Assembly: GCA_040755755.1 (NCBI GenBank)
Contig: JBFLZW010000042.1
Coordinates: forward strand, 21,550 to 85,549
Source of the DNA: a bacterium
GTDB lineage: Bacteria > SZUA-182 > DTGQ01
Reading direction: 5' to 3'
Length of the DNA stretch: 64,000 nt
The notes under the pieces are model-generated. The model was not told the origin of the DNA, made no database searches, and was given only the letters and a program-made list of their open reading frames with translations. Both the position numbers and the translations under genes were made by a program. Positions within the stretch are counted from its first letter, which is position 1. Each line of letters opens with the position of its first letter. This document shows positions 1 through 64,000 of this stretch, piece after piece.

Positions 1-359
1 AGAGTATCGAAAATGAAAATGGCCTGAGGATCAGCCGTGGCAACGGTAAGCGTGTTCCTGACCTTGAACATGGGAATAATCTGGTAAAGCCTGGCTTTGT
101 CCTGGGGAACGATATGGACAATTTTCGGGTCCACCAGCCCCTTGCGCAGCCATACATGGGGTATGCCCAGTTGCTCGCTGAGAACCGTATCCAGAGCTTC
201 CTCGGAAATAAGTTTTTTTTCAAGGAGTATCCGGCCAAGCCTTTTGCCGGTTTCCTTTTGGATCTTCAGGGCGTCATCCAACTGGTCCTTACTGATCAGG
301 CCGGAATCGACCAGACATTCACCCAGTTTTTTCCTTCGCAGCCCGTTGATTACGGTCAT
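1..359 (-). CDS. GspE/PilB-family secretion or pilus assembly ATPase, N-terminal part (cut by window edge)
   Basis: Only the first ~119 residues are in the window; the gene continues past position 1. The translation is a typical MshEN (GspE N-terminal) domain, with the phrases GECLVDSGLISKDQLDDAL and LGRILLEKKLISEEALDTVL followed by QLGIPHVWL and VPQDKARLYQIIPMF. In type II secretion and type IV pilus ATPases this domain precedes the RecA-like motor, and in some members (MshE) it binds c-di-GMP. The ATG overlaps the stop of the upstream STAS gene (ATGA), so the two are probably translationally coupled. The motor domain is not visible, so GspE and PilB cannot be told apart. Confidence 0.8.
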   Translation of the reverse strand, partial: MTVINGLRRKKLGECLVDSGLISKDQLDDALKIQKETGKRLGRILLEKKLISEEALDTVLSEQLGIPHVWLRKGLVDPKIVHIVPQDKARLYQIIPMFKVRNTLTVATADPQAIFIFDT

Positions 360-691
360 AGGAAACTCCGGTAAGCTTTTTCCTGGTCCGAAAAGATTTC
401 AAAAGCATTGGTCATCCGGGTAGCCAGAAAAATATCCATAATCAGGGGATTGGCGTTAACCAGTTTTAAGCTGCCGTTCACTTTCCGAAATTTCATGAGG
501 GCATCCCATAAGAGCTCCAAGCCTGCACTGTCAATGAGAGTGACCTCTTTAAGATCAACAAGGATGCGAAGATCGCCGGCATTGAGGCATTGCTCCAGCC
601 TCTCCTTCAGGATGCCTGCATGCTCCTCGATTATCGGGCCGACCAGAGCCAGAATGGAAACCAGGCCCAATTTGGTTTCTTTAATCTTCAT
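356..691 (-). CDS. STAS-domain protein (anti-sigma-factor antagonist type)
   Basis: A stand-alone STAS domain of 111 residues. It has the usual beta-strand/helix pattern and the motif LIDSAGLELLWDAL, whose serine is the position phosphorylated in SpoIIAA/RsbV proteins. Such proteins bind partner kinases or anti-sigma factors in the cytoplasm. A longer reading frame is open upstream, but the start at MKIKETKLG (691) is preferred because it overlaps the stop of the HD-GYP gene by 11 bases and begins right at the STAS fold. The stop overlaps the GspE start. No partner serine kinase is visible in the window. Confidence 0.75.
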   Translation of the reverse strand: MKIKETKLGLVSILALVGPIIEEHAGILKERLEQCLNAGDLRILVDLKEVTLIDSAGLELLWDALMKFRKVNGSLKLVNANPLIMDIFLATRMTNAFEIFSDQEKAYRSFL

Positions 692-2237
692 CCTGAATCT
701 CCTCCGGCTTACTCTCCAGCTTGAGCAACTGCTCCTGCCTGGATTCAGCCAATTCCAGAAATGCCTGAACAATATCAGGGTCCAATTGGGTTCCGGCGAC
801 TCTCCTGATTTCGTCCACAGCCTCCTGATGAGAGCGCCCATGCCGGTAGGCACGATTGCTGGTGATGGCATCATAGGTGTCACCGACAGCAATAATGCGG
901 GCGTTTAAGGGAATCTCCTTCCCCTTCAGACCCAGTGGATATCCCTTGCCATCATACCGTTCCTGGTGAAACCGCACCCCGTCCAGTGATGACTGAAACC
1001 CCTGAATAGGCTTGAGGATAATATAGCCGCGTTCCGGGTGCTTCTTGATCTCCGCATACTCCTCATTGGTCAGACTGTCCGGCTTGGTCAGAATATTCTC
1101 CGGAATGCCGATCTTGCCGATATCGTGCAAGATCGAAGCCCAATCCAGGCTTTCCCTGGCACTGTGAGGCAGATTCATATGATCGGCAATCAGCATTGAA
1201 ATCCGGTTGACACGTTCCGAGTGACCACGGGTATACATATCCTTGGCCTCTATGGCCGAGACAAGGCACTTGACCACGGTAACCAGAAAGGTCTTCAGGT
1301 TGTGGTAAAGCTCGGTATTACTGAGCAGAATGGAAATAACCTCGGCCATGGACTGGAGCAGACGGACATCACCGGCAGTAAACATCTTCCAGCGGGGCTC
1401 ATACTGAAAAAAAGCCCCAAGAACCCCCTGACGCTGGCTGTTCATACTGATCGGAACGGTAATGAGACTCACCGGCGAGGGAAAATGCAGCCGTAATACT
1501 TCATGGGTGTGAGCCTGATTGCAGATGAGAAAATCATCATTGGCCAGGATGTTCAGTAAATCATTTCCTAACTGCTTAAGATGATCGAGCTTGCCATAGT
1601 CATTGTCCCAGCTTTCGAAGGACCCGCTTATGGCAAAGATTTGTTTTGCTGGAAGCGTGATAAAGCTATGATCGACCTCCAGGGTTTCACTGATCTTGTC
1701 AATGATTAACTGAACGCTCTTATCCGCTTCCTGAACCCCCCTCAGCCACTCTCCCACGCCATAGAACAGGTTAAGCTCTTCATAGCGGCTGGCCAATTCC
1801 TCCGAGAGGCTCATGATTTCAAGTTGCGTGCTGCACTCTTTGACAATGAGATCGGCCAGGTCCTGATAGAACTTCAGGTCATTATCTATCGTCCATTGAC
1901 CGCAGGATTGTGAGCCGGCTTCCTGATGCTCACCGATGAGCAAAGCTGCGAAAAAGGAATCCTCTTTCATGATCGGTACCCCGACCAGATACCGGCTCTG
2001 ATCAATCGCCGCCTGCTGTATTTCTCCTCTCATCAGTCCACTTTGAATAAGACTCCGGTACTTTTGACCCGTGAGCAGAGGGACCCTGGATTTTGGGCAG
2101 GACAGCACAATCTCTCCCTTTGAATCCCGCAGCTCGAGGCTTCGGTTCGGTGATTTCTGCCCGCGCTTGAGCAGATTGGATAGAGGACCAAGATCCAGCC
2201 GTGAAAATGTCTCTTCAGATAATTTGAGTTTTTCCAT
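681..2237 (-). CDS. GAF-like / HD-GYP domain protein (c-di-GMP phosphodiesterase family)
   Basis: The protein has 518 residues. The first ~310 residues form sensory modules; residues ~170-310 resemble a GAF domain and the segment before them a PAS/PocR-like fold. The last ~190 residues are an HD-GYP domain, with SAIEAKDMYTRGHSERV, the HD motif in ASILHDIGKIGIP and the signature RFHQERYDGKGYPLG. HD-GYP proteins hydrolyse c-di-GMP at a di- or tri-iron centre. The usual HHE of the signature reads HQE here, so full activity is not certain. The gene lies between a receiver-domain gene (4 bases away) and the STAS gene (overlapping), in one signalling operon that runs into the secretion/pilus ATPase gene. 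Confidence 0.85.
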   Translation of the reverse strand: MEKLKLSEETFSRLDLGPLSNLLKRGQKSPNRSLELRDSKGEIVLSCPKSRVPLLTGQKYRSLIQSGLMRGEIQQAAIDQSRYLVGVPIMKEDSFFAALLIGEHQEAGSQSCGQWTIDNDLKFYQDLADLIVKECSTQLEIMSLSEELASRYEELNLFYGVGEWLRGVQEADKSVQLIIDKISETLEVDHSFITLPAKQIFAISGSFESWDNDYGKLDHLKQLGNDLLNILANDDFLICNQAHTHEVLRLHFPSPVSLITVPISMNSQRQGVLGAFFQYEPRWKMFTAGDVRLLQSMAEVISILLSNTELYHNLKTFLVTVVKCLVSAIEAKDMYTRGHSERVNRISMLIADHMNLPHSARESLDWASILHDIGKIGIPENILTKPDSLTNEEYAEIKKHPERGYIILKPIQGFQSSLDGVRFHQERYDGKGYPLGLKGKEIPLNARIIAVGDTYDAITSNRAYRHGRSHQEAVDEIRRVAGTQLDPDIVQAFLELAESRQEQLLKLESKPEEIQDED

Positions 2238-2241
2238 AGTA

Positions 2242-2616
2242 TCAGCTGCAGTATTGGCCGATGATTTTCAGCAATTCCTTCGGACTGAAGGGTTTTTCAA
2301 GGAATACGGTTTTATCCATTGATTGGACCCAGTCGCGATCAGCTTTATCAATGCTTGAGGTAATGACAATGGTGAGAAAGTCCCGCTCCTGCTTGAAGGG
2401 AATAGCCCGCAGGCACAGTTCCCTGCCGCCCAGCTTGGGCATATTGACATCGCTGATCACCACGTCAGGCTTCAGGGATTCAATCTTCTCGAGGGCCTCC
2501 AGCCCATTGGAGGCAGTAAATACCTCATAGCCGGCATTGATCAACTTCAGCTTTACAACCCGAATAACGTACGGTTCATCGTCAACAATCAGCACCTTCT
2601 TCTTTTCTGCTTCCAT
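2242..2616 (-). CDS. Single-domain response regulator (CheY-like receiver)
   Basis: 124 residues, a receiver domain only. The acidic pair is in KVLIVDDEPYVIRVVKLKL, the phospho-acceptor aspartate in DVVISDVNMPKLGG, the conserved Ser/Thr in VITSS and the lysine in LEKPFSPKELL. There is no output domain, so it should act by protein-protein contact or as a phosphorelay intermediate. It starts 14 bases after the histidine kinase stop and ends 4 bases before the HD-GYP gene, so the kinase is its likely phosphodonor. Confidence 0.88.
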   Translation of the reverse strand: MEAEKKKVLIVDDEPYVIRVVKLKLINAGYEVFTASNGLEALEKIESLKPDVVISDVNMPKLGGRELCLRAIPFKQERDFLTIVITSSIDKADRDWVQSMDKTVFLEKPFSPKELLKIIGQYCS

Positions 2617-2630
2617 TGGAAACTCCTTGC

Positions 2631-4535
2631 TCAGATATACACTTCCTCCTTAGGCAGGATAATGGTAAAAGAGCTGCCGCTTCCCCATTTACTTTCCACT
2701 CTGATATCGCCTTTATGCAATTGAACAATATTCATGGCCAGGGACAGCCCTAAACCGGTTCCCGGCTCTTTTTTAACCTCCTCTTTGCTGGACCGGAAGA
2801 ACTTATCAAAGATATGGTTGATCTCATCTTCGGGAATGCCATACCCGGAATCGGTAACCCTGATCAGAACGCTCTCTTCTTCAACGATCCCCTGCAGGGT
2901 GACTTCCCCCATAGCAGGAGTATACTTGATGGCATTGGTGAGCAGATTCAGGATAGCTACCTCGATAAGGTCTTTATCTAACAGCAGGTTGGGCATTTTA
3001 TCAGCCATATCCACCGTAAAGTTGATCCCTTTGCTCAATGCCTGGGCCCGCACGGTCTGGAAACAATCCCGCAGCAGTTTATCCACCTTGATGAGAGTCC
3101 GGTTGATCTTCAGGCACCCCATTTCGATCTTCGATATATTGAGCAGGTTGTTGATGAGCCGCGAGAGCCGAATAGCTTCTTCATTAATGTTGTTGAAAAA
3201 TTCGCGCTTGGTCTGCTCATCGTTGACTTCACCATCAAGGAGCATCTCACTATACGACACAAGGGTATTGAGCGGAGTTTTTAACTCATGGGCTACATGA
3301 TTTACAAACTCATACTTCGATAGTTCCGACTGCTTTTGCGAGGTGATATCAGTAATCATCCAGAGAAAACCGAGCGGTTTGTCCTCTGCATTCAGGAGAT
3401 ACGAGAAGGTGTGGTGAAATATTGCGGGATTGTCTCCCTCGGTTTTTTGTATTTCCAGAGAGTCATGACCGTAGATATTTCCCTTGTCATAAAACTTGGT
3501 AAATAACTGGACCAGATCCGGCTCATGGTCCTGGAGAAAATCCTTCCAGGGTTTGCCCAGGTAATCCTGAAGCTCTCCTTTCAGGAAATGACCGGCAAGC
3601 TTATTGGCCATAATGCATCTTCCTGTGGAATCGATCACGATAATACCCGCTTTCAGGTTGTCGAGAATCGCCCTCATCCGGATCTTTTCATAGAGCAGGA
3701 CCTTGTTCGATATTTCCAGCTCAGCGTTAATCTCTTCCTGCTTCTGGCTTTTCTTTTTCTGGGTGAGCAGAAGCTGATTCATTCGCCGGGCAAGCTGCCC
3801 GACCTCCCCGTGAAAAGAAACCTCGATTTTCGGAAATTCCTGCTCCTCTTTGATTATCTGCCTCAGGTGATAGTTCATCTGATACAGCGGGGAAAAAAGC
3901 CTCTTCAGCAGGTAATAAAAGAGAAATACCAGCCCGAAGATCGAAAGAGCAATGCCCCCTGCCAGATAGTTGGTTTCCTGAGTAAGGTAAACATAATCGG
4001 ACAAAGCCAGGCCGATTTTAACCAGGCCGGCTCTTTTCCCCTCAAGGTAAATCGGCTTCGAGAACTCGTAGATAACCTCGCCATTTTGGCTTTCCAGCCG
4101 CTTTTGGGTTAACAGGTGTTCAATCTTCTCACTGTCCCCCGTGGGTTTGAAACCTTCTTCAGGCGCCTGCCTCCCCAGGCGGACAAGAGGTACTCCGTCG
4201 TTGTTTATGGCCAGGCAATAAACTATGCCCTTCTCCCGGACAACATAGTCGAGCAGGTTGAGATCCCGGGGCTGGTTATCAACCAGAACCTCCTGCCGGA
4301 CCAGATCGGCAATCAGGCTGCACAGGGTAAAGCCATCCCTGGCCAGTTGCTTCTCTCCGGTTCTTTTTTCATAGCGGTAGAAGAGAAACAGTATCAGCGA
4401 GACAGTAATGGCTGCAACGCCTATGATCAATAAACCGAACCGATTGACGATTTTTGAATTATCCTGGCCTTTATTATCCTCTTCCGGTAACGTCCAGGAA
4501 ATACCGGGATTGTGCTGCCTCTTCAGTATAGTCAT
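2631..4535 (-). CDS. Membrane sensor histidine kinase (HAMP-PAS-HisKA-HATPase)
   Basis: 634 residues. Transmembrane helix 1 is at about residues 33-53 (FGLLIIGVAAITVSLILFLF). An extracytoplasmic sensor of ~130 residues follows, then helix 2 at about 190-212, a HAMP-like region, a coiled coil, a PAS domain (MRAILDNLKAGIIVIDSTGR) and HisKA with the H-box FVNHVAHELKTPLNTLVSY. The HATPase_c domain shows the N-box LLTNAIKYTP, G1 in DSGYGIPEDE and G2 in GTGLGLSLAMNIVQLHKG. It is first in a run with the receiver, HD-GYP, STAS and ATPase genes, which suggests it controls c-di-GMP-linked secretion or pilus function. The signal sensed is unknown. Confidence 0.88.
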   Translation of the reverse strand: MTILKRQHNPGISWTLPEEDNKGQDNSKIVNRFGLLIIGVAAITVSLILFLFYRYEKRTGEKQLARDGFTLCSLIADLVRQEVLVDNQPRDLNLLDYVVREKGIVYCLAINNDGVPLVRLGRQAPEEGFKPTGDSEKIEHLLTQKRLESQNGEVIYEFSKPIYLEGKRAGLVKIGLALSDYVYLTQETNYLAGGIALSIFGLVFLFYYLLKRLFSPLYQMNYHLRQIIKEEQEFPKIEVSFHGEVGQLARRMNQLLLTQKKKSQKQEEINAELEISNKVLLYEKIRMRAILDNLKAGIIVIDSTGRCIMANKLAGHFLKGELQDYLGKPWKDFLQDHEPDLVQLFTKFYDKGNIYGHDSLEIQKTEGDNPAIFHHTFSYLLNAEDKPLGFLWMITDITSQKQSELSKYEFVNHVAHELKTPLNTLVSYSEMLLDGEVNDEQTKREFFNNINEEAIRLSRLINNLLNISKIEMGCLKINRTLIKVDKLLRDCFQTVRAQALSKGINFTVDMADKMPNLLLDKDLIEVAILNLLTNAIKYTPAMGEVTLQGIVEEESVLIRVTDSGYGIPEDEINHIFDKFFRSSKEEVKKEPGTGLGLSLAMNIVQLHKGDIRVESKWGSGSSFTIILPKEEVYI

Positions 4536-4708
4536 TATATCTTACTACCAAATCTTTCCTGGTCGAGCATGGTTATATAATTGCTGAGGCTCCACTGTAT
4601 CATGTTGAAATTAATAGCTGTTAAGGCTATCCAATAAGCCTTTGCCTTCTGTTTTTTTATCGGTGAAATCAACTCAAACTATCGGGGCAGGCAGTTATGA
4701 GCGGCTGC

Positions 4709-5428
4709 TTATCTGAGAATACCCTTGATCCAGGCGGAATACGCAAGGGTGAAAAGGGTACAGTTGGCCAGAATATGGATGCTGATCGGAGTCAGAAGAT
4801 TAGCGGAATATTCAAAGGCCAGAGTAAATAAGAGGCCGCCGATAAGTTGAGTAACCGGAATACCCCGAACGCTGTGGAGCAGGGCAAAAAGGATGGATAT
4901 GCCGAGAATGGACCAGAGAGGGGAGAGTTTTCTCCGCAGGGAGTTATACAGGCAGCCGACGAAAAAAGAATCCTCGACGATGGGTGCAAAGATTCCTCCA
5001 ATCGCCATGATTAACCAGAAGTGGGCCGGGGTGGAAGAGGAGATCAGGAACTGAAGGAGATTGATGTGAAATGCAAAGAATACCACAGCCCAGGTTAATA
5101 AAACAATCAGGCCGAATCCAAAACTCCACTCCAGCCCCTTGATAATTCCCTTCAGCCACTCTGTCGGTCTGATGCCGATGGCAGATATCCCCTGACCGGA
5201 TTGGCAGGCAAAGAACAGAATCAGGCAAAAATCCAGAAGCCGAAGGAGTGCCGTGACCCACAGCGCTTCTCTATCGCCCGCTTTTGGCAGGAAATGGGAA
5301 AAAAGGCAGCCTCCCCCGATCTCGATCAGGACGATCAGAATGAGCAGGCACAGGGCAGAGCTCATGGGCAGGGCTGGCCGGCTGGGGGATTCTGCTGAAC
5401 TCACTGGCACTGATACTTCCGGGCTCAT
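4709..5428 (-). CDS. CPBP/CAAX-protease-like integral membrane protein
   Basis: 239 residues with about six to seven hydrophobic helices. The C-terminal half resembles the CPBP (Abi) intramembrane metalloprotease family. Motif 1 is represented by VEDSFFVGCLYNSLR and motif 2 by ILFALLHSV. The family consensus for motif 1 is EExxxR; here it reads E-D and the arginine position is hydrophobic, so catalytic competence is doubtful. The start overlaps the stop of the HEAT-repeat gene (ATGA), making it the last gene of the ruv transcription unit. Its role is unknown. About 170 bases without a gene separate it from the kinase gene. Confidence 0.65.
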   Translation of the reverse strand: MSPEVSVPVSSAESPSRPALPMSSALCLLILIVLIEIGGGCLFSHFLPKAGDREALWVTALLRLLDFCLILFFACQSGQGISAIGIRPTEWLKGIIKGLEWSFGFGLIVLLTWAVVFFAFHINLLQFLISSSTPAHFWLIMAIGGIFAPIVEDSFFVGCLYNSLRRKLSPLWSILGISILFALLHSVRGIPVTQLIGGLLFTLAFEYSANLLTPISIHILANCTLFTLAYSAWIKGILR

Positions 5429-7023
5429 TGGTGCCAGCCAGCCTCTTTGAGGGCATGGTAGACCTTCATCTTGAGATACCAGGGCTGGTTTGTGCGCAGG
5501 ATTTCATCCAGCTTTGCCCTGGCCCTCTGGCCGGGCAATTCGCAAAGGGACTCGGCAGCCGTATAGACGACATTGATATTTGAATCCTCAAGTAACGAAA
5601 GCAGCAGCGGGAAAGCCATGGCTTCATCGGATGCGGCCATTTTACCGATGAGCCTGGCGGCAAACCTGCGCACCACCGGATTCGGATCCCTGGCCAGAAG
5701 GATAATATCTCCCTGATGGGCCATGCAAGTTTGCGGATCCAGGGTTTCATCAAGCCGCTTGAGAGCGCCGATCCGGTCTCCCGGCTCCTCTGTCTTGGCT
5801 ATTTGCCATAATCCGAAACGGGACTCAGGCAGGCGGGTTTTCATCCAGAGAGGGCGGGTAATGAGCGCAAGGAACAAAATAAGGATGATTCCCAGAGTAA
5901 TCACGGTCTCTTTCAGCCTTCCCAGGTTGCTCCGGTCAAGTGAAAGCCCTTTCCGGATTAACCAGACACATAGGGTAAACAGGAAAAAAGCCACGGCCAG
6001 AGGGAGGATGAAAAACAGGCAAATTCCGCATCCTGTACGCAGCAGCGTATAGGGATCAGCAGCCAGGCTGTATTCCTCAAGGTGTTTTGCGGGATCGTTC
6101 ATGAATTCCTGACACAGGACGCGGTAGACAGGTGCAGCCTCCCGCATCCAGCCGTCTTTTCCGGGCTGCTGCCCATTGCGCCAGTAAAATAGAATCTCAT
6201 CCGAAGCCCCGTTGCAGCCAAGAGCAGCCTGAAAATGACCGCCAGGATCAGCGGAAACCGCGAACCAGTCGTTGCGCCTCAAGCTATCCTGAATCGCTGT
6301 CAGCCGCTGTTGAGGAAAACTGTGTGCATCGATAACCACCACATTCTGAAGCCGGTAGCAGAGGGGCTGCACCAGACGCGCCGGATAGAGCGTGTAGCGA
6401 TAGTAGAACTCATCGATCTGACGCCCCGCCTCGGTCGGTAAAAGAACACGGTCCCGGATTTCGATAAAATCCAGTTGCCGGAAGGTTATGACCAGAAGGA
6501 CGGAAAAGCACACGAAAATAAATCCGTATGTCCCGACATCGGCCAGCGGGACCCGTGCCTTTGAGAGCACAGGGAACGATACAGCATAGATGAGCAGCGG
6601 GAAAGACAGAAGGAAAAGAAGCACACTCCTGTCCGTGCCTCTTCCCTGCCAGATCAGAATGGCAGACAGGATGATAATGGGGAGAAGGCGGACATACGGG
6701 TACCATTTCCTGCGATAAAGAGAGAATATCCACAGGATGAGCCCCCAGAAAAATCCATAGCCAAGCCCGATGGACAGGGCAAAGAAAATCCCTCCGGCCA
6801 GATAGGTGGAGAAGGCTTTCATTTCGGAAGTCAGAAAATGGCCGGGAACAGCCAGAAACCCGAGCCGGGCAATGGCCTCCTGCTCGAACCAGAGCTGATG
6901 GTTGCTGGTGGCTACCAGAAATGTTCCCAGGAGTTGCCCTGCAAAAATGCCGAGCAGGGTGGAGAGGAAGAGGAAGAAAATCACTCTGGGTATGCCTTTT
7001 GGTTTTTCTTCGGCTATAGTCAT
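5425..7023 (-). CDS. Multi-pass membrane protein with C-terminal HEAT repeats, unknown function
   Basis: 532 residues. There are about five hydrophobic helices in the first 190 residues and an apparently soluble region of ~140 residues containing the Tyr/Arg-rich stretch [16 protein letters not shown]. Two more helices follow at about 335-400, and the last ~130 residues look like HEAT/PBS-lyase repeats ([35 protein letters not shown]). HEAT repeats are protein-interaction surfaces. Its start overlaps the ruvB stop and its stop overlaps the CPBP-like gene start, so three unlike proteins are translated in a chain. I do not recognise a named family. Confidence 0.6.
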
Positions 7024-8042
7024 AGGCAGGTCTTCTTCTCAATGCCGAAATGCTCATACGCCAGGGCAGTGGCTACTCTGCCGCGGGGGGTTTTCTGCAG
7101 GTATCCTTCCTGGAGAAGGTAGGGCTCATAGACATCCTCGATGGTATCCTTCTCTTCATTAATGATTGCCGACAGGGTCTCGACGCCCACCGGGCCGCCG
7201 GCGAATTTTTCAATAATGGCCAGGAGGAGCAGCCGGTCCATTTTATCAAATCCGGCCTGATCGATTTCGAGCATCTGCAGGGCCTGATCTGCTATTTCTC
7301 GGGTGATCCGGCCATCCGCCTTGACTTGGGCATAGTCCCGCACCCGCTTGAGGATCCGGTTGGCAATCCGGGGGGTTCCCCGGGACCGTCTGGCGATTTC
7401 CATCGCCCCGTCAGGATCGATCTGAATGTTCAGTATCCTTGCTGACCGGAACACGATGGCCTGCAGCTCGGAGGGAGAGTAAAACTCCAGGCGGCTGATG
7501 ACCCCGAACCTGTCCCGGAGGGGAGAGGTAAGCAGTCCTGCCCGTGTAGTGGCAGCCACCAGGGTAAACCGGGGCAGGTCGATCTTGATCGACCGGGCGC
7601 TTGGCCCCTGCCCGATGATAATGTCCAGTTTATAGTCTTCCATGGCCGGGTATAAAATTTCTTCAACCGCTGCCGGAAGCCGGTGTATCTCATCGATAAA
7701 CAGGACATCGAGGTCCTTGAGATTGGTGAGAATTGCCGCCAGGTCTCCGGCCCGCTCGATGACCGGCCCTGCGGTTGTCCGCAGGCTGGTTCCCATTTCC
7801 CGCGAGATGATATAAGCCAGCGATGTCTTGCCCATGCCCGGCGGCCCGTAGAAAAGGCAATGATCCAGGGCCTCGGAGCGTTTTTTTGCGGCCTGGATGA
7901 AGATTTGCAGGTTCTCCTTGACCCTTTTTTGCCCCAGGTATTCCTGAAAGTTCTGGGGCCGCAGGCTCAGGTCAAGCGACAGGTCTTCACCGGTCGGTTG
8001 CGGGCTGATCAGACGTTTTTCAAATTGTTCTTTATTGTTCAT
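7020..8042 (-). CDS. ruvB: Holliday junction branch migration ATPase RuvB
   Basis: 340 residues, the usual RuvB length. It shows the N-terminal [19 protein letters not shown], Walker [12 protein letters not shown], Walker [11 protein letters not shown], sensor 1 AATTRAG, the arginine-finger region SPLRDRFG and the C-terminal winged helix with [17 protein letters not shown]. RuvB hexamers drive branch migration of Holliday junctions together with RuvA. It lies 34 bases downstream of ruvA and its stop overlaps the next gene. Confidence 0.97.
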
Positions 8043-8076
8043 AGTATTGAATATAACCTGGTATTCCTTTGATTTT

Positions 8077-8715
8077 TTACCCCGCCAGCCGGTTAAGGGC
8101 TTTTTTGATAAGTTCTTCGATCGAAAGGTGTTCCTCTCTCAGGAGTATCTGGTTGACTGCCCGCTCGGCCTGGAGCCGGTTATATCCCAGGCTGAGCAGG
8201 GCATCGACCGCATCGCTCTCCATCCGGTCGCCACTGCTTTGCACCGCCTGTTCCTCAGCCTGAGTGGCTGCCGAAGGCGGCTCCCCTGCCCGCGCCGCCT
8301 CCCCCTTCCCTTTGGGGGATACTTTATCTTTCAATTCCAGGATGAGCCTTCGGGCGGTCTTGTCCCCGATTCCGGGGATAGCCTGCATCCGGCTTACATC
8401 CTGGGCACGAATGGCGGACCTGAACTCTTCGGGAGAGATATGGGAGAGGATACTCCTGGCCAGTTTGGGGCCGATCTTGGATACTCCCAGCATAATCTCG
8501 AACAGCTCCTTTTCTTCTATAGTCCAGAATCCGAATAACTGCCAGGAAGTCTCGCGGATGAAGGTGGTAATAAACAGCCTGACCTCTTCCCCTGCATCAG
8601 GCAGCTTGTAAAAAGTGGAGAGCGGGATGGAAACCAGATACCCGATGCCATGAATATCGATGATAATCTGCTCGGCGTTCTTGGTCTGAAGTTTTCCGTG
8701 AAGATAGGCGATCAT
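8077..8715 (-). CDS. ruvA: Holliday junction DNA helicase subunit RuvA
   Basis: 212 residues. The N-terminal OB fold starts [20 protein letters not shown], followed by the tandem helix-hairpin-helix region ([36 protein letters not shown]). After an acidic/alanine-rich linker comes the small C-terminal RuvB-binding domain ([18 protein letters not shown]). RuvA binds four-way junctions and loads RuvB. Its ATG overlaps the ruvC stop (ATGA), giving the order ruvC-ruvA-ruvB. Confidence 0.97.
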
Positions 8716-9251
8716 GAAATCAAGGGTCCTCCGGGCAGGCCAGCATTACCGTGGGAATCGCTGCCCGATAATAACCGGCTCAATCGTGAGGCATGAAAGT
8801 GGCAGACAGCTATGGCCAGAGCATCCGAGGCATCGTCGTGGACCTTCAGGTCCTTCAGGTTGAGCAGGGTCTGGACCATCTTTCTGACCTGGTCCTTGGT
8901 AGCCCTCCCGTAGCCGACAATGGCCTCTTTGACCTGTAAGGGAGAGTATTCATAGACCGCTACCTTCGCTCTGCTGGCTACATAGACAGCCACCCCCCTG
9001 GCCTGCCCCAGTTTCAGGGCCAGTCGCGGGCTGGCGGCGATAAATATATCCTCAACCGCAGCTTCAGCAGGATGATGTTTTTCAATCAGCTCTTCCAGTG
9101 AAACACCGATTCTTTGTAATCGCTCGGCAAAATGAATGCCGGAAGGTGTCTTGATGATGCCGACATCACACAGAGCCACCTCCTGGCTTTGACCCTCAAT
9201 CACCGCATAGCCGGTATGGGCAATGCCCGGGTCAATACCCATAATCCGCAT
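8712..9251 (-). CDS. ruvC: Crossover junction endodeoxyribonuclease RuvC
   Basis: 179 residues from the chosen start. Catalytic acidic residues are visible in MGIDPGIAHTGYAV, AAVEDIFIA and HDDASDALAIAVCH. RuvC resolves Holliday junctions in the RNase H fold. The frame is open a little further upstream (to 9269), but the ATG at 9251 is preferred: it gives the standard start MRIMGIDPG and has a GGGAGGG ribosome binding site five bases upstream. The C-terminus is glycine-rich and not conserved. Confidence 0.95.
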   Translation of the reverse strand: MRIMGIDPGIAHTGYAVIEGQSQEVALCDVGIIKTPSGIHFAERLQRIGVSLEELIEKHHPAEAAVEDIFIAASPRLALKLGQARGVAVYVASRAKVAVYEYSPLQVKEAIVGYGRATKDQVRKMVQTLLNLKDLKVHDDASDALAIAVCHFHASRLSRLLSGSDSHGNAGLPGGPLIS

Positions 9252-9287
9252 GCATGCCCTCCCTGCCACGGAAGTGTTTTCCAGAAG

Positions 9288-10037
9288 TTATTCCCCAAGC
9301 CGCTCCATGATTTCATCCGGGATGTCAAAATTGGCAAAGACATGCTGCACATCATCATGGTCTTCCAGTTGTTCCATGAGCTTGATCATCTGCTCTGCTG
9401 ATTTGCCCTCCAGTTTAACCGTGGTTTTGGGAATCCGGCTGACCGCAGCGCTCGAGATCTCGATCCCCTGCCTTTCAATCTCCTCCCGCACCGTTTGCAG
9501 ATCCTCCGGCAGAGTAGTGATTTCAAACACGTCATCATTTCGCTGCATGTCTTCGGCCCCGGCATTCAAGGCGATTTCCATCAATTTGTCTTCATCGGCC
9601 TTGTCCGCATCGACGACAATCAGTCCCTTCTTGTCAAACATCCAGGCCACGCAGCCTGTCTCACCGAGGTTACCGTTATGCTTGGAGAGAATATGACGCA
9701 TTTCCGCTACCGTCCGGTTTTTGTTATCGGTCATGATCTCGACCATCATAGCCACCCCGCCGGGTCCGTATCCCTCATAGGTTAATTCTTCATAGGATAC
9801 ACCGGGCAGTTCTCCGGTCCCCTTCTTGATGGCTCTGATAACATTCTCCTGGGGCATATTCACGGCTTTGGCGTTGGCAATGGCTGCCCGCAGCCGGGCA
9901 TTGCCGGCGGGATCGCCGCCTCCCATTCTGGCTGCGACGGTAATTTCCTTGATGACCGCAGTAAAGGCTTTGCCTCTTTTGGCATCAAGCGCAGCTTTTT
10001 TATGTTTGATCGAACTCCACTTTGAATGTCCTGACAT
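9288..10037 (-). CDS. YebC/PmpR-family protein
   Basis: 249 residues, full length. Family hallmarks are the start [20 protein letters not shown], then [19 protein letters not shown], ERxxGxLPG-type phrases and [19 protein letters not shown] in the middle. YebC proteins were long annotated as transcription regulators; some members are now linked to easing ribosome stalling. The position directly upstream of ruvC is a very common arrangement in bacteria. A GAGGAG-type ribosome binding site precedes the ATG. Confidence 0.95.
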
Positions 10038-10062
10038 CGACTATTTCTCCTCTTCGTTATCG

Positions 10063-12153
10063 TTATTCTGCCTCTTTTTCCTTTTTAGCTTCAGCAACAA
10101 TCTTTTCTATGAGATGAGCAGGCACTTCATCATAATGAGAAAATTCCATGGTAAAGCTCCCTCGGCCACCAGTCATCGATATCAGGTCCGGTGCGTATTT
10201 CAGCATTTCGGACATGGGAACCTCCGCCCGGATAATTTGATATCTTCCTTTGGTATCAATGCCCTGTATCCGGCCCCTTCTCGAGTTGAGATCACCCATG
10301 ATATCTCCCATGGACTCTTCCGGGACGACAACGGCAACCTTCATAACCGGCTCAAGAAGTGTAGGCTTGCATTCCATAAATCCCTTCTTGAATCCCATGG
10401 AGCCTGCAATCTTGAAAGCCATTTCCGAGGAGTCTACTGCATGAAAGGAGCCATCATAGAGCGTTACCTTGACGTCCGTAACCGGATAACCGGCCAGGAT
10501 TCCTTCTTCCATGGCTCCCACGATCCCCTTTTCCACAGCCGGAATATATTGTCTGGGGATGACTCCCCCTACAATCTTATCGACAAATTCAAATCCGCCA
10601 CCCTTGGGAAGCGGCTCGATTTCTATCCACGTGTCGCCATATTGCCCTCTTCCGCCTGACTGTCTCTTGTATTTTCCCTGTACTTTGGTCGAACCCTTGA
10701 TGGTTTCCTTATAGGGGATGGTCGGAGTTTTCAGCAGGACCTCTGTTCCGAATTTTCTCTTCATCCGGTCAACGATCACCTCGACATGGATCTGGCCCAT
10801 GCCGGAAATGATAAACTCCTTGGTCTGGGAATCGCGGGAAATCTGGAGGGTTGGATCTTCTTCCTTAAGCCGTTGCAGTGCGTTGCTGACTTTGTCCTCA
10901 TCACCCTTGGACTTGGGTTCGATGGCAAAAGAGATAATCGGAGTGGGAAAGACCAGGGGCGGGAAAATGATCGGATTATGTTCATCACTCAAAGTATCGC
11001 CGGTGGTGGTTTCCTTCAGTTTGACAAAAGCGGCGATATCCCCCGCCTTGACCCGGTCATGGTTCTGATGGTTCTTCCCCATCAGGGCAAATATCTGGCC
11101 GACCTTCTCTTTACAATCTCTGGTTGTATTGTAAACCGTCGAGTCTGAACTCAAGGACCCGGAAAAAACCCGGAAGATGGTCAACTTGCCCGAATACGGA
11201 TCAGCAATGGTTTTAAAAACGAAGGCGGAGAAAGGCTGATCCTCCGCTGCCTTTCGGGTAATTTCCTCTCCGGCCTTATTTTTGCCGACAACATCGGGCC
11301 GGTCAACAGGTGAGGGGAGAAAGTCAACAATCATATCCATGAGCGGCTGAACCCCGATATTTTTGCTGGCTGAGCCGCAGAGAACCGGGGTGAATTTCAT
11401 GCTCTGAATTCCCTTGCGGAGGCCGGATTGGAGCTCCTCCTGGTTCAGTTCCCCGCCCTCCAGGTATTTTTCCAGCAGGCTGTCGTCCGCCTCGGCAATA
11501 GTCTCGATCATTTTCTGGCGAAACTCCGCTACCCGCTCCTGCTCACCGGCGGGGATACTTTCCTCCCGGTATTCACCGCTGTCATCTCCCTGATAAATAT
11601 ACGCTTTCTGGTTAAAAAGGTCAATAATGCCCTTGAAGTTCTGTTCGGTGCCGATCGGAAGCTGCAGAACCACAGGGTTGATATCGAGGGAATTGGGAAG
11701 GTCCTCCAGGGTGCGGTAAAAGTCAGCCCGCTCTCGGTCCAGCTTATTGATGAACACCAGGGCCGGGATTTTTAATTCTCTGGCCTGAGACCAGAAATTT
11801 TCTGTCTGCACCTTCACCCCGGAAACAGCGCTGATAACCAGAACAGCCCCGTCAATGACCCGCAGGGCTCCGATGGCGTCGCCGGTAAAGTTGATATCGC
11901 CGGGGATATCGATCAGATTGATTTTATTTTTCTTCCATTCGGCAAAAGCTATACTGGAGTTTATGGTTAATTTTCTGGAAATTTCATCAGGCTCATAGTC
12001 CAGGTTGGATGATCCATCGTCAACCTTTCCCAACCTGTTCACCATCCTGGCATCAAAGAGCATAGCCTCGGCCAGCGAGGTCTTTCCCTCATCCCCGTGA
12101 GACAGTAATCCTATGTTCCTTATTTTATCGATCTGGTATTCCTTTACACTCAT
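10063..12153 (-). CDS. Elongation factor G-like GTPase (EF-G2 type)
   Basis: 696 residues with the complete EF-G domain order I-V. The G1 loop reads SHGDEGKTSLAEA instead of the GHVDHGKTT of canonical EF-G. G3 is DIPGDINF and G4 is FINKLDRERADF. Domain IV carries QSGGRGQYGDTWIEIEPLP and the C-terminus keeps RGRIQGIDTKG and YAPDLISMTGGRGSF. The altered G1 and the start MSVKEYQIDKIRNIGLLSH are typical of the EF-G-like paralogues found in many bacteria beside a canonical fusA. Their role is less clear than ribosome translocation. No rpsL/rpsG/tuf neighbours are present, which fits a paralogue. Confidence 0.88.
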   Translation of the reverse strand: MSVKEYQIDKIRNIGLLSHGDEGKTSLAEAMLFDARMVNRLGKVDDGSSNLDYEPDEISRKLTINSSIAFAEWKKNKINLIDIPGDINFTGDAIGALRVIDGAVLVISAVSGVKVQTENFWSQARELKIPALVFINKLDRERADFYRTLEDLPNSLDINPVVLQLPIGTEQNFKGIIDLFNQKAYIYQGDDSGEYREESIPAGEQERVAEFRQKMIETIAEADDSLLEKYLEGGELNQEELQSGLRKGIQSMKFTPVLCGSASKNIGVQPLMDMIVDFLPSPVDRPDVVGKNKAGEEITRKAAEDQPFSAFVFKTIADPYSGKLTIFRVFSGSLSSDSTVYNTTRDCKEKVGQIFALMGKNHQNHDRVKAGDIAAFVKLKETTTGDTLSDEHNPIIFPPLVFPTPIISFAIEPKSKGDEDKVSNALQRLKEEDPTLQISRDSQTKEFIISGMGQIHVEVIVDRMKRKFGTEVLLKTPTIPYKETIKGSTKVQGKYKRQSGGRGQYGDTWIEIEPLPKGGGFEFVDKIVGGVIPRQYIPAVEKGIVGAMEEGILAGYPVTDVKVTLYDGSFHAVDSSEMAFKIAGSMGFKKGFMECKPTLLEPVMKVAVVVPEESMGDIMGDLNSRRGRIQGIDTKGRYQIIRAEVPMSEMLKYAPDLISMTGGRGSFTMEFSHYDEVPAHLIEKIVAEAKKEKEAE

Positions 12154-12284
12154 TGAACATCTCCTTTCAAGTGTGGATACTCACCAACCTAGGCTTCTTC
12201 GATCGTTTCCATAGGCCTGATTTTCATACGGTAACAAAAAAAATCCTTACTGTCAAGCAATACAACGCTCATGATAACAAATAA

Positions 12285-13031
12285 TTACCGGCAGAGCTCC
12301 TGTAACCTTCTTACCTCCTCAGCCGTAAGGAACCGGCAATCTCCCGGCTGTAACCCCCTGAGACTCAGGAAAGCGAACCTGATGCGTTTTAATTTTACAA
12401 CAGGATGGCCGAGGGCCTCGAATATCCTTCTGACCTCTCTGTTTTTGCCTTCGTGAATGACGAGCGAAAGCCAGGAGTTTTTCGATGTGCTCTTGATCAG
12501 AAAGACCGAATCAACCGTCAGGTGATCCTGACCGTAGTGAATCCCTTCCTTTTTCAACTGGCTGACGATCTTTTTTTCCTCAAGGACCCCTCTCACCTTG
12601 ACCAGATAACCTTTGGGAACCCGGTTCCGGGGATGTGTCAGTGCATGCGCCAATTCACCATCATTGGTCAAAAGGAGCAATCCTTCGGTGTTATAGTCCA
12701 GCCTGCCGACGGGAAAAACCCTCTGAGGCATGAGCGGCAGGAGATTCATGACCGTAGGCCGATCTTCCTCATCGTGCAGGGAAGTGATGAACCCGCGGGG
12801 TTTGTAGAGCAGGATATAGACCTTCGGCACCTGCGATGGTGAAGGAAGCCGCCTGCCCTCATAGGTGACAACATCTTCCGGCGTGGTTACTTTGGTTCCA
12901 AGCTCAGTTACAACCTTACCGTTGACCCGCACCTTTCCTTCGAGGATTAACTGCTCACATTTTCTCCGTGAGCCAAGGCCAGCCTGTGCCAATACTTTCT
13001 GTAATCGCATGGTATTGGAGGAGGGAATCAT
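12285..13031 (-). CDS. 23S rRNA pseudouridine synthase, RluB/RsuA family
   Basis: 248 residues. The N-terminal S4 RNA-binding domain (MRLQKVLAQAGLGSRRKCEQ) is followed by the RsuA/RluB catalytic domain with FPVGRLDYNTEGLLLLTNDG, which contains the catalytic aspartate, and EGKNREVRRIFEALGHPV near the end. The start overlaps the scpB stop by four bases, a frequent scpB-rluB pairing. The length and wording favour RluB (23S rRNA U2605 type), but family members that act on 16S rRNA cannot be excluded. Confidence 0.92.
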   Translation of the reverse strand: MIPSSNTMRLQKVLAQAGLGSRRKCEQLILEGKVRVNGKVVTELGTKVTTPEDVVTYEGRRLPSPSQVPKVYILLYKPRGFITSLHDEEDRPTVMNLLPLMPQRVFPVGRLDYNTEGLLLLTNDGELAHALTHPRNRVPKGYLVKVRGVLEEKKIVSQLKKEGIHYGQDHLTVDSVFLIKSTSKNSWLSLVIHEGKNREVRRIFEALGHPVVKLKRIRFAFLSLRGLQPGDCRFLTAEEVRRLQELCR

Positions 13032-13582
13032 CGTTCTTCCATAACTCGATTAACTTCGTGAAGCGGTGGCAATTCGGAAAGATCGCTGAGCCCGAAATAG
13101 GTCAGAAAATCTTCAGTGGTCCGATATAAGATAGGGCGGCCTGGTACATTTTTCCTCCCCCCCATTTTGATAAACCGGGATTCCAGGAGGCTCCGGATCA
13201 CCCCGCCACTTTCAACTCCCCGCAGCGCTTCAATTTCCACTTTGGTGATCGGCTGCTTATAAGCGATAATTGAGAGGGTTTCCAGAGCGGGTTTTGACAT
13301 TTTTTTACTTCTGGAACGGACCAGGAGCTTTTGAATATACTCTTCATACTGTTTCTTGGTACACATCTGGAAACCATTCGCAATTTCAATAACCTGTATC
13401 CCCCTATGGTCCGCCTGGTATTCCAGCATCAATTCGGACAGGATGGTTCGAATTTCCCCTTTTTCCAGTTCCGGAATGACCTCCTCGATCTTTTCCACGG
13501 TCAGGGGCTTGTCCTGAGTAAATAACAGGGATTCGATAATGGGTTTTGTCTTCTCTCTGATGGTCATTGTCCCGCTCATCAT
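13028..13582 (-). CDS. scpB: Segregation and condensation protein ScpB
   Basis: 184 residues made of two winged-helix domains, typical of ScpB: KPIIESLLFTQDKPLTVEKI near the start, then KPALETLSIIAYKQPITKVE and IEALRGVESGGVIRSLLESR. ScpB joins ScpA and SMC in the bacterial condensin. scpA is usually just upstream, but here the next upstream gene is purD and no scpA is in the window. Several ATG codons lie in the first seven residues, so the exact start is uncertain by a few codons. Confidence 0.92.
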   Translation of the reverse strand: MMSGTMTIREKTKPIIESLLFTQDKPLTVEKIEEVIPELEKGEIRTILSELMLEYQADHRGIQVIEIANGFQMCTKKQYEEYIQKLLVRSRSKKMSKPALETLSIIAYKQPITKVEIEALRGVESGGVIRSLLESRFIKMGGRKNVPGRPILYRTTEDFLTYFGLSDLSELPPLHEVNRVMEER

Positions 13583-13687
13583 AACTACAGAGTAATATTA
13601 GCATAAAATGCTAACTTGTTCAATCATATATCGTGGGAGAGCAGGCAGGATACCAGAGAGAAGATAATTTCATCAGGCCGATGCTGC

Positions 13688-14986
13688 TCAAGGTTCTATC
13701 GGCGCTGAGGTTTGAACGCGGTTAAGGGCGCGTTTTCCGATATCTGTGCGGTAGTGCATGCCTTCGAAGCTGATTCTGGCCGCAGCCTCGTAAGCCCGTG
13801 AGATGGATTCGGCAATGGTCTCACCCAGGGCGGTCACACCGAGGACCCTTCCTCCGCTGCTCAGCAGTTTACTCCCCTGTCTGGCAGTCCCGGCATGAAA
13901 GAGAACGACCTGCGGAACCTGGGCGGCCTCCTGCAATCCCCTGATCTCTTTCCCTTTTGGGTAGGAGTCAGGATAGCCTGCCGAGGCCAGAACCACACAG
14001 GTAGATGCATCCGGACGCCAGTGCAGGCTTACCTCGTGGAGCTTGTTGTGGATTGCCTTCTGGATAACCGATAGCAGATCTGTGTCAAGCCGCCTGATAA
14101 TGGCCTGGGTTTCAGGATCTCCGAATCGGGCGTTAAATTCCAGGAGCATGGGTTCGTTGTTCCGGATCATCAGGCCCGCATAGAGGACACCCCGGTAAGT
14201 AATCCCAAGCCGGGCAAGTCCCTCGATGGCCGGTACCATGATCCTGGACATGATCTTCTGGTGCATCTCTTCGGTGATGACCGGTGCCGGAGAGTAGGCA
14301 CCCATGCCCCCGGTGTTCGGCCCCCGGTCATTGTCGAAAACGGTTTTATGGTCCTGCGATGAGGCCAGGGGAAGAATCGTATGCCCATCGGTGAGAGCGA
14401 GAAAGGAAGCCTCTTCACCCTGCAGGAACTCTTCGATGATAATCCGCTGACCTGCCTGACCGAATGTCTGGTTGACCAGGATAAGCTCAATGGCCCGGAG
14501 GGCGTCGCCGGGCTGCTGACAGACCATGACTCCCTTACCGGCTGCAAGACCATCGGCCTTGATCACCACAGGACGGTCAAGGCTGCGGACATATTCTCCG
14601 GCTTTTTGGGGATCGGAAAATACCTCATAGGAGGCCGTAGGGATATTATTTTCTTTCATCAGCCGTTTGGCAAAAACCTTGCTTGATTCAACTGCCGCCG
14701 CCTCCCGCACCGGGCCGAAAGCCGTGAGCCCCTGCCGTTCGAATTCATCGACTATGCCGAGTGAGAGCGGCAATTCCGGGCCTACAATGGTCAGATCGAT
14801 CTCTTTTTCTCTGGACAGTCTGGCCAGTCCGGCGATATCGGACACATCGAGAGGAAAACACTCGGCGATGTCTGCTATACCTGCATTTCCCGGAACGGCA
14901 TAGATTGCCGATACTTCGTTATTCTGGTGAATCTTCCAGGCCAGGGCATGTTCCCTGCCCCCGCCTCCGACTATTAATACCTTCAT
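13688..14986 (-). CDS. purD: Phosphoribosylamine-glycine ligase
   Basis: 432 residues, the usual GARS length. N-terminal VLIVGGGGREHALAWKI, then IVGPELPLSLGIVDEF, the ATP-grasp region KADGLAAGKGVMVCQQPGDA, DHKTVFDNDRGPNTGGMGAY and LEFNARFGDPETQAI. It makes glycinamide ribonucleotide in purine synthesis. Unlike in many bacteria it is not beside purH here. It is followed by ~100 bases without a gene before scpB. Confidence 0.97.
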   Translation of the reverse strand: MKVLIVGGGGREHALAWKIHQNNEVSAIYAVPGNAGIADIAECFPLDVSDIAGLARLSREKEIDLTIVGPELPLSLGIVDEFERQGLTAFGPVREAAAVESSKVFAKRLMKENNIPTASYEVFSDPQKAGEYVRSLDRPVVIKADGLAAGKGVMVCQQPGDALRAIELILVNQTFGQAGQRIIIEEFLQGEEASFLALTDGHTILPLASSQDHKTVFDNDRGPNTGGMGAYSPAPVITEEMHQKIMSRIMVPAIEGLARLGITYRGVLYAGLMIRNNEPMLLEFNARFGDPETQAIIRRLDTDLLSVIQKAIHNKLHEVSLHWRPDASTCVVLASAGYPDSYPKGKEIRGLQEAAQVPQVVLFHAGTARQGSKLLSSGGRVLGVTALGETIAESISRAYEAAARISFEGMHYRTDIGKRALNRVQTSAPIEP

Positions 14987-15032
14987 GCGGTTTTGCTCCT
15001 TGTTATGGTTGTCTGTCTTTCTGCATTGTGCC

Positions 15033-16478
15033 CTATTGCGGTGGGGCGGGAGGATAATCCGTCAGGTTCCTGCGATTGAGGCCCTTGCGTTTTTGATCAT
15101 GTTCCTGGAAGTACCTTTTGAGTTGGTACTTCTCGATTTTATCATAAAGAGTGCGCCGGCTGATACCCATGAATTTAGCTGCATGCGTACAATTGAAGTT
15201 TACCATCTTGAGGACCTGAAGGATAAACTCTCTTTCCGCTTTTTCAATGGCCTCGCTTAAGGTATTTTGCTTATCGGGCAGACTGGTATTGTCGATGAAG
15301 CTGTCGGTCAGGGATCGATGGTCAAGAATCAGATGCGGGATGTCGATTGGACCATCTCCGGAGATAAGAAGAGCCCGCTCGATCGTATTCTCCAACTCCC
15401 GGACATTCCCCGGCCAGTTATACTGGCTGAGATAAAGCAGGGCCTGGCGGGTAATGCTTTTCGTCTGTTTTTGGTTGATCGTACTATGTTTCTCAATAAA
15501 GTGAGCCGCCAGGATGGGGATATCCTCCTTTCTCTCCCGAAGTGATGGAATACGCATGGGAATAACAGCGAGCCGATAGAAGAGGTCTTCGCGGAAATCT
15601 CCCTTTTTTACCATCTCGCGCAAGTTCTTGTTGGTGGCCGTGATAATCCGGACATCGACCTTAATGGTTTTATCGCTGCCCAGAGGGCGTATTTCCCGTG
15701 TCTGAATCACCCGCAGAAGCTTTGATTGGACAGACAGGGGGATATCGCCTACTTCATCAAGAAAAATCGTTCCTCCCGAAGCTGTAACAAAGAGGCCGCG
15801 CCGGTCCTTATCGGCACCGGTAAAAGCACCCTTGACGTGTCCGAACAATTGACTTTCGAGAAATATTTCTGATAAGTTCGTGCAATCAACAGCTTCAAAG
15901 GGGAAATTCTTCCGCGAGCTGTGATAATGGATGGCCCGGGCGAGCAGATCTTTCCCGGTTCCGCTCTCTCCCTCGATCAACACGGTTGCCATACTGTCAG
16001 CAACCTGTTCGACCAGCCTGAATACATTCCACATGCATTTGCTTTTGGCGATAATATTGTTGAAGGAATATTTGTTTTGGACCTCTTTTTCCAATCGATT
16101 CAGCCTTTGAAGGAGCTCGCCGTACTCCAGGGCTCTCTTTACCGCAGTGCGGATTGTATCCAATTCGAACGGTTTTTGAATGAAATCGTAGGCCCCTTTC
16201 TGTACAGCCTCAACAGCCAGCGGGATAGTCCCATGTCCGGTAATGAAAATAGTCGGTAAATTGGGATGCGACTTGTGGAACCATTCCATTAAGGCAATAC
16301 CGTCGATCTCGGGCAGGGCCAGATCGACGATCAGAAGATCGAATTCCATATCTTTTCCAATGGCAATGGCCTCCCGGCTGGTTAGGGAGGTGGTAACCTG
16401 ATACTCTCCGCTCGTAAGGACGCTCTCTAGGGTAGTGAGGTAATTCGGTTCATCGTCCACGATGAGGATATTTTTCAT
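15033..16478 (-). CDS. NtrC-family sigma-54-dependent response regulator
   Basis: 481 residues. The receiver domain has KNILIVDDEPNYLTTLES and the phospho-acceptor in LLIVDLALPEIDG. The AAA+ domain has Walker A GESGTGKDLLARAIH, the sigma-54 contact loop FGHVKGAFTGADK and Walker B GGTIFLDEVGDIP. The C-terminal Fis-type helix-turn-helix is NCTHAAKFMGISRRTLYDKI. It should activate sigma-54 promoters. It lies just downstream of the PAS kinase, so they form a likely two-component pair, and the pair is divergent from the cytochrome cluster. I saw no convincing -24/-12 promoter upstream of the first cytochrome-cluster gene. Confidence 0.92.
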   Translation of the reverse strand: MKNILIVDDEPNYLTTLESVLTSGEYQVTTSLTSREAIAIGKDMEFDLLIVDLALPEIDGIALMEWFHKSHPNLPTIFITGHGTIPLAVEAVQKGAYDFIQKPFELDTIRTAVKRALEYGELLQRLNRLEKEVQNKYSFNNIIAKSKCMWNVFRLVEQVADSMATVLIEGESGTGKDLLARAIHYHSSRKNFPFEAVDCTNLSEIFLESQLFGHVKGAFTGADKDRRGLFVTASGGTIFLDEVGDIPLSVQSKLLRVIQTREIRPLGSDKTIKVDVRIITATNKNLREMVKKGDFREDLFYRLAVIPMRIPSLRERKEDIPILAAHFIEKHSTINQKQTKSITRQALLYLSQYNWPGNVRELENTIERALLISGDGPIDIPHLILDHRSLTDSFIDNTSLPDKQNTLSEAIEKAEREFILQVLKMVNFNCTHAAKFMGISRRTLYDKIEKYQLKRYFQEHDQKRKGLNRRNLTDYPPAPPQ

Positions 16479-16611
16479 AACCGCTCCTTCTCAAAAGGTA
16501 ATTCAATAAATTACCAAAGATGCAAGGCATACTTTCTGGATGCATATCACTATCGATGCCCCTGATCACGAAACGGATCAACCCATCGTCAACAACGAGA
16601 ATCTTCTTCAT
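16450..16611 (-). pseudogene. Remnant of a response regulator start between kinase and NtrC gene
   Basis: A 53-codon frame starts with MKKILVVDDGLIRFVIRG and then loses all resemblance to a receiver. The first nine residues are a textbook receiver N-terminus. Its ATG overlaps the 3' end of the histidine kinase gene in another frame, the way a co-translated partner regulator normally begins. No phospho-acceptor region follows. The simplest reading is a deleted receiver gene of which only the 5' end remains. A chance overlap is possible because the stretch is short. Confidence 0.4.
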
Positions 16612-18367
16612 AATTGTTCTCCTGTGGCAGAGGTACCTCCAGTATTACCCGGGTACCCTGTCCCACTTCGCTTTCTACATATATCGTCCCTTCGTTGGCT
16701 TCAATAATTCTTTTAGTTATGGGCAATCCCAAACCTGTTCCCTTTTCACCTTTTCCATCTTTTCCACCTTTTTTGGTGGTGAAAAACGGCTTAAAGATAA
16801 GGGGAAAATCCTCAGGGAGTATACCTCCACCGGTGTCCTCAATCACGAGCCGGGTCAACCCATCGGGATGCTGGGGGTGGTGAGTTTGAATCGATACCGA
16901 TATGCGCAACTCTCCTCCCTTCGGCATAGCCTGAATGGCATTTAAAAAGATATTCAGTAAAACCTGCTTAAACTGATGGGGATCAATATCGATCCTTGAC
17001 TCAGGATCCACATTCAATCTCACTTGAATCCCTTGTTTATCTATCTGGAATTCAAGGAACTTGAAGCAGCTGCCAATGATCTCTTCCATCTTTTCACGGT
17101 TAAGAAGGCTTTTGCGGGGAATATCAGGACGGGCAAAGTCCATAAAATTCCTGATGATTTTCCGGCATCGAATACATTCCTCCTCGCAGATTTTCAGCGC
17201 CTTATAATTCATGTTGGTTTCAGTAATCTTCTCCAGCAATACCTGGGTGTTTATGAGAATAATACCGATAGGATTATTGATTTCATGGGCTACACAGGTA
17301 GCGAGCTCCCCTATCGTGGCCAATAGCTCGGCATGGCGTATTTGCTCCTCCAGGTTCCGCATTTCAGTGATATCCCGGAGAACCTCGATGACCTGTTCCA
17401 CCTGACCCTCTTTATTCTTGATAGGTGCGTAAATAATATCCATGAAAATATTCTCATTATTCCCCTTGGGGAAGGAATTTTCTTTCCTGTTCTTTTTCCC
17501 GGTAGTAAAGACGTTTTCGACCGTCTCCCTCCGGAAGGGAGATGCAATTTCCGAATACGGCCTGCCGATCAGGTCCTCCGGGGCATATCCTAGGGTGGTG
17601 GCCTGCTTGCGGTTGATGGCTGCAATCTTTTTGCCATGATCGACGACAATTATCCCGTCATCCATACCATCGAAGATGGATTCGAGCTTGCGCTTGTTTT
17701 CCAGATTGGTTTCCTCCAGTTTTTTTCGCTCGTTGATATTGGTGATGCTGCCGATAATACTGGCTTTCCCCTCCATCTCCCAGTTGCGGCAACTGATAAC
17801 TACATGGTTTTGAGCCCCCTCCGGCGTGTGCAGGGTGGTTTCCCTGGTCGCGATTTCCCCGCAAGAGCAGCATAACTTGCAGGTGCCTTCACCCATGCAG
17901 ATGAGATCAAGGCACCGTCGTCCGATAACCTCATTGTGAGTCAGGCCGAGAAGATTCAGGGCGAAGGTGTTGATATCGGCAATCTCCAGTCCCTCGGTCA
18001 CCCGGAACATCCCGGCAGGAACAATTTCGAAAAGAGTCCGGTATTTTTTTTCATTTTTCACCAGTTGTTCTGTTTTGCTTTCAATCAGCTTCTCCAGGTT
18101 TTTGTTGTAGTCTGTAATGATTTTCTCCCGGTCCCGGTATATCGTGCCGGTGGCGCCAAGAGTAGGGTAGAGGGCGGCGGCAGCGATTCCGAAGGCAAAA
18201 TCAATTATCATCTGGAACTGGGGGATACTATGTATGGTTCCCAACAGCAGAAGCACCGTACACCACAGAAGTGCCCATCGGGCTGAAAGGTTGGATCTGG
18301 GATCGTAGGTAAAATTATCTTTGAAGGATTTTATGAATTCCTTCATCAGCTCTTTGTTTTTGGACAT
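16589..18367 (-). CDS. PAS-domain sensor histidine kinase with a cysteine-rich PAS segment
   Basis: 592 residues. Two hydrophobic segments lie at about residues 31-48 and 52-75, then a coiled coil. PAS domain 1 (FEIVPAGMFRVTEGLEIADI) contains a cluster of six cysteines at 152, 157, 163, 166, 167 and 169. PAS domain 2 follows (IFDGMDDGIIVVDHGKKIAA), then HisKA with LATCVAHEINNPIGIILINT and HATPase_c with LLNIFLNAIQAMPKGGE, DTGGGILPED and KGTGLGLPITKRIIEA. The cysteine cluster could bind a metal, an iron-sulphur cluster or act as a thiol switch; this is inference. The gene is divergent from the cytochrome cluster and upstream of the NtrC-type regulator, so it is a good candidate redox sensor for that cluster. 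Confidence 0.88.
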   Translation of the reverse strand: MSKNKELMKEFIKSFKDNFTYDPRSNLSARWALLWCTVLLLLGTIHSIPQFQMIIDFAFGIAAAALYPTLGATGTIYRDREKIITDYNKNLEKLIESKTEQLVKNEKKYRTLFEIVPAGMFRVTEGLEIADINTFALNLLGLTHNEVIGRRCLDLICMGEGTCKLCCSCGEIATRETTLHTPEGAQNHVVISCRNWEMEGKASIIGSITNINERKKLEETNLENKRKLESIFDGMDDGIIVVDHGKKIAAINRKQATTLGYAPEDLIGRPYSEIASPFRRETVENVFTTGKKNRKENSFPKGNNENIFMDIIYAPIKNKEGQVEQVIEVLRDITEMRNLEEQIRHAELLATIGELATCVAHEINNPIGIILINTQVLLEKITETNMNYKALKICEEECIRCRKIIRNFMDFARPDIPRKSLLNREKMEEIIGSCFKFLEFQIDKQGIQVRLNVDPESRIDIDPHQFKQVLLNIFLNAIQAMPKGGELRISVSIQTHHPQHPDGLTRLVIEDTGGGILPEDFPLIFKPFFTTKKGGKDGKGEKGTGLGLPITKRIIEANEGTIYVESEVGQGTRVILEVPLPQENNYEEDSRC

Positions 18368-18480
18368 GCTTTTAACTCCGGTCGATCTTAAGTGCGTGGG
18401 AGAATAAATAATTAGGCCTATGGAATTATTTTACTGGTTATTAATATTATAATTTATCATACATGGTTAAACAATTCAAT

Positions 18481-18515
18481 TTTACCTTTCCTTCAAACGA
18501 GAGATATGCTATTAT
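18481..18515 (+). promoter_or_regulatory. Possible sigma-70-type promoter in the divergent region before the cytochrome cluster
   Basis: The 245-base region between the kinase gene (minus) and the first NHL gene (plus) is AT-rich. A weak promoter-like pair is visible: TTTACC at 18481, an 18-base spacer and TATGCT at 18505. I found no TGGCAC-N5-TTGC-like sigma-54 element and no c-di-GMP (GEMM) riboswitch consensus. This is a weak pattern match only. Confidence 0.22.
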
Positions 18516-18612
18516 TTTCATTATAACCCAACTACTCCTGGAAAAAACGGTAAGGTGAATTGTAAAGCTGTTGAGCTGTACGAACAGGAGCATAGGCCAT
18601 AAGGATGGAGCA

Positions 18613-19575
18613 ATGAGGAAAGAGAGCATTTTGACTGTGGGGAGTATTTTGTGCCTGTGGCTGCTTCTTTTTTGTCTTCCCGCAGCGGAAGCGGCGGTTG
18701 CTGAATATCTGAAAGAGAGTATCAGTCCTGTCCTGGTCATCAATCAATTCAATAATCAACTCCCCCTGGGACAGCCTGTTGATGTATATGTTGACGGGCC
18801 GGGCAACCTTTATGTGGTTGACTCCTCAAGCCGGGCTGTTCTTATTTTCGATAACCACTATCAACCCGTGAGCAGGCTGGATATGGGGAACGGTTTGCAG
18901 TCACCGAATGCGGTAGCGGTTGGTCAGAAGGGGCATATCTATGTGGCCGATGCGGAGCAGGGGATCCTGGTTTTTAACTCGATCGGCAAGATAATCAAAA
19001 AGATAGACCTGAATAAACTGGCCGAAGGCAGGGTTCGCTGTGCACAGGATATGGTTATCGATCACCAGACGGATTGCCTTTATCTGGCTACCGGAACCGA
19101 GCAGGGAGTGCTGGTTATAGACCCCGAGGGCAAGCTCAGGGCAGCTATTACTCCAAAGGAATCGCGCAAGGAGGGGATGCCTCCGACGCCGGTAGCCGTA
19201 AACCGGGTCACTCTGGATTCCCGCGGAAGAATTTATTGTGTCAGTGAAGAGATGGGCAGAATCTATGTTTATGAGAATCCGGAGACTTTCCTGTTTCAGT
19301 TCGGACAGAAGGGAGGATCTTTCGGCAAATTAAGCCGTCCGGTGGGAATTGCGGCTGACTGCGCACAGGAATTAATCTTTGTCATAGACTATATGCGGCA
19401 TACTTTATCCATGTATAATTTAAACGGCGTGTTCCTCCAGGAATATGGAGGCCAGGGGGAGAAAGTCGGCTGGTTCAGTCATCCCGACCATATCTGCCTG
19501 GACAGGGAAAATCGGCTGATCGTGGCAGACTCGTTCAATCACCGTCTGCAGGTCCTGGCCATTCATTCACCATAG
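18613..19575 (+). CDS. Secreted NHL-repeat beta-propeller protein
   Basis: 320 residues from the ATG at 18613, which starts a clear signal peptide (RKESILTVGSILCLWLLLF, cleavage near PAAEA-AVA). The frame is open further upstream, but only this start gives a signal sequence. The rest is a series of ~45-residue NHL-type blades (QPVDVYVDGPGNLYVVDSSS, SPNAVAVGQKGHIYVADAEQ, HPDHICLDRENRLIVADSFN), i.e. a six-bladed propeller without enzyme motifs. It is the first gene of the plus-strand cluster, 140 bases upstream of the OmcS-like cytochrome. NHL propellers have been noted near Geobacter nanowire cytochrome genes (from memory), so a role in cytochrome export or docking is plausible but inferred. 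Confidence 0.82.
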   Translation: MRKESILTVGSILCLWLLLFCLPAAEAAVAEYLKESISPVLVINQFNNQLPLGQPVDVYVDGPGNLYVVDSSSRAVLIFDNHYQPVSRLDMGNGLQSPNAVAVGQKGHIYVADAEQGILVFNSIGKIIKKIDLNKLAEGRVRCAQDMVIDHQTDCLYLATGTEQGVLVIDPEGKLRAAITPKESRKEGMPPTPVAVNRVTLDSRGRIYCVSEEMGRIYVYENPETFLFQFGQKGGSFGKLSRPVGIAADCAQELIFVIDYMRHTLSMYNLNGVFLQEYGGQGEKVGWFSHPDHICLDRENRLIVADSFNHRLQVLAIHSP

Positions 19576-19715
19576 AGAAGCTGAAAAAAGCCTTCGATGG
19601 GTAGTATATTTTTTATAAAAATACCGAAATACTAAATAGAGGCATAACAATTGGAGCAGCGAATTGCTCAAGAACAGCAAGAGGAATTAAGAATAACCTC
19701 GGTTAGGAGTGAATC

Positions 19716-21002
19716 TTGGAAAGGGGGCGCTTAAACGTGAAAAGAAGAGAATTTTTCCGGAATCTCTGTGTAGTGGCACTTATCAGCGGGTTGGTTTTTA
19801 TCCAGAGTCTATCCAGTGAGGCAGGGGTAAAGGGGCCCTGTTCCGAGTGTCATACCATGCACAACAGCCAGGATGGAGCGGTGGTTAATGAGGTTAACGG
19901 CCAGGAATTGGAGGCTCAGTCGTTTTTGATCAAGGGAGCCAATCTGAATCTGGGAAATCCCTGCCTTGGCTGCCATAAAAGAAATGCGAGCGGCCAATAT
20001 TTTAAGGATCCGGCGAAGGAGAATCCGGAGACGAAGGAAAATACCGATGCCCCTCAGGTCAATGTCAATCTCGAATCGACCGATGGTAAAATGTCGGCTG
20101 CGGGGACCTATTACTATGTAGCGAAAGACAAAACCGAGAGGGATGGGAAATCCTGCCGCAAGGGGCATAATGTCGCGGGCATGGAGGACGATAACAGCGG
20201 CAATGAAGATGAGCTGCTGGGAGTCATTCCTCCCGGCGGAACGGAAGATTGCATCAGGAGCGATGTCAGTAATCAGTTGACCTGCGCGGGAGCGTCCGGC
20301 TGTCACGGGAACAGGAATATATCGGATCCGCTGGCTTCGATCAAGGGCGGGCATCACAGTCCGGCCACTAATAGCTATGAGGGCCGGTATCGGGATGGAA
20401 ACACGGTAGCCAGCAGTTATCGCATGCTCTATCATGTCAGGGGAAGAGTTGCCAGTAACTGGGAATATGGGGACCATGCTGATAAATTCCTCGAGCAGAT
20501 CGATCTGAGTGGCGAAGATGTAAATATTTATCAGGGAACTGATAAGGGGGTCCAGGGTGATAAAAGAGACCCCGGCCCGGACCGCTCGATTAACGGCTTT
20601 TGTGGTGAGTGTCATGGATGTGCCAGCGATACGACCGGAAATGGTTTTCACAGCCTTGAAGGTTTGAAGGGATCCAGCCAAAGCGAAATGAGCTCTCCCT
20701 GGAAACGGCATCCGACCGATATCGTCATGAAGCAAAATACTGCCTATTGGAACTATCCGGGTGTCGATGGCAAGGACTATTCACAGGAAGTGCCGGTTGG
20801 TTTTGCCAAGATCACTAAGACCGGCTCGGTGAATGAACTCCAGAAATCAGAACGGGTTGTCCTCTGCGTATCCTGTCATAGGGCACACGGATCACAGTAT
20901 GATGATTCTCTGCGATGGGACTACAATGAGATGCGAACCACTTCAACCAAGGGGGATGGCTGTTTCCGGTGTCATACGGATAAGTATAACAGGCAGGATT
21001 AA
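19716..21002 (+). CDS. Hexahaem c-type cytochrome resembling the filament-forming OmcS of Geobacter
   Basis: 428 residues. A TTG start at 19716 has AGGAG six bases upstream; a GTG at 19737 is an alternative. The signal peptide is about residues 8-35. Haem motifs are CSECH, CLGCH, CAGASGCH (CX5CH), CGECH, CVSCH and CFRCH. Several details match what I recall of OmcS (432 residues, six haems): the first motif followed by TMHNSxxGAV, the haem-free KGHN segment in the second quarter that supplies a distal histidine, the fifth motif followed by RAHGS, and a final motif a few residues from the C-terminus. OmcS polymerises into extracellular cytochrome filaments. The gene sits between two NHL-propeller genes. 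Filament formation here is inference; the multihaem call is certain. Confidence 0.85.
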   Translation: MERGRLNVKRREFFRNLCVVALISGLVFIQSLSSEAGVKGPCSECHTMHNSQDGAVVNEVNGQELEAQSFLIKGANLNLGNPCLGCHKRNASGQYFKDPAKENPETKENTDAPQVNVNLESTDGKMSAAGTYYYVAKDKTERDGKSCRKGHNVAGMEDDNSGNEDELLGVIPPGGTEDCIRSDVSNQLTCAGASGCHGNRNISDPLASIKGGHHSPATNSYEGRYRDGNTVASSYRMLYHVRGRVASNWEYGDHADKFLEQIDLSGEDVNIYQGTDKGVQGDKRDPGPDRSINGFCGECHGCASDTTGNGFHSLEGLKGSSQSEMSSPWKRHPTDIVMKQNTAYWNYPGVDGKDYSQEVPVGFAKITKTGSVNELQKSERVVLCVSCHRAHGSQYDDSLRWDYNEMRTTSTKGDGCFRCHTDKYNRQD

Positions 21003-21066
21003 TACATTTCCTTCGGCAGGATTTTTCGGATACTATTTTATACTTAGTAGTGCTCAAGAAGTAGAG

Positions 21067-22071
21067 ATGGATGAGAAATTTGTACCTAAGAAGGCAGTAT
21101 GTAAGAGTATTATTTACATTCTTATGTGCTGTGTGGGATTTCCCTCCTTTGCTGTCGCCGGGGGGGGGGCAGGTATCAGGACGGAGTGGCTTTTCGATGT
21201 GCGGGGAATCCAGAAAGGTCACTCCTTCAATCATCCTCTGGGAATATTCCTGGATAACTCTCAAAAGAAGATTTATATTGCAGATACAGATAACCGGGAG
21301 GTGGCCGTATTCTCCCTTTCGGGAGAACCATTAGGCATACTCCGGACTGAGCGTCCGCTTTCCCGCCCGCTGGGGGTGTTGAGCGATGCGGAGGGGAAAA
21401 TTTATATCAGCTATCGGGATAAAGAATGCCTGGAGATTTTCGATGCCGGGGGAAAATTTCTCTCCTCCCTTCCCTCCCCTGAATTGCTGAAGGATCATGG
21501 ATTTTCAGCAGGAAAGTTCGTGCTGGGTCCGGGAGGCAGGATATATGCAGTCAATCGAAAAACCGGCGAAATCTGGGTGTTTGAGCGGAATGGATCTTTA
21601 GCCTTCCGCTTTGGCGGCAGAGGATCGGGGAAAGGCAAATTTCAGCTTATCACCGACATCTTCTTTCGGGAAGGAAAGATTTACCTGAGCGATTCTCAGG
21701 GGATTCCCGTGCAGGTATTCAGTCTGGAAGGCAAGTATCTCGGCTCCTTCGGAAGGCATGGTCAGCACGAGGAAGACTTTTCTTTTCCCCAGAGCATTTG
21801 TGTAGACCGACATCAGAGGATATGGGTAGTGGATGCTTTCCGCCACCGGATCAAGGTATATGATCAGGAGGGTAACTATTTATCCGGCTTTGGCACTTAT
21901 GGAACGGAAGCGGGGAAATTTTGTTTTCCCGTCGATCTTGACTTTGATGATCAGGACAGGATATATATATTAGAAAAAAGCAGCAATAGATTTCAGGTAT
22001 TTCAGATTGAGGGAAAACAGGGATTAGAGACAGGGCAAGGAGAGAAGACGAAACATGTAGATAAAAGATAA
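21067..22071 (+). CDS. Secreted NHL-repeat beta-propeller protein
   Basis: 334 residues from the ATG at 21067, which gives a signal peptide (KKAVCKSIIYILMCCVGF, cleavage near SFAVA-GGG). The long upstream extension of the frame overlaps the cytochrome gene and is not coding. About six NHL blades follow (HPLGIFLDNSQKKIYIADTD, RPLGVLSDAEGKIYISYRDK, PQSICVDRHQRIWVVDAFRH, FPVDLDFDDQDRIYILEKSS). No haem motif. It lies 64 bases after the OmcS-like gene and ~110 bases before the giant cytochrome, so the OmcS-like gene is bracketed by two propellers. Confidence 0.82.
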   Translation: MDEKFVPKKAVCKSIIYILMCCVGFPSFAVAGGGAGIRTEWLFDVRGIQKGHSFNHPLGIFLDNSQKKIYIADTDNREVAVFSLSGEPLGILRTERPLSRPLGVLSDAEGKIYISYRDKECLEIFDAGGKFLSSLPSPELLKDHGFSAGKFVLGPGGRIYAVNRKTGEIWVFERNGSLAFRFGGRGSGKGKFQLITDIFFREGKIYLSDSQGIPVQVFSLEGKYLGSFGRHGQHEEDFSFPQSICVDRHQRIWVVDAFRHRIKVYDQEGNYLSGFGTYGTEAGKFCFPVDLDFDDQDRIYILEKSSNRFQVFQIEGKQGLETGQGEKTKHVDKR

Positions 22072-22182
22072 GAGAAAACATGGCGTGCTGTTGGAAGAAG
22101 TAGTAGGTGATGGATAATTAGCAAGTTAGGTAAGAGTGCTCCCCCTAAATTAATGGCATATATTGCTCTTTTGGAATTAGAC

Positions 22183-25100
22183 GTGAAGAAAGCGGTCTCT
22201 ATCATTGTATTCTGCGGTATTTGTATAATTTTCCCTCTTTCTCTTGCTCGCGCAGGGAACTACCATATCAAAGGCCAGAACCTGAACTGTTATGACTGTC
22301 ATACTCTCCATTTCAGTCAGGATGGCGCTACTCCACAGGTTCCTGACGGAGCGCGGCCCTGGGGAGAAGGACCGCAGGATTACCTTTTAAAAAATACCAC
22401 TTCCGAAATGTGTCTCATGTGCCACGATGGTTATAACCTCGAGGCACCGAATGTCATGTATTCCACCTCCCGCGATTACCAAAGCTCAGCCGGTTATCTC
22501 GGTGAAGAGAAAAACGCCGACAGCGGAGTCTTCGGCCACACCCTGAACAGTCCCAACCCTCCCCCCGGGTATCAGGGAACATGGAACAGGACCCTGTCCT
22601 GTACTTCCTGTCACGATCCTCATGGCAATTCATATTATCGGAATCTTCGGCCAAAACCTTTAGCTGATTCTGCAAATTCTCCAGTGACGTATTTTATCGG
22701 CACGTCGGTGAGTGGAAATGAAGACAAGGGTATTCAGATCGCGGTTGATAGTGCCGATGCTTCCTCCTCACCCTATGATTTGACAAAAATCATTTACCGG
22801 CAGGAAGGAGAGGCAGGAGAGGATACGGTGGGGCTTTCCTTCTGGTGTGCCGGATGCCATCCGGCTTTCAATCAGCGGGGTGATGTCCAGGGGACAAGAA
22901 CACTCCATCCGACCTATGGTATCACCATGTCCCAGGCCAAGCCCTCCATCAGCCAGTGGTGGTCAGCTACTGCCTCCGGGCCCCCGACCCGGCCTCCGAC
23001 CGTAACGTCATCATCAGATACGGACCGGGGATCGGACCGCCCCTTTTGCGGGAGCTGTCATAAGGCTCATGGATCAACCCACCGCTACGGGCTGCTGTGG
23101 GAAAACCCTGCCAGTCCCGATCGAGAGGGGGGGCAGTATATGCGGGATACCTGTCAGGCCTGCCACCATATCGGGAACGGGCACTATGAATCCAGTCCGC
23201 ACGCTGATCCAAATTTCGGGGTCTATCGGGTACCGGAATTCGGCAGGGGTGAGTGCGAGCAATGCCACCGGCAGCATGGCACCGCGAACAACCCTCAGGG
23301 CAATGCTCATAACCTGTTCGCCGAGAGCAATAAATCTTTTTGCCTGACTCCCGGATGTCACTGGGAAGTCCCGGCATCCTATCCGCTTTCGGAAGAAAAA
23401 CTGCCGCAGGGGGCCAAAGCCCGGATCAGCCTGACGGTAGATGCCGGCAATGATCGGGCCTTTCTCGGCTACTTTGAGCTGAATTCTGAAATCAACAATA
23501 CAGCGGTACGGCTCGGCGGCCTCCAATACCGGGGTAGGTGGCCGGGAGCTTTGGCCTACAATAACGAGCAATATTCTCCTCACGGCAGGGAAAACGGGGC
23601 CATGCCCAACGAGGGTTCCTGCATGAACTGCCACAGCCCTCATGGTACCGAGAGCCGGTTTGATATGCTCCAGTTGCCCTATGAAGGAACCTCAGGATCA
23701 GGCATTGCAGGGGCGGACAATTATGAGCTGTGCCTGAGCTGCCATAGTGAGAATGGGCCGAGCGGCATGAGGCCGGAAACGAAAAGAATCGCTGACTACT
23801 ACAGCCAGGATGACCTGTACTCAGGCCATAAGATCAAAAGTGACGGCGGTTTCGCCAGACCAGGGGATAAACTGGCCTGCTCAAACTGCCATAACCCGCA
23901 TGGTTCAATGGGCAATAACCAAAGCGGACCAAACCTCCATCTTCTTTCCGACGAGCGGCCGGGCTGGCGGGAGCTCGACACCCTGAATGATCCGAATTCT
24001 TCCCGCAGGTTCTGCTTTGGCTGCCATGTTCCCTCGAATAAGCCTGAAGTCAAGTCCGTCGTGGAAGGGATTACCATGAAGCCGATTCCCGACTTCGCTG
24101 AGCACCGGGATGGAGAGGGATCGACAGAGAGTTGTCACAGTTGTCATGGCAGCAGCTACGATGCCCCTGATTCGGAAAACGTTCATCATCTCTCACCAGG
24201 CAGTTGTGATAAATGCCATGCGGATCAGGGAGCCTGGCAGGCCAAAAAGTACAGCGGCCCCCATGCCTATCATACGGATAAATACGCCTTTGCCTGTGAG
24301 GTTTGCCATGCACGAATGAACCATACAGCCGGCAAGGCCATTCATGGCAATGGCAAAGCGCCCGGATCGAATTGCCAATATGCGCAAGTTTGCTTCCACG
24401 ACGGGTCTGATTCAATCGAGTGGAAAAATCAGATTCTCCACCAAAAAACCTACCGATACCGATCGTTGTATCACAATCCATATCTCGACAATGCCGGGAT
24501 TACGCCAGGTTATGATGCCTCAACCTATGACCTGCCCGATACCTGCAAGGAGGATCCCATTGATCCCAATCGGGTTTTCTGGACCGATCAGAGCACCTTC
24601 AGCGGGCATAATTCGTGCAGTACTGTCTGGTGCCACAGTAATGCCAATCCGCTCAGTCTGCCGAACCATCCGCGGGAGAACAGCTATCAGGCTAACCCGT
24701 CTTTCGCCCTGACCTGGGACGATCACAACGCAAATCGGTGCAATAATTGTCATGGCTTTATTGATCTCGATCAGCCAGCTGACACCTGGCAGCTTTCCTC
24801 GTACCATCGAAAGCATATCGTAGTCACTACCCCGAATAAAGACACAACCGGCATGGCCAAGATCCTGTGCACCAAGTGTCATGCCGGAACCTGCACGGAT
24901 AACGAAAACACCATCCGGGAAGATATCGGGTATGCGAACCACGTCAATGGGAAAAAAGACATAATTTTTGCCGATCCCAATGGAAAATATGCCGCTGATC
25001 GCACCTGTAGTGTAAATTGCCACAGCCGTGACGGGAGGCTCCTTTCCGTTTCCTGGGAAGAGCAGAATCCCGAATCGGTCTGCGGCACCTGTCACGATGT

Positions 25101-28100
25101 TTTCGGTCCCGGCAGGACGATTTCCAAGGACGGGCATGCTGTTCACCTGATTTCCGACCGGGGACCCGGTCCCCATTCACCGGAGCAGTGCAATGACTGT
25201 CATACCTCGCACGACGATCCGGCCCATTGCAACGGGGTGCCAGACTTCAAGGATGGCCAGACCCTGGCTCAGACCTCGGTGTGCGATAAGTGCCATAGCC
25301 CTGGAGGCGACTATGATGGAGTGAACGATCCTTCCATCGGGGCCAAAGCCAATTGGAAATCCGGCGGTGTATATGTCCAGGCTCCTGACGGGAAACTGGA
25401 GCTTAGGGGGGGCAGGGAGAAATGGTGTGTCGGCTGCCATGATAAGGAGCCTGCCGCCAGCCGCAGCGACGGTTCCGGCGTGAGTGCACCGAACGTGGCC
25501 GGAGATGAAACCGCTCTTACTCAATACGGGAGAGGGTATGGCTATTTCGTAACCGGTCATGGTCTGGAAGAAGGCAAGTCCTATCCGGGCTCGGAGGAAA
25601 GAGGTGCCGGGGCTTCCTGCACGGATTGTCATGATGCCCGCCTTGGCCATATCGACCATGCTCACCGGACATATTCAGCCAGCAGGAACAATTACCAGGC
25701 CGGCTACCGCCTTAAAGCCTCTGCCCTGGCGAATGATCCGGCCCGGCCGATGGATATCCCCAGAACAGCGAGCACCGGCCCGAACAATAATCCTCAGCAA
25801 TACTGGCAGGACTTTGCTCTCTGCTTCCAGTGCCACGACCGCTTTGCACTTTTGGGGAATGGAGTGAGCTCTGATCAAAGATACCTGAAAGATCCTCTGC
25901 AAACGAATTTTTATAACAGCAGCTATCTCTATGAAAACAGCGATAAGAGTGTCAATCTGCACCTTTCCCACTTGTCCGGAAGAGGCGGCGGGGGCAACAA
26001 TCCCGATTGGACATCCAGTTGGAACAGCACGGGGGATTCTGCCATGAGCTGTCCTGCCTGCCATAATGTCCACGGCTCCCCAACTCCCCGGATGATGCGT
26101 CATGGTGAGCTTATCAGCACTCCGGGTACTTCGGATAAGGTTCCGGGCCTGAATTTCCGGTATCAGCCATCGGGTTCGACTCTGCCCGGAAGCACGGGAG
26201 GGGAGATTTTCAGCCAGTTCAGCGCGGGAAGAGGTACAATTTCACAGAACAGGATTTGTGAGACCTGCCATCCAGCCTATGTGAAATATACCCGGACACC
26301 GTATATCAACCCTGACAATATCAATCCTCAAATCGAGAGTGTTGTGGCCTGGAATGGTCCCACCGGCGGCAGGGGAATCGACGATGGAGATCAATTGGTT
26401 ATTACCTTTACCACGGCCACCAATGGCCCGCAAGTGATCAAGCTGCCGGAAGATGTGAAATTCGGCATCAAGATTTATGGAGACAGTAACTGCACCCTGG
26501 AAAAAGCATGGAGCACCCCCGCCAATATTGAATGGTCGTCAGCAGGCGGCCGTTCCAATGATACTTTGCGCCTGATCCTGCGGAAGGAGGGTACGGACAT
26601 TGCCATTGGCGATTATCTGAGAGTGCTTCCGGGAAATCTCGAGGGAATTGTCGGCGGCATTAGCCGTCAGATTGACTCGTCGAGGGAGATGACGGGGACA
26701 TTCGATTGTGCCCTGGTCAGGGTCTGTGCAGAAAATCAATCTCAGAGTGAGGAGCCGGGAATTCAGGAGGGAGATCAGGTAACTGTTTACTTTTCAGGGT
26801 CCATCGATGTCGGCAGTGGAGGCACTTCGCTGACTGCGGCCAATATTGATCAGGCCCTGCGGCTGAGCAGCGGCCATACCTGGGGGCAGGTAAAGGAGAT
26901 CAGGTGGAATGCTCCTGCCAATGATACTCTGACCATAATCCTTGGCAATGAACAGCCTGCGGCCACAATTGCAGTTGGAGACAGTATCACCCTGGGGGAT
27001 ATCATCCGCGATCAATCTGCAAATATCTTAAGCGGCTCAGCCATACTTGAAGGATCGTTTGATTCTTATCCCCTGCTCAGCCCGCTGGCTGTATACAGCT
27101 CTAATATTCCGGGTCCGCCCTGGGGTAATACTATGAAATCGATCGATGGAGACCCCAATACCCTCTGGTTCCTTGGCCCTTCGGCGGAAGGAAAGATCAG
27201 TTACGATCTGGGAACAATGTACCGAGTTTCCAGGGTTTGGATTTCCAGCGGTGGCAGTGGAGGAAATGCTTCGGCAAAAGTCTGGGTTACCGCCGGTCCG
27301 GAGTATGACGAAACAGCTCCGACTCTTGACTCCTGGCAGATACCGGTAACTCAAGGGTGGCATTCCAGTCCCCAATTCGATGCCGTAGGCCGGTATTTAC
27401 GGATCGAGGCCAGGAAAATCGGGAACGGTCCTCTCGGTGAGTTGTTTCATGAAGTGGCATTCCAGGGAACGACCGCGCTTCCCCATGTCAATCCCCGAAT
27501 CCTTGGTGTAGAGGCTCGGAACAATGCCTCAGGCGGTGCGGGAGTTGATGACGGGGATCAGGTGGTTATTACCTTCAATGTATCCACCAACGGCCCTGAG
27601 GTGATCAGGGGGCCGGCTGACGTGGAATCGGTCCTGAGTGTGTATGGAGATGCCAACCACAAGGTTGAAACCCGCAAGAGCTGGGGTACCCCCGGCAGTA
27701 TCGAGTGGTCCGCTGCGGGCGGGCAGGCCAATGATACCCTCACCATAATCCTGAAAAAGGAAGGGGCTACCCTCGCTGCCGGAGATCATGTTGAGGTATC
27801 CTCCCTCAAGCTGAAGGCACGGGCAGGAGGGTTTGAACTTCCGATTATCTCATCCCGGGTGATTACCGGAACCTTCGACTGCTCTCTGGCCAGGGCCGTT
27901 GCCGGAAATCAGTCACAGAGCCCGGAGCCGGGAATCCAGGAGGGCGATCAGGTGATCATCTCCTTTGCCGGGAAGACCTTTGGCAATGCGATAACCGCAG
28001 AGACGATCAACACGGCCTTGCAGGTAAATAACGGTCATTCCTGGGGTCAGGTCAAGGCCATCGAATGGAACGCCCCTGCCAATGATACCCTGAAGATAAC

Positions 28101-29838
28101 CTTTGGCTCCGGCGCTCCGGTTCCCACAATCGCTGTTGGCGATACTATTACCCTGGGCGATATTATCTGCGATCAATCCCAGCACCCGATCATAGGGTCG
28201 GTTACTCTCACAGGATCATTTGATCCGCCGGTGGCCACCTGGCGGACACCAGAGGCCATCCACAGCTTCAGCCCGACCTGGGGCGGGAATACCAATGCCG
28301 CAAGATCGATCGACAGCGATCCGAACACCATGTGGACTGTTCTGGACGGGACAGCGCGTATTACCTATGATCTGAAAACGCAGCATCAGGTCTCCAGCAT
28401 CCGGTTCTTCAGCACTAGTGGTGGGGTAAAAGTTTCGGTCAAGACCTGGGTCACCGATGAGCCGGTTTATGATCCCAACAATCCAACAACCGGCCCCTTC
28501 GAGATATCAGGAGTTTCAGGGTGGGCTGCAAGTCCGTATCAATTTTATTCCAAAGGCCGCTATCTCACCCTGGAGGTCAAAAAGCTGACTCCCGGACCTC
28601 TCAGCAGTTACATCGCCGAAGTGCAATACCAGGATGGTGAGATTCCGTTACCTGATATCAGTCCGCAGATTCTCAAGGCTGAAGCCTTGAACAGCATCTC
28701 CGGCGGCACGGGAGTTGATGACGGGGACCAGATGGTCATTACCTTCAATGTATCCACCAACGGCCCTGAGGTGATCAGGGGGCCGGCTGACGTGGAATCG
28801 GTCCTGAGTGTGTATGGAGATGCCAACCACAAGGTTGAAACCCGCAAGAGCTGGGGTACCCCCGGCAGTATCGAGTGGTCCGCTGCGGGCGGGCAGGCCA
28901 ATGATACCCTCACCATAATCCTGAAAAAGGAAGGGGCTACCCTCGCTGCCGGAGATCATGTTGAGGTATCCTCCCTCAAGCTGAAGGCACGGGCAGGAGG
29001 GTTTGAACTTCCGATTATCTCATCCCGGGTGATTACCGGAACCTTCGACTGCTCTCTGGCCAGGGCCGTTGCCGGAAATCAGTCACAGAGCCCGGAGCCG
29101 GGAATCCAGGAGGGCGATCAGGTGATCATCTCCTTTGCCGGGAAGACCTTTGGCAATGCGATAACCGCAGAGACGATCAACACGGCCTTGCAGGTAAATA
29201 ACGGTCATTCCTGGGGTCAGGTCAAGGCCATCGAATGGAACGCCCCTGCCAATGATACCCTGAAGATAACCTTTGGCTCCGGCGCTCCGGTTCCCACAAT
29301 CGCTGTTGGCGATACTATTACCCTGGGCGATATTATCTGCGATCAATCCCAGCACCCGATCATAGGGTCGGTTACTCTCACAGGATCATTTGATCCGCCG
29401 GTGGCCACCTGGCGGACACCAGAGGCCATCCACAGCTTCAGCCCGACCTGGGGCGGGAATACCAATGCCGCAAGATCAATCGACAGCGATCCGAATACCC
29501 CCTGGTCCGTCCTGGACGGGACAGCACGAATTACCTATGATCTTGAACCGGAATATCAGACACAATATCAGGTTTCCCGCATTCGGCTCTTCAGCCGTGA
29601 CAGCAGGGGGAAAGCTTCGGTAAAGGTCTGGGTTACCCCTGACCCGGTATACGATCCGGAAGCTCCAACATATGGCCCTTATGAGATATCACAGGTTGCG
29701 GGGTGGGCCATAAGCCCTGAGTTTGACGCCAGAGGCCGGTATCTCACCCTGGATGTCAGGAAGCTGCTTCCCGGGCCTCTTGGCAACTGGATTGGCGAAA
29801 TACAATTTTTCGGTATGGCTCCTCCTGCTTCTCCCTGA
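22183..29838 (+). CDS. Giant 27-haem cytochrome c with duplicated haem-free C-terminal domains
   Basis: 2551 residues from a GTG at 22183 that begins the signal peptide KKAVSIIVFCGICIIFPLSL (an ATG at 22153 is in frame but adds an acidic leader). Residues ~35-1370 carry 27 haem motifs: 24 CXXCH, two CX4CH (CLTPGCH, CSTVWCH) and one CX3CH (CSVNCH). Many are followed by PH or AH, as in outer-surface multihaem proteins. From about residue 1380 the protein is haem-free. It has three copies of a ~390-residue unit, each made of two Ig-like beta domains (VDDGDQxVITF, GIQEGDQV) and a discoidin-like domain (SIDxDPNTxW). Copies 2 and 3 are almost identical in DNA. Probably secreted or cell-surface, with the C-terminal half as a binding or anchoring region. 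Confidence 0.85.
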   Translation: MKKAVSIIVFCGICIIFPLSLARAGNYHIKGQNLNCYDCHTLHFSQDGATPQVPDGARPWGEGPQDYLLKNTTSEMCLMCHDGYNLEAPNVMYSTSRDYQSSAGYLGEEKNADSGVFGHTLNSPNPPPGYQGTWNRTLSCTSCHDPHGNSYYRNLRPKPLADSANSPVTYFIGTSVSGNEDKGIQIAVDSADASSSPYDLTKIIYRQEGEAGEDTVGLSFWCAGCHPAFNQRGDVQGTRTLHPTYGITMSQAKPSISQWWSATASGPPTRPPTVTSSSDTDRGSDRPFCGSCHKAHGSTHRYGLLWENPASPDREGGQYMRDTCQACHHIGNGHYESSPHADPNFGVYRVPEFGRGECEQCHRQHGTANNPQGNAHNLFAESNKSFCLTPGCHWEVPASYPLSEEKLPQGAKARISLTVDAGNDRAFLGYFELNSEINNTAVRLGGLQYRGRWPGALAYNNEQYSPHGRENGAMPNEGSCMNCHSPHGTESRFDMLQLPYEGTSGSGIAGADNYELCLSCHSENGPSGMRPETKRIADYYSQDDLYSGHKIKSDGGFARPGDKLACSNCHNPHGSMGNNQSGPNLHLLSDERPGWRELDTLNDPNSSRRFCFGCHVPSNKPEVKSVVEGITMKPIPDFAEHRDGEGSTESCHSCHGSSYDAPDSENVHHLSPGSCDKCHADQGAWQAKKYSGPHAYHTDKYAFACEVCHARMNHTAGKAIHGNGKAPGSNCQYAQVCFHDGSDSIEWKNQILHQKTYRYRSLYHNPYLDNAGITPGYDASTYDLPDTCKEDPIDPNRVFWTDQSTFSGHNSCSTVWCHSNANPLSLPNHPRENSYQANPSFALTWDDHNANRCNNCHGFIDLDQPADTWQLSSYHRKHIVVTTPNKDTTGMAKILCTKCHAGTCTDNENTIREDIGYANHVNGKKDIIFADPNGKYAADRTCSVNCHSRDGRLLSVSWEEQNPESVCGTCHDVFGPGRTISKDGHAVHLISDRGPGPHSPEQCNDCHTSHDDPAHCNGVPDFKDGQTLAQTSVCDKCHSPGGDYDGVNDPSIGAKANWKSGGVYVQAPDGKLELRGGREKWCVGCHDKEPAASRSDGSGVSAPNVAGDETALTQYGRGYGYFVTGHGLEEGKSYPGSEERGAGASCTDCHDARLGHIDHAHRTYSASRNNYQAGYRLKASALANDPARPMDIPRTASTGPNNNPQQYWQDFALCFQCHDRFALLGNGVSSDQRYLKDPLQTNFYNSSYLYENSDKSVNLHLSHLSGRGGGGNNPDWTSSWNSTGDSAMSCPACHNVHGSPTPRMMRHGELISTPGTSDKVPGLNFRYQPSGSTLPGSTGGEIFSQFSAGRGTISQNRICETCHPAYVKYTRTPYINPDNINPQIESVVAWNGPTGGRGIDDGDQLVITFTTATNGPQVIKLPEDVKFGIKIYGDSNCTLEKAWSTPANIEWSSAGGRSNDTLRLILRKEGTDIAIGDYLRVLPGNLEGIVGGISRQIDSSREMTGTFDCALVRVCAENQSQSEEPGIQEGDQVTVYFSGSIDVGSGGTSLTAANIDQALRLSSGHTWGQVKEIRWNAPANDTLTIILGNEQPAATIAVGDSITLGDIIRDQSANILSGSAILEGSFDSYPLLSPLAVYSSNIPGPPWGNTMKSIDGDPNTLWFLGPSAEGKISYDLGTMYRVSRVWISSGGSGGNASAKVWVTAGPEYDETAPTLDSWQIPVTQGWHSSPQFDAVGRYLRIEARKIGNGPLGELFHEVAFQGTTALPHVNPRILGVEARNNASGGAGVDDGDQVVITFNVSTNGPEVIRGPADVESVLSVYGDANHKVETRKSWGTPGSIEWSAAGGQANDTLTIILKKEGATLAAGDHVEVSSLKLKARAGGFELPIISSRVITGTFDCSLARAVAGNQSQSPEPGIQEGDQVIISFAGKTFGNAITAETINTALQVNNGHSWGQVKAIEWNAPANDTLKITFGSGAPVPTIAVGDTITLGDIICDQSQHPIIGSVTLTGSFDPPVATWRTPEAIHSFSPTWGGNTNAARSIDSDPNTMWTVLDGTARITYDLKTQHQVSSIRFFSTSGGVKVSVKTWVTDEPVYDPNNPTTGPFEISGVSGWAASPYQFYSKGRYLTLEVKKLTPGPLSSYIAEVQYQDGEIPLPDISPQILKAEALNSISGGTGVDDGDQMVITFNVSTNGPEVIRGPADVESVLSVYGDANHKVETRKSWGTPGSIEWSAAGGQANDTLTIILKKEGATLAAGDHVEVSSLKLKARAGGFELPIISSRVITGTFDCSLARAVAGNQSQSPEPGIQEGDQVIISFAGKTFGNAITAETINTALQVNNGHSWGQVKAIEWNAPANDTLKITFGSGAPVPTIAVGDTITLGDIICDQSQHPIIGSVTLTGSFDPPVATWRTPEAIHSFSPTWGGNTNAARSIDSDPNTPWSVLDGTARITYDLEPEYQTQYQVSRIRLFSRDSRGKASVKVWVTPDPVYDPEAPTYGPYEISQVAGWAISPEFDARGRYLTLDVRKLLPGPLGNWIGEIQFFGMAPPASP
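27571..28307 (+). repeat. Direct repeat copy 1 (737 bp, no mismatch seen) inside the giant cytochrome gene
   Basis: The stretch matches 28741-29477 base for base at a constant offset of 1170, as far as I can read by eye. Just before it (27541-27570) and just after it the copies differ at several bases. It encodes the two Ig-like beta domains and the first part of the discoidin-like domain. Such identity in coding DNA points to recent duplication or gene conversion. Confidence 0.85.
28741..29477 (+). repeat. Direct repeat copy 2 (737 bp) inside the giant cytochrome gene
   Basis: Partner of 27571-28307. Identity ends at 29478, where A replaces G, and the following codons differ (PNTPWSV in place of PNTMWTV). 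The two copies keep the reading frame because the 1170-base offset is a multiple of three. Confidence 0.85.
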
Positions 29839-29977
29839 AAAAAACAAAAGACAGAGGGAAGTCCAGAGAAAAGCAGAGGAGTGGGAGTGAGTGAAAACCG
29901 GTATAAGGTTAAAGAGAAAAATATCAGATTATGGCAGGTTATTCTCTCCGGTTAACGGGCGAGCAGGTGGAATGGAT

Positions 29978-32900
29978 ATGAGCAGGAATCTTCTGGTAAC
30001 TATCATAAGTATGGTGATCGTGAGCGGAATAGTATTGGCAGATCAGGGAATTGGTCTTGCCAAAATCATGGTGGATTATCAAAAGGGCGGTGTGGAGCTT
30101 TCCTGGACTGAGCCTACTCAGCGAATCACCGAGGAGCGGCTGTTGTCTTCAGAAATCGCCGGCTATAATATCTTCCGGAGTCTGATCGGTGAGAATGACT
30201 ATCGGAAAATCAACCAGGAATTGATCAGGCAGACCAGATATCTTGATCGGCACATCGAGTGGGGGAAGTGCTATTCCTATGCCCTGACCACAGTTGATTA
30301 CCGGGGACTCGAAAGTCCCCGTTCCCCAATTGTGCAGGCAGTTGCACCGCTTGCTCCTCCGGCGAAGGTCGAGGCATTCGGCCAGAAGCGAAGCGTCAGG
30401 CTGAGCTGGGAGAAGAGTAATAATCCACAGATCCGGGGCTATAATATCTACCGGTCGGAGATATCCGGGCAGAATTACCAGGTGATCGCCTCTGTGCTCG
30501 ATACAGATGATGAATACCTCGATCAGAAGGTAGAGGTTGGGAAAAACTATTACTATCTGCTGAGTACAGTCGATCTTTCCTGGCAGGAGAGTGCTTTTTC
30601 CCCGGAGGTTGGAGCTACACCCCTGGTGATCAGCCAGGAAGAGCTGTCCACTCTGGAAAAGATCGATGGTTTCAGGGCTGACATCGATCATGAAGGGGAG
30701 AGCCTGGCGGTCATTCTCCACTGGGAGCCGGTCACTCTGGAAAATCTGGCTGGTTATAGCGTTTACCGCCGGTTAAACACGGACATGGGAAAGGGGCCGG
30801 CCTCATATCAGCGGCTCAATAAAGAGCTTATCCGGGTGACGAATTTCCGTGACGAAGAGGTCGTCCCTCAGCAAAGCTATTTCTACCTTATCGCCGCTGT
30901 GGATAAAGATAACAATGAGGCCCGGTTTCCCAGGGAAATCTCAATAACCGTAGCTGAGCTTGCCATCAATTCTCTGACTGACGATTCCTCCGGGCGTCCA
31001 TTGAAAGGGGGAAAGCTGCTGACCATTACCCTGACCGGCACGCCGGGAAAGAAAGCCTCTGCCTCTCTTGAGGGGCTGGCTCAGGATATCCCGTTGCAGG
31101 AAACCGATCAGGAAGGTGTTTACTATGGCCAGTATAGTATACCGGAAGGTATCAGCAAGGCAAATATCGCCTTGACCGGCACCATCGAGGACGATCGCGG
31201 GGAGAAAATCGGCTTTGTGTCTTCCGGCACGGTTACGATCGATAACACTCCCCCGGCCGGCATTCTTGCAGCGACGGCGGAATTGGTCAGCGATGCTGTT
31301 CACCTGAGCTGGGAGCTTCCTGATGGAAGTGACGACGTTGTGGCAGTAAGGGTTTTTCGCTCCCTGGCGGACAATGAGGGGAATGATAGCTTTGGAAAGG
31401 CGGAGGATTGTGCCCGGAAGCGGCCCGGAGAGGCGGTCAGCGGAGAAATCAGCCCCCGCATCCGGTCGTTTGATGACCGCTCGTTTCGCCCTCATCAGGG
31501 ATATTATTATTACCTGATCACCTATGATCAGGCAGGGAACGAATCCTGGTCGCAAGATTGTCTTGCGGTTATCACCCCGGTAGACTCCACTCCCCCGAAA
31601 ATACATTCGGTCGAAGAGCTCAGCGCACCCGGCACCAAACGACTTGGGGATGTTATTCGGATCCAGATGCTTGGCGAACCCCGGGCAGAGGGCCGATTTT
31701 CCATCGGTCCACGGATCCGGCAGCCGTTTCAGGAAGTCAGTCCGGGAAAATATCAGGGAGAGTATACTGTCCAGGCGGGTGATGATCTGGAAAATGAACC
31801 GGTCATGGCAGAGTTGACCGATGCTTCGGAAAACCGGAGCACGATGACCGGAAACTTCAAAATTTCGATCGATACCAGAACAGAAGCTGGCAAACCGCCT
31901 CAAATCGCGGTCGTAGAGCATAATGCTTTTTCCGTGGCAGGCATGGATCCTCTGGTGGCTGGAGACTCGTTCCGTATTTCGGTCCAGGGTGATCCAGGCT
32001 GCACTGCCTATGTGGACATAGGAGCACTGGTTACCCGGTCCGGTCCGGAGGCTGATGTTGAGCTCAGTTGGGAACACGATAACAGCTCATCCGCACGAGG
32101 GGAAGGTTTTGTAACTTCGTACCGGATTTACAGCCAACCGGAATTTTCATCTTCACTCATCTTTCTGCCGGGCTCGCAGCCATCCTCAGCCCGGCTGGTA
32201 AAAGAGCTGCCTCCGGGGGCCACCTGCTGCCGGATCGAGGATTATCATGGAGGATATCTATCCGTTACCGCCAGGAAAAATACGGGTGATGAGCAGATAA
32301 TTCTTACCCCGAAAATGCATATTCCCTTAACGGAGGTACAGCCCGGCCTGTACGAAGGCACATACAAAATCCAGCCGGGAGACCGTGTCCGGGAGGGAAA
32401 ACTGACTGCCTATCTTGTCAATCGGCAGGGAGAAGTTTCTCTTCCCCATGAAGCCGAAGACGCGGTTAGCATCGATACCTCGGTGGCCGTAACCGTAACT
32501 CCACGGGAAAAGTGCCTGAAGGCTGACGGCAAATCCAAAACCGAGGTTCGGATTGAAGTCAGCAATGCCAGACAGGTTGGTGTTGCAGATCGGGAAATTG
32601 TCATCGAATTATTCACTACTGACGAATACACCGGAATTGCCGGTGTCGGCCGGTTTGATGAGGATAAATACGGGTATGTGGATAATTCCTACCAACTGGT
32701 CACCGATCCTGGAGGGATGGCCGATATCCCCTATGTTTCGGGGCTGGCAGCCAAGACCGTGATCATTCGGGCCAAAGATGTGGCTACCGGCTGTGTGGGC
32801 CTGAGCTATATCACTTCCTACATCGAAGGTCTGATCAATATTCAGCTTATCGATCCGCCTGCCCGTCAGCGCCTGCGCGCTCTTCAGAGCGGGCCAAGTC

Positions 32901-33514
32901 TGACCGTATGGGCGGATAATGAATGGCTGACAGCGGATGGCGGGCACAGCAGGACGATCGTTCATGCCAGGGTTTTGGATGCGGAGGGAAATCCTCTGGG
33001 AGGGCACCGGCTGAGCTTCGCCATTACTTCGGGAGAGGGCCGGATCGAGGAGATACAGCCCATCACCACCGGCTCCGGTGAAGCCCTGGCCAGATATTTT
33101 GCCGGTAAGCATGTCGGCACGGTGGAAATCACGGCGGTTGATACCGTCACCGGAATGAGCAGGAAGGTTTATATTATCCTGAAAAGTGATGCACCGGCCA
33201 AAATAGTGTTCGAGGGAACTCCGTTGTCAATTTACGCCGATGGGGCCAGCACCTCAGACCTGACCATTCAGGTCGCGGATATGAATGACAATCCCAGCAG
33301 GGGTATCCCATTGGAAGTTGATATTATCCAGGGAAAGGGGAGATTGATCGCTCTGGATAAAGAACTGGTTACCGATTTCCAGGGCGAATGCCGGTTAAAA
33401 TATCTGGCCGGAACCAAACCGGAAACTGTAACTATTCGGGCAAGGGCTCTATCGGCAGTCCCTGACCCGCAAACCATGCAAAAAGCCAGGATTGCAGAAA
33501 AAGGGATGAATTGA
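29978..33514 (+). CDS. Large surface protein with fibronectin type III and invasin-like Ig domains
   Basis: 1178 residues from the ATG at 29978 (AGGTGG seven bases upstream), which begins a signal peptide SRNLLVTIISMVIVSGIVLA; an ATG two codons earlier and a GTG at 29891 are in frame. The N-terminal ~330 residues hold three Fn3-like domains, with blades ending in GYNIFRS, GYNIYRS and GYSVYRR. A further Fn3-like unit (DAVHLSWELPDGSDDVVAVR) and several Ig-like domains follow, and the C-terminal ~330 residues resemble invasin/Big_1 domains (PREKCLKADGKSKTEVRI, LSIYADGASTSDLTIQV). There are no haem motifs. It lies between the giant cytochrome and the beta-barrel gene, so a cell-surface scaffold for electron-transfer proteins is possible (inference). 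Confidence 0.75.
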   Translation: MSRNLLVTIISMVIVSGIVLADQGIGLAKIMVDYQKGGVELSWTEPTQRITEERLLSSEIAGYNIFRSLIGENDYRKINQELIRQTRYLDRHIEWGKCYSYALTTVDYRGLESPRSPIVQAVAPLAPPAKVEAFGQKRSVRLSWEKSNNPQIRGYNIYRSEISGQNYQVIASVLDTDDEYLDQKVEVGKNYYYLLSTVDLSWQESAFSPEVGATPLVISQEELSTLEKIDGFRADIDHEGESLAVILHWEPVTLENLAGYSVYRRLNTDMGKGPASYQRLNKELIRVTNFRDEEVVPQQSYFYLIAAVDKDNNEARFPREISITVAELAINSLTDDSSGRPLKGGKLLTITLTGTPGKKASASLEGLAQDIPLQETDQEGVYYGQYSIPEGISKANIALTGTIEDDRGEKIGFVSSGTVTIDNTPPAGILAATAELVSDAVHLSWELPDGSDDVVAVRVFRSLADNEGNDSFGKAEDCARKRPGEAVSGEISPRIRSFDDRSFRPHQGYYYYLITYDQAGNESWSQDCLAVITPVDSTPPKIHSVEELSAPGTKRLGDVIRIQMLGEPRAEGRFSIGPRIRQPFQEVSPGKYQGEYTVQAGDDLENEPVMAELTDASENRSTMTGNFKISIDTRTEAGKPPQIAVVEHNAFSVAGMDPLVAGDSFRISVQGDPGCTAYVDIGALVTRSGPEADVELSWEHDNSSSARGEGFVTSYRIYSQPEFSSSLIFLPGSQPSSARLVKELPPGATCCRIEDYHGGYLSVTARKNTGDEQIILTPKMHIPLTEVQPGLYEGTYKIQPGDRVREGKLTAYLVNRQGEVSLPHEAEDAVSIDTSVAVTVTPREKCLKADGKSKTEVRIEVSNARQVGVADREIVIELFTTDEYTGIAGVGRFDEDKYGYVDNSYQLVTDPGGMADIPYVSGLAAKTVIIRAKDVATGCVGLSYITSYIEGLINIQLIDPPARQRLRALQSGPSLTVWADNEWLTADGGHSRTIVHARVLDAEGNPLGGHRLSFAITSGEGRIEEIQPITTGSGEALARYFAGKHVGTVEITAVDTVTGMSRKVYIILKSDAPAKIVFEGTPLSIYADGASTSDLTIQVADMNDNPSRGIPLEVDIIQGKGRLIALDKELVTDFQGECRLKYLAGTKPETVTIRARALSAVPDPQTMQKARIAEKGMN

Positions 33515-33534
33515 GTTGCTTATCGGGGAGATGT

Positions 33535-35214
33535 GTGACTAGAAGAGGACAGGTATTACTCGCGGTACTCATCATCGTTTCACTTTCTTTCGCCAGTTCC
33601 GGCTATAGCCAGCAGATCAGGCTGGGGGCAGACTACCTTTTCGAGAAAGTGCAGGAACCCGATAACAAGGATGAATATAATTTTATTCAGACCTATGATC
33701 TCATTCTGGAAAAGCCCCTGCGTCCGCTGTATGATCTCAAGTTTAAACTTCAATTGCGATCCGAGTCGGCAGACCGGGATACCGCTGAGGCGGAAAATAA
33801 AAACCGGGGCTGGGAGAGTAAGTATCTGCCATCCTTTTCCCTCCATCTGGGAAACGATGTCATGGGGCTGGATTCAGGGTTCAGTAAAGACAGTATTCAT
33901 GAGCAGGATATGGATTATGATCTGACCAGGAAACACGCGACTTTTGTCTGGAGCCCTTTTCGCCTGCCGAGGTTCACTGTCCAATACCAGAAAGAGGATA
34001 GAGATCTGAGTGACGAAGAAGGCAGTGGCATGCAAAAAGGAGTGACCCTCCGAGAAGATTATGAATTGGTTCTGGGAATCTTCACCCTGAGCCATAGTTA
34101 CGCAGTGGAGAGAGAAAGGGTTATAGAAGAGGGTGACGATGCAGGCAGTCTGCACAAGGAAGATGACAGCGGGCCGGATTACCATAACTATGATCTCCAT
34201 AACCGGGGCCAGATAGGGTATCAGTTCTCTGCTTTCGATTCCCGGCTGCAACTGAATTCCAATTATGAATTGTCTCATCATGATAAAAAGGATGAGGAGG
34301 CAAACAACAGCTACCGCCTGCTGGAGCAGAAGGCGAATTTCCGCTTTACCGGCCTGCCGGGCAAGAATACAGCCCTGCACTATAACCTGGTTTTGGGAGA
34401 GACCCGGAAATGGTCGGAGCAGGACCGGGAAAGAACCCTGGGGAACAATTTGAGGATCGATGTTCTCCCCCATGAGCATCTGCGAAGCATGCTGGAGGTC
34501 AGCCATGATAACCGCTGGGAAGCGAAAGAGGATGAGCGCAACAGCGAATTGACCTACGGGCTGCGGATCGAACCGGAAATTCCGGGTTTATTGCTGGACC
34601 CCAATGTACCCATGCCGCCTTTGAAGACATCGCTGCTTTTGAGCAGCTCCTTAACCAAGGATAACGGAAGACTTGAATACCGGACAAATTCGGCCCTGCT
34701 GAAAGGCTCAACGGAAGTTTATCGGGGAGTCGAGATCCGTACCGATTTTGAGGTGATCAATACGAAAGATTTTCAGGATCAGGATAAAAAATGGGAAGAA
34801 AATATTAAAATTGACACCAGCTTCGCCCTGAGGGAGGATCTTAAGTATTATCTTCGGAACGAAAACAGGTGGATCCGTCAGGACCAGGGGGAGGAATTAT
34901 CTTCTGTCCGCACCTTTGAAGGTGAAGTCTGGCATATGATTACCTACCGTCCGGCGGATCAGCTTTTTCTGACACTTGATAATAATATCGAATACGGCGA
35001 TATTGATGAGAGATTGTACGGCTTGCGGATCGGATGGCTTCCCGTGCCCAAGGTGCGCCTCGAAGCACGGTATCAGACTGCCGAGACAGAAGAAGACGAG
35101 TACTTTTCGAGCGAGATGAATATCAATATGACTAAGACGTTAAAGTTCAGGATTAAATATACCTATCCGTCAGACGATCAGGTAATCTCTTTCCGATTTA
35201 CCCTGAAAACTTAA
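33535..35214 (+). CDS. Probable outer-membrane beta-barrel protein
   Basis: 559 residues from the GTG at 33535, which has GGGGAG four bases upstream and gives the signal peptide TRRGQVLLAVLIIVSLSF with cleavage near SGYSQ; a TTG at 33511 overlapping the previous stop is an alternative. The mature protein is a run of alternating polar/hydrophobic strands rich in Tyr, Arg, Glu and Asp (LYDLKFKLQLRSESADR, LRSMLEVSHDNRWE, VRLEARYQTAETEED). It ends in a strand finishing FRFTLKT, as in porins. It has no cysteine-haem motifs. In porin-cytochrome conduits a barrel sheathes a multihaem protein across the outer membrane; the neighbours make that role plausible, but I cannot assign it to MtrB, OmbB or another named family. 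Confidence 0.65.
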   Translation: MTRRGQVLLAVLIIVSLSFASSGYSQQIRLGADYLFEKVQEPDNKDEYNFIQTYDLILEKPLRPLYDLKFKLQLRSESADRDTAEAENKNRGWESKYLPSFSLHLGNDVMGLDSGFSKDSIHEQDMDYDLTRKHATFVWSPFRLPRFTVQYQKEDRDLSDEEGSGMQKGVTLREDYELVLGIFTLSHSYAVERERVIEEGDDAGSLHKEDDSGPDYHNYDLHNRGQIGYQFSAFDSRLQLNSNYELSHHDKKDEEANNSYRLLEQKANFRFTGLPGKNTALHYNLVLGETRKWSEQDRERTLGNNLRIDVLPHEHLRSMLEVSHDNRWEAKEDERNSELTYGLRIEPEIPGLLLDPNVPMPPLKTSLLLSSSLTKDNGRLEYRTNSALLKGSTEVYRGVEIRTDFEVINTKDFQDQDKKWEENIKIDTSFALREDLKYYLRNENRWIRQDQGEELSSVRTFEGEVWHMITYRPADQLFLTLDNNIEYGDIDERLYGLRIGWLPVPKVRLEARYQTAETEEDEYFSSEMNINMTKTLKFRIKYTYPSDDQVISFRFTLKT

Positions 35215-35228
35215 TACTAAGGAGGGCA

Positions 35229-35828
35229 TTGTCAGTGTCTGTGAGAAAATTATCAAGAGGCGGATCGATTGCCATCAGTATTATGACGTTCGTTTTATGT
35301 ATTACCGGATGTTCCGGGGTTAAATCAAAGGTTTACGTGAACCCGAACACGAATTTCGGCTTTATCAAGCGGGTTGCCGTACTTCCTTTCGAGAATCTTA
35401 CTTCCGATCGTTTTGCAGACAAGAAGGTGCGGGATGTTTTCGTCACCTCACTGCTGTCTACAGAATTGATTGATGTACCGGAACTGGGAGAGGTTCTCAA
35501 GGCACTGGAGTCTCAGGGTATTGCCTCCCCGGAGGCGGTAACCGGAGATGTAGCCAAGTCCCTCGGTCAGATACTGGGAGTTCAGGGACTGGTGCTGGGG
35601 ACAGTCGAAGAATACTCGGTCAACCGGACCATGGCCGGATCCTTCCCCGAAATCGCTGTTTCCCTGCGGATGATCGATGCCAAGACCGGAAATATTATCT
35701 GGTCTATCAGCCATACGGAAAAAGGAGGACGGCTCCTTCCCACGGTGTTCGGTATCGGCGAGGATACGTTAAGTGAAGTCACCGTCAAGGCTTCCAAGAG
35801 AATCGTGGACACTCTTGTATACGAATAA
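35229..35828 (+). CDS. CsgG/GNA1162-like lipoprotein (1 of 3)
   Basis: 199 residues. The lipobox LCITGC has the lipidated cysteine at residue 28. The core starts KRVAVLPFENLTSDRFADKK and continues with ILGVQGLVLGTVEEYSV and MIDAKTGNIIWSISHTEKGG, the pattern of CsgG-related and DUF799/GNA1162 lipoproteins. The start is TTG or one of two nearby GTGs, with AAGGAGG directly upstream. The C-terminus lacks the transmembrane-barrel hairpins of true CsgG. It is 14 bases after the barrel gene and the first of three related consecutive genes. Confidence 0.72.
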   Translation: MSVSVRKLSRGGSIAISIMTFVLCITGCSGVKSKVYVNPNTNFGFIKRVAVLPFENLTSDRFADKKVRDVFVTSLLSTELIDVPELGEVLKALESQGIASPEAVTGDVAKSLGQILGVQGLVLGTVEEYSVNRTMAGSFPEIAVSLRMIDAKTGNIIWSISHTEKGGRLLPTVFGIGEDTLSEVTVKASKRIVDTLVYE

Positions 35829-35840
35829 CCGGAAACGACG

Positions 35841-36419
35841 ATGAGTAATAAAAAGCTCAAGCTCTACCTCTGCCTTCTGGTCATTCTGCTTGCCGGGGGA
35901 ATCCTTGTGGGGAATGGGGGGCAGCTTGTGGCTGCAACCGGATCCGAAACAAAGGCTGCTCTTCCCGCTATAGCCGTTCTGCCGTTTGAGAACCTGAGCG
36001 GTCAGTTCGGCGCGAGCGAAGAGGTTATGGCAGGGCTGAAAGGCTTATTGCAGAAAGAGTTTTCCCTGGTTTCCGACAAGCAGGTCGAGGCAGTTCTTGC
36101 CGAATTGCAGGTAAGGCATACAGGATTTCTCACCACTGGCCAGATCATCGAAATCGGCAAGCGTCTGAAGGTTGAAACCCTTTTACTGGGAATGATCGAT
36201 ACCTATCGGCAGAGGCCTGTTCCCCAGGTATCATTTTTCTGCTCTCTGGTTTCAGCCAGAGGGAGCGCACCCATGCTGTGGTCACAGTATTTCTGCGCTG
36301 GCGGACAAGAGCAGATTTATCTGCTGCAAAGGAACCGGCCTGTCACATGGTCAGCATTAATACACCAGGCAGCCGAAGATTTCATCCGGTCTTTACCGAA
36401 AAATAGAGAAAGACAATAA
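35841..36419 (+). CDS. CsgG/GNA1162-like secreted protein (2 of 3)
   Basis: 192 residues. An N-terminal hydrophobic segment (LKLYLCLLVILLAGGILVG) lacks a clear lipobox cysteine, so it is probably cleaved or a membrane anchor. The core IAVLPFENLSGQFGASEEVM and RLKVETLLLGMIDTYRQR matches its two neighbours in order and spacing. It starts 12 bases after the first paralogue. Its C-terminal half is more divergent than the others. Function is unknown; the common fold is shared with N-terminal domains of outer-membrane assembly lipoproteins. Confidence 0.62.
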   Translation: MSNKKLKLYLCLLVILLAGGILVGNGGQLVAATGSETKAALPAIAVLPFENLSGQFGASEEVMAGLKGLLQKEFSLVSDKQVEAVLAELQVRHTGFLTTGQIIEIGKRLKVETLLLGMIDTYRQRPVPQVSFFCSLVSARGSAPMLWSQYFCAGGQEQIYLLQRNRPVTWSALIHQAAEDFIRSLPKNRERQ

Positions 36420-36421
36420 GA

Positions 36422-37054
36422 TTGCATCGCATAACAATAGCATTCAATATTAACAGCAGAGGAAAGGGAACATGGAGGATCGCCATTGTCCCCCTCCTGG
36501 TGATCCTCATTGGCATCGCTGGCTGCACGGCTTTTTCGCCCAAGCAAGCTGCCGTGGCTGTACGAAAAGAAAAATTACGGCGGATCAAACGGATTGCGGT
36601 ATTGCCATTTAATAACCTGAGTGACCGGCTCGATGCCGAGGTTATGGTAACCAATCTCCTGATCAGTGAAATTTCCCGCGACGGGAAATTATCGGCAGTC
36701 AAGTATGGGGATGTGCATGAATTTTTATTGCAGCAAAAGATACAATCTACCGAAACAGTAACCAGAGAGATATTGAAAGGTCTGGTGGAGAAGTTTTCCG
36801 TTGATGGTGTCATGCTGGGAACTATCACTGCCTACCGGGAATGGAACCCTGACAGGAGCGGGGATCCGCCGATGGTGGAGATATCCGCCAGGCTGGTGGA
36901 TTGTGAAACCGGAAAGACTCTCTGGTTCAGCAGGGGAAAGAGAACGGGGCAGGATGAAAGACTGATATTTGATATCGGTGAGACCAGGTTTTGCTCTCAG
37001 CTTGCTCAGAAGGTGGTGAAGGACTTTGTAAAGGCTTTTCGGGCCGGCAGTTGA
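36422..37054 (+). CDS. CsgG/GNA1162-like lipoprotein (3 of 3)
   Basis: 210 residues from a TTG start two bases after the previous stop. A basic N-terminus precedes the hydrophobic stretch IVPLLVILIGIAGC, with the lipobox cysteine at residue 35. The core is RRIKRIAVLPFNNLSDRLDA, then FSVDGVMLGTITAYREW and LVDCETGKTLWFSRGKR. These phrases line up with the first paralogue, so the three genes arose by duplication. All three would face the periplasm, bound to the outer membrane or free, next to a beta-barrel and multihaem cytochromes. Confidence 0.7.
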   Translation: MHRITIAFNINSRGKGTWRIAIVPLLVILIGIAGCTAFSPKQAAVAVRKEKLRRIKRIAVLPFNNLSDRLDAEVMVTNLLISEISRDGKLSAVKYGDVHEFLLQQKIQSTETVTREILKGLVEKFSVDGVMLGTITAYREWNPDRSGDPPMVEISARLVDCETGKTLWFSRGKRTGQDERLIFDIGETRFCSQLAQKVVKDFVKAFRAGS

Positions 37055-37103
37055 GAGGGCGGCAGTTTGGTGAGAAGAGAGAAAAACAGGTCGGGTCGCT
37101 GTC

Positions 37104-37913
37104 GTGCCAAGCTACTTCAAAAGGCTAATATTACCCATTATGATCATGGTAGGGGCCATTATGCTGCCCCGGGTGCAAATTGCCTCCTCGGATGCCACCT
37201 TTGCGGATAACCGCTGTCTGCCCTGTCATGAAAATGTTTTCGATCAATTACCAGCAAAAAGTGTACATAAGCCCTTCGAGGAAAGAAAATGTTACCAGTG
37301 CCACCAGTCCCAGTTTCCGGGGCTGTTAGAGCACTCATTCACTTTTCCGGAGCTTGCTCCTGACCATACCTTTGCTTTTGCATTGAAAGGGTTTGGGGCG
37401 GAAAATGCACTTCAGGTATCTTCGCTCTATTCTTTTTCTCCCAGAGATATTGATATCAACGGTGCAGCATTGAGCTTTCCCGGCTCGGACGGCTTTCCCC
37501 GGATCAGTATTGTCAGAGATGTCCGACAGACTGACATTCTCAAGCTCAGTTGGACGACAACCGGGCCAAAGAGCTGCATCCTCGAATGGGGTGAGCTGCA
37601 AGGCTCAATGGGTCAGACCCAATCGGTTCATGTTGAAAAATTGCCCCTTGGGGTGGAGATTGGCATTACAGCCTGCTATCAGTGTCATCCGAAAAATAAG
37701 CTGGGCATATCCCATCCGGTGAATGTTGTGCCTTCTCCGAATATACGGGAAAAAATGAAAACCTCCGGTCTGCCAACCGGGAAAAATGGATTATTGCTGT
37801 GTGTCACCTGCCACTTCCCCCATGCGAGCGGCAAGGAATCCCTTGGGCGGAAAGCGGTCAGTGAGGAACTTTGCGTGGCCTGCCATTCAAAAGAGATTTA
37901 TAATCCAGAATGA
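37104..37913 (+). CDS. Pentahaem c-type cytochrome
   Basis: 269 residues, GTG start. An N-terminal signal segment (KRLILPIMIMVGAIML) is followed by CLPCH and CYQCH near the N-terminus, a ~130-residue haem-free stretch, then CYQCH, CVTCH and CVACH. The haem-free insert (residues ~85-190) contains VRQTDILKLSWTTTG and may be a separate beta domain. The phrase SVHKPFEERKCYQCHQ resembles the repeat unit of the 26-haem protein further on. Probably periplasmic or outer-membrane associated. Confidence 0.82.
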   Translation: MPSYFKRLILPIMIMVGAIMLPRVQIASSDATFADNRCLPCHENVFDQLPAKSVHKPFEERKCYQCHQSQFPGLLEHSFTFPELAPDHTFAFALKGFGAENALQVSSLYSFSPRDIDINGAALSFPGSDGFPRISIVRDVRQTDILKLSWTTTGPKSCILEWGELQGSMGQTQSVHVEKLPLGVEIGITACYQCHPKNKLGISHPVNVVPSPNIREKMKTSGLPTGKNGLLLCVTCHFPHASGKESLGRKAVSEELCVACHSKEIYNPE

Positions 37914-37962
37914 GGGCCTGACAGTTTCAAAGCGTGCACAGGAGAGTAAATAGGAGAGTAAA

Positions 37963-38532
37963 ATGGAGCATGTCCATCACAAGAGAAAATGGCTTAATCC
38001 CGGAATAAAAAGGGAGATGCAGCTTCGGATTTTCATCAGGATTTTGCTCATCGTGGTTATCTCCTCAGTAATCAGCGGAAGCATTTTTTACCTTTACAGC
38101 AACCGGACAATCGAGTCAACGTACCGGCAGTTTCATGTTCAATTGCATAATATGCGGCAGGTCCTGATCCCCTGGACACTGGTGGCTCTTGGCCTTGGCG
38201 GATTTGCGGCTTTTGCGGCCGCACTCTTTTACCCCCAGAAAATAGCCGGTCCCATTTACCGGCTGGAACGGAAAATTCAGAGTATTGGCCGGGGAAACCT
38301 GAACGGGGAGATTCGACTGCGGCCAGGCGACGAGCTGCATGATCTGGCCAGAGAGATTAACCAGATGGGGGTCAGCTTACGAGAGCGGCTGCTGTCGGCC
38401 AGGAAGGCATCTGATCGGCTTGAGACCATGATCCGGGAAGACCTTTCCCGTCATTGTTCGCACGAAGTGGTTGACAAATTACACCATGAGAGCGTCGAGT
38501 TAAGAAGAATATTTGATGAATTTACCCTGTAG
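37963..38532 (+). CDS. Membrane-anchored HAMP-domain protein without an output domain
   Basis: 189 residues. Two transmembrane helices lie at about 26-44 (FIRILLIVVISSVISGSIF) and 70-88, with only ~25 residues between them, then a HAMP domain (GPIYRLERKIQSIGRGNLN, ELHDLAREINQMGVSLRERL) and a coiled-coil tail. There is no kinase, methyl-accepting or cyclase domain. It overlaps the next gene's open frame but not the chosen isomerase start. It could relay a membrane signal to a partner or be a structural anchor. A HAMP-only protein inside a cytochrome operon is unusual. Confidence 0.7.
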   Translation: MEHVHHKRKWLNPGIKREMQLRIFIRILLIVVISSVISGSIFYLYSNRTIESTYRQFHVQLHNMRQVLIPWTLVALGLGGFAAFAAALFYPQKIAGPIYRLERKIQSIGRGNLNGEIRLRPGDELHDLAREINQMGVSLRERLLSARKASDRLETMIREDLSRHCSHEVVDKLHHESVELRRIFDEFTL

Positions 38533-38539
38533 GACCGGT

Positions 38540-39901
38540 ATGTCTTTATCGAAATCATACCACCGGATCGATTTTTTCTTTCTTGCCGTGGTAGTGCTTT
38601 TTATTCCCGTCACCAGTAGTTGTATTTCCTCCCTGCGACCGAAAAGTAAGGTCATCGCACGTATCGATAATTTTCTCATCACCGGCGATGATCTCATGGA
38701 GGAACTGCGGCGGTTCCATCTCCGGATGATGCGCTCCGGGCAGGCCACTAATCTTGATATTTCCGGTTTTCTCAATGAGCTGATCGACCGCAGGCTTATC
38801 ATCCAGGAAGCGCAGCGAATGGGGCTTGACCGCGATCCCGGTTTCAGGAGGGCATTGGCTGACGAAAAGGAGCGCATCTGCCTTGAATTGCTCCGCAGGG
38901 AAAAGATCGAAAAGCCTGCCGGATCACTGACCCAGGAGGATATCGATTCATACTTCCAGGCCACTGGCCAGCCTTCACCCCGATTGTCCAACCTGAGCCG
39001 CATTGAAGCGCATAAGGTGAAGATGTGGAAGGAGGAAAAGCACAGTCAGGCTTATGTGCAGGAATTGAGGCAGCGGGCAAAAATCGAGATTTTCGAATCG
39101 AGGATGGCTGATCCGACAGCCCTGCGGAAGAGTTCGGATCCGGTTGCCCTCGTCAATGGAGAGGATATCCGTGGTCAGGACCTCTTCGAGGGAATAACGG
39201 CCAGGGATGACGCCGGGCCTTCGGCCACGGGGACCCGAAAGGAGCTTGACCGTCTGATCGGCTATTGGCTGCTGCGGCAGGAGGCCAACCGGCTGGGATA
39301 TCCGGCCAGAAAAGAAGTAAAAGACCATATGCGGCGGTATGAGGAGGATCTTCTCTACCGGACCTTGTGTCAAAAAGTGATCGCCTCGAAGGTGCAGGTT
39401 GAGCGTGAAGAGATAGAACGCTACTACCAGGACAACCGCTCCAATTTTACGACTGATACGATGGTTTCTCTTGACGAGATCAGGGTCAGGGATCCGAATT
39501 CAGCCCGGGAAATTCATCGTGAATTGCTCCAGGGAGCTGACTTTGCCTTTCTGGCCAGCCAGAGGGCCTCGGAGTTGCCGGGTGGCCAGCCCGACAGCGG
39601 AAAGTGGGTATCGGTTCAAAAGATGCGGCCAGAGTTAAAGCTCCTGGTATCGGACCTGAAAGAAGGGGAGATAAGCGCCCCCGTACGATTGGGCGAAGAG
39701 TATTCCATTTTCAGGGTAAAGGGGAAAAAGGGCGGAGAACAGATCCCCCTGGAAAAAGCCAGGGTATGGATCGAACAGGAGATAGGCGGGATGAAAGCCC
39801 GCTCGGTGACTCAGGAACTGGTCCAGCGCCTGCGGGCGGATTCCAAAGTCGTTATTGATGAGCGTAACCTGCGCGAATTGACCTCAGCATATCAACCTTG
39901 A
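38540..39901 (+). CDS. PpiC/SurA-type peptidyl-prolyl isomerase lipoprotein
   Basis: 453 residues from the ATG at 38540 (AGGA six bases upstream). The signal sequence ends in VTSSC, with the putative lipidated cysteine at residue 28. A SurA-N-like region (LRRFHLRMMRSGQATNLDI, ELIDRRLIIQEAQRMGLDR) is repeated in diverged form further on (ELDRLIGYWLLRQEANRLGY). The parvulin domain follows at about 310-400 (MVSLDEIRVRDPNSAREIH, LKEGEISAPVRLGEEYSIFR). Parvulin chaperones assist folding of secreted proteins. A prolyl isomerase close to filament-cytochrome genes is also known from Geobacter (from memory), so it may serve the cytochromes encoded here. Confidence 0.82.
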   Translation: MSLSKSYHRIDFFFLAVVVLFIPVTSSCISSLRPKSKVIARIDNFLITGDDLMEELRRFHLRMMRSGQATNLDISGFLNELIDRRLIIQEAQRMGLDRDPGFRRALADEKERICLELLRREKIEKPAGSLTQEDIDSYFQATGQPSPRLSNLSRIEAHKVKMWKEEKHSQAYVQELRQRAKIEIFESRMADPTALRKSSDPVALVNGEDIRGQDLFEGITARDDAGPSATGTRKELDRLIGYWLLRQEANRLGYPARKEVKDHMRRYEEDLLYRTLCQKVIASKVQVEREEIERYYQDNRSNFTTDTMVSLDEIRVRDPNSAREIHRELLQGADFAFLASQRASELPGGQPDSGKWVSVQKMRPELKLLVSDLKEGEISAPVRLGEEYSIFRVKGKKGGEQIPLEKARVWIEQEIGGMKARSVTQELVQRLRADSKVVIDERNLRELTSAYQP

Positions 39902-39923
39902 CAACCTTCTTTAAAATCTGTTA

Positions 39924-39940
39924 ATCCTTATGGTAAGGAT
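39924..39940. other. Short hairpin at the left edge of the inserted cassette
   Basis: ATCCTTA-TGG-TAAGGAT forms a perfect 7-bp stem with a 3-base loop, 22 bases after the isomerase stop. A second small inverted repeat (CTCAAA/TTTGAG, 39957-39972) follows in AT-rich DNA. They may terminate the cytochrome transcript or mark the boundary of the AT-rich island; there is no clear U-tract. Confidence 0.3.
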
Positions 39941-40018
39941 CAAATTATTAAATAATCTCAAATTTGTTTGAGCCCCACTGGTTAGGCAAGAAATCCGTAC
40001 TTTGAGAGCGGTCAATCA

Positions 40019-40813
40019 ATGATTCTACGGTTAGATAATAGTAATTTTTTTACTGAGCCGATGTTTCAGTTCTTAAAACAATGTTACAAATTTGTAAATC
40101 AAGAATGGCAGCATGCTGTTCGTGAACAATTGCCTGACCAAGGCTTTGAGTTACGCTTCCGTGAAAGTTGTGTGAAACATCTTTCAGATTGGAATATCTC
40201 TCAAGGGCACGAAATGTGCCTCGGATGCGGGCTTGACACTGCGTCTGGTGTATTACATGAAGTTGATATTGTTGCACAGCATCCAGATTTAACAGCCATT
40301 CTTGAGATAAAAAACCGCCAGACCTTTCCGCCTGATAAAAACGATGTAATCATCTTTTTTGCAAAGATTTTCGATTACTTGGCTCTTAATCCAACTCTTT
40401 TGTTAAAAGAAATATGTCCTGCATTTATGTCTAACACTCACTTTGAGGAGAGTGCATTAGCTGCCTGTTTAGGATTAGGAATTCATCCAATTGGACCTGA
40501 TTTGCGGCCTCTGCCGATTCTTTTTGATAACGCAGGGAGGATGGAAGTCGAGCGGCAAAAAGGTACTGTATTGCCTTCGGATGTGCTTGACCAGTTTGAA
40601 GATTTTTGTGCTCAACTCAACCGCTTTTGCTCTATTCTCAGTGAGACGTGGTTGAGTAGTCGATGTGGTTACCAGTCAGAGGACCGGATTGTGCTCAGAG
40701 CTGCAGGATATCTGCATACACGAGAATTAAGTCAGGAATTTAGGCAGCTTAATAATGATTGCTCACGATTGGTAGGTGAGTTTAAAAAGGCAAAACATGG
40801 GGCTGCTGTATGA
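40019..40813 (+). CDS. PD-(D/E)xK-type nuclease candidate (cassette gene 1)
   Basis: 264 residues, no signal peptide. The segment LHEVDIVAQHPDLTAILEIKNR has the layout of a PD-(D/E)xK active site: Asp83, then Glu96-x-Lys98 at the end of the next strand. Upstream is an alpha-helical region (QCYKFVNQEWQHAVREQL), and residues 58-71 include CLGCG, which is not a haem motif. The gene is visibly AT-richer than the cytochromes on both sides. Its stop overlaps the start of gene 2 (ATGA), so the three cassette genes are co-translated. Nuclease activity is inferred from the motif; the family is not recognised. Confidence 0.65.
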   Translation: MILRLDNSNFFTEPMFQFLKQCYKFVNQEWQHAVREQLPDQGFELRFRESCVKHLSDWNISQGHEMCLGCGLDTASGVLHEVDIVAQHPDLTAILEIKNRQTFPPDKNDVIIFFAKIFDYLALNPTLLLKEICPAFMSNTHFEESALAACLGLGIHPIGPDLRPLPILFDNAGRMEVERQKGTVLPSDVLDQFEDFCAQLNRFCSILSETWLSSRCGYQSEDRIVLRAAGYLHTRELSQEFRQLNNDCSRLVGEFKKAKHGAAV

Positions 40814-41898
40814 AAATTACAAGCTACAATATAACCGATGTTAGTTATCATTATATAGGACTTCGGGTATTAGCGGGCCTATCCTCAACAGCGCGCAGAG
40901 AGGAACAAACAAGTGCTATCTCACGCAATGTTCTGAAATATGTCAGTGATAAGGCCCTGCGTCTGATGTTGCCGGAGCCAAAGGGAACTTTTGAGACAAT
41001 TGGAGAAAAAGTCTGCCAGGAATTGGTACATTTTCAGTTTGCCCGATCTATCAAGGGATCCTACCAACTGACTGATACTGGTAAGCACGTTCTCTCCTTG
41101 TTGAATGAGGGTAACTACGTTGAATTACGCCGTACGATGGTGACGGCTCATCTCCAAGTGTATGATAATCTGCGATCTATTGTACAAAAGTATCTTGATA
41201 TAGGGTGCATCTGGTTGCCAATTGTCGAAGCCGGGCATCTTAGCATGGATGGTTATATCCAGTGGTTGCTTGAACCAACATTTAACGGTGAAGCTTCTAC
41301 TCTTGCATCTGCTGTTTTGAAAAATATTCAGGGTAAAAGTCCCAAAAAAGTGGAAGATGCTTTAAGAGAAATCATTTTGCGCAAGGTTTTCTCTGATATA
41401 TCAATTAGCGTACCACTTTTCCATGCCCTTTGTGACCGTTTGGTCAGCCTGCGGCTATTGAATGTAATGCGAGCCAATATCCAAGGTAGAGAGTTTGCCA
41501 AGAGTTATTCACCCTGTGTAGCCGCTTCACCGCCGCATGAGTGGTATATACCATTGAACGTTTCACTTGCTTCTGGTGGGACTTTCATGCTCTATTTTTG
41601 CGAGCCAAACATGGCAGATAAAGCTACTCAGGCCGAATTGGTAAGCGCACTGGACAAGGCGTTTTCTGAATTGCCTTCAAAGGCGGGATATTACGATTTA
41701 CCCGAAGTGCGCGATTTTGTATGTGCGCATCTGAGAATCCCTGATGCAGCTTTTGATGAAGGAATCAATTATCTGCTTGACCAGAAGCCATCGGTTTTGA
41801 CTGTTGGTTTGCACTATGAAGGCATCTCTGGCCGCCGTAAACCACTTTCACGGAGCCGTGAGACAAGCCAGCTCTACAATCTTGTAAGGAGAGTATAA
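40810..41898 (+). CDS. Unknown cytoplasmic protein with winged-helix-like segments (cassette gene 2)
   Basis: 362 residues, soluble, no signal peptide. Residues ~70-100 (CQELVHFQFARSIKGSYQLT, DTGKHVLSLLNEG) look like the second half of a winged helix, and the C-terminus (DLPEVRDFVCAHLRIPDAAF, DEGINYLLDQ) may be another. The middle is mostly helical. It overlaps gene 1 by four bases and gene 3 by one base (TAATG). I do not recognise the family. The arrangement suggests a DNA-binding or adaptor subunit between a nuclease and an ATPase. Confidence 0.6.
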   Translation: MKITSYNITDVSYHYIGLRVLAGLSSTARREEQTSAISRNVLKYVSDKALRLMLPEPKGTFETIGEKVCQELVHFQFARSIKGSYQLTDTGKHVLSLLNEGNYVELRRTMVTAHLQVYDNLRSIVQKYLDIGCIWLPIVEAGHLSMDGYIQWLLEPTFNGEASTLASAVLKNIQGKSPKKVEDALREIILRKVFSDISISVPLFHALCDRLVSLRLLNVMRANIQGREFAKSYSPCVAASPPHEWYIPLNVSLASGGTFMLYFCEPNMADKATQAELVSALDKAFSELPSKAGYYDLPEVRDFVCAHLRIPDAAFDEGINYLLDQKPSVLTVGLHYEGISGRRKPLSRSRETSQLYNLVRRV

Positions 41899-43256
41899 TG
41901 GTAGTACTTCCTAAAAGGAGTATTGGTGTTAGCAAGTCACTTTATTCACCACTTGGGCTTAAGGATCTGCCATTTCCAACTGAGCCTGTAGTCGATCCTT
42001 ATAACAATGATCCCCGCCGAAATGGTGCTATCTATGCAGAGTCGCCTGTAAAGCGCGAAATTGAAAAATTTGAGCAATTGCTCATCCGTCCTAATGATTT
42101 TCCCAATCGTGTTCGTTTGTCGTATCTTTGGTCAAAGGGAGATAGAGAGAGCGGACGTGGTATGGGTAAGACTGCACTGCTACGCTATTTCAGGCAAAGG
42201 ATAAATAGGGATTGGGGACAAACTGAATTTAACGGGCAATTTTCGGCTGTCGTTGTTTATGTTGCATTTCCATCTCAGGTAGACAGGCGGTATATGGAGC
42301 AGTTGGCATGGTCTGCCCTAGTCGATATTTGTAAGAACGGTGTACTCAACGACTCACGAGCAGTTCTTCGGCTTGAAGCACTGACACCAGAACAAGGGGA
42401 TTTGGTACTGCAATGTCCAGATGGCAGCCATAATCCAGATAATTTGCTCGATGACTCTATCTTGCAAGCTCATGGCATAGAAATTACCGCTTTAGATAAA
42501 AGGGTCGCAGAACGGTTAACAAGTGAAGGCGTTCAGCCACAAGTTTCCCTGTCACTGGCACAAGGACAATTTAGAGAATACCTTTGCTCCCTCCGCAAGG
42601 ATGGCAATCTAGAACCCTTTTATATTCCCAGGCATACCAAAAACCTGGACTATTCGCGTACACTGCTTTTTAACGATATAGTGCATTACCTACGAGCTGC
42701 TGGATTTGCAGGAGGGTATTTATTTATCGATGACATTGAGAACTTAGTTGATCAGATGACGAGAAAAGATCGAATTGAATTTGCCAAAGAATTTTGCCTT
42801 TGCACGATGCGACCAGGTTACGCTAACACGGCATATAACTTTTTTTCATGCGTCCTAACTACTCACCAACAGGCTTCCATTGGTCTGGCACAAGCTTGGG
42901 GTGAAGCAGGGTTATCTACAATCGCACGCTTGGACCCCAACTCTCCCAACTCAGTAGAATTACCATTACCAAGTGAAGATCAGGCACGTGAAATTATCAT
43001 CGCTCATTTGGATTACCATAGAACTAATGAGCTTGATAAGGGAACTGTAAAACCTTTTACGGAAGATGGGATAAGTGCTTTGCTCAAAAGGAGTCAACAT
43101 CCCAGAGACCTTCTTTCAAACGCTGCCAAAGTTATCCTTCATGCAATAGACAAAAAAATTACAGACGTAGACAAGACAGTTGTGAATGAGGCTATGGATA
43201 ACTCTGCACCACCTTCCATTCCAGATTTTTCTGAAGGTATCGATGGTGCACTTTGA
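41898..43256 (+). CDS. P-loop (AAA/STAND-like) ATPase (cassette gene 3)
   Basis: 452 residues. Walker A is SGRGMGKTALLRYF, with Lys91 and Thr92, and Walker B is GGYLFIDDIENLVD (about 273-285). A sensor-like asparagine/threonine region follows (FFSCVLTTHQQASIGLAQA), then a helical C-terminal domain (ISALLKRSQHPRDLLSNAAK) resembling ORC/Cdc6 or STAND lids. The N-terminal YSPLGLKDLPFPTEPVVDPYN is of a kind seen in ATPases of bacterial conflict systems. A good AAGGAGAG ribosome site overlaps the end of gene 2. The ATPase call is secure; the subfamily is not. Confidence 0.75.
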   Translation: MVVLPKRSIGVSKSLYSPLGLKDLPFPTEPVVDPYNNDPRRNGAIYAESPVKREIEKFEQLLIRPNDFPNRVRLSYLWSKGDRESGRGMGKTALLRYFRQRINRDWGQTEFNGQFSAVVVYVAFPSQVDRRYMEQLAWSALVDICKNGVLNDSRAVLRLEALTPEQGDLVLQCPDGSHNPDNLLDDSILQAHGIEITALDKRVAERLTSEGVQPQVSLSLAQGQFREYLCSLRKDGNLEPFYIPRHTKNLDYSRTLLFNDIVHYLRAAGFAGGYLFIDDIENLVDQMTRKDRIEFAKEFCLCTMRPGYANTAYNFFSCVLTTHQQASIGLAQAWGEAGLSTIARLDPNSPNSVELPLPSEDQAREIIIAHLDYHRTNELDKGTVKPFTEDGISALLKRSQHPRDLLSNAAKVILHAIDKKITDVDKTVVNEAMDNSAPPSIPDFSEGIDGAL

Positions 43257-43294
43257 TATTGTCCACTTATGTTAAGCGTTAAATCGCCAGAGTC

Positions 43295-45319
43295 ATGATG
43301 GACAGTCAAAACAAGAGCCAAAGTAAGAGCTTCTGTGCCAGTATCTTGATACTCTACCTCTGTGGCATCGTGTTTTTATCCTGCCTGCTTTCATCCTGCG
43401 TTCAGCCGCAGAGGAAGCGGGGACGGTTTGCCAGCAGCCGGTGTGCGGAATGTCATCAGTCCAAGGTCCAGGGCTATCTGCAAAAAGCCCGGATCCATAA
43501 GCCGGTCAGGGATATGGATTGCCATCTGTGCCACGAGCCGCATGGGTATGTCGGGGCCTTGCAGGTGCGGGACGAAGGGGGGGCCAGGCTCTGTTACCGC
43601 TGCCATACGAAAATGGCGGCTCAAACCTCGAAAGTCTCTGTGCATCAGCCGGTCCGGAAGGAGAAATGCACGGCCTGTCATGATCCTCATTCTTCGGACA
43701 GTCCATCGATGCTCAAACAGGCAGGGCAAAATCTGTGCTTTGGCTGTCATGACAAGACACCTTTTAACCAGCCCAACAGGCACAAGGCCCTGGAGAAAGG
43801 CTGCCAGGTATGTCACCCCCCCCACGCTGCACAGCAGCCGAAGCTTCTGACAGGAGAGGAGCAGAAGCTGTGCCTGGAATGCCACTCCCTGGGAAAGGAA
43901 AAACTGGCGGCGGCTCATCAGGGGTATCAGGTCAAGGACCGGTGCTGTTCAGAGTGCCATAATCCACACTCCTCAGAGAAGAAATCCCTGCTGCGACGGA
44001 AAGTGCATAAGCCGGTTCAGGATCAAACGTGCGCCATTTGTCACCTCCCTGCTGATTCGAAGGAGCCGTTTGCGGTAAAGAAAAAAGCGAGAATCGATGA
44101 TTTGTGCTATCAGTGCCACAGCCGCGAAAAATACCATACGAGTACAAAAACAATCCATCAGCCGATCCGCGAAGGGAAATGCCTCGACTGCCACAATCCT
44201 CATGCTTCGGATCTCACAGGGCTGCTATCCGGGCAGGAATCGCAAGGCTGCTATCAATGTCATCAGGAGGTCCAGAAGGAGGCCGGGCACAAGACAGCTC
44301 ATAGCCCCCTGAAGAAGGGGGAGTGTATAACCTGCCATGACCCGCACAGCGCAACGGTGAAATGGAGGCAGGGAAAGGAGGCGGACTTTTGTTATCAATG
44401 CCATGATAAAGAAAAAAGCATGGTGGGGCAGCAGGAGATCGTTCACGCCCCGGTGCGCACAGGTGAATGTCTGACCTGCCACACAGGTCATGCCTCGGTA
44501 TCTCCCGGACTGCTCAGGGAGCCGATTCCCAGGCTCTGCTATCGGTGCCACCCTGAGGCGGAAAAGCAATTCACCAGAGTGCATGCTCATACGCCAGTGA
44601 AGGAGGGTAACTGCCTGGGCTGCCATAATGCCCATACGGGAAAATATAAGAATCTTTTGCTCCTGCCGTCGGCAGAGCTGTGCTGGAGCTGCCACCTCGC
44701 TCTGCGCAAGCAGCTTGAGGATACGGCTCTGCATGTTCCGGTCAAGGGTGGACAGTGCAGGGAATGCCACGATCCCCATGCCAGTGACCATAAGGACATG
44801 CTTGCGGCTGATACCGGGCGGATATGCCTGACCGGCACGTGCCATCAGCCGCTGGCCCAGAGCCTTGCCGACAACGGTCAATCCGTGCACAGCCCGGTCA
44901 TGGACCTTCAATGTCAGTCCTGCCACAGCCCTCATGGGAGCAGGATCTCTCACCAGTTGTTAAGCCAGGCCAAAACCCTGTGCTTTTCCTGCCACAAAGA
45001 CCAGGAAAAGAACATGCAGGCAGCAGGTGAAAAAGCTCATCCTCCAGTCAGGGAGGGAAATTGCCTCACCTGTCACAGCGGGCACAGGTCAGCATATTCA
45101 GCCCTGCTGGCCAGGGGGGTGGATTCAATCTGCTTATCATGTCACAAACAGAGTGAGAAATCGTTCCTGCAAGCTCATGGCAACCGTGAACCCCAAAAGG
45201 AGCGTTGTCTCGATTGCCACAATCCTCATTCTTCTGAGGGGCAGGGGCTATTCAGAAAAGTCATCCATGAACCATTTCAAGAAAAAAAGTGCAATGTTTG
45301 TCATAAGAATGCTCGATAG
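43295..45319 (+). CDS. 26-haem lipoprotein cytochrome c (doubled CXXCH repeats)
   Basis: 674 residues. A signal sequence ends FLSCLLSSC, with the probable lipidated cysteine at residue 35. The remainder is ~13 tandem units of ~45 residues, each with two haem motifs (for example CITCHDPH followed by FCYQCHDK), giving 26 sites: 25 CXXCH and one CX4CH (CLTGTCH). Linkers repeat VHxPVxxGxCxxCHxPH, the doubled-CXXCH family pattern. The protein should be a long haem wire fixed to the outer membrane. It begins 38 bases after the nuclease/ATPase cassette and overlaps the next cytochrome gene by 11 bases. Confidence 0.9.
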   Translation: MMDSQNKSQSKSFCASILILYLCGIVFLSCLLSSCVQPQRKRGRFASSRCAECHQSKVQGYLQKARIHKPVRDMDCHLCHEPHGYVGALQVRDEGGARLCYRCHTKMAAQTSKVSVHQPVRKEKCTACHDPHSSDSPSMLKQAGQNLCFGCHDKTPFNQPNRHKALEKGCQVCHPPHAAQQPKLLTGEEQKLCLECHSLGKEKLAAAHQGYQVKDRCCSECHNPHSSEKKSLLRRKVHKPVQDQTCAICHLPADSKEPFAVKKKARIDDLCYQCHSREKYHTSTKTIHQPIREGKCLDCHNPHASDLTGLLSGQESQGCYQCHQEVQKEAGHKTAHSPLKKGECITCHDPHSATVKWRQGKEADFCYQCHDKEKSMVGQQEIVHAPVRTGECLTCHTGHASVSPGLLREPIPRLCYRCHPEAEKQFTRVHAHTPVKEGNCLGCHNAHTGKYKNLLLLPSAELCWSCHLALRKQLEDTALHVPVKGGQCRECHDPHASDHKDMLAADTGRICLTGTCHQPLAQSLADNGQSVHSPVMDLQCQSCHSPHGSRISHQLLSQAKTLCFSCHKDQEKNMQAAGEKAHPPVREGNCLTCHSGHRSAYSALLARGVDSICLSCHKQSEKSFLQAHGNREPQKERCLDCHNPHSSEGQGLFRKVIHEPFQEKKCNVCHKNAR

Positions 45320-46532
45320 AAGAATATTGATCTTCCTGCTCTTCATCTTTCCGATCATCCTCCCGCCGGAATCGTGGGGGGCCACACCTGCGGAGGTAAA
45401 CTGCCTCCAGTGCCACCGGGATCTGGAAAAAAAGTTTGCTTCCGGAATTGTCCATCAGGCCATCAGGCAGGATAACTGCACTGGCTGCCATAATCCGCAC
45501 ACGGCAAGCTTTCCGCATTTGCTGGTTCGTACGGGAGCTTCGCTCTGCTATCACTGTCATGAGGAGCGGAAAAAGAAATGGCAGGAGATGAAGATGCATG
45601 CACCGCTTCAGCAGGAAGGGTGCCTTGGCTGTCATGATGCCCATGTCTCCTTGTATCGCTTTCTGGTGAAAGCGGATGGGCAGGCACTTTGCTTCCGGTG
45701 TCATCCGGCTGAGGATTTCCGGAAAAAATATGTGCATCAGCCGGTCAAAGAAGGAAAATGCCGGGCGTGCCATGACTCCCATGCCTCGAAAGAAAATTTT
45801 CTCCTCGTTGCTTCGCCCAAAAAAATATGCCTTATCTGTCATGGACAGAAAAACCTGACCGAGCTTCACCAGGGGGTTGACGTTCGCGGCAGCGAATGTA
45901 CGCTCTGCCACAGCCCGCATGCTTCGGGCAGCAGGGGATTGCTCTATGATTTTAGCCACAAGCCGTATCAGGAGCGGCAGTGCCGTCAATGCCATAAGAA
46001 TGAGAAAGAAATGCAAAGAACCTTTGTTGCTCAAGGCGCGAATCTATGCTATACTTGCCACCAGAAAGAGAAGGAGCGATTCCAGGGGGCGTCCCGCAGC
46101 CATATGGCCAGCGGTGACGATGAGTGTGTATATTGTCATACTCCGCATGTCTCCCTGCGAAAAGATCTGACTCGACGGGATGTCAGGACTCTCTGTTTGA
46201 GCTGTCATCCCGGGATGGCAGTCCGGCTGAAGGAGGATGCCGAGAGCTTCAGGCATCCGGAAGTTGTGAAGGGAAACTGCACCAGTTGCCATGATCCCCA
46301 TTCCTCTTCACAAGCAAAATTTTTTAAGGCAAATTCTCTCGAATTATGCACTAAATGTCATGCCAGGCAAAAGAAGGCCAGCCATCCGACAGGAGAGAAA
46401 GCTATCGACCCCAGAGACCGGAAAAGTCCGATCATGTGCGATACCTGCCATGATCCGATGGGGACAAAATTCAAATATTCTTTGCGCCTGGATGGCTCAG
46501 AGGCACTGTGCAAGCAATGTCACAAGAGATGA
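45309..46532 (+). CDS. 16-haem cytochrome c (doubled CXXCH repeats)
   Basis: 407 residues from the ATG at 45309, which gives a signal peptide LDRRILIFLLFIFPIILPP with cleavage near SWGA; the frame is open further upstream inside the previous gene. Sixteen CXXCH motifs are spaced in pairs as in the 26-haem protein, with shared linkers (VHQPVKEGKCRACHDSHAS, FRHPEVVKGNCTSCHDPHSS). It has no lipobox, so it is likely periplasmic or secreted. The start overlaps the previous stop and the stop overlaps the next start (ATGA), giving a tightly coupled trio. Confidence 0.9.
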   Translation: MLDRRILIFLLFIFPIILPPESWGATPAEVNCLQCHRDLEKKFASGIVHQAIRQDNCTGCHNPHTASFPHLLVRTGASLCYHCHEERKKKWQEMKMHAPLQQEGCLGCHDAHVSLYRFLVKADGQALCFRCHPAEDFRKKYVHQPVKEGKCRACHDSHASKENFLLVASPKKICLICHGQKNLTELHQGVDVRGSECTLCHSPHASGSRGLLYDFSHKPYQERQCRQCHKNEKEMQRTFVAQGANLCYTCHQKEKERFQGASRSHMASGDDECVYCHTPHVSLRKDLTRRDVRTLCLSCHPGMAVRLKEDAESFRHPEVVKGNCTSCHDPHSSSQAKFFKANSLELCTKCHARQKKASHPTGEKAIDPRDRKSPIMCDTCHDPMGTKFKYSLRLDGSEALCKQCHKR

Positions 46533-48061
46533 GCAAGGTCATGGACAGGATGACAGCAGGAATGAGGAAAATTTGGGGAATCTGCCTGGTGAGTATGCTT
46601 TTATTGTCAGGCTGTGGTGCTCTGCTTGCCGGATCACAGAAGCCCTCCCGGTTCCCGGAAGGCACGCTCCGTCTTGCCGTACAGTTTCAGAGTCCGGGCC
46701 ATGAGGAAATCTCTTTCATGGTCCGGGACATTCAGGCCACCCGTGCTGACGGCATGGTGTTTTCCCGGCCTGTTGAGCAGGTTTTGCGGGCAGGATCCGA
46801 GCCGCGTCAGGTGATATTCGAGGTCAGGCTGCCGACCGGAGCTTACCAGAAAATAGGCCTGTGGTTCGCTGATGCGGCTCTTCACCAGCCCTCGGCTGAT
46901 ATTCCCCTCGATGTTCCCCAGGAATATACTTTTTTGGACCTTCCCGTACTGATACACCCGCAGGGAACTGTCGAGGCGCATATTAACCTCGAGGTAAGGT
47001 CTCAAAGCAGGGGCAAGAATGCGGCGACCGGTACCGGAGAAAGGATGCTGTTTTCCGCCAGACTGACCCACGGGAAAAAAACGGCAGCTCTGAAGTCTCT
47101 GATGCTGTATGTTACCAACACGGCGGATAATACCGTCTCGGTCCTGGACCGGGTCAATAACTCGCTGGTTTCGGTGATTCAGGTGGGGAAACGTCCGCAG
47201 GGAATCGTGGTCAATGAGCGGGGCACCTATGCTTACGTGGCCAATGCAGGCTCCACTACGGTTTCAGTCATCGATACCATGACCAGCGAGGTGGAAGACA
47301 CTATTGACCTGCCGCTCGCCATTCATCCTTCCGGTATAACCATCACTCCTGATGGCAGGTATGTGTTCACCGCCAACAGGGAGAGCGATAACGTGACCAT
47401 GATCGACACCGATCTGAAAAAGTCGATCGATACCTTCGGAGTCGGTCATAAGCCGTTTGATCTTGCGGTCAGTCCCTGCGGACAGTGGCTGTATGTCACC
47501 AACCAGGGCTCCCGTGACCTTTACATTGTCAGTATTGAAAGCCGCAAACTGGTGGACAGGGTCCCGGTGCAGGCGGAAAGCGGAGGGATAGCGGTGGCAG
47601 AGGTCAGCTTTTCGCAGGACCGTCTTTTTATCGCCGATTCCGGATCTTCGGCAGTCCAGGTGTTTGATATTGATCTTGATGCATTACAGAAACAGGAGCG
47701 GGGCGGAAAAAGTCAGTTTTCTCCCGGGCATTCGGTGAAAAAATCTTTCCTGCTTCAGGGGGAGTATAGTCCCTCCCGTCTCGTTCTGGATGAAGAGCGG
47801 GGGAAGCTGTATGTCGCCAATCGGAAAGATAATTCGGTCAGCAGTTTTTCTGTTGCCTCGAACTCGTTGAATATTCAGGAGAATCGATATCAGGTAGGCC
47901 GCAATCCGACAGGGTTGGCTCTTGACAGCGCGCGAAATTACCTTTATGTTGTTAATAGTGCAGAAGACAGCCTTTCAATTATCGATCTGCGTCAGGAACG
48001 TGTTGTTGAGTCGATCAGAGTTGGAAGAGAACCGTTTGGAGTGGACTTGATTCGAAAATAA
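46529..48061 (+). CDS. YVTN beta-propeller lipoprotein
   Basis: 510 residues from the ATG at 46529, which overlaps the previous TGA; starts at 46541-46562 are alternatives. The signal sequence ends MLLLSGC, with the lipid cysteine at residue 29. An N-terminal ~150-residue beta domain (LRLAVQFQSPGHEEISFMVR) precedes a seven-bladed YVTN propeller (LYVTNTADNTVSVLDRVNNS, AYVANAGSTTVSVIDTMTSE, YVVNSAEDSLSIIDLRQERV). YVTN propellers are protein- or surface-binding scaffolds. Coupling to two lipoprotein/secreted cytochromes suggests they act together at the outer membrane. Confidence 0.85.
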   Translation: MSKVMDRMTAGMRKIWGICLVSMLLLSGCGALLAGSQKPSRFPEGTLRLAVQFQSPGHEEISFMVRDIQATRADGMVFSRPVEQVLRAGSEPRQVIFEVRLPTGAYQKIGLWFADAALHQPSADIPLDVPQEYTFLDLPVLIHPQGTVEAHINLEVRSQSRGKNAATGTGERMLFSARLTHGKKTAALKSLMLYVTNTADNTVSVLDRVNNSLVSVIQVGKRPQGIVVNERGTYAYVANAGSTTVSVIDTMTSEVEDTIDLPLAIHPSGITITPDGRYVFTANRESDNVTMIDTDLKKSIDTFGVGHKPFDLAVSPCGQWLYVTNQGSRDLYIVSIESRKLVDRVPVQAESGGIAVAEVSFSQDRLFIADSGSSAVQVFDIDLDALQKQERGGKSQFSPGHSVKKSFLLQGEYSPSRLVLDEERGKLYVANRKDNSVSSFSVASNSLNIQENRYQVGRNPTGLALDSARNYLYVVNSAEDSLSIIDLRQERVVESIRVGREPFGVDLIRK

Positions 48062-48121
48062 TCGAAAATAGTCCGGAACGATGAAGCCACAGGAGAATAT
48101 CGAGAGGAGAGAAAGGTAAAG

Positions 48122-49033
48122 TTGAGCAGGACCGGGAAGGGCAGATTTCAGAAGTCAGGGGCTGGGTTGTTCGCAGGCGTGTTTCTCCTCATTTGTGGCT
48201 GGACAACCATGCTGTCTGCCGCCCCTGATACGAGCACAAAGAAAAATCCTCATCAGGAGAGTATTCAATCCTTTCAGGAAAGCTGTCGCGGGTGTCATTC
48301 CTCCGATCCCCTGAAGATGAGTCAGCAGGCGCTCGATACGGTCAATTTCGAGCGGAGCAAGGAACAATGCAGAACCTGCCATACCATTCCCCGAAGCTGT
48401 AATCTGATATCCACGAGGACATCGACCCGAATCCTCAAATCTCAACTCCAGTACCTGGGGCTTCCTCTGGTATCGGAGTCCATCCATTGTGCAAGCTGCC
48501 ACGTTTTCCATGATCAGAAGGGCCGGAAGGAAGCAAACGATCGTAAGCTCAACGGCCTTTATCCCAACTTCTGGTTCCGCGCCCAGCAGATTGAACCGCA
48601 CCAGGCAAATGTATTCTGTCAGCTCTGCCATGAAGGGGAACCGGAACCTTCGACCCCTGAGCGGAAAGCTGACCCGAAAATCAGATTCAAGGGAGATCGG
48701 GTAGCTGTCTGTACCCAGTGTCACGATGGGAAAAAGGCGCGGGCGGATAACCATCCGGTCCGTGTTGCCCCCACCAAGGAAAAGGGAGTCAATGTCCCTG
48801 AGACCTTCCCATTGAGCGATGGAAAGGTGACCTGCATCACCTGCCATCTGATGCCCTGCCTGGGTGGAAAAATTGAAAAGAACCTTTTACGGGGCGGCCC
48901 GTATGAAAAAAGGGTCGATATCTGTCTTACCTGCCATATGAAGGAACGCTATCAGGCGGTCAATCCGCACATTCAGGTTGATGAGCAAGGTAAGATAATG
49001 AAAAATAAGTGTTTATATTGTCATATTATTTAG
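48122..49033 (+). CDS. Octahaem c-type cytochrome
   Basis: 303 residues, TTG start with AAAGG six bases upstream. The signal peptide (GAGLFAGVFLLICGWTTML) is cleaved near SAA-PD. Eight CXXCH motifs: CRGCH, CRTCH, CASCH, CQLCH, CTQCH, CITCH, CLTCH and CLYCH. The second half is paralogous to the first half of the next gene: both share KxARADNHPV, the phrase VxVPExFPLxxGKxxCITC with MPC, then RGGPYxxRxDxCLxCH. Most likely periplasmic. Confidence 0.88.
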   Translation: MSRTGKGRFQKSGAGLFAGVFLLICGWTTMLSAAPDTSTKKNPHQESIQSFQESCRGCHSSDPLKMSQQALDTVNFERSKEQCRTCHTIPRSCNLISTRTSTRILKSQLQYLGLPLVSESIHCASCHVFHDQKGRKEANDRKLNGLYPNFWFRAQQIEPHQANVFCQLCHEGEPEPSTPERKADPKIRFKGDRVAVCTQCHDGKKARADNHPVRVAPTKEKGVNVPETFPLSDGKVTCITCHLMPCLGGKIEKNLLRGGPYEKRVDICLTCHMKERYQAVNPHIQVDEQGKIMKNKCLYCHII

Positions 49034-49047
49034 GTTGAAGGTGAAGG

Positions 49048-50766
49048 ATGGTTAAAGTTCTCTGCTGGTTGTGGGTTGTGTCCCTGATTTCAGGGATGCC
49101 GGGTATCTATTCTGTTCAGGCAGCATCTAGCCGGTCAGTGCATGCTGATCCGCAAAATCTGACCGGCACCAATTGTCTGGATTGCCATATGCAAAAGCCA
49201 CCCGCTCCCGGCACGGCCAGGGAAGAAATCTGGAGCGGCATTGATCCCCGCTCCAGTCAAAAATGCCTTCGGTGTCATGCCGAAGATGTCCCCCCAAGCT
49301 GCAAGCTCAGCTCATCGAAGGAAGTAAGTGCGAGTTTACTTGGTCAGATTCCAAAATTTCCTCTGCCTCTTCTGCAAAATCAGATTGGCTGTCCAAGCTG
49401 CCATATCACTCACCTGGTGCCGGAAAAAGAGAAAAACCCCTTCCTGCTGCGGAAGGAGCATCAGGCTTTTCTCAAGATGGCTGAAAGCATCAATCCCCAT
49501 AAATCGGGCATATTCTGCTTTCAGTGCCATGAGAAAGAGCCCCGTCCGGGGGATAAGGAGCTTCATCTGAAGTCCGGAGGAAATTCCGTCCAGGTGTGCA
49601 GGAGTTGTCATGACAACAAACGGGCCAAGGCGGACAATCACCCCGTAGGTATCATTCCATCCAAAGAGCGGGGGGTAAAAGTTCCGGAAAAATTCCCGCT
49701 GAAAGAGGGAAAACTTGCCTGTATAACCTGCCATCAGATGCCCTGCCAGGGAAAGACGGAAAGCCTTTTCTTTCTCCGTGGGGGGCCGTATCAGAGGCGG
49801 ATCGATACCTGCCTGGTCTGCCATGTAAGGGAGCAGTATGAAAAGATCAATCCCCACGACCAGGTTACCGAGGCCGGGGAAATCCGTGAGGACCGGTGCC
49901 TGTTTTGTCACGACATCAACAAGGAAAACGCTGCCGGGCTGGCCTTCAAGTTCAAGGCCCCCTTCAAGTTTTACTGTCTCGGCTGTCATCCGATCAGTGT
50001 CGAGAAGCACCCGTTCGGCGCACATCACACCGGACGGCAGTTGCATACTATCTGGGAGGACCTCAAACCTTCGGAGAGGATCGAGCTTTCTCAGCAGGAG
50101 CGGTTCAAGATGTTTCCCATCAGCATCAGCGGGCAAATCATGTGCACTACCTGTCATAATCCTCACGATGTCCGCAAAGGCCCGAAGCTGCGCATCAACG
50201 ATGTCAATAAGAGCTGTCGGCAGTGCCATTATAAGAAGTATGGCCAGATAACCCGGACAGATCTGTCTTCATCCGGCCAGTGGGCCCGGAAACAGGATGC
50301 CCAGGCTCCTTCTCCTGTCCAGGAGACTCCCACGCAAAATGATCTTGACCCGGACAAGGAGGATAAAGTACCATTTGGATACAGGGCATCTCTCAGCTAT
50401 TACTGCATCGGCTGTCATGCCAATAAAGAGACGAATCATCCATACGGAATCGTCCATACCGGTAAATTCGTCAAGCGGTTCTGGGCAAACAAGTTGTCGA
50501 AGGGTGCGATTAATGCCCCTGTAGGTGCTCAGGGCATTGAGAGCAAAGGCGTTGAGAGCAGTGACAGTCTGGATATCCAGATTTTTCCCTTGACCCTGAG
50601 TGGACAAATCGGCTGTTTTACATGCCATGACCCCCATAACGGGGCGAAAGGGCCAAAATTGCGGGTTGAATCGAAAGAAAGGCTGTGCACTCTCTGCCAT
50701 CCGAATCGGGCTGGAATTATCGAAAAATACCTGAGGGAGAATCCGGGGCAGGAAAGGCAAAAGTAG
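49048..50766 (+). CDS. 14-haem c-type cytochrome
   Basis: 572 residues with a signal peptide (VKVLCWLWVVSLISGMPGI, cleavage near VQAA). Fourteen CXXCH motifs. The first eight and their linkers match the previous gene; the last six form two similar blocks, each with a YYCIGCH- or FYCLGCH-type site, a long spacer carrying HPFG/HPYG and HTGxxxxxxW, then two sites followed by GPKLRxxxxxxxCxxCH. The gene therefore looks like the preceding octahaem gene extended by an internal duplication. It starts 14 bases after that gene. Confidence 0.88.
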   Translation: MVKVLCWLWVVSLISGMPGIYSVQAASSRSVHADPQNLTGTNCLDCHMQKPPAPGTAREEIWSGIDPRSSQKCLRCHAEDVPPSCKLSSSKEVSASLLGQIPKFPLPLLQNQIGCPSCHITHLVPEKEKNPFLLRKEHQAFLKMAESINPHKSGIFCFQCHEKEPRPGDKELHLKSGGNSVQVCRSCHDNKRAKADNHPVGIIPSKERGVKVPEKFPLKEGKLACITCHQMPCQGKTESLFFLRGGPYQRRIDTCLVCHVREQYEKINPHDQVTEAGEIREDRCLFCHDINKENAAGLAFKFKAPFKFYCLGCHPISVEKHPFGAHHTGRQLHTIWEDLKPSERIELSQQERFKMFPISISGQIMCTTCHNPHDVRKGPKLRINDVNKSCRQCHYKKYGQITRTDLSSSGQWARKQDAQAPSPVQETPTQNDLDPDKEDKVPFGYRASLSYYCIGCHANKETNHPYGIVHTGKFVKRFWANKLSKGAINAPVGAQGIESKGVESSDSLDIQIFPLTLSGQIGCFTCHDPHNGAKGPKLRVESKERLCTLCHPNRAGIIEKYLRENPGQERQK

Positions 50767-50870
50767 GGTAAAGGCAAGACAAAAACCGAAAAGGAGCCTA
50801 TGAGAAGTATGCGGCCAGGTGGAGCGTGCGGGTGCCCGGTTAATTTTTATTTGCCTTTTCTTTGAGACTA

Positions 50871-50947
50871 TGTTATTAAATAACATAAATACCCCCGGCT
50901 TACAGAATAGTATCCCATATCTGCGAATAAGAGCTTCGTTGAAGCTC
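50871..50947 (+). promoter_or_regulatory. Regulatory-looking gap with two inverted repeats before the membrane electron-transfer module
   Basis: The 249 bases between the 14-haem gene and the octahaem/cytochrome b module are the longest gap on the plus strand between the giant cytochrome and 58.5 kb. They contain a palindrome TGTTATT-A-AATAACA (50871-50885), possibly an operator, and a hairpin GAGCTTC-GTT-GAAGCTC (50931-50947) without a U-tract. A separate promoter for the downstream module is likely but not proved. Confidence 0.35.
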
Positions 50948-51015
50948 AAACATAGTGTCGCCTTTTTATGCTATTTTAAATCCATAACTCATCAAAACAA
51001 TAGGAGTCCGTCCCC

Positions 51016-52170
51016 ATGGCAGATAAAAGAGTTCCTCAGTTCGCTTTCCTGCTTATAGTCCTATGTTTCATGATCTTCGTTTGCCTCTCCTGGAGCCCCC
51101 GATCTGCACGGGCAGCAGATCAGGAGAACTGCATGCTGTGCCACCGATATTCCGGCCTTGGATGCTTCGACAAGGAAACGGGAGCTAAAAGGATATTCTA
51201 CGTGAGCGAGGGGCTCTACCGGAATACCGTTCATACCGGCGTTCTGTGCAGTCACTGCCACATGGATGTTACCGAGGTTCCCCATAAGCCGGCCAAAAAA
51301 GTTAACTGCGGGACTCAGTGTCATGTCAAGGATCCTTCCACCAACAAAGATTTTTCCCACAAGATCGTGGTCGATGAGTTTAAAAAGAGTGTCCACGGCA
51401 AGTCACCTCTCTTCACTTTTGAGGATGGGCAGCCGCGATGTAAATACTGTCATACCAACCCTCTGTATTCACCCCTGAAAGGAATCATGGCCCAGAAACC
51501 GGGGTGTGAATCCGAAGCCCTGGCCAGATGCGTGGCCTGCCACGAAAAAAGCCCCTGGGCCAGCAGGTTCTTGAAACATTTCGCTTCCCGGACCGCTCCG
51601 CGATGGGATAAAAAACAGATCGTCGATCTTTGCAATAACTGCCATGCGGATAAAAAGCTGATGCAGGGTTTTGGGCTTGAAAGCACGGAAAACTTCAAAC
51701 AGTCCTTCCATTGGCGAAACGTGAAATACGAAGCTGAAAACGGCGCTGACTGCATAACTTGTCATGGCCCGCAGAAACTGGGCTTCTCAGCTCATGCGAT
51801 TTTGGCGGTGGATGATCCGAAGTCCGCGCTTTTCATCGATAATCGCACCAAAACCTGCGGCCAGGAAGGGTGTCATACAGGAGCCAACAAATTTTTCGCA
51901 TCGGGTGCGGTTCACGCTACCGGCGTAAAGACAGCCCTGCTGGAAAAGCAATTGCGGGATGAGGGAGAAGATTTGACGCCGGAGGCGAAGAAGAAGCTGC
52001 GGGCTAAAATTGATGATACCAGTATGACCAAGCTGCAAATAACTATCATCTGGGGTATCAAGACCTTCTACAAGATAATGATCGTTTTGGTTGGTGGTTT
52101 TATGTTCATCCATCAGCTGCTGGACTTGAGAATAACTTTGAAAGAGAGAAGAGAAGGGAGGCATCATTAA
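51016..52170 (+). CDS. Octahaem cytochrome c with C-terminal membrane anchor
   Basis: 384 residues; AGGAG nine bases before the ATG. A signal/anchor segment lies at residues 9-34 (FAFLLIVLCFMIFVCLSW). The haem motifs are CMLCH, CSHCH, CGTQCH (CX3CH), CKYCH, CVACH, CNNCH, CITCH and CGQEGCH (CX4CH). A transmembrane helix at about 340-370 ends in a basic tail. It is one base upstream of a cytochrome b gene. An anchored multihaem beside a di-haem b subunit is the layout of menaquinol-oxidising Cbc-type complexes of Geobacter and relatives, so it is the probable periplasmic electron acceptor of such a complex. Confidence 0.85.
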   Translation: MADKRVPQFAFLLIVLCFMIFVCLSWSPRSARAADQENCMLCHRYSGLGCFDKETGAKRIFYVSEGLYRNTVHTGVLCSHCHMDVTEVPHKPAKKVNCGTQCHVKDPSTNKDFSHKIVVDEFKKSVHGKSPLFTFEDGQPRCKYCHTNPLYSPLKGIMAQKPGCESEALARCVACHEKSPWASRFLKHFASRTAPRWDKKQIVDLCNNCHADKKLMQGFGLESTENFKQSFHWRNVKYEAENGADCITCHGPQKLGFSAHAILAVDDPKSALFIDNRTKTCGQEGCHTGANKFFASGAVHATGVKTALLEKQLRDEGEDLTPEAKKKLRAKIDDTSMTKLQITIIWGIKTFYKIMIVLVGGFMFIHQLLDLRITLKERREGRHH

Positions 52171-52171
52171 C

Positions 52172-52966
52172 ATGGCGAAGAAATGGGGCAGAAGAGCTGA
52201 AGATCAGGAATACTTTCCGCGCCTTTTGCGGGCGGAAGTTTGGCAGCATAATATTGTCTGGATCTGTTTTGTTCTCCTGGTAGCTACCGGAATGATGTCG
52301 TTGATACCGACTGACTGGGTAACGGCCATGTTTGGCAGATATACCGGCCCGGTATATTATTACCGCCATGTCGCTCATCTTATCCTGGCCGCCCTTTTAA
52401 TTTTCGGCTCTGTCTGGCATCTTGCCTACGGAGCATTCACCAAGCCGGGAAGACAGATGCTGCTCGATATGATTCCCAACCTGACGGATGCGATCCAGAT
52501 GAAGCAGAACATCCAATACATGCTCGGCATGACCGATGAAAAGCCGAAATTCGACCGTTTCGATTACCGGGAAAAGATGGAGTATATCTTTGGGCTGATC
52601 GGTACAACGGTCATCTGTGTCACCGGTGTGGTAATGACCTTTGAACAGTTATTTCCCAGGTTTCTGGTCGATGTCTGCGGTACCGTCCATCTGTGCGAAG
52701 CTACCCTGGCCAGTATCACCATTTCGATCTGGCATTTTTACGGGGTACACTGGAAACCGGGTAAATTCCCCCAGGACACCTCATGGATCGATGGGCTGGT
52801 AAGCATGGAGCATTTAAAACATGAACATCCTCTCCAGTGGGAGCGGGTGATGAAGGAGCGACAAATGGCCAAGGAAGGATTGAAAGGTGCCTCCTCAGCA
52901 GCTACCTCATGGGGTGGGCAGCACGATCATCATCATAACAACACGTTGGAAGCGGAGGAGGAATAA
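52172..52966 (+). CDS. Di-haem cytochrome b membrane subunit (FdnI/HydC-like)
   Basis: 264 residues with four main hydrophobic helices at about 27-46, 62-84, 140-160 and 173-192. Histidines suited to b-haem ligation are His26, His66, His69, His83, His173 and His188. This matches the cytochrome b561-type family used by formate dehydrogenases, hydrogenases and Cbc complexes to exchange electrons with quinone. The C-terminus is cytoplasmic and histidine-rich. It lies between an octahaem and a trihaem cytochrome gene, one and three bases away, so all three should form one complex. Confidence 0.85.
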   Translation: MAKKWGRRAEDQEYFPRLLRAEVWQHNIVWICFVLLVATGMMSLIPTDWVTAMFGRYTGPVYYYRHVAHLILAALLIFGSVWHLAYGAFTKPGRQMLLDMIPNLTDAIQMKQNIQYMLGMTDEKPKFDRFDYREKMEYIFGLIGTTVICVTGVVMTFEQLFPRFLVDVCGTVHLCEATLASITISIWHFYGVHWKPGKFPQDTSWIDGLVSMEHLKHEHPLQWERVMKERQMAKEGLKGASSAATSWGGQHDHHHNNTLEAEEE

Positions 52967-52969
52967 GCA

Positions 52970-53929
52970 ATGGGGCTCAAAGGTCGAGGAAATGTGGCGA
53001 AGGCCATCAGCGGTATATCGGCAATATTCCTGGTAATATCCCTGCTCATGATGATAAAGGTGTTCTTTTTCCCCAAAAAAGGGGTCCAGCATGGTGCCCC
53101 GGTTGTCGAATTTGAGAAGGTAAAACCGGCAACCGCCCCTCAGGAGGCTCCTGAAATCAAGCTCGCCAATAAGGATGTCTTTTCCAATATTCTCAAAACA
53201 AAGACTTATTCTCAAATGGAGCATTTTCATAATATCGATAATACCCTGGATATCAAAAAGCGGGTCCCAACGCTCTGCCTGATCTGTCATGGAAATTATC
53301 CTCATAGTAAAAACAAGGAAGTGCGGGCGCTGTACAATATGCATACCTATTTTTGCGCCTGTGAAACCTGTCACCTCCGCTCTCAGAAAGTTGTCTTCAC
53401 CTGGTTTGACAACTATACCGGCGAGCAGATTCCGGAGATCAAGGAGCGGGTTCCCGATGGGGCCTATGCTGGAAATTATGGAGCCAGAATTGTACCCTGC
53501 CTGCTGGATAAAATTGGAAAACACCGAAGGCTCGATCAGCCGATTTCCGAGGAGTATGCAAAAGAGTATTTAAAACTCTGGGCCCAGTATACCTACGATC
53601 AGCAATCTCAGGCCAAGGCCGAAGCACATAAAGGACTGGCTCAGGAGCCTGTTACCTGTACGGAGTGTCACCGGAGGAGAAATCCCTATCTGGACTTCAA
53701 GGCGCTCGGATATCCTCAGCATCTGTGTGACGAGTTCACCGGAACGGAAGTTGCCGGGATGGTGGCTAAATATAAATCTCTGAAGCTGCCCACCATGTTT
53801 CGACCGGAAAATATCATCGAGGGTAAGGAAAATTTGAAGGAAGGCAAGATTCCTCTTCCGGTGGAAAGTCAAGAGGGCGGCTTTGTGGATGAGAGCGGCG
53901 CTGTTGGCGAGAGTGGTGTGAAGGAATGA
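52970..53929 (+). CDS. Membrane-anchored trihaem cytochrome c
   Basis: 319 residues. An uncleaved-looking N-terminal helix lies at about 13-34 (ISGISAIFLVISLLMMIKV), then a proline-rich linker. Three haem motifs follow: CLICH, CETCH within CACETCH, and CTECH. Extra cysteines (IVPCLLDK, HLCDEF) may form a disulphide. The C-terminal tail is acidic and low-complexity. Third gene of the octahaem/cytochrome b module; its stop overlaps the start of the next NHL gene (ATGA). Confidence 0.85.
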   Translation: MGLKGRGNVAKAISGISAIFLVISLLMMIKVFFFPKKGVQHGAPVVEFEKVKPATAPQEAPEIKLANKDVFSNILKTKTYSQMEHFHNIDNTLDIKKRVPTLCLICHGNYPHSKNKEVRALYNMHTYFCACETCHLRSQKVVFTWFDNYTGEQIPEIKERVPDGAYAGNYGARIVPCLLDKIGKHRRLDQPISEEYAKEYLKLWAQYTYDQQSQAKAEAHKGLAQEPVTCTECHRRRNPYLDFKALGYPQHLCDEFTGTEVAGMVAKYKSLKLPTMFRPENIIEGKENLKEGKIPLPVESQEGGFVDESGAVGESGVKE

Positions 53930-54912
53930 GCGCTGCTTTCCGGCGGAGGATAACTGGCAGGAGGGGGGCAGTGATGGGACTGCTCTGCCTGGCTCCAGCT
54001 TTTTTTCTGTGGACAGGAGGCGGCAGGTCGGCATGTGCCCTGGAAATTATCACCGCCAGGCACCTGTTCGATATCCAGAAAAATGCTGTCTCTCCTCCTC
54101 TTGACCAGCCAAGTGCCGTAGCTGTTGATCCGCAAAACAGGATTTGGGTTCTGGACGGAGTCAATGGCCGTCTGGTGGGGTTCTCATATAGTGGAAAGTA
54201 CCTGACCCAGTTTGGGAAAAAAGGAAGCGGGCGCGGGGAATTCAAATCCCCGCTGGGCCTGATGATCGATCCCCAGGGCCGCATCTATGTAGCTGATTCC
54301 AAAAATCACCGGATTCAGGTATTTGATGATGGCGGGAATCCGCTCTCGGAAGTTTTTCTTTCCCCCGATAAATACGGATCTTTGGCTGATCCTACCGATA
54401 TTGCCTGGGATGAGGGAAGGAAGCAGTTTGTGATTGTCGACAACGATAATCACCGGCTTCTTATCTATAACCAGGAGTTTAAGCTGGCGGGTGAAGTCGG
54501 TGGGGTCGGCTATGAAAACGGGAAATTCCGCTACCCCTATACCGTGTGTCTGGATAAATCGGGAAATATGTATGTCACGGATGTCATTAACACCAGAGTA
54601 CAGGTCCATTCTTCCAAGGGAGAATACATCCGCAGCATCGGTGAATGGGGTATTGAAAAGGGTCAGTTCTTCCGGCCCCAGTCGATTTGCATGGATCGGA
54701 AGGGAAGGGTCTTTGTCGGTGAAAACTATGTCAAGATCGGTTTGATTCAGGTTTTTGATCAGCAGGGGAATTTCCTTGGCGTAATCGGAGATTCCTCAAA
54801 GAATGAAATTCGTTTTCAGGTGCCAGCGGATATCTTTATTGATCAGCAGGACCGGTTGTATGTCGTTCAGATGTATACCAGTACGATCAGCGTTTATTCA
54901 CTTGATAAATAA
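53926..54912 (+). CDS. Secreted NHL-repeat beta-propeller protein
   Basis: 328 residues, with a twin-arginine-rich N-terminus (RRRITGRRGAVMGLLCLAP) and signal cleavage near ACA-LEI. Six NHL blades (QPSAVAVDPQNRIWVLDGVN, SPLGLMIDPQGRIYVADSKN, YPYTVCLDKSGNMYVTDVIN). It is the third NHL propeller of the cluster and similar in layout to those at 18.6 and 21.1 kb. It is translationally coupled to the trihaem subunit gene and lies 13 bases before the 28-haem cytochrome. Confidence 0.83.
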   Translation: MSAAFRRRITGRRGAVMGLLCLAPAFFLWTGGGRSACALEIITARHLFDIQKNAVSPPLDQPSAVAVDPQNRIWVLDGVNGRLVGFSYSGKYLTQFGKKGSGRGEFKSPLGLMIDPQGRIYVADSKNHRIQVFDDGGNPLSEVFLSPDKYGSLADPTDIAWDEGRKQFVIVDNDNHRLLIYNQEFKLAGEVGGVGYENGKFRYPYTVCLDKSGNMYVTDVINTRVQVHSSKGEYIRSIGEWGIEKGQFFRPQSICMDRKGRVFVGENYVKIGLIQVFDQQGNFLGVIGDSSKNEIRFQVPADIFIDQQDRLYVVQMYTSTISVYSLDK

Positions 54913-54925
54913 AGAAATTTTGCCA

Positions 54926-57900
54926 ATGTTCCAATACCTGTCAGCACGGGCTCGTGGATCGCTTCTATCATCCCCTGGCCTGATAATTATCGGTTTTCTC
55001 CTTCTCCAGATAGGTTTTGCCGCAAAAGCCTCTGGGCAGATGGTTCCCAACTCCGCCAAGGAGTGCGCTATCTGTCATTTTCGCTGGATGGACCAGTTTT
55101 ATTTCGAAGGCCGAGGCACTGACCTGGTCGAGTATCAGAAGGAGCGGGATGCGGCCGATGAGATGATGTGCTATAGCTGCCATAACGGCATCCTGGTCGA
55201 CTCGCGGGAGCGGTTCTGGGCCAGGAGAGGGCACCGGGTGAACATGGTGCCTTCGGACAGGGTTTCCATCCCGCCGGAGATGCCTCTTGATGAAAAAAGG
55301 CAGGTTGTCTGCGGCACCTGCCATACGGCTCATGGGGTAGCCGATGAGCTGCGGTATCAGCAAACGATCTATCTCCGGTTCCCAAACCGGAATTCCGAGA
55401 TCTGCATCAAATGTCACATCGATAAAATCGGCGGACCGAAGGAAGGGAATCATCCGATCGATGTCAATTCATTGCCGATACCGGCCAGAATCCTGGAGAA
55501 TTATGGACGGGCTGGGGTAAAAAAGGATGCGGTGATCTGTGAGACCTGTCATACCGTGCATGGAAGTACGGATAAAAACCTCCTGGTCATTCCCAGCAAA
55601 GCGGATGGCGAGTATAATGCTCTTTTGTGTGAGTCCTGCCATACCAACAACCCCAGTATGAAGGGGAAAGGGGTTGGGATGGGCACTCACCCGGTCGATA
55701 TCACTTCTCAACTGAAGATGCCGAAAAAATGGAGCGGAGGATCACCCCTTATCACAGGAGGGGAAAATCAAATAATCTGCCTGACCTGTCATTCCCCCCA
55801 TAAGGCAGCGAAGGAGACTTCGATTCTGGCCAAAGGTGCGAAATCGCCGATCTGCATCGAATGCCATAAGCAAGAAAACCTGGTGGCCAGGACCGAGCAT
55901 GACCTTACCTTATCCGCTCCGGCAGAGCTGAGCTCGGAAAGCAAAGCAGGCATGCAGACAGGAATCTGCGGCTCCTGTCATTGGCCGCACAATGCCCAGG
56001 AGTTTCGCCTCTGGTCACGGCCCGTATCCGGCCTCAAAGGTGATCCCGGCTCGAAAATGTGCGCAAGCTGCCACAACGAGAAAGCCTGCGGCCAGAAGAA
56101 ACTGGTTGGAACCTATAGCCATCCTGTCATGCGGGATATTGCCAAAGTGAAAGGAAAGGCCGATTTTCCCACCTATGACGAGCAGGGCAAGCCTTGTGCT
56201 CAGGGAGTGCAGGGCAAAATCCTGTGCACAACCTGCCACAATCCCCATCAGTGGGACCCCCGGAAGAAAGAGTGCGGTCCGGGAGAAATGGTCGAGGGCG
56301 GGCAGGAGACCAGCTTCCTTCGCATGGCGAATGATAATAATTCCTCTTTTTGTCTGGCCTGTCACCAGACCCAGAAATCGGTAGTCGAGACCGAGCATGA
56401 CCTTCGCATTACCGCCAAAGATGAAGTGAACTCGCTGGGGCAAAAATGCTCGGAATCCGGGCCATGCAGCTCCTGCCATGCAGTGCACAGAGCTCAGGGT
56501 AATAAGCTCTGGGCCCGGCTGCTCCCCCAGGCCCAGGATCCGGTCAGCGCATATTGCGAAAGCTGCCACCGGGAGAAACTCTGTGCGGAGAAAAAACTGA
56601 CCGGTACTTATACCCATCCGGTTACGGTCGATATCAAGCTGGCTGACGATAAAACCACTCTCCCCCTCTTTGACAAGACGGGCTATGCATCGGCTCAGGG
56701 CCGTCTTGTCTCCTGCGCCACCTGCCACAATGTTCATCAGTGGAATCCCGCACAAAGCGACAAAGGACCGGGGAAGAACCTCGAAGGAGATGGCAAGGAC
56801 AGTTTTCTCCGGATTGCGAACGACAGTGAATCCACGCTCTGCCTGGACTGCCATAAGAAACAGCAATATGTGGCCAAAACCGATCACGATATGCGGTTTA
56901 TGGCAGCCAAGGAAAAAAATCAGGCCGGAGATCTGCCCCGCAAATCCGGCGTCTGCGGTGCCTGCCACCTGGCCCACAATGGGACATCGATCCTGATGTT
57001 TGCCAAGGCACCCGATGGTCAGGGCGATCTTGCCAATCAACTGTGCATCACCTGCCATAAAGAGAAGGGGTGTGGAGAGAAGAAGATAATTACTGCTCAT
57101 ACTCACCCCATGAATAAAGGGATTCAGGATGCCGACGGCCAGACCATGCTTCCCCTGTATGCACCCGATGGTTCCAGGCAGCCGACGGGAAAGGTTGCCT
57201 GCGCCTCCTGCCATGCCGTTCACCAGTGGTCGCCGTCGGAACAGGCGGTTGGAACCGGGGAAAACAGGGAGGGCACAGCACAGAACAGCTTCCTTCGGCT
57301 GCCCATGCTGCCTGAGCCTGCCCTGTGCGCGGATTGCCACCAGAAAGAGTGCCGGGTAGCGAACACCGATCATGATCTTCGGCTGGTAGCCGAGGGAGAG
57401 AAGAATGTGCATAATCAGACAGTCGGTGAATCGGGAATCTGCTCGGCCTGTCACCTGGTTCATAATGCGCCCCTCAGCAATCTGTGGGCCAGGGAGCTTC
57501 CCCTTATAGCCGGCAGTCTGACCAGCCAGGAATGCGTCAGTTGCCACAGCCAGGGGAAAGTAGGCGAGAAAAAGGTGATCGTCGATTTCTCTCATCCCGT
57601 GGATATCCGTCCGGCAGACAAAGAGATCACCACCAGCCTGCCGCTCTATACTCCTGCCGGAGCGGTTGAAAAATCAGCCAATGGCCTTTTGACCTGCACA
57701 AGCTGCCATAATCCCCACCTCTGGGCACCTGAGGTGGTGCCAGGCTCCGAACGACACAGCGAGCCTCCTGCAAAAGCGAAAACACCCGGCAAGGCAAAGG
57801 CAGCCCAGGTGAAGAATCAGGAAGGGGATATCCATACCAGTTTTCTCAGGCTGGACGAACAGCCGAAAGAGAATCTGTGTACGGATTGCCATAAGGATAA

Positions 57901-58543
57901 AAAGTACACCTGCCAGAGTGAGCACGATCTGAGCCTCTTTGCCAGACAGGAAACCAATATCCAGGGCCATACCGTAGCCCAATCCGGCGTATGCTCCGCC
58001 TGTCACCTGGTGCATAACGGTCCATTCAAGTCCCTGCTCTGGGCAAAACAGTTGCCGCCGGAGAAGGATTTCATGCTGGGTACCTGCCTGTCCTGCCATG
58101 ACAAGGGAAAATGTGCAGCGGAAAAAGGCGTTTTCATCGGCCTCCATCCCAGCTCTTTTGTCTATACCGGGAAGATAACCCAGTTCCGCCGGATGGGAGA
58201 GACGGATTATAAAACGTATTTTCCTCTCTACGATAAGCAGGGCAAGAAATCCCCGGTGGGTTTTGTAACCTGCACCACCTGCCATACCGCCCACCAGTGG
58301 GACCCTGAATCCAGGGAATATCCCTATTCGGGAAAGAACATCGAAGGGGACCCCCGGAACAGCTTCCTGCGCAACAGCGGTTCGGACTTTTCCATCTGCC
58401 TGGATTGCCACGGATTTGAAGCCATGCTCAAGTACAAGAACTATCATGTTCCTTCCGAGTGGCATCAAAAATACTGGCGACCGGGACAGGATGTGAAACC
58501 GACAGACAATACCAACACGATCGAGAGGAAACCTGTACCGTAA
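54926..58543 (+). CDS. 28-haem modular cytochrome c
   Basis: 1205 residues from the ATG at 54926, which begins the signal peptide (SPGLIIIGFLLLQIGFAAKA). There are 28 CXXCH motifs, all canonical. After a start region with eight sites, units of ~165-190 residues repeat about five times. Each has CxxCH then TEHDL or TDHDL, a GICSACHLVHN-type site, LWARxLP, a CxxCH followed by GEKK-type residues, HPV, LPLYxxxG, a CxxCHNxHQW-type site and SFLRxxN. No lipobox or C-terminal anchor is visible, so it is secreted or periplasmic. It ends the cytochrome cluster; a strong palindrome follows 40 bases later. Confidence 0.9.
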   Translation: MFQYLSARARGSLLSSPGLIIIGFLLLQIGFAAKASGQMVPNSAKECAICHFRWMDQFYFEGRGTDLVEYQKERDAADEMMCYSCHNGILVDSRERFWARRGHRVNMVPSDRVSIPPEMPLDEKRQVVCGTCHTAHGVADELRYQQTIYLRFPNRNSEICIKCHIDKIGGPKEGNHPIDVNSLPIPARILENYGRAGVKKDAVICETCHTVHGSTDKNLLVIPSKADGEYNALLCESCHTNNPSMKGKGVGMGTHPVDITSQLKMPKKWSGGSPLITGGENQIICLTCHSPHKAAKETSILAKGAKSPICIECHKQENLVARTEHDLTLSAPAELSSESKAGMQTGICGSCHWPHNAQEFRLWSRPVSGLKGDPGSKMCASCHNEKACGQKKLVGTYSHPVMRDIAKVKGKADFPTYDEQGKPCAQGVQGKILCTTCHNPHQWDPRKKECGPGEMVEGGQETSFLRMANDNNSSFCLACHQTQKSVVETEHDLRITAKDEVNSLGQKCSESGPCSSCHAVHRAQGNKLWARLLPQAQDPVSAYCESCHREKLCAEKKLTGTYTHPVTVDIKLADDKTTLPLFDKTGYASAQGRLVSCATCHNVHQWNPAQSDKGPGKNLEGDGKDSFLRIANDSESTLCLDCHKKQQYVAKTDHDMRFMAAKEKNQAGDLPRKSGVCGACHLAHNGTSILMFAKAPDGQGDLANQLCITCHKEKGCGEKKIITAHTHPMNKGIQDADGQTMLPLYAPDGSRQPTGKVACASCHAVHQWSPSEQAVGTGENREGTAQNSFLRLPMLPEPALCADCHQKECRVANTDHDLRLVAEGEKNVHNQTVGESGICSACHLVHNAPLSNLWARELPLIAGSLTSQECVSCHSQGKVGEKKVIVDFSHPVDIRPADKEITTSLPLYTPAGAVEKSANGLLTCTSCHNPHLWAPEVVPGSERHSEPPAKAKTPGKAKAAQVKNQEGDIHTSFLRLDEQPKENLCTDCHKDKKYTCQSEHDLSLFARQETNIQGHTVAQSGVCSACHLVHNGPFKSLLWAKQLPPEKDFMLGTCLSCHDKGKCAAEKGVFIGLHPSSFVYTGKITQFRRMGETDYKTYFPLYDKQGKKSPVGFVTCTTCHTAHQWDPESREYPYSGKNIEGDPRNSFLRNSGSDFSICLDCHGFEAMLKYKNYHVPSEWHQKYWRPGQDVKPTDNTNTIERKPVP

Positions 58544-58582
58544 GGCATATTCCCTTTTCAAGAGAATGGTAGGTACAGAAAA

Positions 58583-58626
58583 AAATACAAAGGACACCAC
58601 AGAGCTCTGTGGTGTCCTTTGTATTT
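58583..58626. terminator. Perfect 44-bp palindrome after the cytochrome cluster
   Basis: The sequence is its own reverse complement across 44 bases, centred on GAGCTC at 58602-58607, flanked by A-rich DNA on the left and ending in ATTT. It would form a very stable hairpin in either transcript and sits right after the last cytochrome gene, so a bidirectional terminator is likely. The 317-base gap to the TolC gene holds this, the inverted repeat at 58719-58787 and no gene. Confidence 0.6.
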
Positions 58627-58718
58627 CCCCTTGTTTTTGGTCTTTCCTGAACAGGATATAAAAGATAAATGCTCATTATGGGATAAATGGCACATATCCG
58701 ATAGGATGGAATGATGAT

Positions 58719-58787
58719 CTCCCGCAGAGACGCGGGGGCGCAGAGAACGAAAATGATATCCTCTGCGTCTCAGCGTCTCTGCGGGAG
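58719..58787. repeat. Inverted repeat of the CGCAGAGACGC type
   Basis: 15-base arms CTCCCGCAGAGACGC (58719-58733) and GCGTCTCTGCGGGAG (58773-58787) enclose 39 bases that contain further CGCAGAG/CTCTGCG pairing. Sequences of this wording are scattered in many environmental genomes as small palindromic intergenic repeats. It probably has no coding role. Confidence 0.6.
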
Positions 58788-58860
58788 AAATACCAATAAA
58801 TGACAGCACTGCTGTGTTATCTTTCCCATAAGAGCGAAGATAATTTCTGAGCAAACAACC

Positions 58861-60246
58861 ATGAAGAATCCTTTTCCTTTAGCCGTGGTATTCATGCTCA
58901 TCATATTCAGCGGCATGAGCTGGGCGCAGGCACCTGCTTCGCAGGTACCCATCTCCCTGTCTGAGGCGATCAATCGTGCAGTACAAGCACACCCGGAAAT
59001 ATCGATAGCCGAAAAAGACCGGAAAAAGTCCCTCGCTGCCCTTAAAAAGGCCCGGTCTTCACGGTTTCCGGAAGTGGATTTTGTCGTTGAGAATCGCTAT
59101 ACCAGGACTATCGAGAAATTCGAGCCGGTCAAGATACATCTGACTTTCGAGAACGGGATTGACCAGGTCTTTTCCCCCACCAAGGATGTTCCCGAATACC
59201 AGAGTGAAATATCGGTTCAGGCCAGGGAGCTGCTCTTTACCGGCGGGCGTATTACTTCTCAGATTAATGCGGCCAGGGCCGGGATCAGGACTACTGAACA
59301 GGAAAAAATCACTGCCCGGCGGAAGGTGATACTGGCAACTATCAGGGCCTATTGGGAATTGAAACGGGCACAGGAGATATTCCTCGTCGATTCCGAGAAA
59401 GTCGAACATGCGGAGGATATCCTGAAATCAGCCGAGAGCCGGTATGCACAAGGGGCCATCACAGGGCTTGAGAAAGAGAAAGCAGCGGTGGATTTCATCA
59501 ATCATCAGGGTGATCTTGTGCAGTCTCAGACAGCGAGAAAAATTGCTGAAGATAGCCTATGGCTGGAGATGGGCCTCCTGAAAGTCGAAAAACCCGGAGG
59601 ATCACTCTATGCGCAGGATGAGCCATCCTTTTATCCGGTGACTTATACTCATGAGGAGCTTGAACAGGGCATCCGTACAGCCCTTTCCCTTCGTCCGGAG
59701 ATGCAATCCATCACCGCGAGTATTGAAGCCAAAGAAGCGGAAGTAGGAGTAGCCAGGGCAGGCTATTACCCGCAGGTTGACCTGTTCGGACGGTATAGCT
59801 GGATCGGATATGGCAGAGAGGATGCAGGTGAGGCATTTGAAGACCTTGCCCGGAATTACTGGATGGTAGGGGTGAACCTCACCCTCAATCTTTTTGAGGG
59901 ATTTGCGACCGAGAGCAGGATCGAGGAGGGGAAAGCGGTACTGGCGGGTTCTTTGCTTGAACAGGAGAAAATGCGCCAGTCCATAATTCATCAGGTGCGG
60001 GAAGCATATAATTCCTTGATTGGCGCTGGAGAAAGAGTTACCATATTCCAGAAGAATGTTGCTTTGGCCGGGGTGAACCTGGATACAGCCAAGAAGCGGT
60101 TTGCTCTGGGCGCAGCCACCATTCATGAAGTTGCAGAGTATAATGTCAGTATGGCTGAGACGAGAAAAAAATATATCAATGCCCTCATGGATTATGAGTT
60201 GGCCAGGGCCGAGCTGAAATGGGCCAGGGGGGAGGCGCTGCCGTGA
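58861..60246 (+). CDS. TolC-family outer membrane efflux protein
   Basis: 461 residues. The signal peptide (FPLAVVFMLIIFSGMSWAQA) precedes two OEP repeats: ISLSEAINRAVQAHPEISIA, then RPEMQSITASIEAKEAEVGV and ARAGYYPQVDLFGRYSWIG in the second half. It has the long alpha-helical coil regions typical of TolC. It forms the outer-membrane channel of a tripartite exporter. The stop overlaps the GTG of the HlyD-like gene (GTGA). Confidence 0.9.
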   Translation: MKNPFPLAVVFMLIIFSGMSWAQAPASQVPISLSEAINRAVQAHPEISIAEKDRKKSLAALKKARSSRFPEVDFVVENRYTRTIEKFEPVKIHLTFENGIDQVFSPTKDVPEYQSEISVQARELLFTGGRITSQINAARAGIRTTEQEKITARRKVILATIRAYWELKRAQEIFLVDSEKVEHAEDILKSAESRYAQGAITGLEKEKAAVDFINHQGDLVQSQTARKIAEDSLWLEMGLLKVEKPGGSLYAQDEPSFYPVTYTHEELEQGIRTALSLRPEMQSITASIEAKEAEVGVARAGYYPQVDLFGRYSWIGYGREDAGEAFEDLARNYWMVGVNLTLNLFEGFATESRIEEGKAVLAGSLLEQEKMRQSIIHQVREAYNSLIGAGERVTIFQKNVALAGVNLDTAKKRFALGAATIHEVAEYNVSMAETRKKYINALMDYELARAELKWARGEALP

Positions 60247-61532
60247 AGAAACTAATCTTTTTTATCACCCTGGCAGCTATAGTTGTGGCAGGCACCATCC
60301 TGGTCATAGGTAAGACCTCCAATTTACCCACTATTGAGATCGTCAAGGTAGAGCGGAAGGATATCAGCGACTATATCAAGGCTACCGGCAGAGTTGAGGC
60401 CGTAGTCGAAAAGGTTATCCGGGCGGAGGAAGAGGGGAAAATCCTACAGTTAGTCAAGGAGGAAGGCGATACGGTCAAGACCGGCGAAGAACTGGTGCGT
60501 TTTGATTTAGCCGATATCGACGATGCCGTGGCCAGGGCCAGGCTTGAGATCGAGCAGGTGCAGATTGCCATGCGCCTCGTGAGGATGAAACTCGATGCTT
60601 CGGAGCGTACCTATGAGGACCCTGCGGAGCGTGAATCCTATTTGAAGGACCGCGAGGATGGATACCGGCAGGCAGCCCTGAGTAAGGAGGCTGCTGAGCG
60701 GGAGGTGAACATTGCCCGCGAGCTGTATGCAATACAGGCTGAATCTCTCCTCGATCTCAAGACCAAGGAAGACCGTTTGAAAAAGGCAACCATCGACCTT
60801 CAGCAGGCTGAGCGTGAGCTTGAGGAAGCACGGAAGTATTCTGCCGACAAGGAACAGTCGGGCATTAATCTGTCTGCCCTCAAGACAGAGTATGAGAAGG
60901 CAGCCAATCAGAAGAAATTGGCTGAGGTCAACTTGAGAGAGCTTCTCCGAAAACGGGAGCGGCTTTCTCCCATTGCTCCTTTCAACGGACGGGTAACGAT
61001 GTGCGATTTGAAAGAGGGAATGATCGTCACCACAGGACAGCCCCTTATGACCATTGCCGATACCGGACATCTGCGGGTGCGCGCTGAGATCGATGAATTG
61101 GACGCGGGACGCCTGAAGGAGGCACAGGAGGCGGTGATCACCTTTGGTGCCTTCTCCGACCGTACCTTTCCCGGCAGAGTGAGCCGGGTTTCACCGCAGG
61201 CCCGGATCAAGGGCGAGCGGACCGTTGTCGAGACCATTATCCTGCTGGCTGAGGGTACAGAGCTGCTGAAAATTGCCAATCAGGTGGATATTAAAATCAT
61301 CCGGGAGAAAAAGCGCAATGTTCCGGTTCTTCCTCTTGCCGCCATACAGCGGGAAACACCGCCTTTTGTCTGGCTCCACCACGGCGGTATCGCCAGAAAG
61401 ATGGAAGTGGGCCTGGGGCTGTCCGATGTGGACTCCATCGAGATCGTTCAAGGGCTGAAGGAGGGCGACGAGGTGATTATCTCAAGCAGCAGGCCCCTCC
61501 GGGATGGGGAAAAGGTAAGAGCGCAAGAGTGA
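60243..61532 (+). CDS. HlyD/MacA-type periplasmic adaptor protein
   Basis: 429 residues from the GTG at 60243, which begins the N-terminal anchor KKLIFFITLAAIVVAGTILV. A lipoyl half-domain (IRAEEEGKILQLVKEEGDTV) is followed by a long coiled coil (~90-235), the second lipoyl half (LSPIAPFNGRVTMCDLKEGM) and beta-barrel and membrane-proximal domains (VEVGLGLSDVDSIEI-like stretch near the end). It should join TolC to an inner-membrane transporter, as MacA does. Confidence 0.9.
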   Translation: MKKLIFFITLAAIVVAGTILVIGKTSNLPTIEIVKVERKDISDYIKATGRVEAVVEKVIRAEEEGKILQLVKEEGDTVKTGEELVRFDLADIDDAVARARLEIEQVQIAMRLVRMKLDASERTYEDPAERESYLKDREDGYRQAALSKEAAEREVNIARELYAIQAESLLDLKTKEDRLKKATIDLQQAERELEEARKYSADKEQSGINLSALKTEYEKAANQKKLAEVNLRELLRKRERLSPIAPFNGRVTMCDLKEGMIVTTGQPLMTIADTGHLRVRAEIDELDAGRLKEAQEAVITFGAFSDRTFPGRVSRVSPQARIKGERTVVETIILLAEGTELLKIANQVDIKIIREKKRNVPVLPLAAIQRETPPFVWLHHGGIARKMEVGLGLSDVDSIEIVQGLKEGDEVIISSSRPLRDGEKVRAQE

Positions 61533-61533
61533 C

Positions 61534-61568
61534 CAGTGGTCAGTGGTCAGTGGTGAGTGGTCGGTGGT
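61534..61568 (+). repeat. Five-copy 7-bp tandem repeat upstream of the ABC ATPase
   Basis: CAGTGGT three times, then GAGTGGT and CGGTGGT, head to tail. It lies between the HlyD-like stop and the ATPase start. Length variation here could alter spacing or readthrough, but that is speculation. Confidence 0.8.
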
Positions 61569-61581
61569 CAGAGGAAACATC

Positions 61582-62259
61582 ATGATATGCTTGGAGGACA
61601 TCAGTCGGACTTATGCCATGAAATCAGGGCTGGTGTATGCCCTCAGCAGGGTCAGCCTCTCGATTGAGCGAGGTGAATTTGTGGCGGTGATGGGGCCGTC
61701 CGGTTCCGGCAAGTCCACGTTGATGAATATTATCGGCTGCCTCGACCGGCCTACGTCGGGCCGGTATTATCTCGAAGATGTCGATGTTTCTCAATTGAGC
61801 GACAATGACCTTGCCGCAGTCAGAAACCGGAAAATCGGCTTTGTCTTCCAGAATTATAACCTGCTGCCCAGGATGACTATTCTGAAAAACGTCGAGCTGG
61901 CACTGATGTATGCAGGGCATCCGCGAGGTGCCAGGCGGGAGGCGACTGCCAGAGCGGCGCTTGAGGCCGTAGGTCTGGCCCAGAGGGTGATTCACAGGCC
62001 ATACGAGCTATCGGGAGGCCAGCAGCAGCGGGCAGCCATCGCCAGGGCACTGGCTACGGATCCTGCGCTGCTGCTTGCTGATGAGCCCACCGGCAGCCTT
62101 GATTCAGCCACGGGAGAGGAGATAATGCATATCTTTTGTGAGCTGAACAGGAAAGGAAAGACCATTCTCCTCGTTACCCACGAGCAGGCCATGACCAGGT
62201 ATGTGCACCGCATCGTCCGGTTGAAGGACGGCTGTATCAACCGGGAGGCCGGCAGGTAG
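61582..62259 (+). CDS. ABC transporter ATP-binding protein (MacB/LolD type)
   Basis: 225 residues from the ATG at 61582 (AGAGGA seven bases upstream); the open frame further upstream runs through the tandem repeat. Walker [14 protein letters not shown]-loop [13 protein letters not shown], signature [15 protein letters not shown], Walker [14 protein letters not shown] and switch LLVTHE. It is of the MacB/LolD/FtsE class, which needs an FtsX-type permease. None follows: the next 1.7 kb hold a broken ORF6N gene and unrelated sequence. Either the permease gene was lost or it lies elsewhere. Confidence 0.93.
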
Positions 62260-62321
62260 TCGCTTCATCAGTTCGAGAGATATGGTTTGAGGTACCGCTT
62301 CTATCGGAAGGAGTAATCTTT

Positions 62322-62620
62322 ATGAATTCAAGAGTTGATTCCACAAGAGGCAATACAAAGCAAGATCCTCTTTCTCAGAGGAAAAAGGGTAATGCTTGCT
62401 GGATAGTGACTTGGCTATGCTGTATGAAGTGCCTACAAAAAGGTTCAATGAGCAGGTAAAAAGGAACATCAAAAGGTTTCTGGAAGAGTTCATGTTCCAG
62501 CTTACAAAAGAAGAGCTTGAAAGTTTGAGGTCGCAAATTGCGACCTCAAAAAGAGGTGGTCGGAGATACTTACCTTATGCTTTTACTGAGCATGCACGAG
62601 TTCTGGGGGTCAGCCCTTGA
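62322..62620 (+). pseudogene. Broken ORF6N-domain gene
   Basis: The intact part reads LDSDLAMLYEVPTKRFNEQV, KRNIKRFLEEFMFQLTKEEL and GRRYLPYAFTEHARVLG, an ORF6N domain known from phage antirepressor-like and KilA-N-related proteins. The preceding part of the domain (IPQEAIQSKILFLRGKRVM) lies in another frame; about four extra bases near 62394-62398 shift it. A second shift seems needed near 62325 to reach the ATG at 62322, which has an AAGGAG ribosome site. The C-terminal part is missing because a long hairpin begins in the last codons. Confidence 0.7.
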
Positions 62621-62662
62621 AATTTGACATCCTTTATTTGTCAAATTTCAAGGGCTGACCCC
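62606..62662. repeat. 24-bp inverted repeat hairpin (transposon- or REP-like) ending the ORF6N gene
   Basis: Arms at 62606-62629 and 62639-62662 are perfect reverse complements around a 9-base loop. The wording GGGGTCAGCCCTTGAAATTT resembles hairpins that I recall accompanying Y1/REP-associated transposases in environmental bacteria. No transposase gene is next to it, so it would be a non-autonomous copy. Confidence 0.6.
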
Positions 62663-62671
62663 AATGGGCCC

Positions 62672-62696
62672 CTATGCATGGTAGTCTCCCAATCAA
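62672..62696. repeat. 25-bp direct repeat, downstream copy
   Basis: Identical to 63483-63507. Read on the minus strand it contains a GGGAG ribosome site and an ATG, i.e. the start region of the secreted-protein gene. It may be the 5' scar of a second copy of that gene, cut off by the hairpin at 62606-62662. Confidence 0.75.
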
Positions 62697-62758
62697 ACGC
62701 TCACCGCAAAGCCTGGGGGCAGGCATTGAATTATACGATTGGGAAATAAATCCATAAT

Positions 62759-63490
62759 TCAAGGCACGAACCCCGGACTTTGCGTGGAAAGATGAACTCT
62801 TCGCCGGCAGGGGTGCATTACCATAATTGCAAAAAATATGGGTTTCCCTGCATATTTATCTACAAATATTTTCCCACCAAAATCACCTGCCCCAACTGAA
62901 TAAACATAATTTCCACCGAAAAGATGCACGTCATCTTTATGAACATAGCTATTATCAATAAGAGGTTTTCCATCAGGCCCTATTAAGCCCTCATCAGGGG
63001 CAAGAAGGTCTTTTTCACGGAGCTCTTTTTCTAAAATTAGGATAACTTCTTCCAAGCTGAGCTCTTTTTCCACTGGATAGATAAACTTATCGATTCTCTT
63101 TAAATCAAATGACCGATAATCCAGTCTAACGATGGTTATTTTTACTTCTTCTCCTATTTCAGGAATGGATGATACTATAACTACCCATTCAGCGGTAGTA
63201 GGATCAAACGATCCTACAGTATATGGTTGCATAAGGATTACTATTGAATAAGCTTTTCCTGAAGTGACAAACCCTACTTCTTCAAGCCCCTTAACACTCT
63301 CCCAAATAGTTGGGGCATATAGTTTGAGTTCCTCTCTGATACGGTTATCTATAGTGTGATCTTCATAATACAGGTAAATATTCCCTTCAGGAGTGGACTG
63401 TGCCATTAAGCACCGAAAATTCAAGCCGATAACTGCGGCTACGACTATTACTTCTGTAACCAAAGCTATCAAAAATCTTTTACTATGCAT
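62759..63490 (-). CDS. Secreted protein of unknown function
   Basis: 243 residues from the ATG at 63490 (GGGAG upstream), which begins a signal segment (KRFLIALVTEVIVVAAVIGL). The mature part contains a negatively charged region (YPVEKELSLEEVILILEKEL) and GPDGKPLIDNSYVHKDDVHL, then FGGNYVYSVGAGDFGGKIFV. No known domain is recognised. The longer open frame to 63625 is unlikely because it would bury the signal sequence. The gene lies downstream of a dockerin remnant, in a region of repeats and mobile-element debris. Confidence 0.6.
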   Translation of the reverse strand: MHSKRFLIALVTEVIVVAAVIGLNFRCLMAQSTPEGNIYLYYEDHTIDNRIREELKLYAPTIWESVKGLEEVGFVTSGKAYSIVILMQPYTVGSFDPTTAEWVVIVSSIPEIGEEVKITIVRLDYRSFDLKRIDKFIYPVEKELSLEEVILILEKELREKDLLAPDEGLIGPDGKPLIDNSYVHKDDVHLFGGNYVYSVGAGDFGGKIFVDKYAGKPIFFAIMVMHPCRRRVHLSTQSPGFVP

Positions 63491-63507
63491 GGTAGTCTCC
63501 CAATCAA
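63483..63507. repeat. 25-bp direct repeat, upstream copy over the start of the secreted-protein gene
   Basis: Partner of 62672-62696. This copy carries the ribosome binding site and first codons of the secreted-protein gene at 62759-63490. Confidence 0.75.
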
Positions 63508-63582
63508 GTGCACACGATTCCGAAAGTGCAAGGCACATGGAAAGATGATGCCTCCCTTCGGCGTTCCAATTCACTCTATTTT

Positions 63583-63771
63583 TCATGAGCAGGGATTTGA
63601 CCGCATATAGCGCAGAAAAATGCACTGAGCATCCTCCGGGGTAATTCTGCCATCCCTATGGACATCAGAGCACTCAAGACAAGGGCCGGTTCCAAGATAG
63701 CATTTGAAAGCAAGCAGAGCATCCCTGGGAGTAATAAAGCCATCCCCGTTAACATCTCCTTTAATGCACCT
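63583..63771 (-). pseudogene. Dockerin type I-like domain, 5'-truncated gene remnant
   Basis: Two EF-hand-like repeats are visible: KGDVNGDGFITPRDALLAF and SDVHRDGRITPEDAQCIFLR, each with the Asp/Asn-x-Asp-Gly calcium-loop pattern of dockerin modules, and the gene ends a few residues later. Such domains usually close much larger secreted proteins. The frame is open upstream to 63924 without similarity and there runs into insertion-sequence-like repeats, so the rest of the protein has probably been lost. A tiny stand-alone dockerin protein starting at 63771 is the alternative. Confidence 0.55.
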
Positions 63772-63877
63772 CATACGGAAGAATCCTCCTGTTTTGGAAA
63801 AATGAGCTATATCACTCCCCAAGTTCTCCAATTTAAAAAGATAAACGGCACTTTCCTGTTCACTTTTGAGTTTTGAT

Positions 63878-63934
63878 TGTGATAATCTAAAATTCCCCCA
63901 TTTTAGGGGTTTGTGACAATGCAAAATTCCCCCA
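63878..63934 (+). mobile_element. Tandem terminal repeats of a probable insertion sequence (left end)
   Basis: Two 23-base copies, TGTGATAATCTAAAATTCCC (then CCA) at 63878-63900 and TGTGACAATGCAAAATTCCC (then CCA) at 63912-63934, lie 34 bases apart in the same orientation with three mismatches. Multiple terminal repeats of this sort are typical of IS21-like elements. The element would extend past the window. Confidence 0.45.
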
Positions 63935-63960
63935 CCCCTGACTGAAGTTTCCGGTATTAT

Positions 63961-64000
63961 ATGGGCAGAAAAAAACTAAAGACCATGATACCGGAGGCAG
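63961..64000 (+). CDS. Possible transposase start (cut by window edge)
   Basis: Thirteen codons are open from ATG to the window end (MGRKKLKTMIPEA). They lie immediately inside the presumed insertion-sequence end, and the basic start fits a transposase. An inverted pair CCGGTAT/ATACCGG spans the start. Too little sequence is present for a family call. Confidence 0.25.
   Translation, partial: MGRKKLKTMIPEA

Follow-up and report, generated by a model that had tools for sequence, protein, structure and literature searches.

Can a hexahaem cytochrome that resembles OmcS of G. sulfurreducens be expected to build a wire outside the cell? The question is raised by a stretch of 64,000 nucleotides of bacterial DNA (GenBank assembly GCA_040755755.1, contig JBFLZW010000042.1), here termed the window. 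An initial annotation of this DNA had proposed that one of its gene products was a candidate subunit of an extracellular cytochrome nanowire. Its sequence makes this protein a secreted hexahaem member of the OmcS superfamily, encoded in the OmcS slot of a divergent assembly locus, and it is probably a filament subunit. Outside the cell the subunits would form a head-to-tail stack, the six haems of each making a continuous electron path.

A hexahaem cytochrome resembling OmcS

The gene begins with a TTG codon (19716) behind AGGAG, giving a protein of 428 residues; the alternative GTG at 19737 would give 421. There is a signal peptide. The mature chain, from about residue 37, is close in length to OmcS (407 residues), as had been claimed. 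Haem sites amount to five CXXCH and one conserved CX5CH. The other marks listed by the initial annotation (six haem sites, TMHNS, KGHN, RAHGS, a last motif towards the C-terminus) were all located:

19716..21002, plus strand: OmcS-superfamily hexahaem c-type cytochrome (open reading frame, motifs, OmcS similarity)
19839..19862, plus strand: haem site 1, CSECH (residues 42-46), with TMH (TMHNS); H49 is at 19860-19862
19962..19976, plus strand: haem site 2, CLGCH (residues 83-87)
20166..20168, plus strand: H151 of the haem-free KGHN (149-152), aligned to clade-invariant OmcS His110; presumed distal ligand
20283..20306, plus strand: haem site 3, CAGASGCH (CX5CH, residues 190-197), of the same length as OmcS CSSCHDPH
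20352..20357, plus strand: H213-H214 pair, invariant in and specific to the window clade; candidate replacement ligands
20601..20651, plus strand: haem site 4, CGECH (296-300), and H312, perhaps the displaced equivalent of OmcS His247
20709..20711, plus strand: H332 of RHP, aligned to OmcS His257
20865..20888, plus strand: haem site 5, CVSCH (384-388), with RAH (RAHGS); H391 corresponds to OmcS His335
20961..20975, plus strand: haem site 6, CFRCH (residues 416-420), near the C-terminus

With OmcS (PDB 6EF8, 6NEF) the protein shares the number and order of its six haem sites, together with TMHNS and RHP, while RKGHN and RAHAS of OmcS read KGHN and RAHGS in the window. It differs in having a shorter C-terminal linker. 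TMH-type motifs begin other multihaem proteins too, which is a point against the filament reading.

Proteins rich in CXXCH inflate similarity, and the likeness could in principle be that of an unrelated multihaem cytochrome sharing these motifs only. As a control, OmcS was shuffled 500 times with its haem motifs fixed in place, a second set of shuffles fixing also the five residues that follow each motif. Real OmcS scored 43.3 bits versus 19.9 bits for the best shuffle of the first kind and 34.3 for the best of the second (0/500 as high in either set). The distant relative L027 did not, alone, score above shuffles; single relatives vary, and profiles were therefore used. Alignment of the window clade with the OmcS clade by hhalign gave an E-value of 4.3e-40, whereas other multihaem proteins of the window, aligned to the same OmcS clade, reached about 1e-8 at best. 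Searched against the PDB with phmmer, the single sequence retrieved OmcS (6EF8) as its sole match (E=2.5e-10, residues 39-413), and the family profile retrieved it as the sole strong match (2.4e-27, the next being at 1.3e-3). An alignment to OmcS that goes beyond CXXCH, on which the initial annotation had staked its proposal, was thus found. At the level of sequence, this full-length similarity beyond the haem motifs argues for membership of the OmcS superfamily and refutes a CXXCH-only resemblance. The shuffles and profile controls reject an unrelated cytochrome, as do the ligand histidines and the synteny; we consider it highly improbable.

A chance reading frame or resemblance is likewise rejected by the shuffles, by a same-genus orthologue with 74% identity and by a pN of 0.159 versus a pS of 0.666. 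The initial annotation had proposed alignment to OmcE as well as to OmcS as a check, and only the latter was borne out: OmcE gave no match in the PDB phmmer search (E up to 10) or in the profile search, nor did OmcZ in the single-sequence and profile searches of the PDB. Membership of either group, tetrahaem OmcE or octahaem OmcZ, is rejected, given the six sites and the lack of detectable similarity. OmcE, OmcZ and the archaeal ECN nanowires have in common with the window protein that they are multihaem cytochromes, and they polymerise, but they have no sequence match to it in the PDB searches. CwcA of Thermincola, another hexahaem cytochrome, has been modelled on OmcS with its haem 5 position open for a neighbour's histidine (PMC12203936); it is likened here by description only, without sequence comparison, and differs by its Gram-positive cell-wall setting. 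An AlphaFold2 model of the window cytochrome, built with eight sequences (the protein itself and seven relatives), had a pLDDT of 31, too low for folds to be compared, which counts against the filament reading.

Sister clade, presumed haem ligands and the third site

Two supported groups stand apart in a phylogenetic tree, namely the window clade (21 rows, support 96/95) and the OmcS clade (5 rows, support 100/97), the deeper branching order being limited by long branches. The window cytochrome falls in this sister clade, outside the OmcS clade; it is therefore a member of the OmcS superfamily, and the status of strict OmcS orthologue is rejected. It is the single free-standing OmcS-family gene found in its genome. 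In the same family or order, one genome (G003) has one match, and two others (G002 and G004) have several genes each; further relatives are on contigs assigned to Thermodesulfobacteriota, Nitrospirota and others. Two members of the window clade (L027 and L032) adjoin pairs of 12-haem cytochromes. The genes of G002 and G004 form arrays, with four clustered in the former (L020) and six in the latter (L023), NHL genes being interleaved; these arrays include seven-motif variants.

One relative is encoded on a phage contig. The IMG/VR contig IMGVR_UViG_3300005099_000065 (79.7 kb) encodes an OmcS-family hexahaem cytochrome (L049:10001-11098, also L034:2932-4029) with a signal peptide and CX5CH, which the tree places inside the window clade. 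Its gene has an endolysin gene on one side and a RuvC-like resolvase gene on the other, and a DNA polymerase, a clamp loader, a UvsX-like protein and portal and head proteins are also encoded nearby. The contig had no INPHARED match, and other viral-contig scans returned it alone. Carriage of a nanowire-family gene by a phage would be remarkable.

Exactly twelve histidines are invariant in the OmcS clade (13, 16, 51, 110, 144, 147, 243, 247, 257, 332, 335 and 404, in mature numbering). Published work likewise counts twelve histidine ligands in OmcS, of which the subunit itself supplies eleven and its neighbour the remaining one, at haem 505 (PMC6584659); from this match we infer that the twelve invariant residues are the ligands. 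Ten of them are aligned in the window cytochrome, where His144 is lost and the counterpart of His247 is displaced, possibly to H312; distal-type histidines are shared with OmcS bar one. The added HH pair (213-214) has a frequency of 1.00 in the window clade versus 0.00 in the OmcS clade. With the ten aligned residues plus H213, H214 and H312, the protein has enough histidines for bis-His haems, the exact pairing being putative. Among the aligned positions is that of His16, which is H49 of the window cytochrome. It is invariant in all OmcS-clade and window-clade sequences and in the N-terminal domains of the giant cytochromes described below. Wang et al. reportedly found in 2019 that OmcS His16 is a ligand to haem 5 in the subunit that follows. 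H49 aligns to this residue, which we take to be the inter-subunit ligand, and the H49 of each subunit would, from its TMHNS motif, ligate haem 5 of the following one.

The third haem site, CX5CH where OmcS has CXXCH, had been singled out as rare. Most hexahaem relatives within the window clade retain it, and a sequencing slip is rejected as its origin. No mention of CX5CH in cytochromes turned up in a literature search, though absence is not thereby proven. OmcS CSSCHDPHG and window CAGASGCHG have the same number of residues and can be aligned gap-free; the haem attachment site thus appears to have moved by three residues. The window clade suggests that CXXCHxxH can be converted to CX5CH at this site without a change in the number of ligand histidines. 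In another relative (L029:5956-7119) it is enlarged to CAGDANGQHGCH (CX9CH); spacing at the third site is thus variable. This non-canonical site, the loss of His144 and the sister-clade position count against the filament-subunit reading.

The OmcS slot and its companions

The cytochrome gene has the following neighbours:

15033..18367, minus strand: sigma-54 response regulator and PAS histidine kinase, divergent from the operon
18571..19575, plus strand: NHL1 propeller, conserved upstream partner
21067..22071, plus strand: NHL2 propeller, conserved downstream partner (frame listed from 20833; plausible ATG at 21067)
29891..33514, plus strand: Big_1/invasin/fn3 extracellular protein, joined to the giant's counterpart in G002
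33511..35214, plus strand: probable outer-membrane beta-barrel (porin candidate), from sequence appearance and a weak profile match
35229..37054, plus strand: GNA1162/CsgG-like lipoproteins LP1, LP2 and LP3
38513..39901, plus strand: PPIC-type peptidyl-prolyl isomerase (PPIase) with SurA-like N-domain, 17.5 kb downstream of the cytochrome
43295..45319, plus strand: 25-27-haem cytochrome, counterpart of the cassette's 26-haem protein
45027..46532, plus strand: 16-haem cytochrome of the cassette
46508..48061, plus strand: YncE-like beta-propeller

The NHL propellers on both sides and the prolyl isomerase, all announced by the initial annotation, are therefore present. The order runs NHL1, cytochrome, NHL2, giant cytochrome, Ig/invasin protein, beta-barrel and lipoproteins, then a 5-haem protein, a HAMP protein, the PPIase, three unknowns, the 25-27-haem and 16-haem cytochromes, the YncE propeller and more cytochromes. 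The succession NHL1-cytochrome-NHL2-giant is kept in G001 and G003.

Two genomes of another phylum (G145/G146, stretches L074/L075) have an OmcS-clade gene between the same two NHL genes, its products being 32-34% identical to G. sulfurreducens OmcS (E 7e-53 and 2e-55). There the order is 26-haem, 16-haem, NHL1, OmcS-clade gene, NHL2, then a hexahaem gene, a 9-haem gene, a barrel with NHL insert, lipoproteins and a 20-haem gene; no PPIase was seen in these stretches. The window cytochrome thus lies in the OmcS slot. The barrel-like outer-membrane proteins of these stretches (L074:4196-6703, L075:6385-8868) have an NHL propeller inserted within the chain, and the window's barrel has a weak profile match (E 4.8e-6) to such barrel and NHL proteins at the same locus position.

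A four-gene core of propeller, 16-haem, 26-haem and PPIase genes is known in ANME-partner bacteria and metal reducers (Skennerton 2017, PMC5539420), and the OmcS-like proteins of the oet cassette of ANME-partner sulfate reducers have been proposed to form filaments (Murali 2023, PMC10553843). For the osc operon of G. sulfurreducens (omcS, omcT, oscC) a role in folding and secreting the wire has been proposed (Shen 2025, as cited in PMC12977616 and PMC13194489). This OmcS-companion or DIET cassette set is complete in the window: NHL, PPIase, 26-haem, 16-haem and OmcS-family genes, homologous to genes in L030, L031, L050, L074 and L075. The propeller, PPIase, 16-haem and 26-haem genes thus accompany an OmcS-family gene as in the oet/DIET cassette and the osc operon. 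By contrast with these, the window fuses hexahaem and 9-haem cytochromes into a giant with discoidin-like domains, and adds the Ig/invasin protein. The NHL propellers, the PPIase and the 26- and 16-haem cytochromes would fold, export or feed the filament. Elsewhere (L052:700-3834), a 42-motif cytochrome looks like the 26-haem and 16-haem cassette proteins fused.

The histidine kinase and sigma-54 regulator recall the OmcS locus as well: GSU2506/2507 adjoin omcS in G. sulfurreducens (PMC10599522), and a pair homologous to that of the window adjoins an OmcS-family gene in G002. Upstream of NHL1 and of the cytochrome there is no sigma-54 (-24/-12) promoter at up to two mismatches, and matches within the window do not exceed chance expectation. 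A plasmid search gave no match, and no Rfam or tRNA feature was found within the window.

Taken with the similarity beyond motifs and the ligand histidines, this neighbourhood upholds the OmcS-type reading first put forward. A non-polymerising cytochrome of the family, comparable to OmcT, OmcJ or OscC, might yet serve as an extracellular or periplasmic carrier, alone or as an accessory of a filament. The window protein stands outside the OmcS clade. Moreover, three close OmcS relatives of G. sulfurreducens are not known wire formers, and a nanowire cannot be predicted from membership of the family (PMC12977616), which is thus no proof of polymerisation. It is mainly for this reason that our confidence in polymerisation stays only somewhat better than even. 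Against a mere carrier, no other free-standing family member was found in the genome, and the gene sits in the OmcS slot between the two NHL genes, which makes its product the natural main subunit. We judge the carrier rather unlikely, and keep to a filament subunit as the preferred reading.

The giant cytochrome next door

Downstream of NHL2 lies the giant, a further difference from OmcS:

22153..29838, plus strand: giant cytochrome, 2561 residues, with 24 CXXCH and 3 CX3-4CH (~27 haems) and F5/8 type C-like domains
22264..23187, plus strand: OmcS-family hexahaem module at its N-terminus (residues about 38-345)
23179..24027, plus strand: part homologous to the standalone 9-haem cytochrome of G145/G146 (residues 343-625)

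The initial annotation had overstated its size as ten-fold that of the hexahaem protein; it is 6-fold longer. Its N-terminal 300 or so residues hold six CXXCH in OmcS order, including CTSCHDPHG and CGSCHKAHGS. Single-sequence comparison of this domain with OmcS is indecisive, and the matter was settled by alignment profiles only: four orthologous N-domains gave 7e-22 versus the OmcS clade and 9e-29 versus the window clade, and OmcS was the sole significant match in the PDB (1.6e-7). With the standalone hexahaem proteins of L074/L075 this domain shares 31-32% identity (E 5e-33 and 3e-30); the 9-haem proteins encoded next to them are matched by residues 343-625 of the giant (hhalign 2.7e-19). 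The giant therefore corresponds to a fusion of two cassette cytochromes to which further haem sites and discoidin-like domains have been added. The setting beside giants had been announced as new; this is partly explained, the giant being a fusion of the hexahaem and 9-haem genes that elsewhere follow NHL-OmcS-NHL.

The N-terminal module has no counterpart of His247, which may leave one of its six haems without an intramodule distal histidine and in need of an outside ligand. Together with the adjacency of two genes that each have an OmcS-family module, both conserved in G001 and G003, this could mean that the window protein docks on the giant's module in a short mixed complex, no long filament being made. 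In G145/G146, however, the module is a separate protein beside a normal OmcS-clade gene, and such pairing is compatible with a filament; a hetero-partner of this kind is improbable. If the window cytochrome is a filament subunit, the adjacent giant, with its second OmcS-family module, would be a natural candidate for an end-piece that joins filament and cell surface.

We know of no anchor of any cytochrome nanowire identified so far. OmcS secretion and anchoring have been called speculative (PMC12307469); for the nucleation and anchoring of cytochrome wires, and their joining to outer-membrane conduits, the giant offers a testable end-piece candidate. Its N-terminal module, presenting the interface of a free subunit, would terminate or nucleate the filament, while its further haems and the discoidin/Ig partners would pass electrons to the outer membrane and hold the wire there. 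We advance this built-in end-piece tentatively, as a somewhat doubtful proposal. The arrangement itself is plain: after the gene for an OmcS-family protein, the probable subunit, comes one whose product joins a second OmcS-family module with more haems and with likely surface-binding domains.
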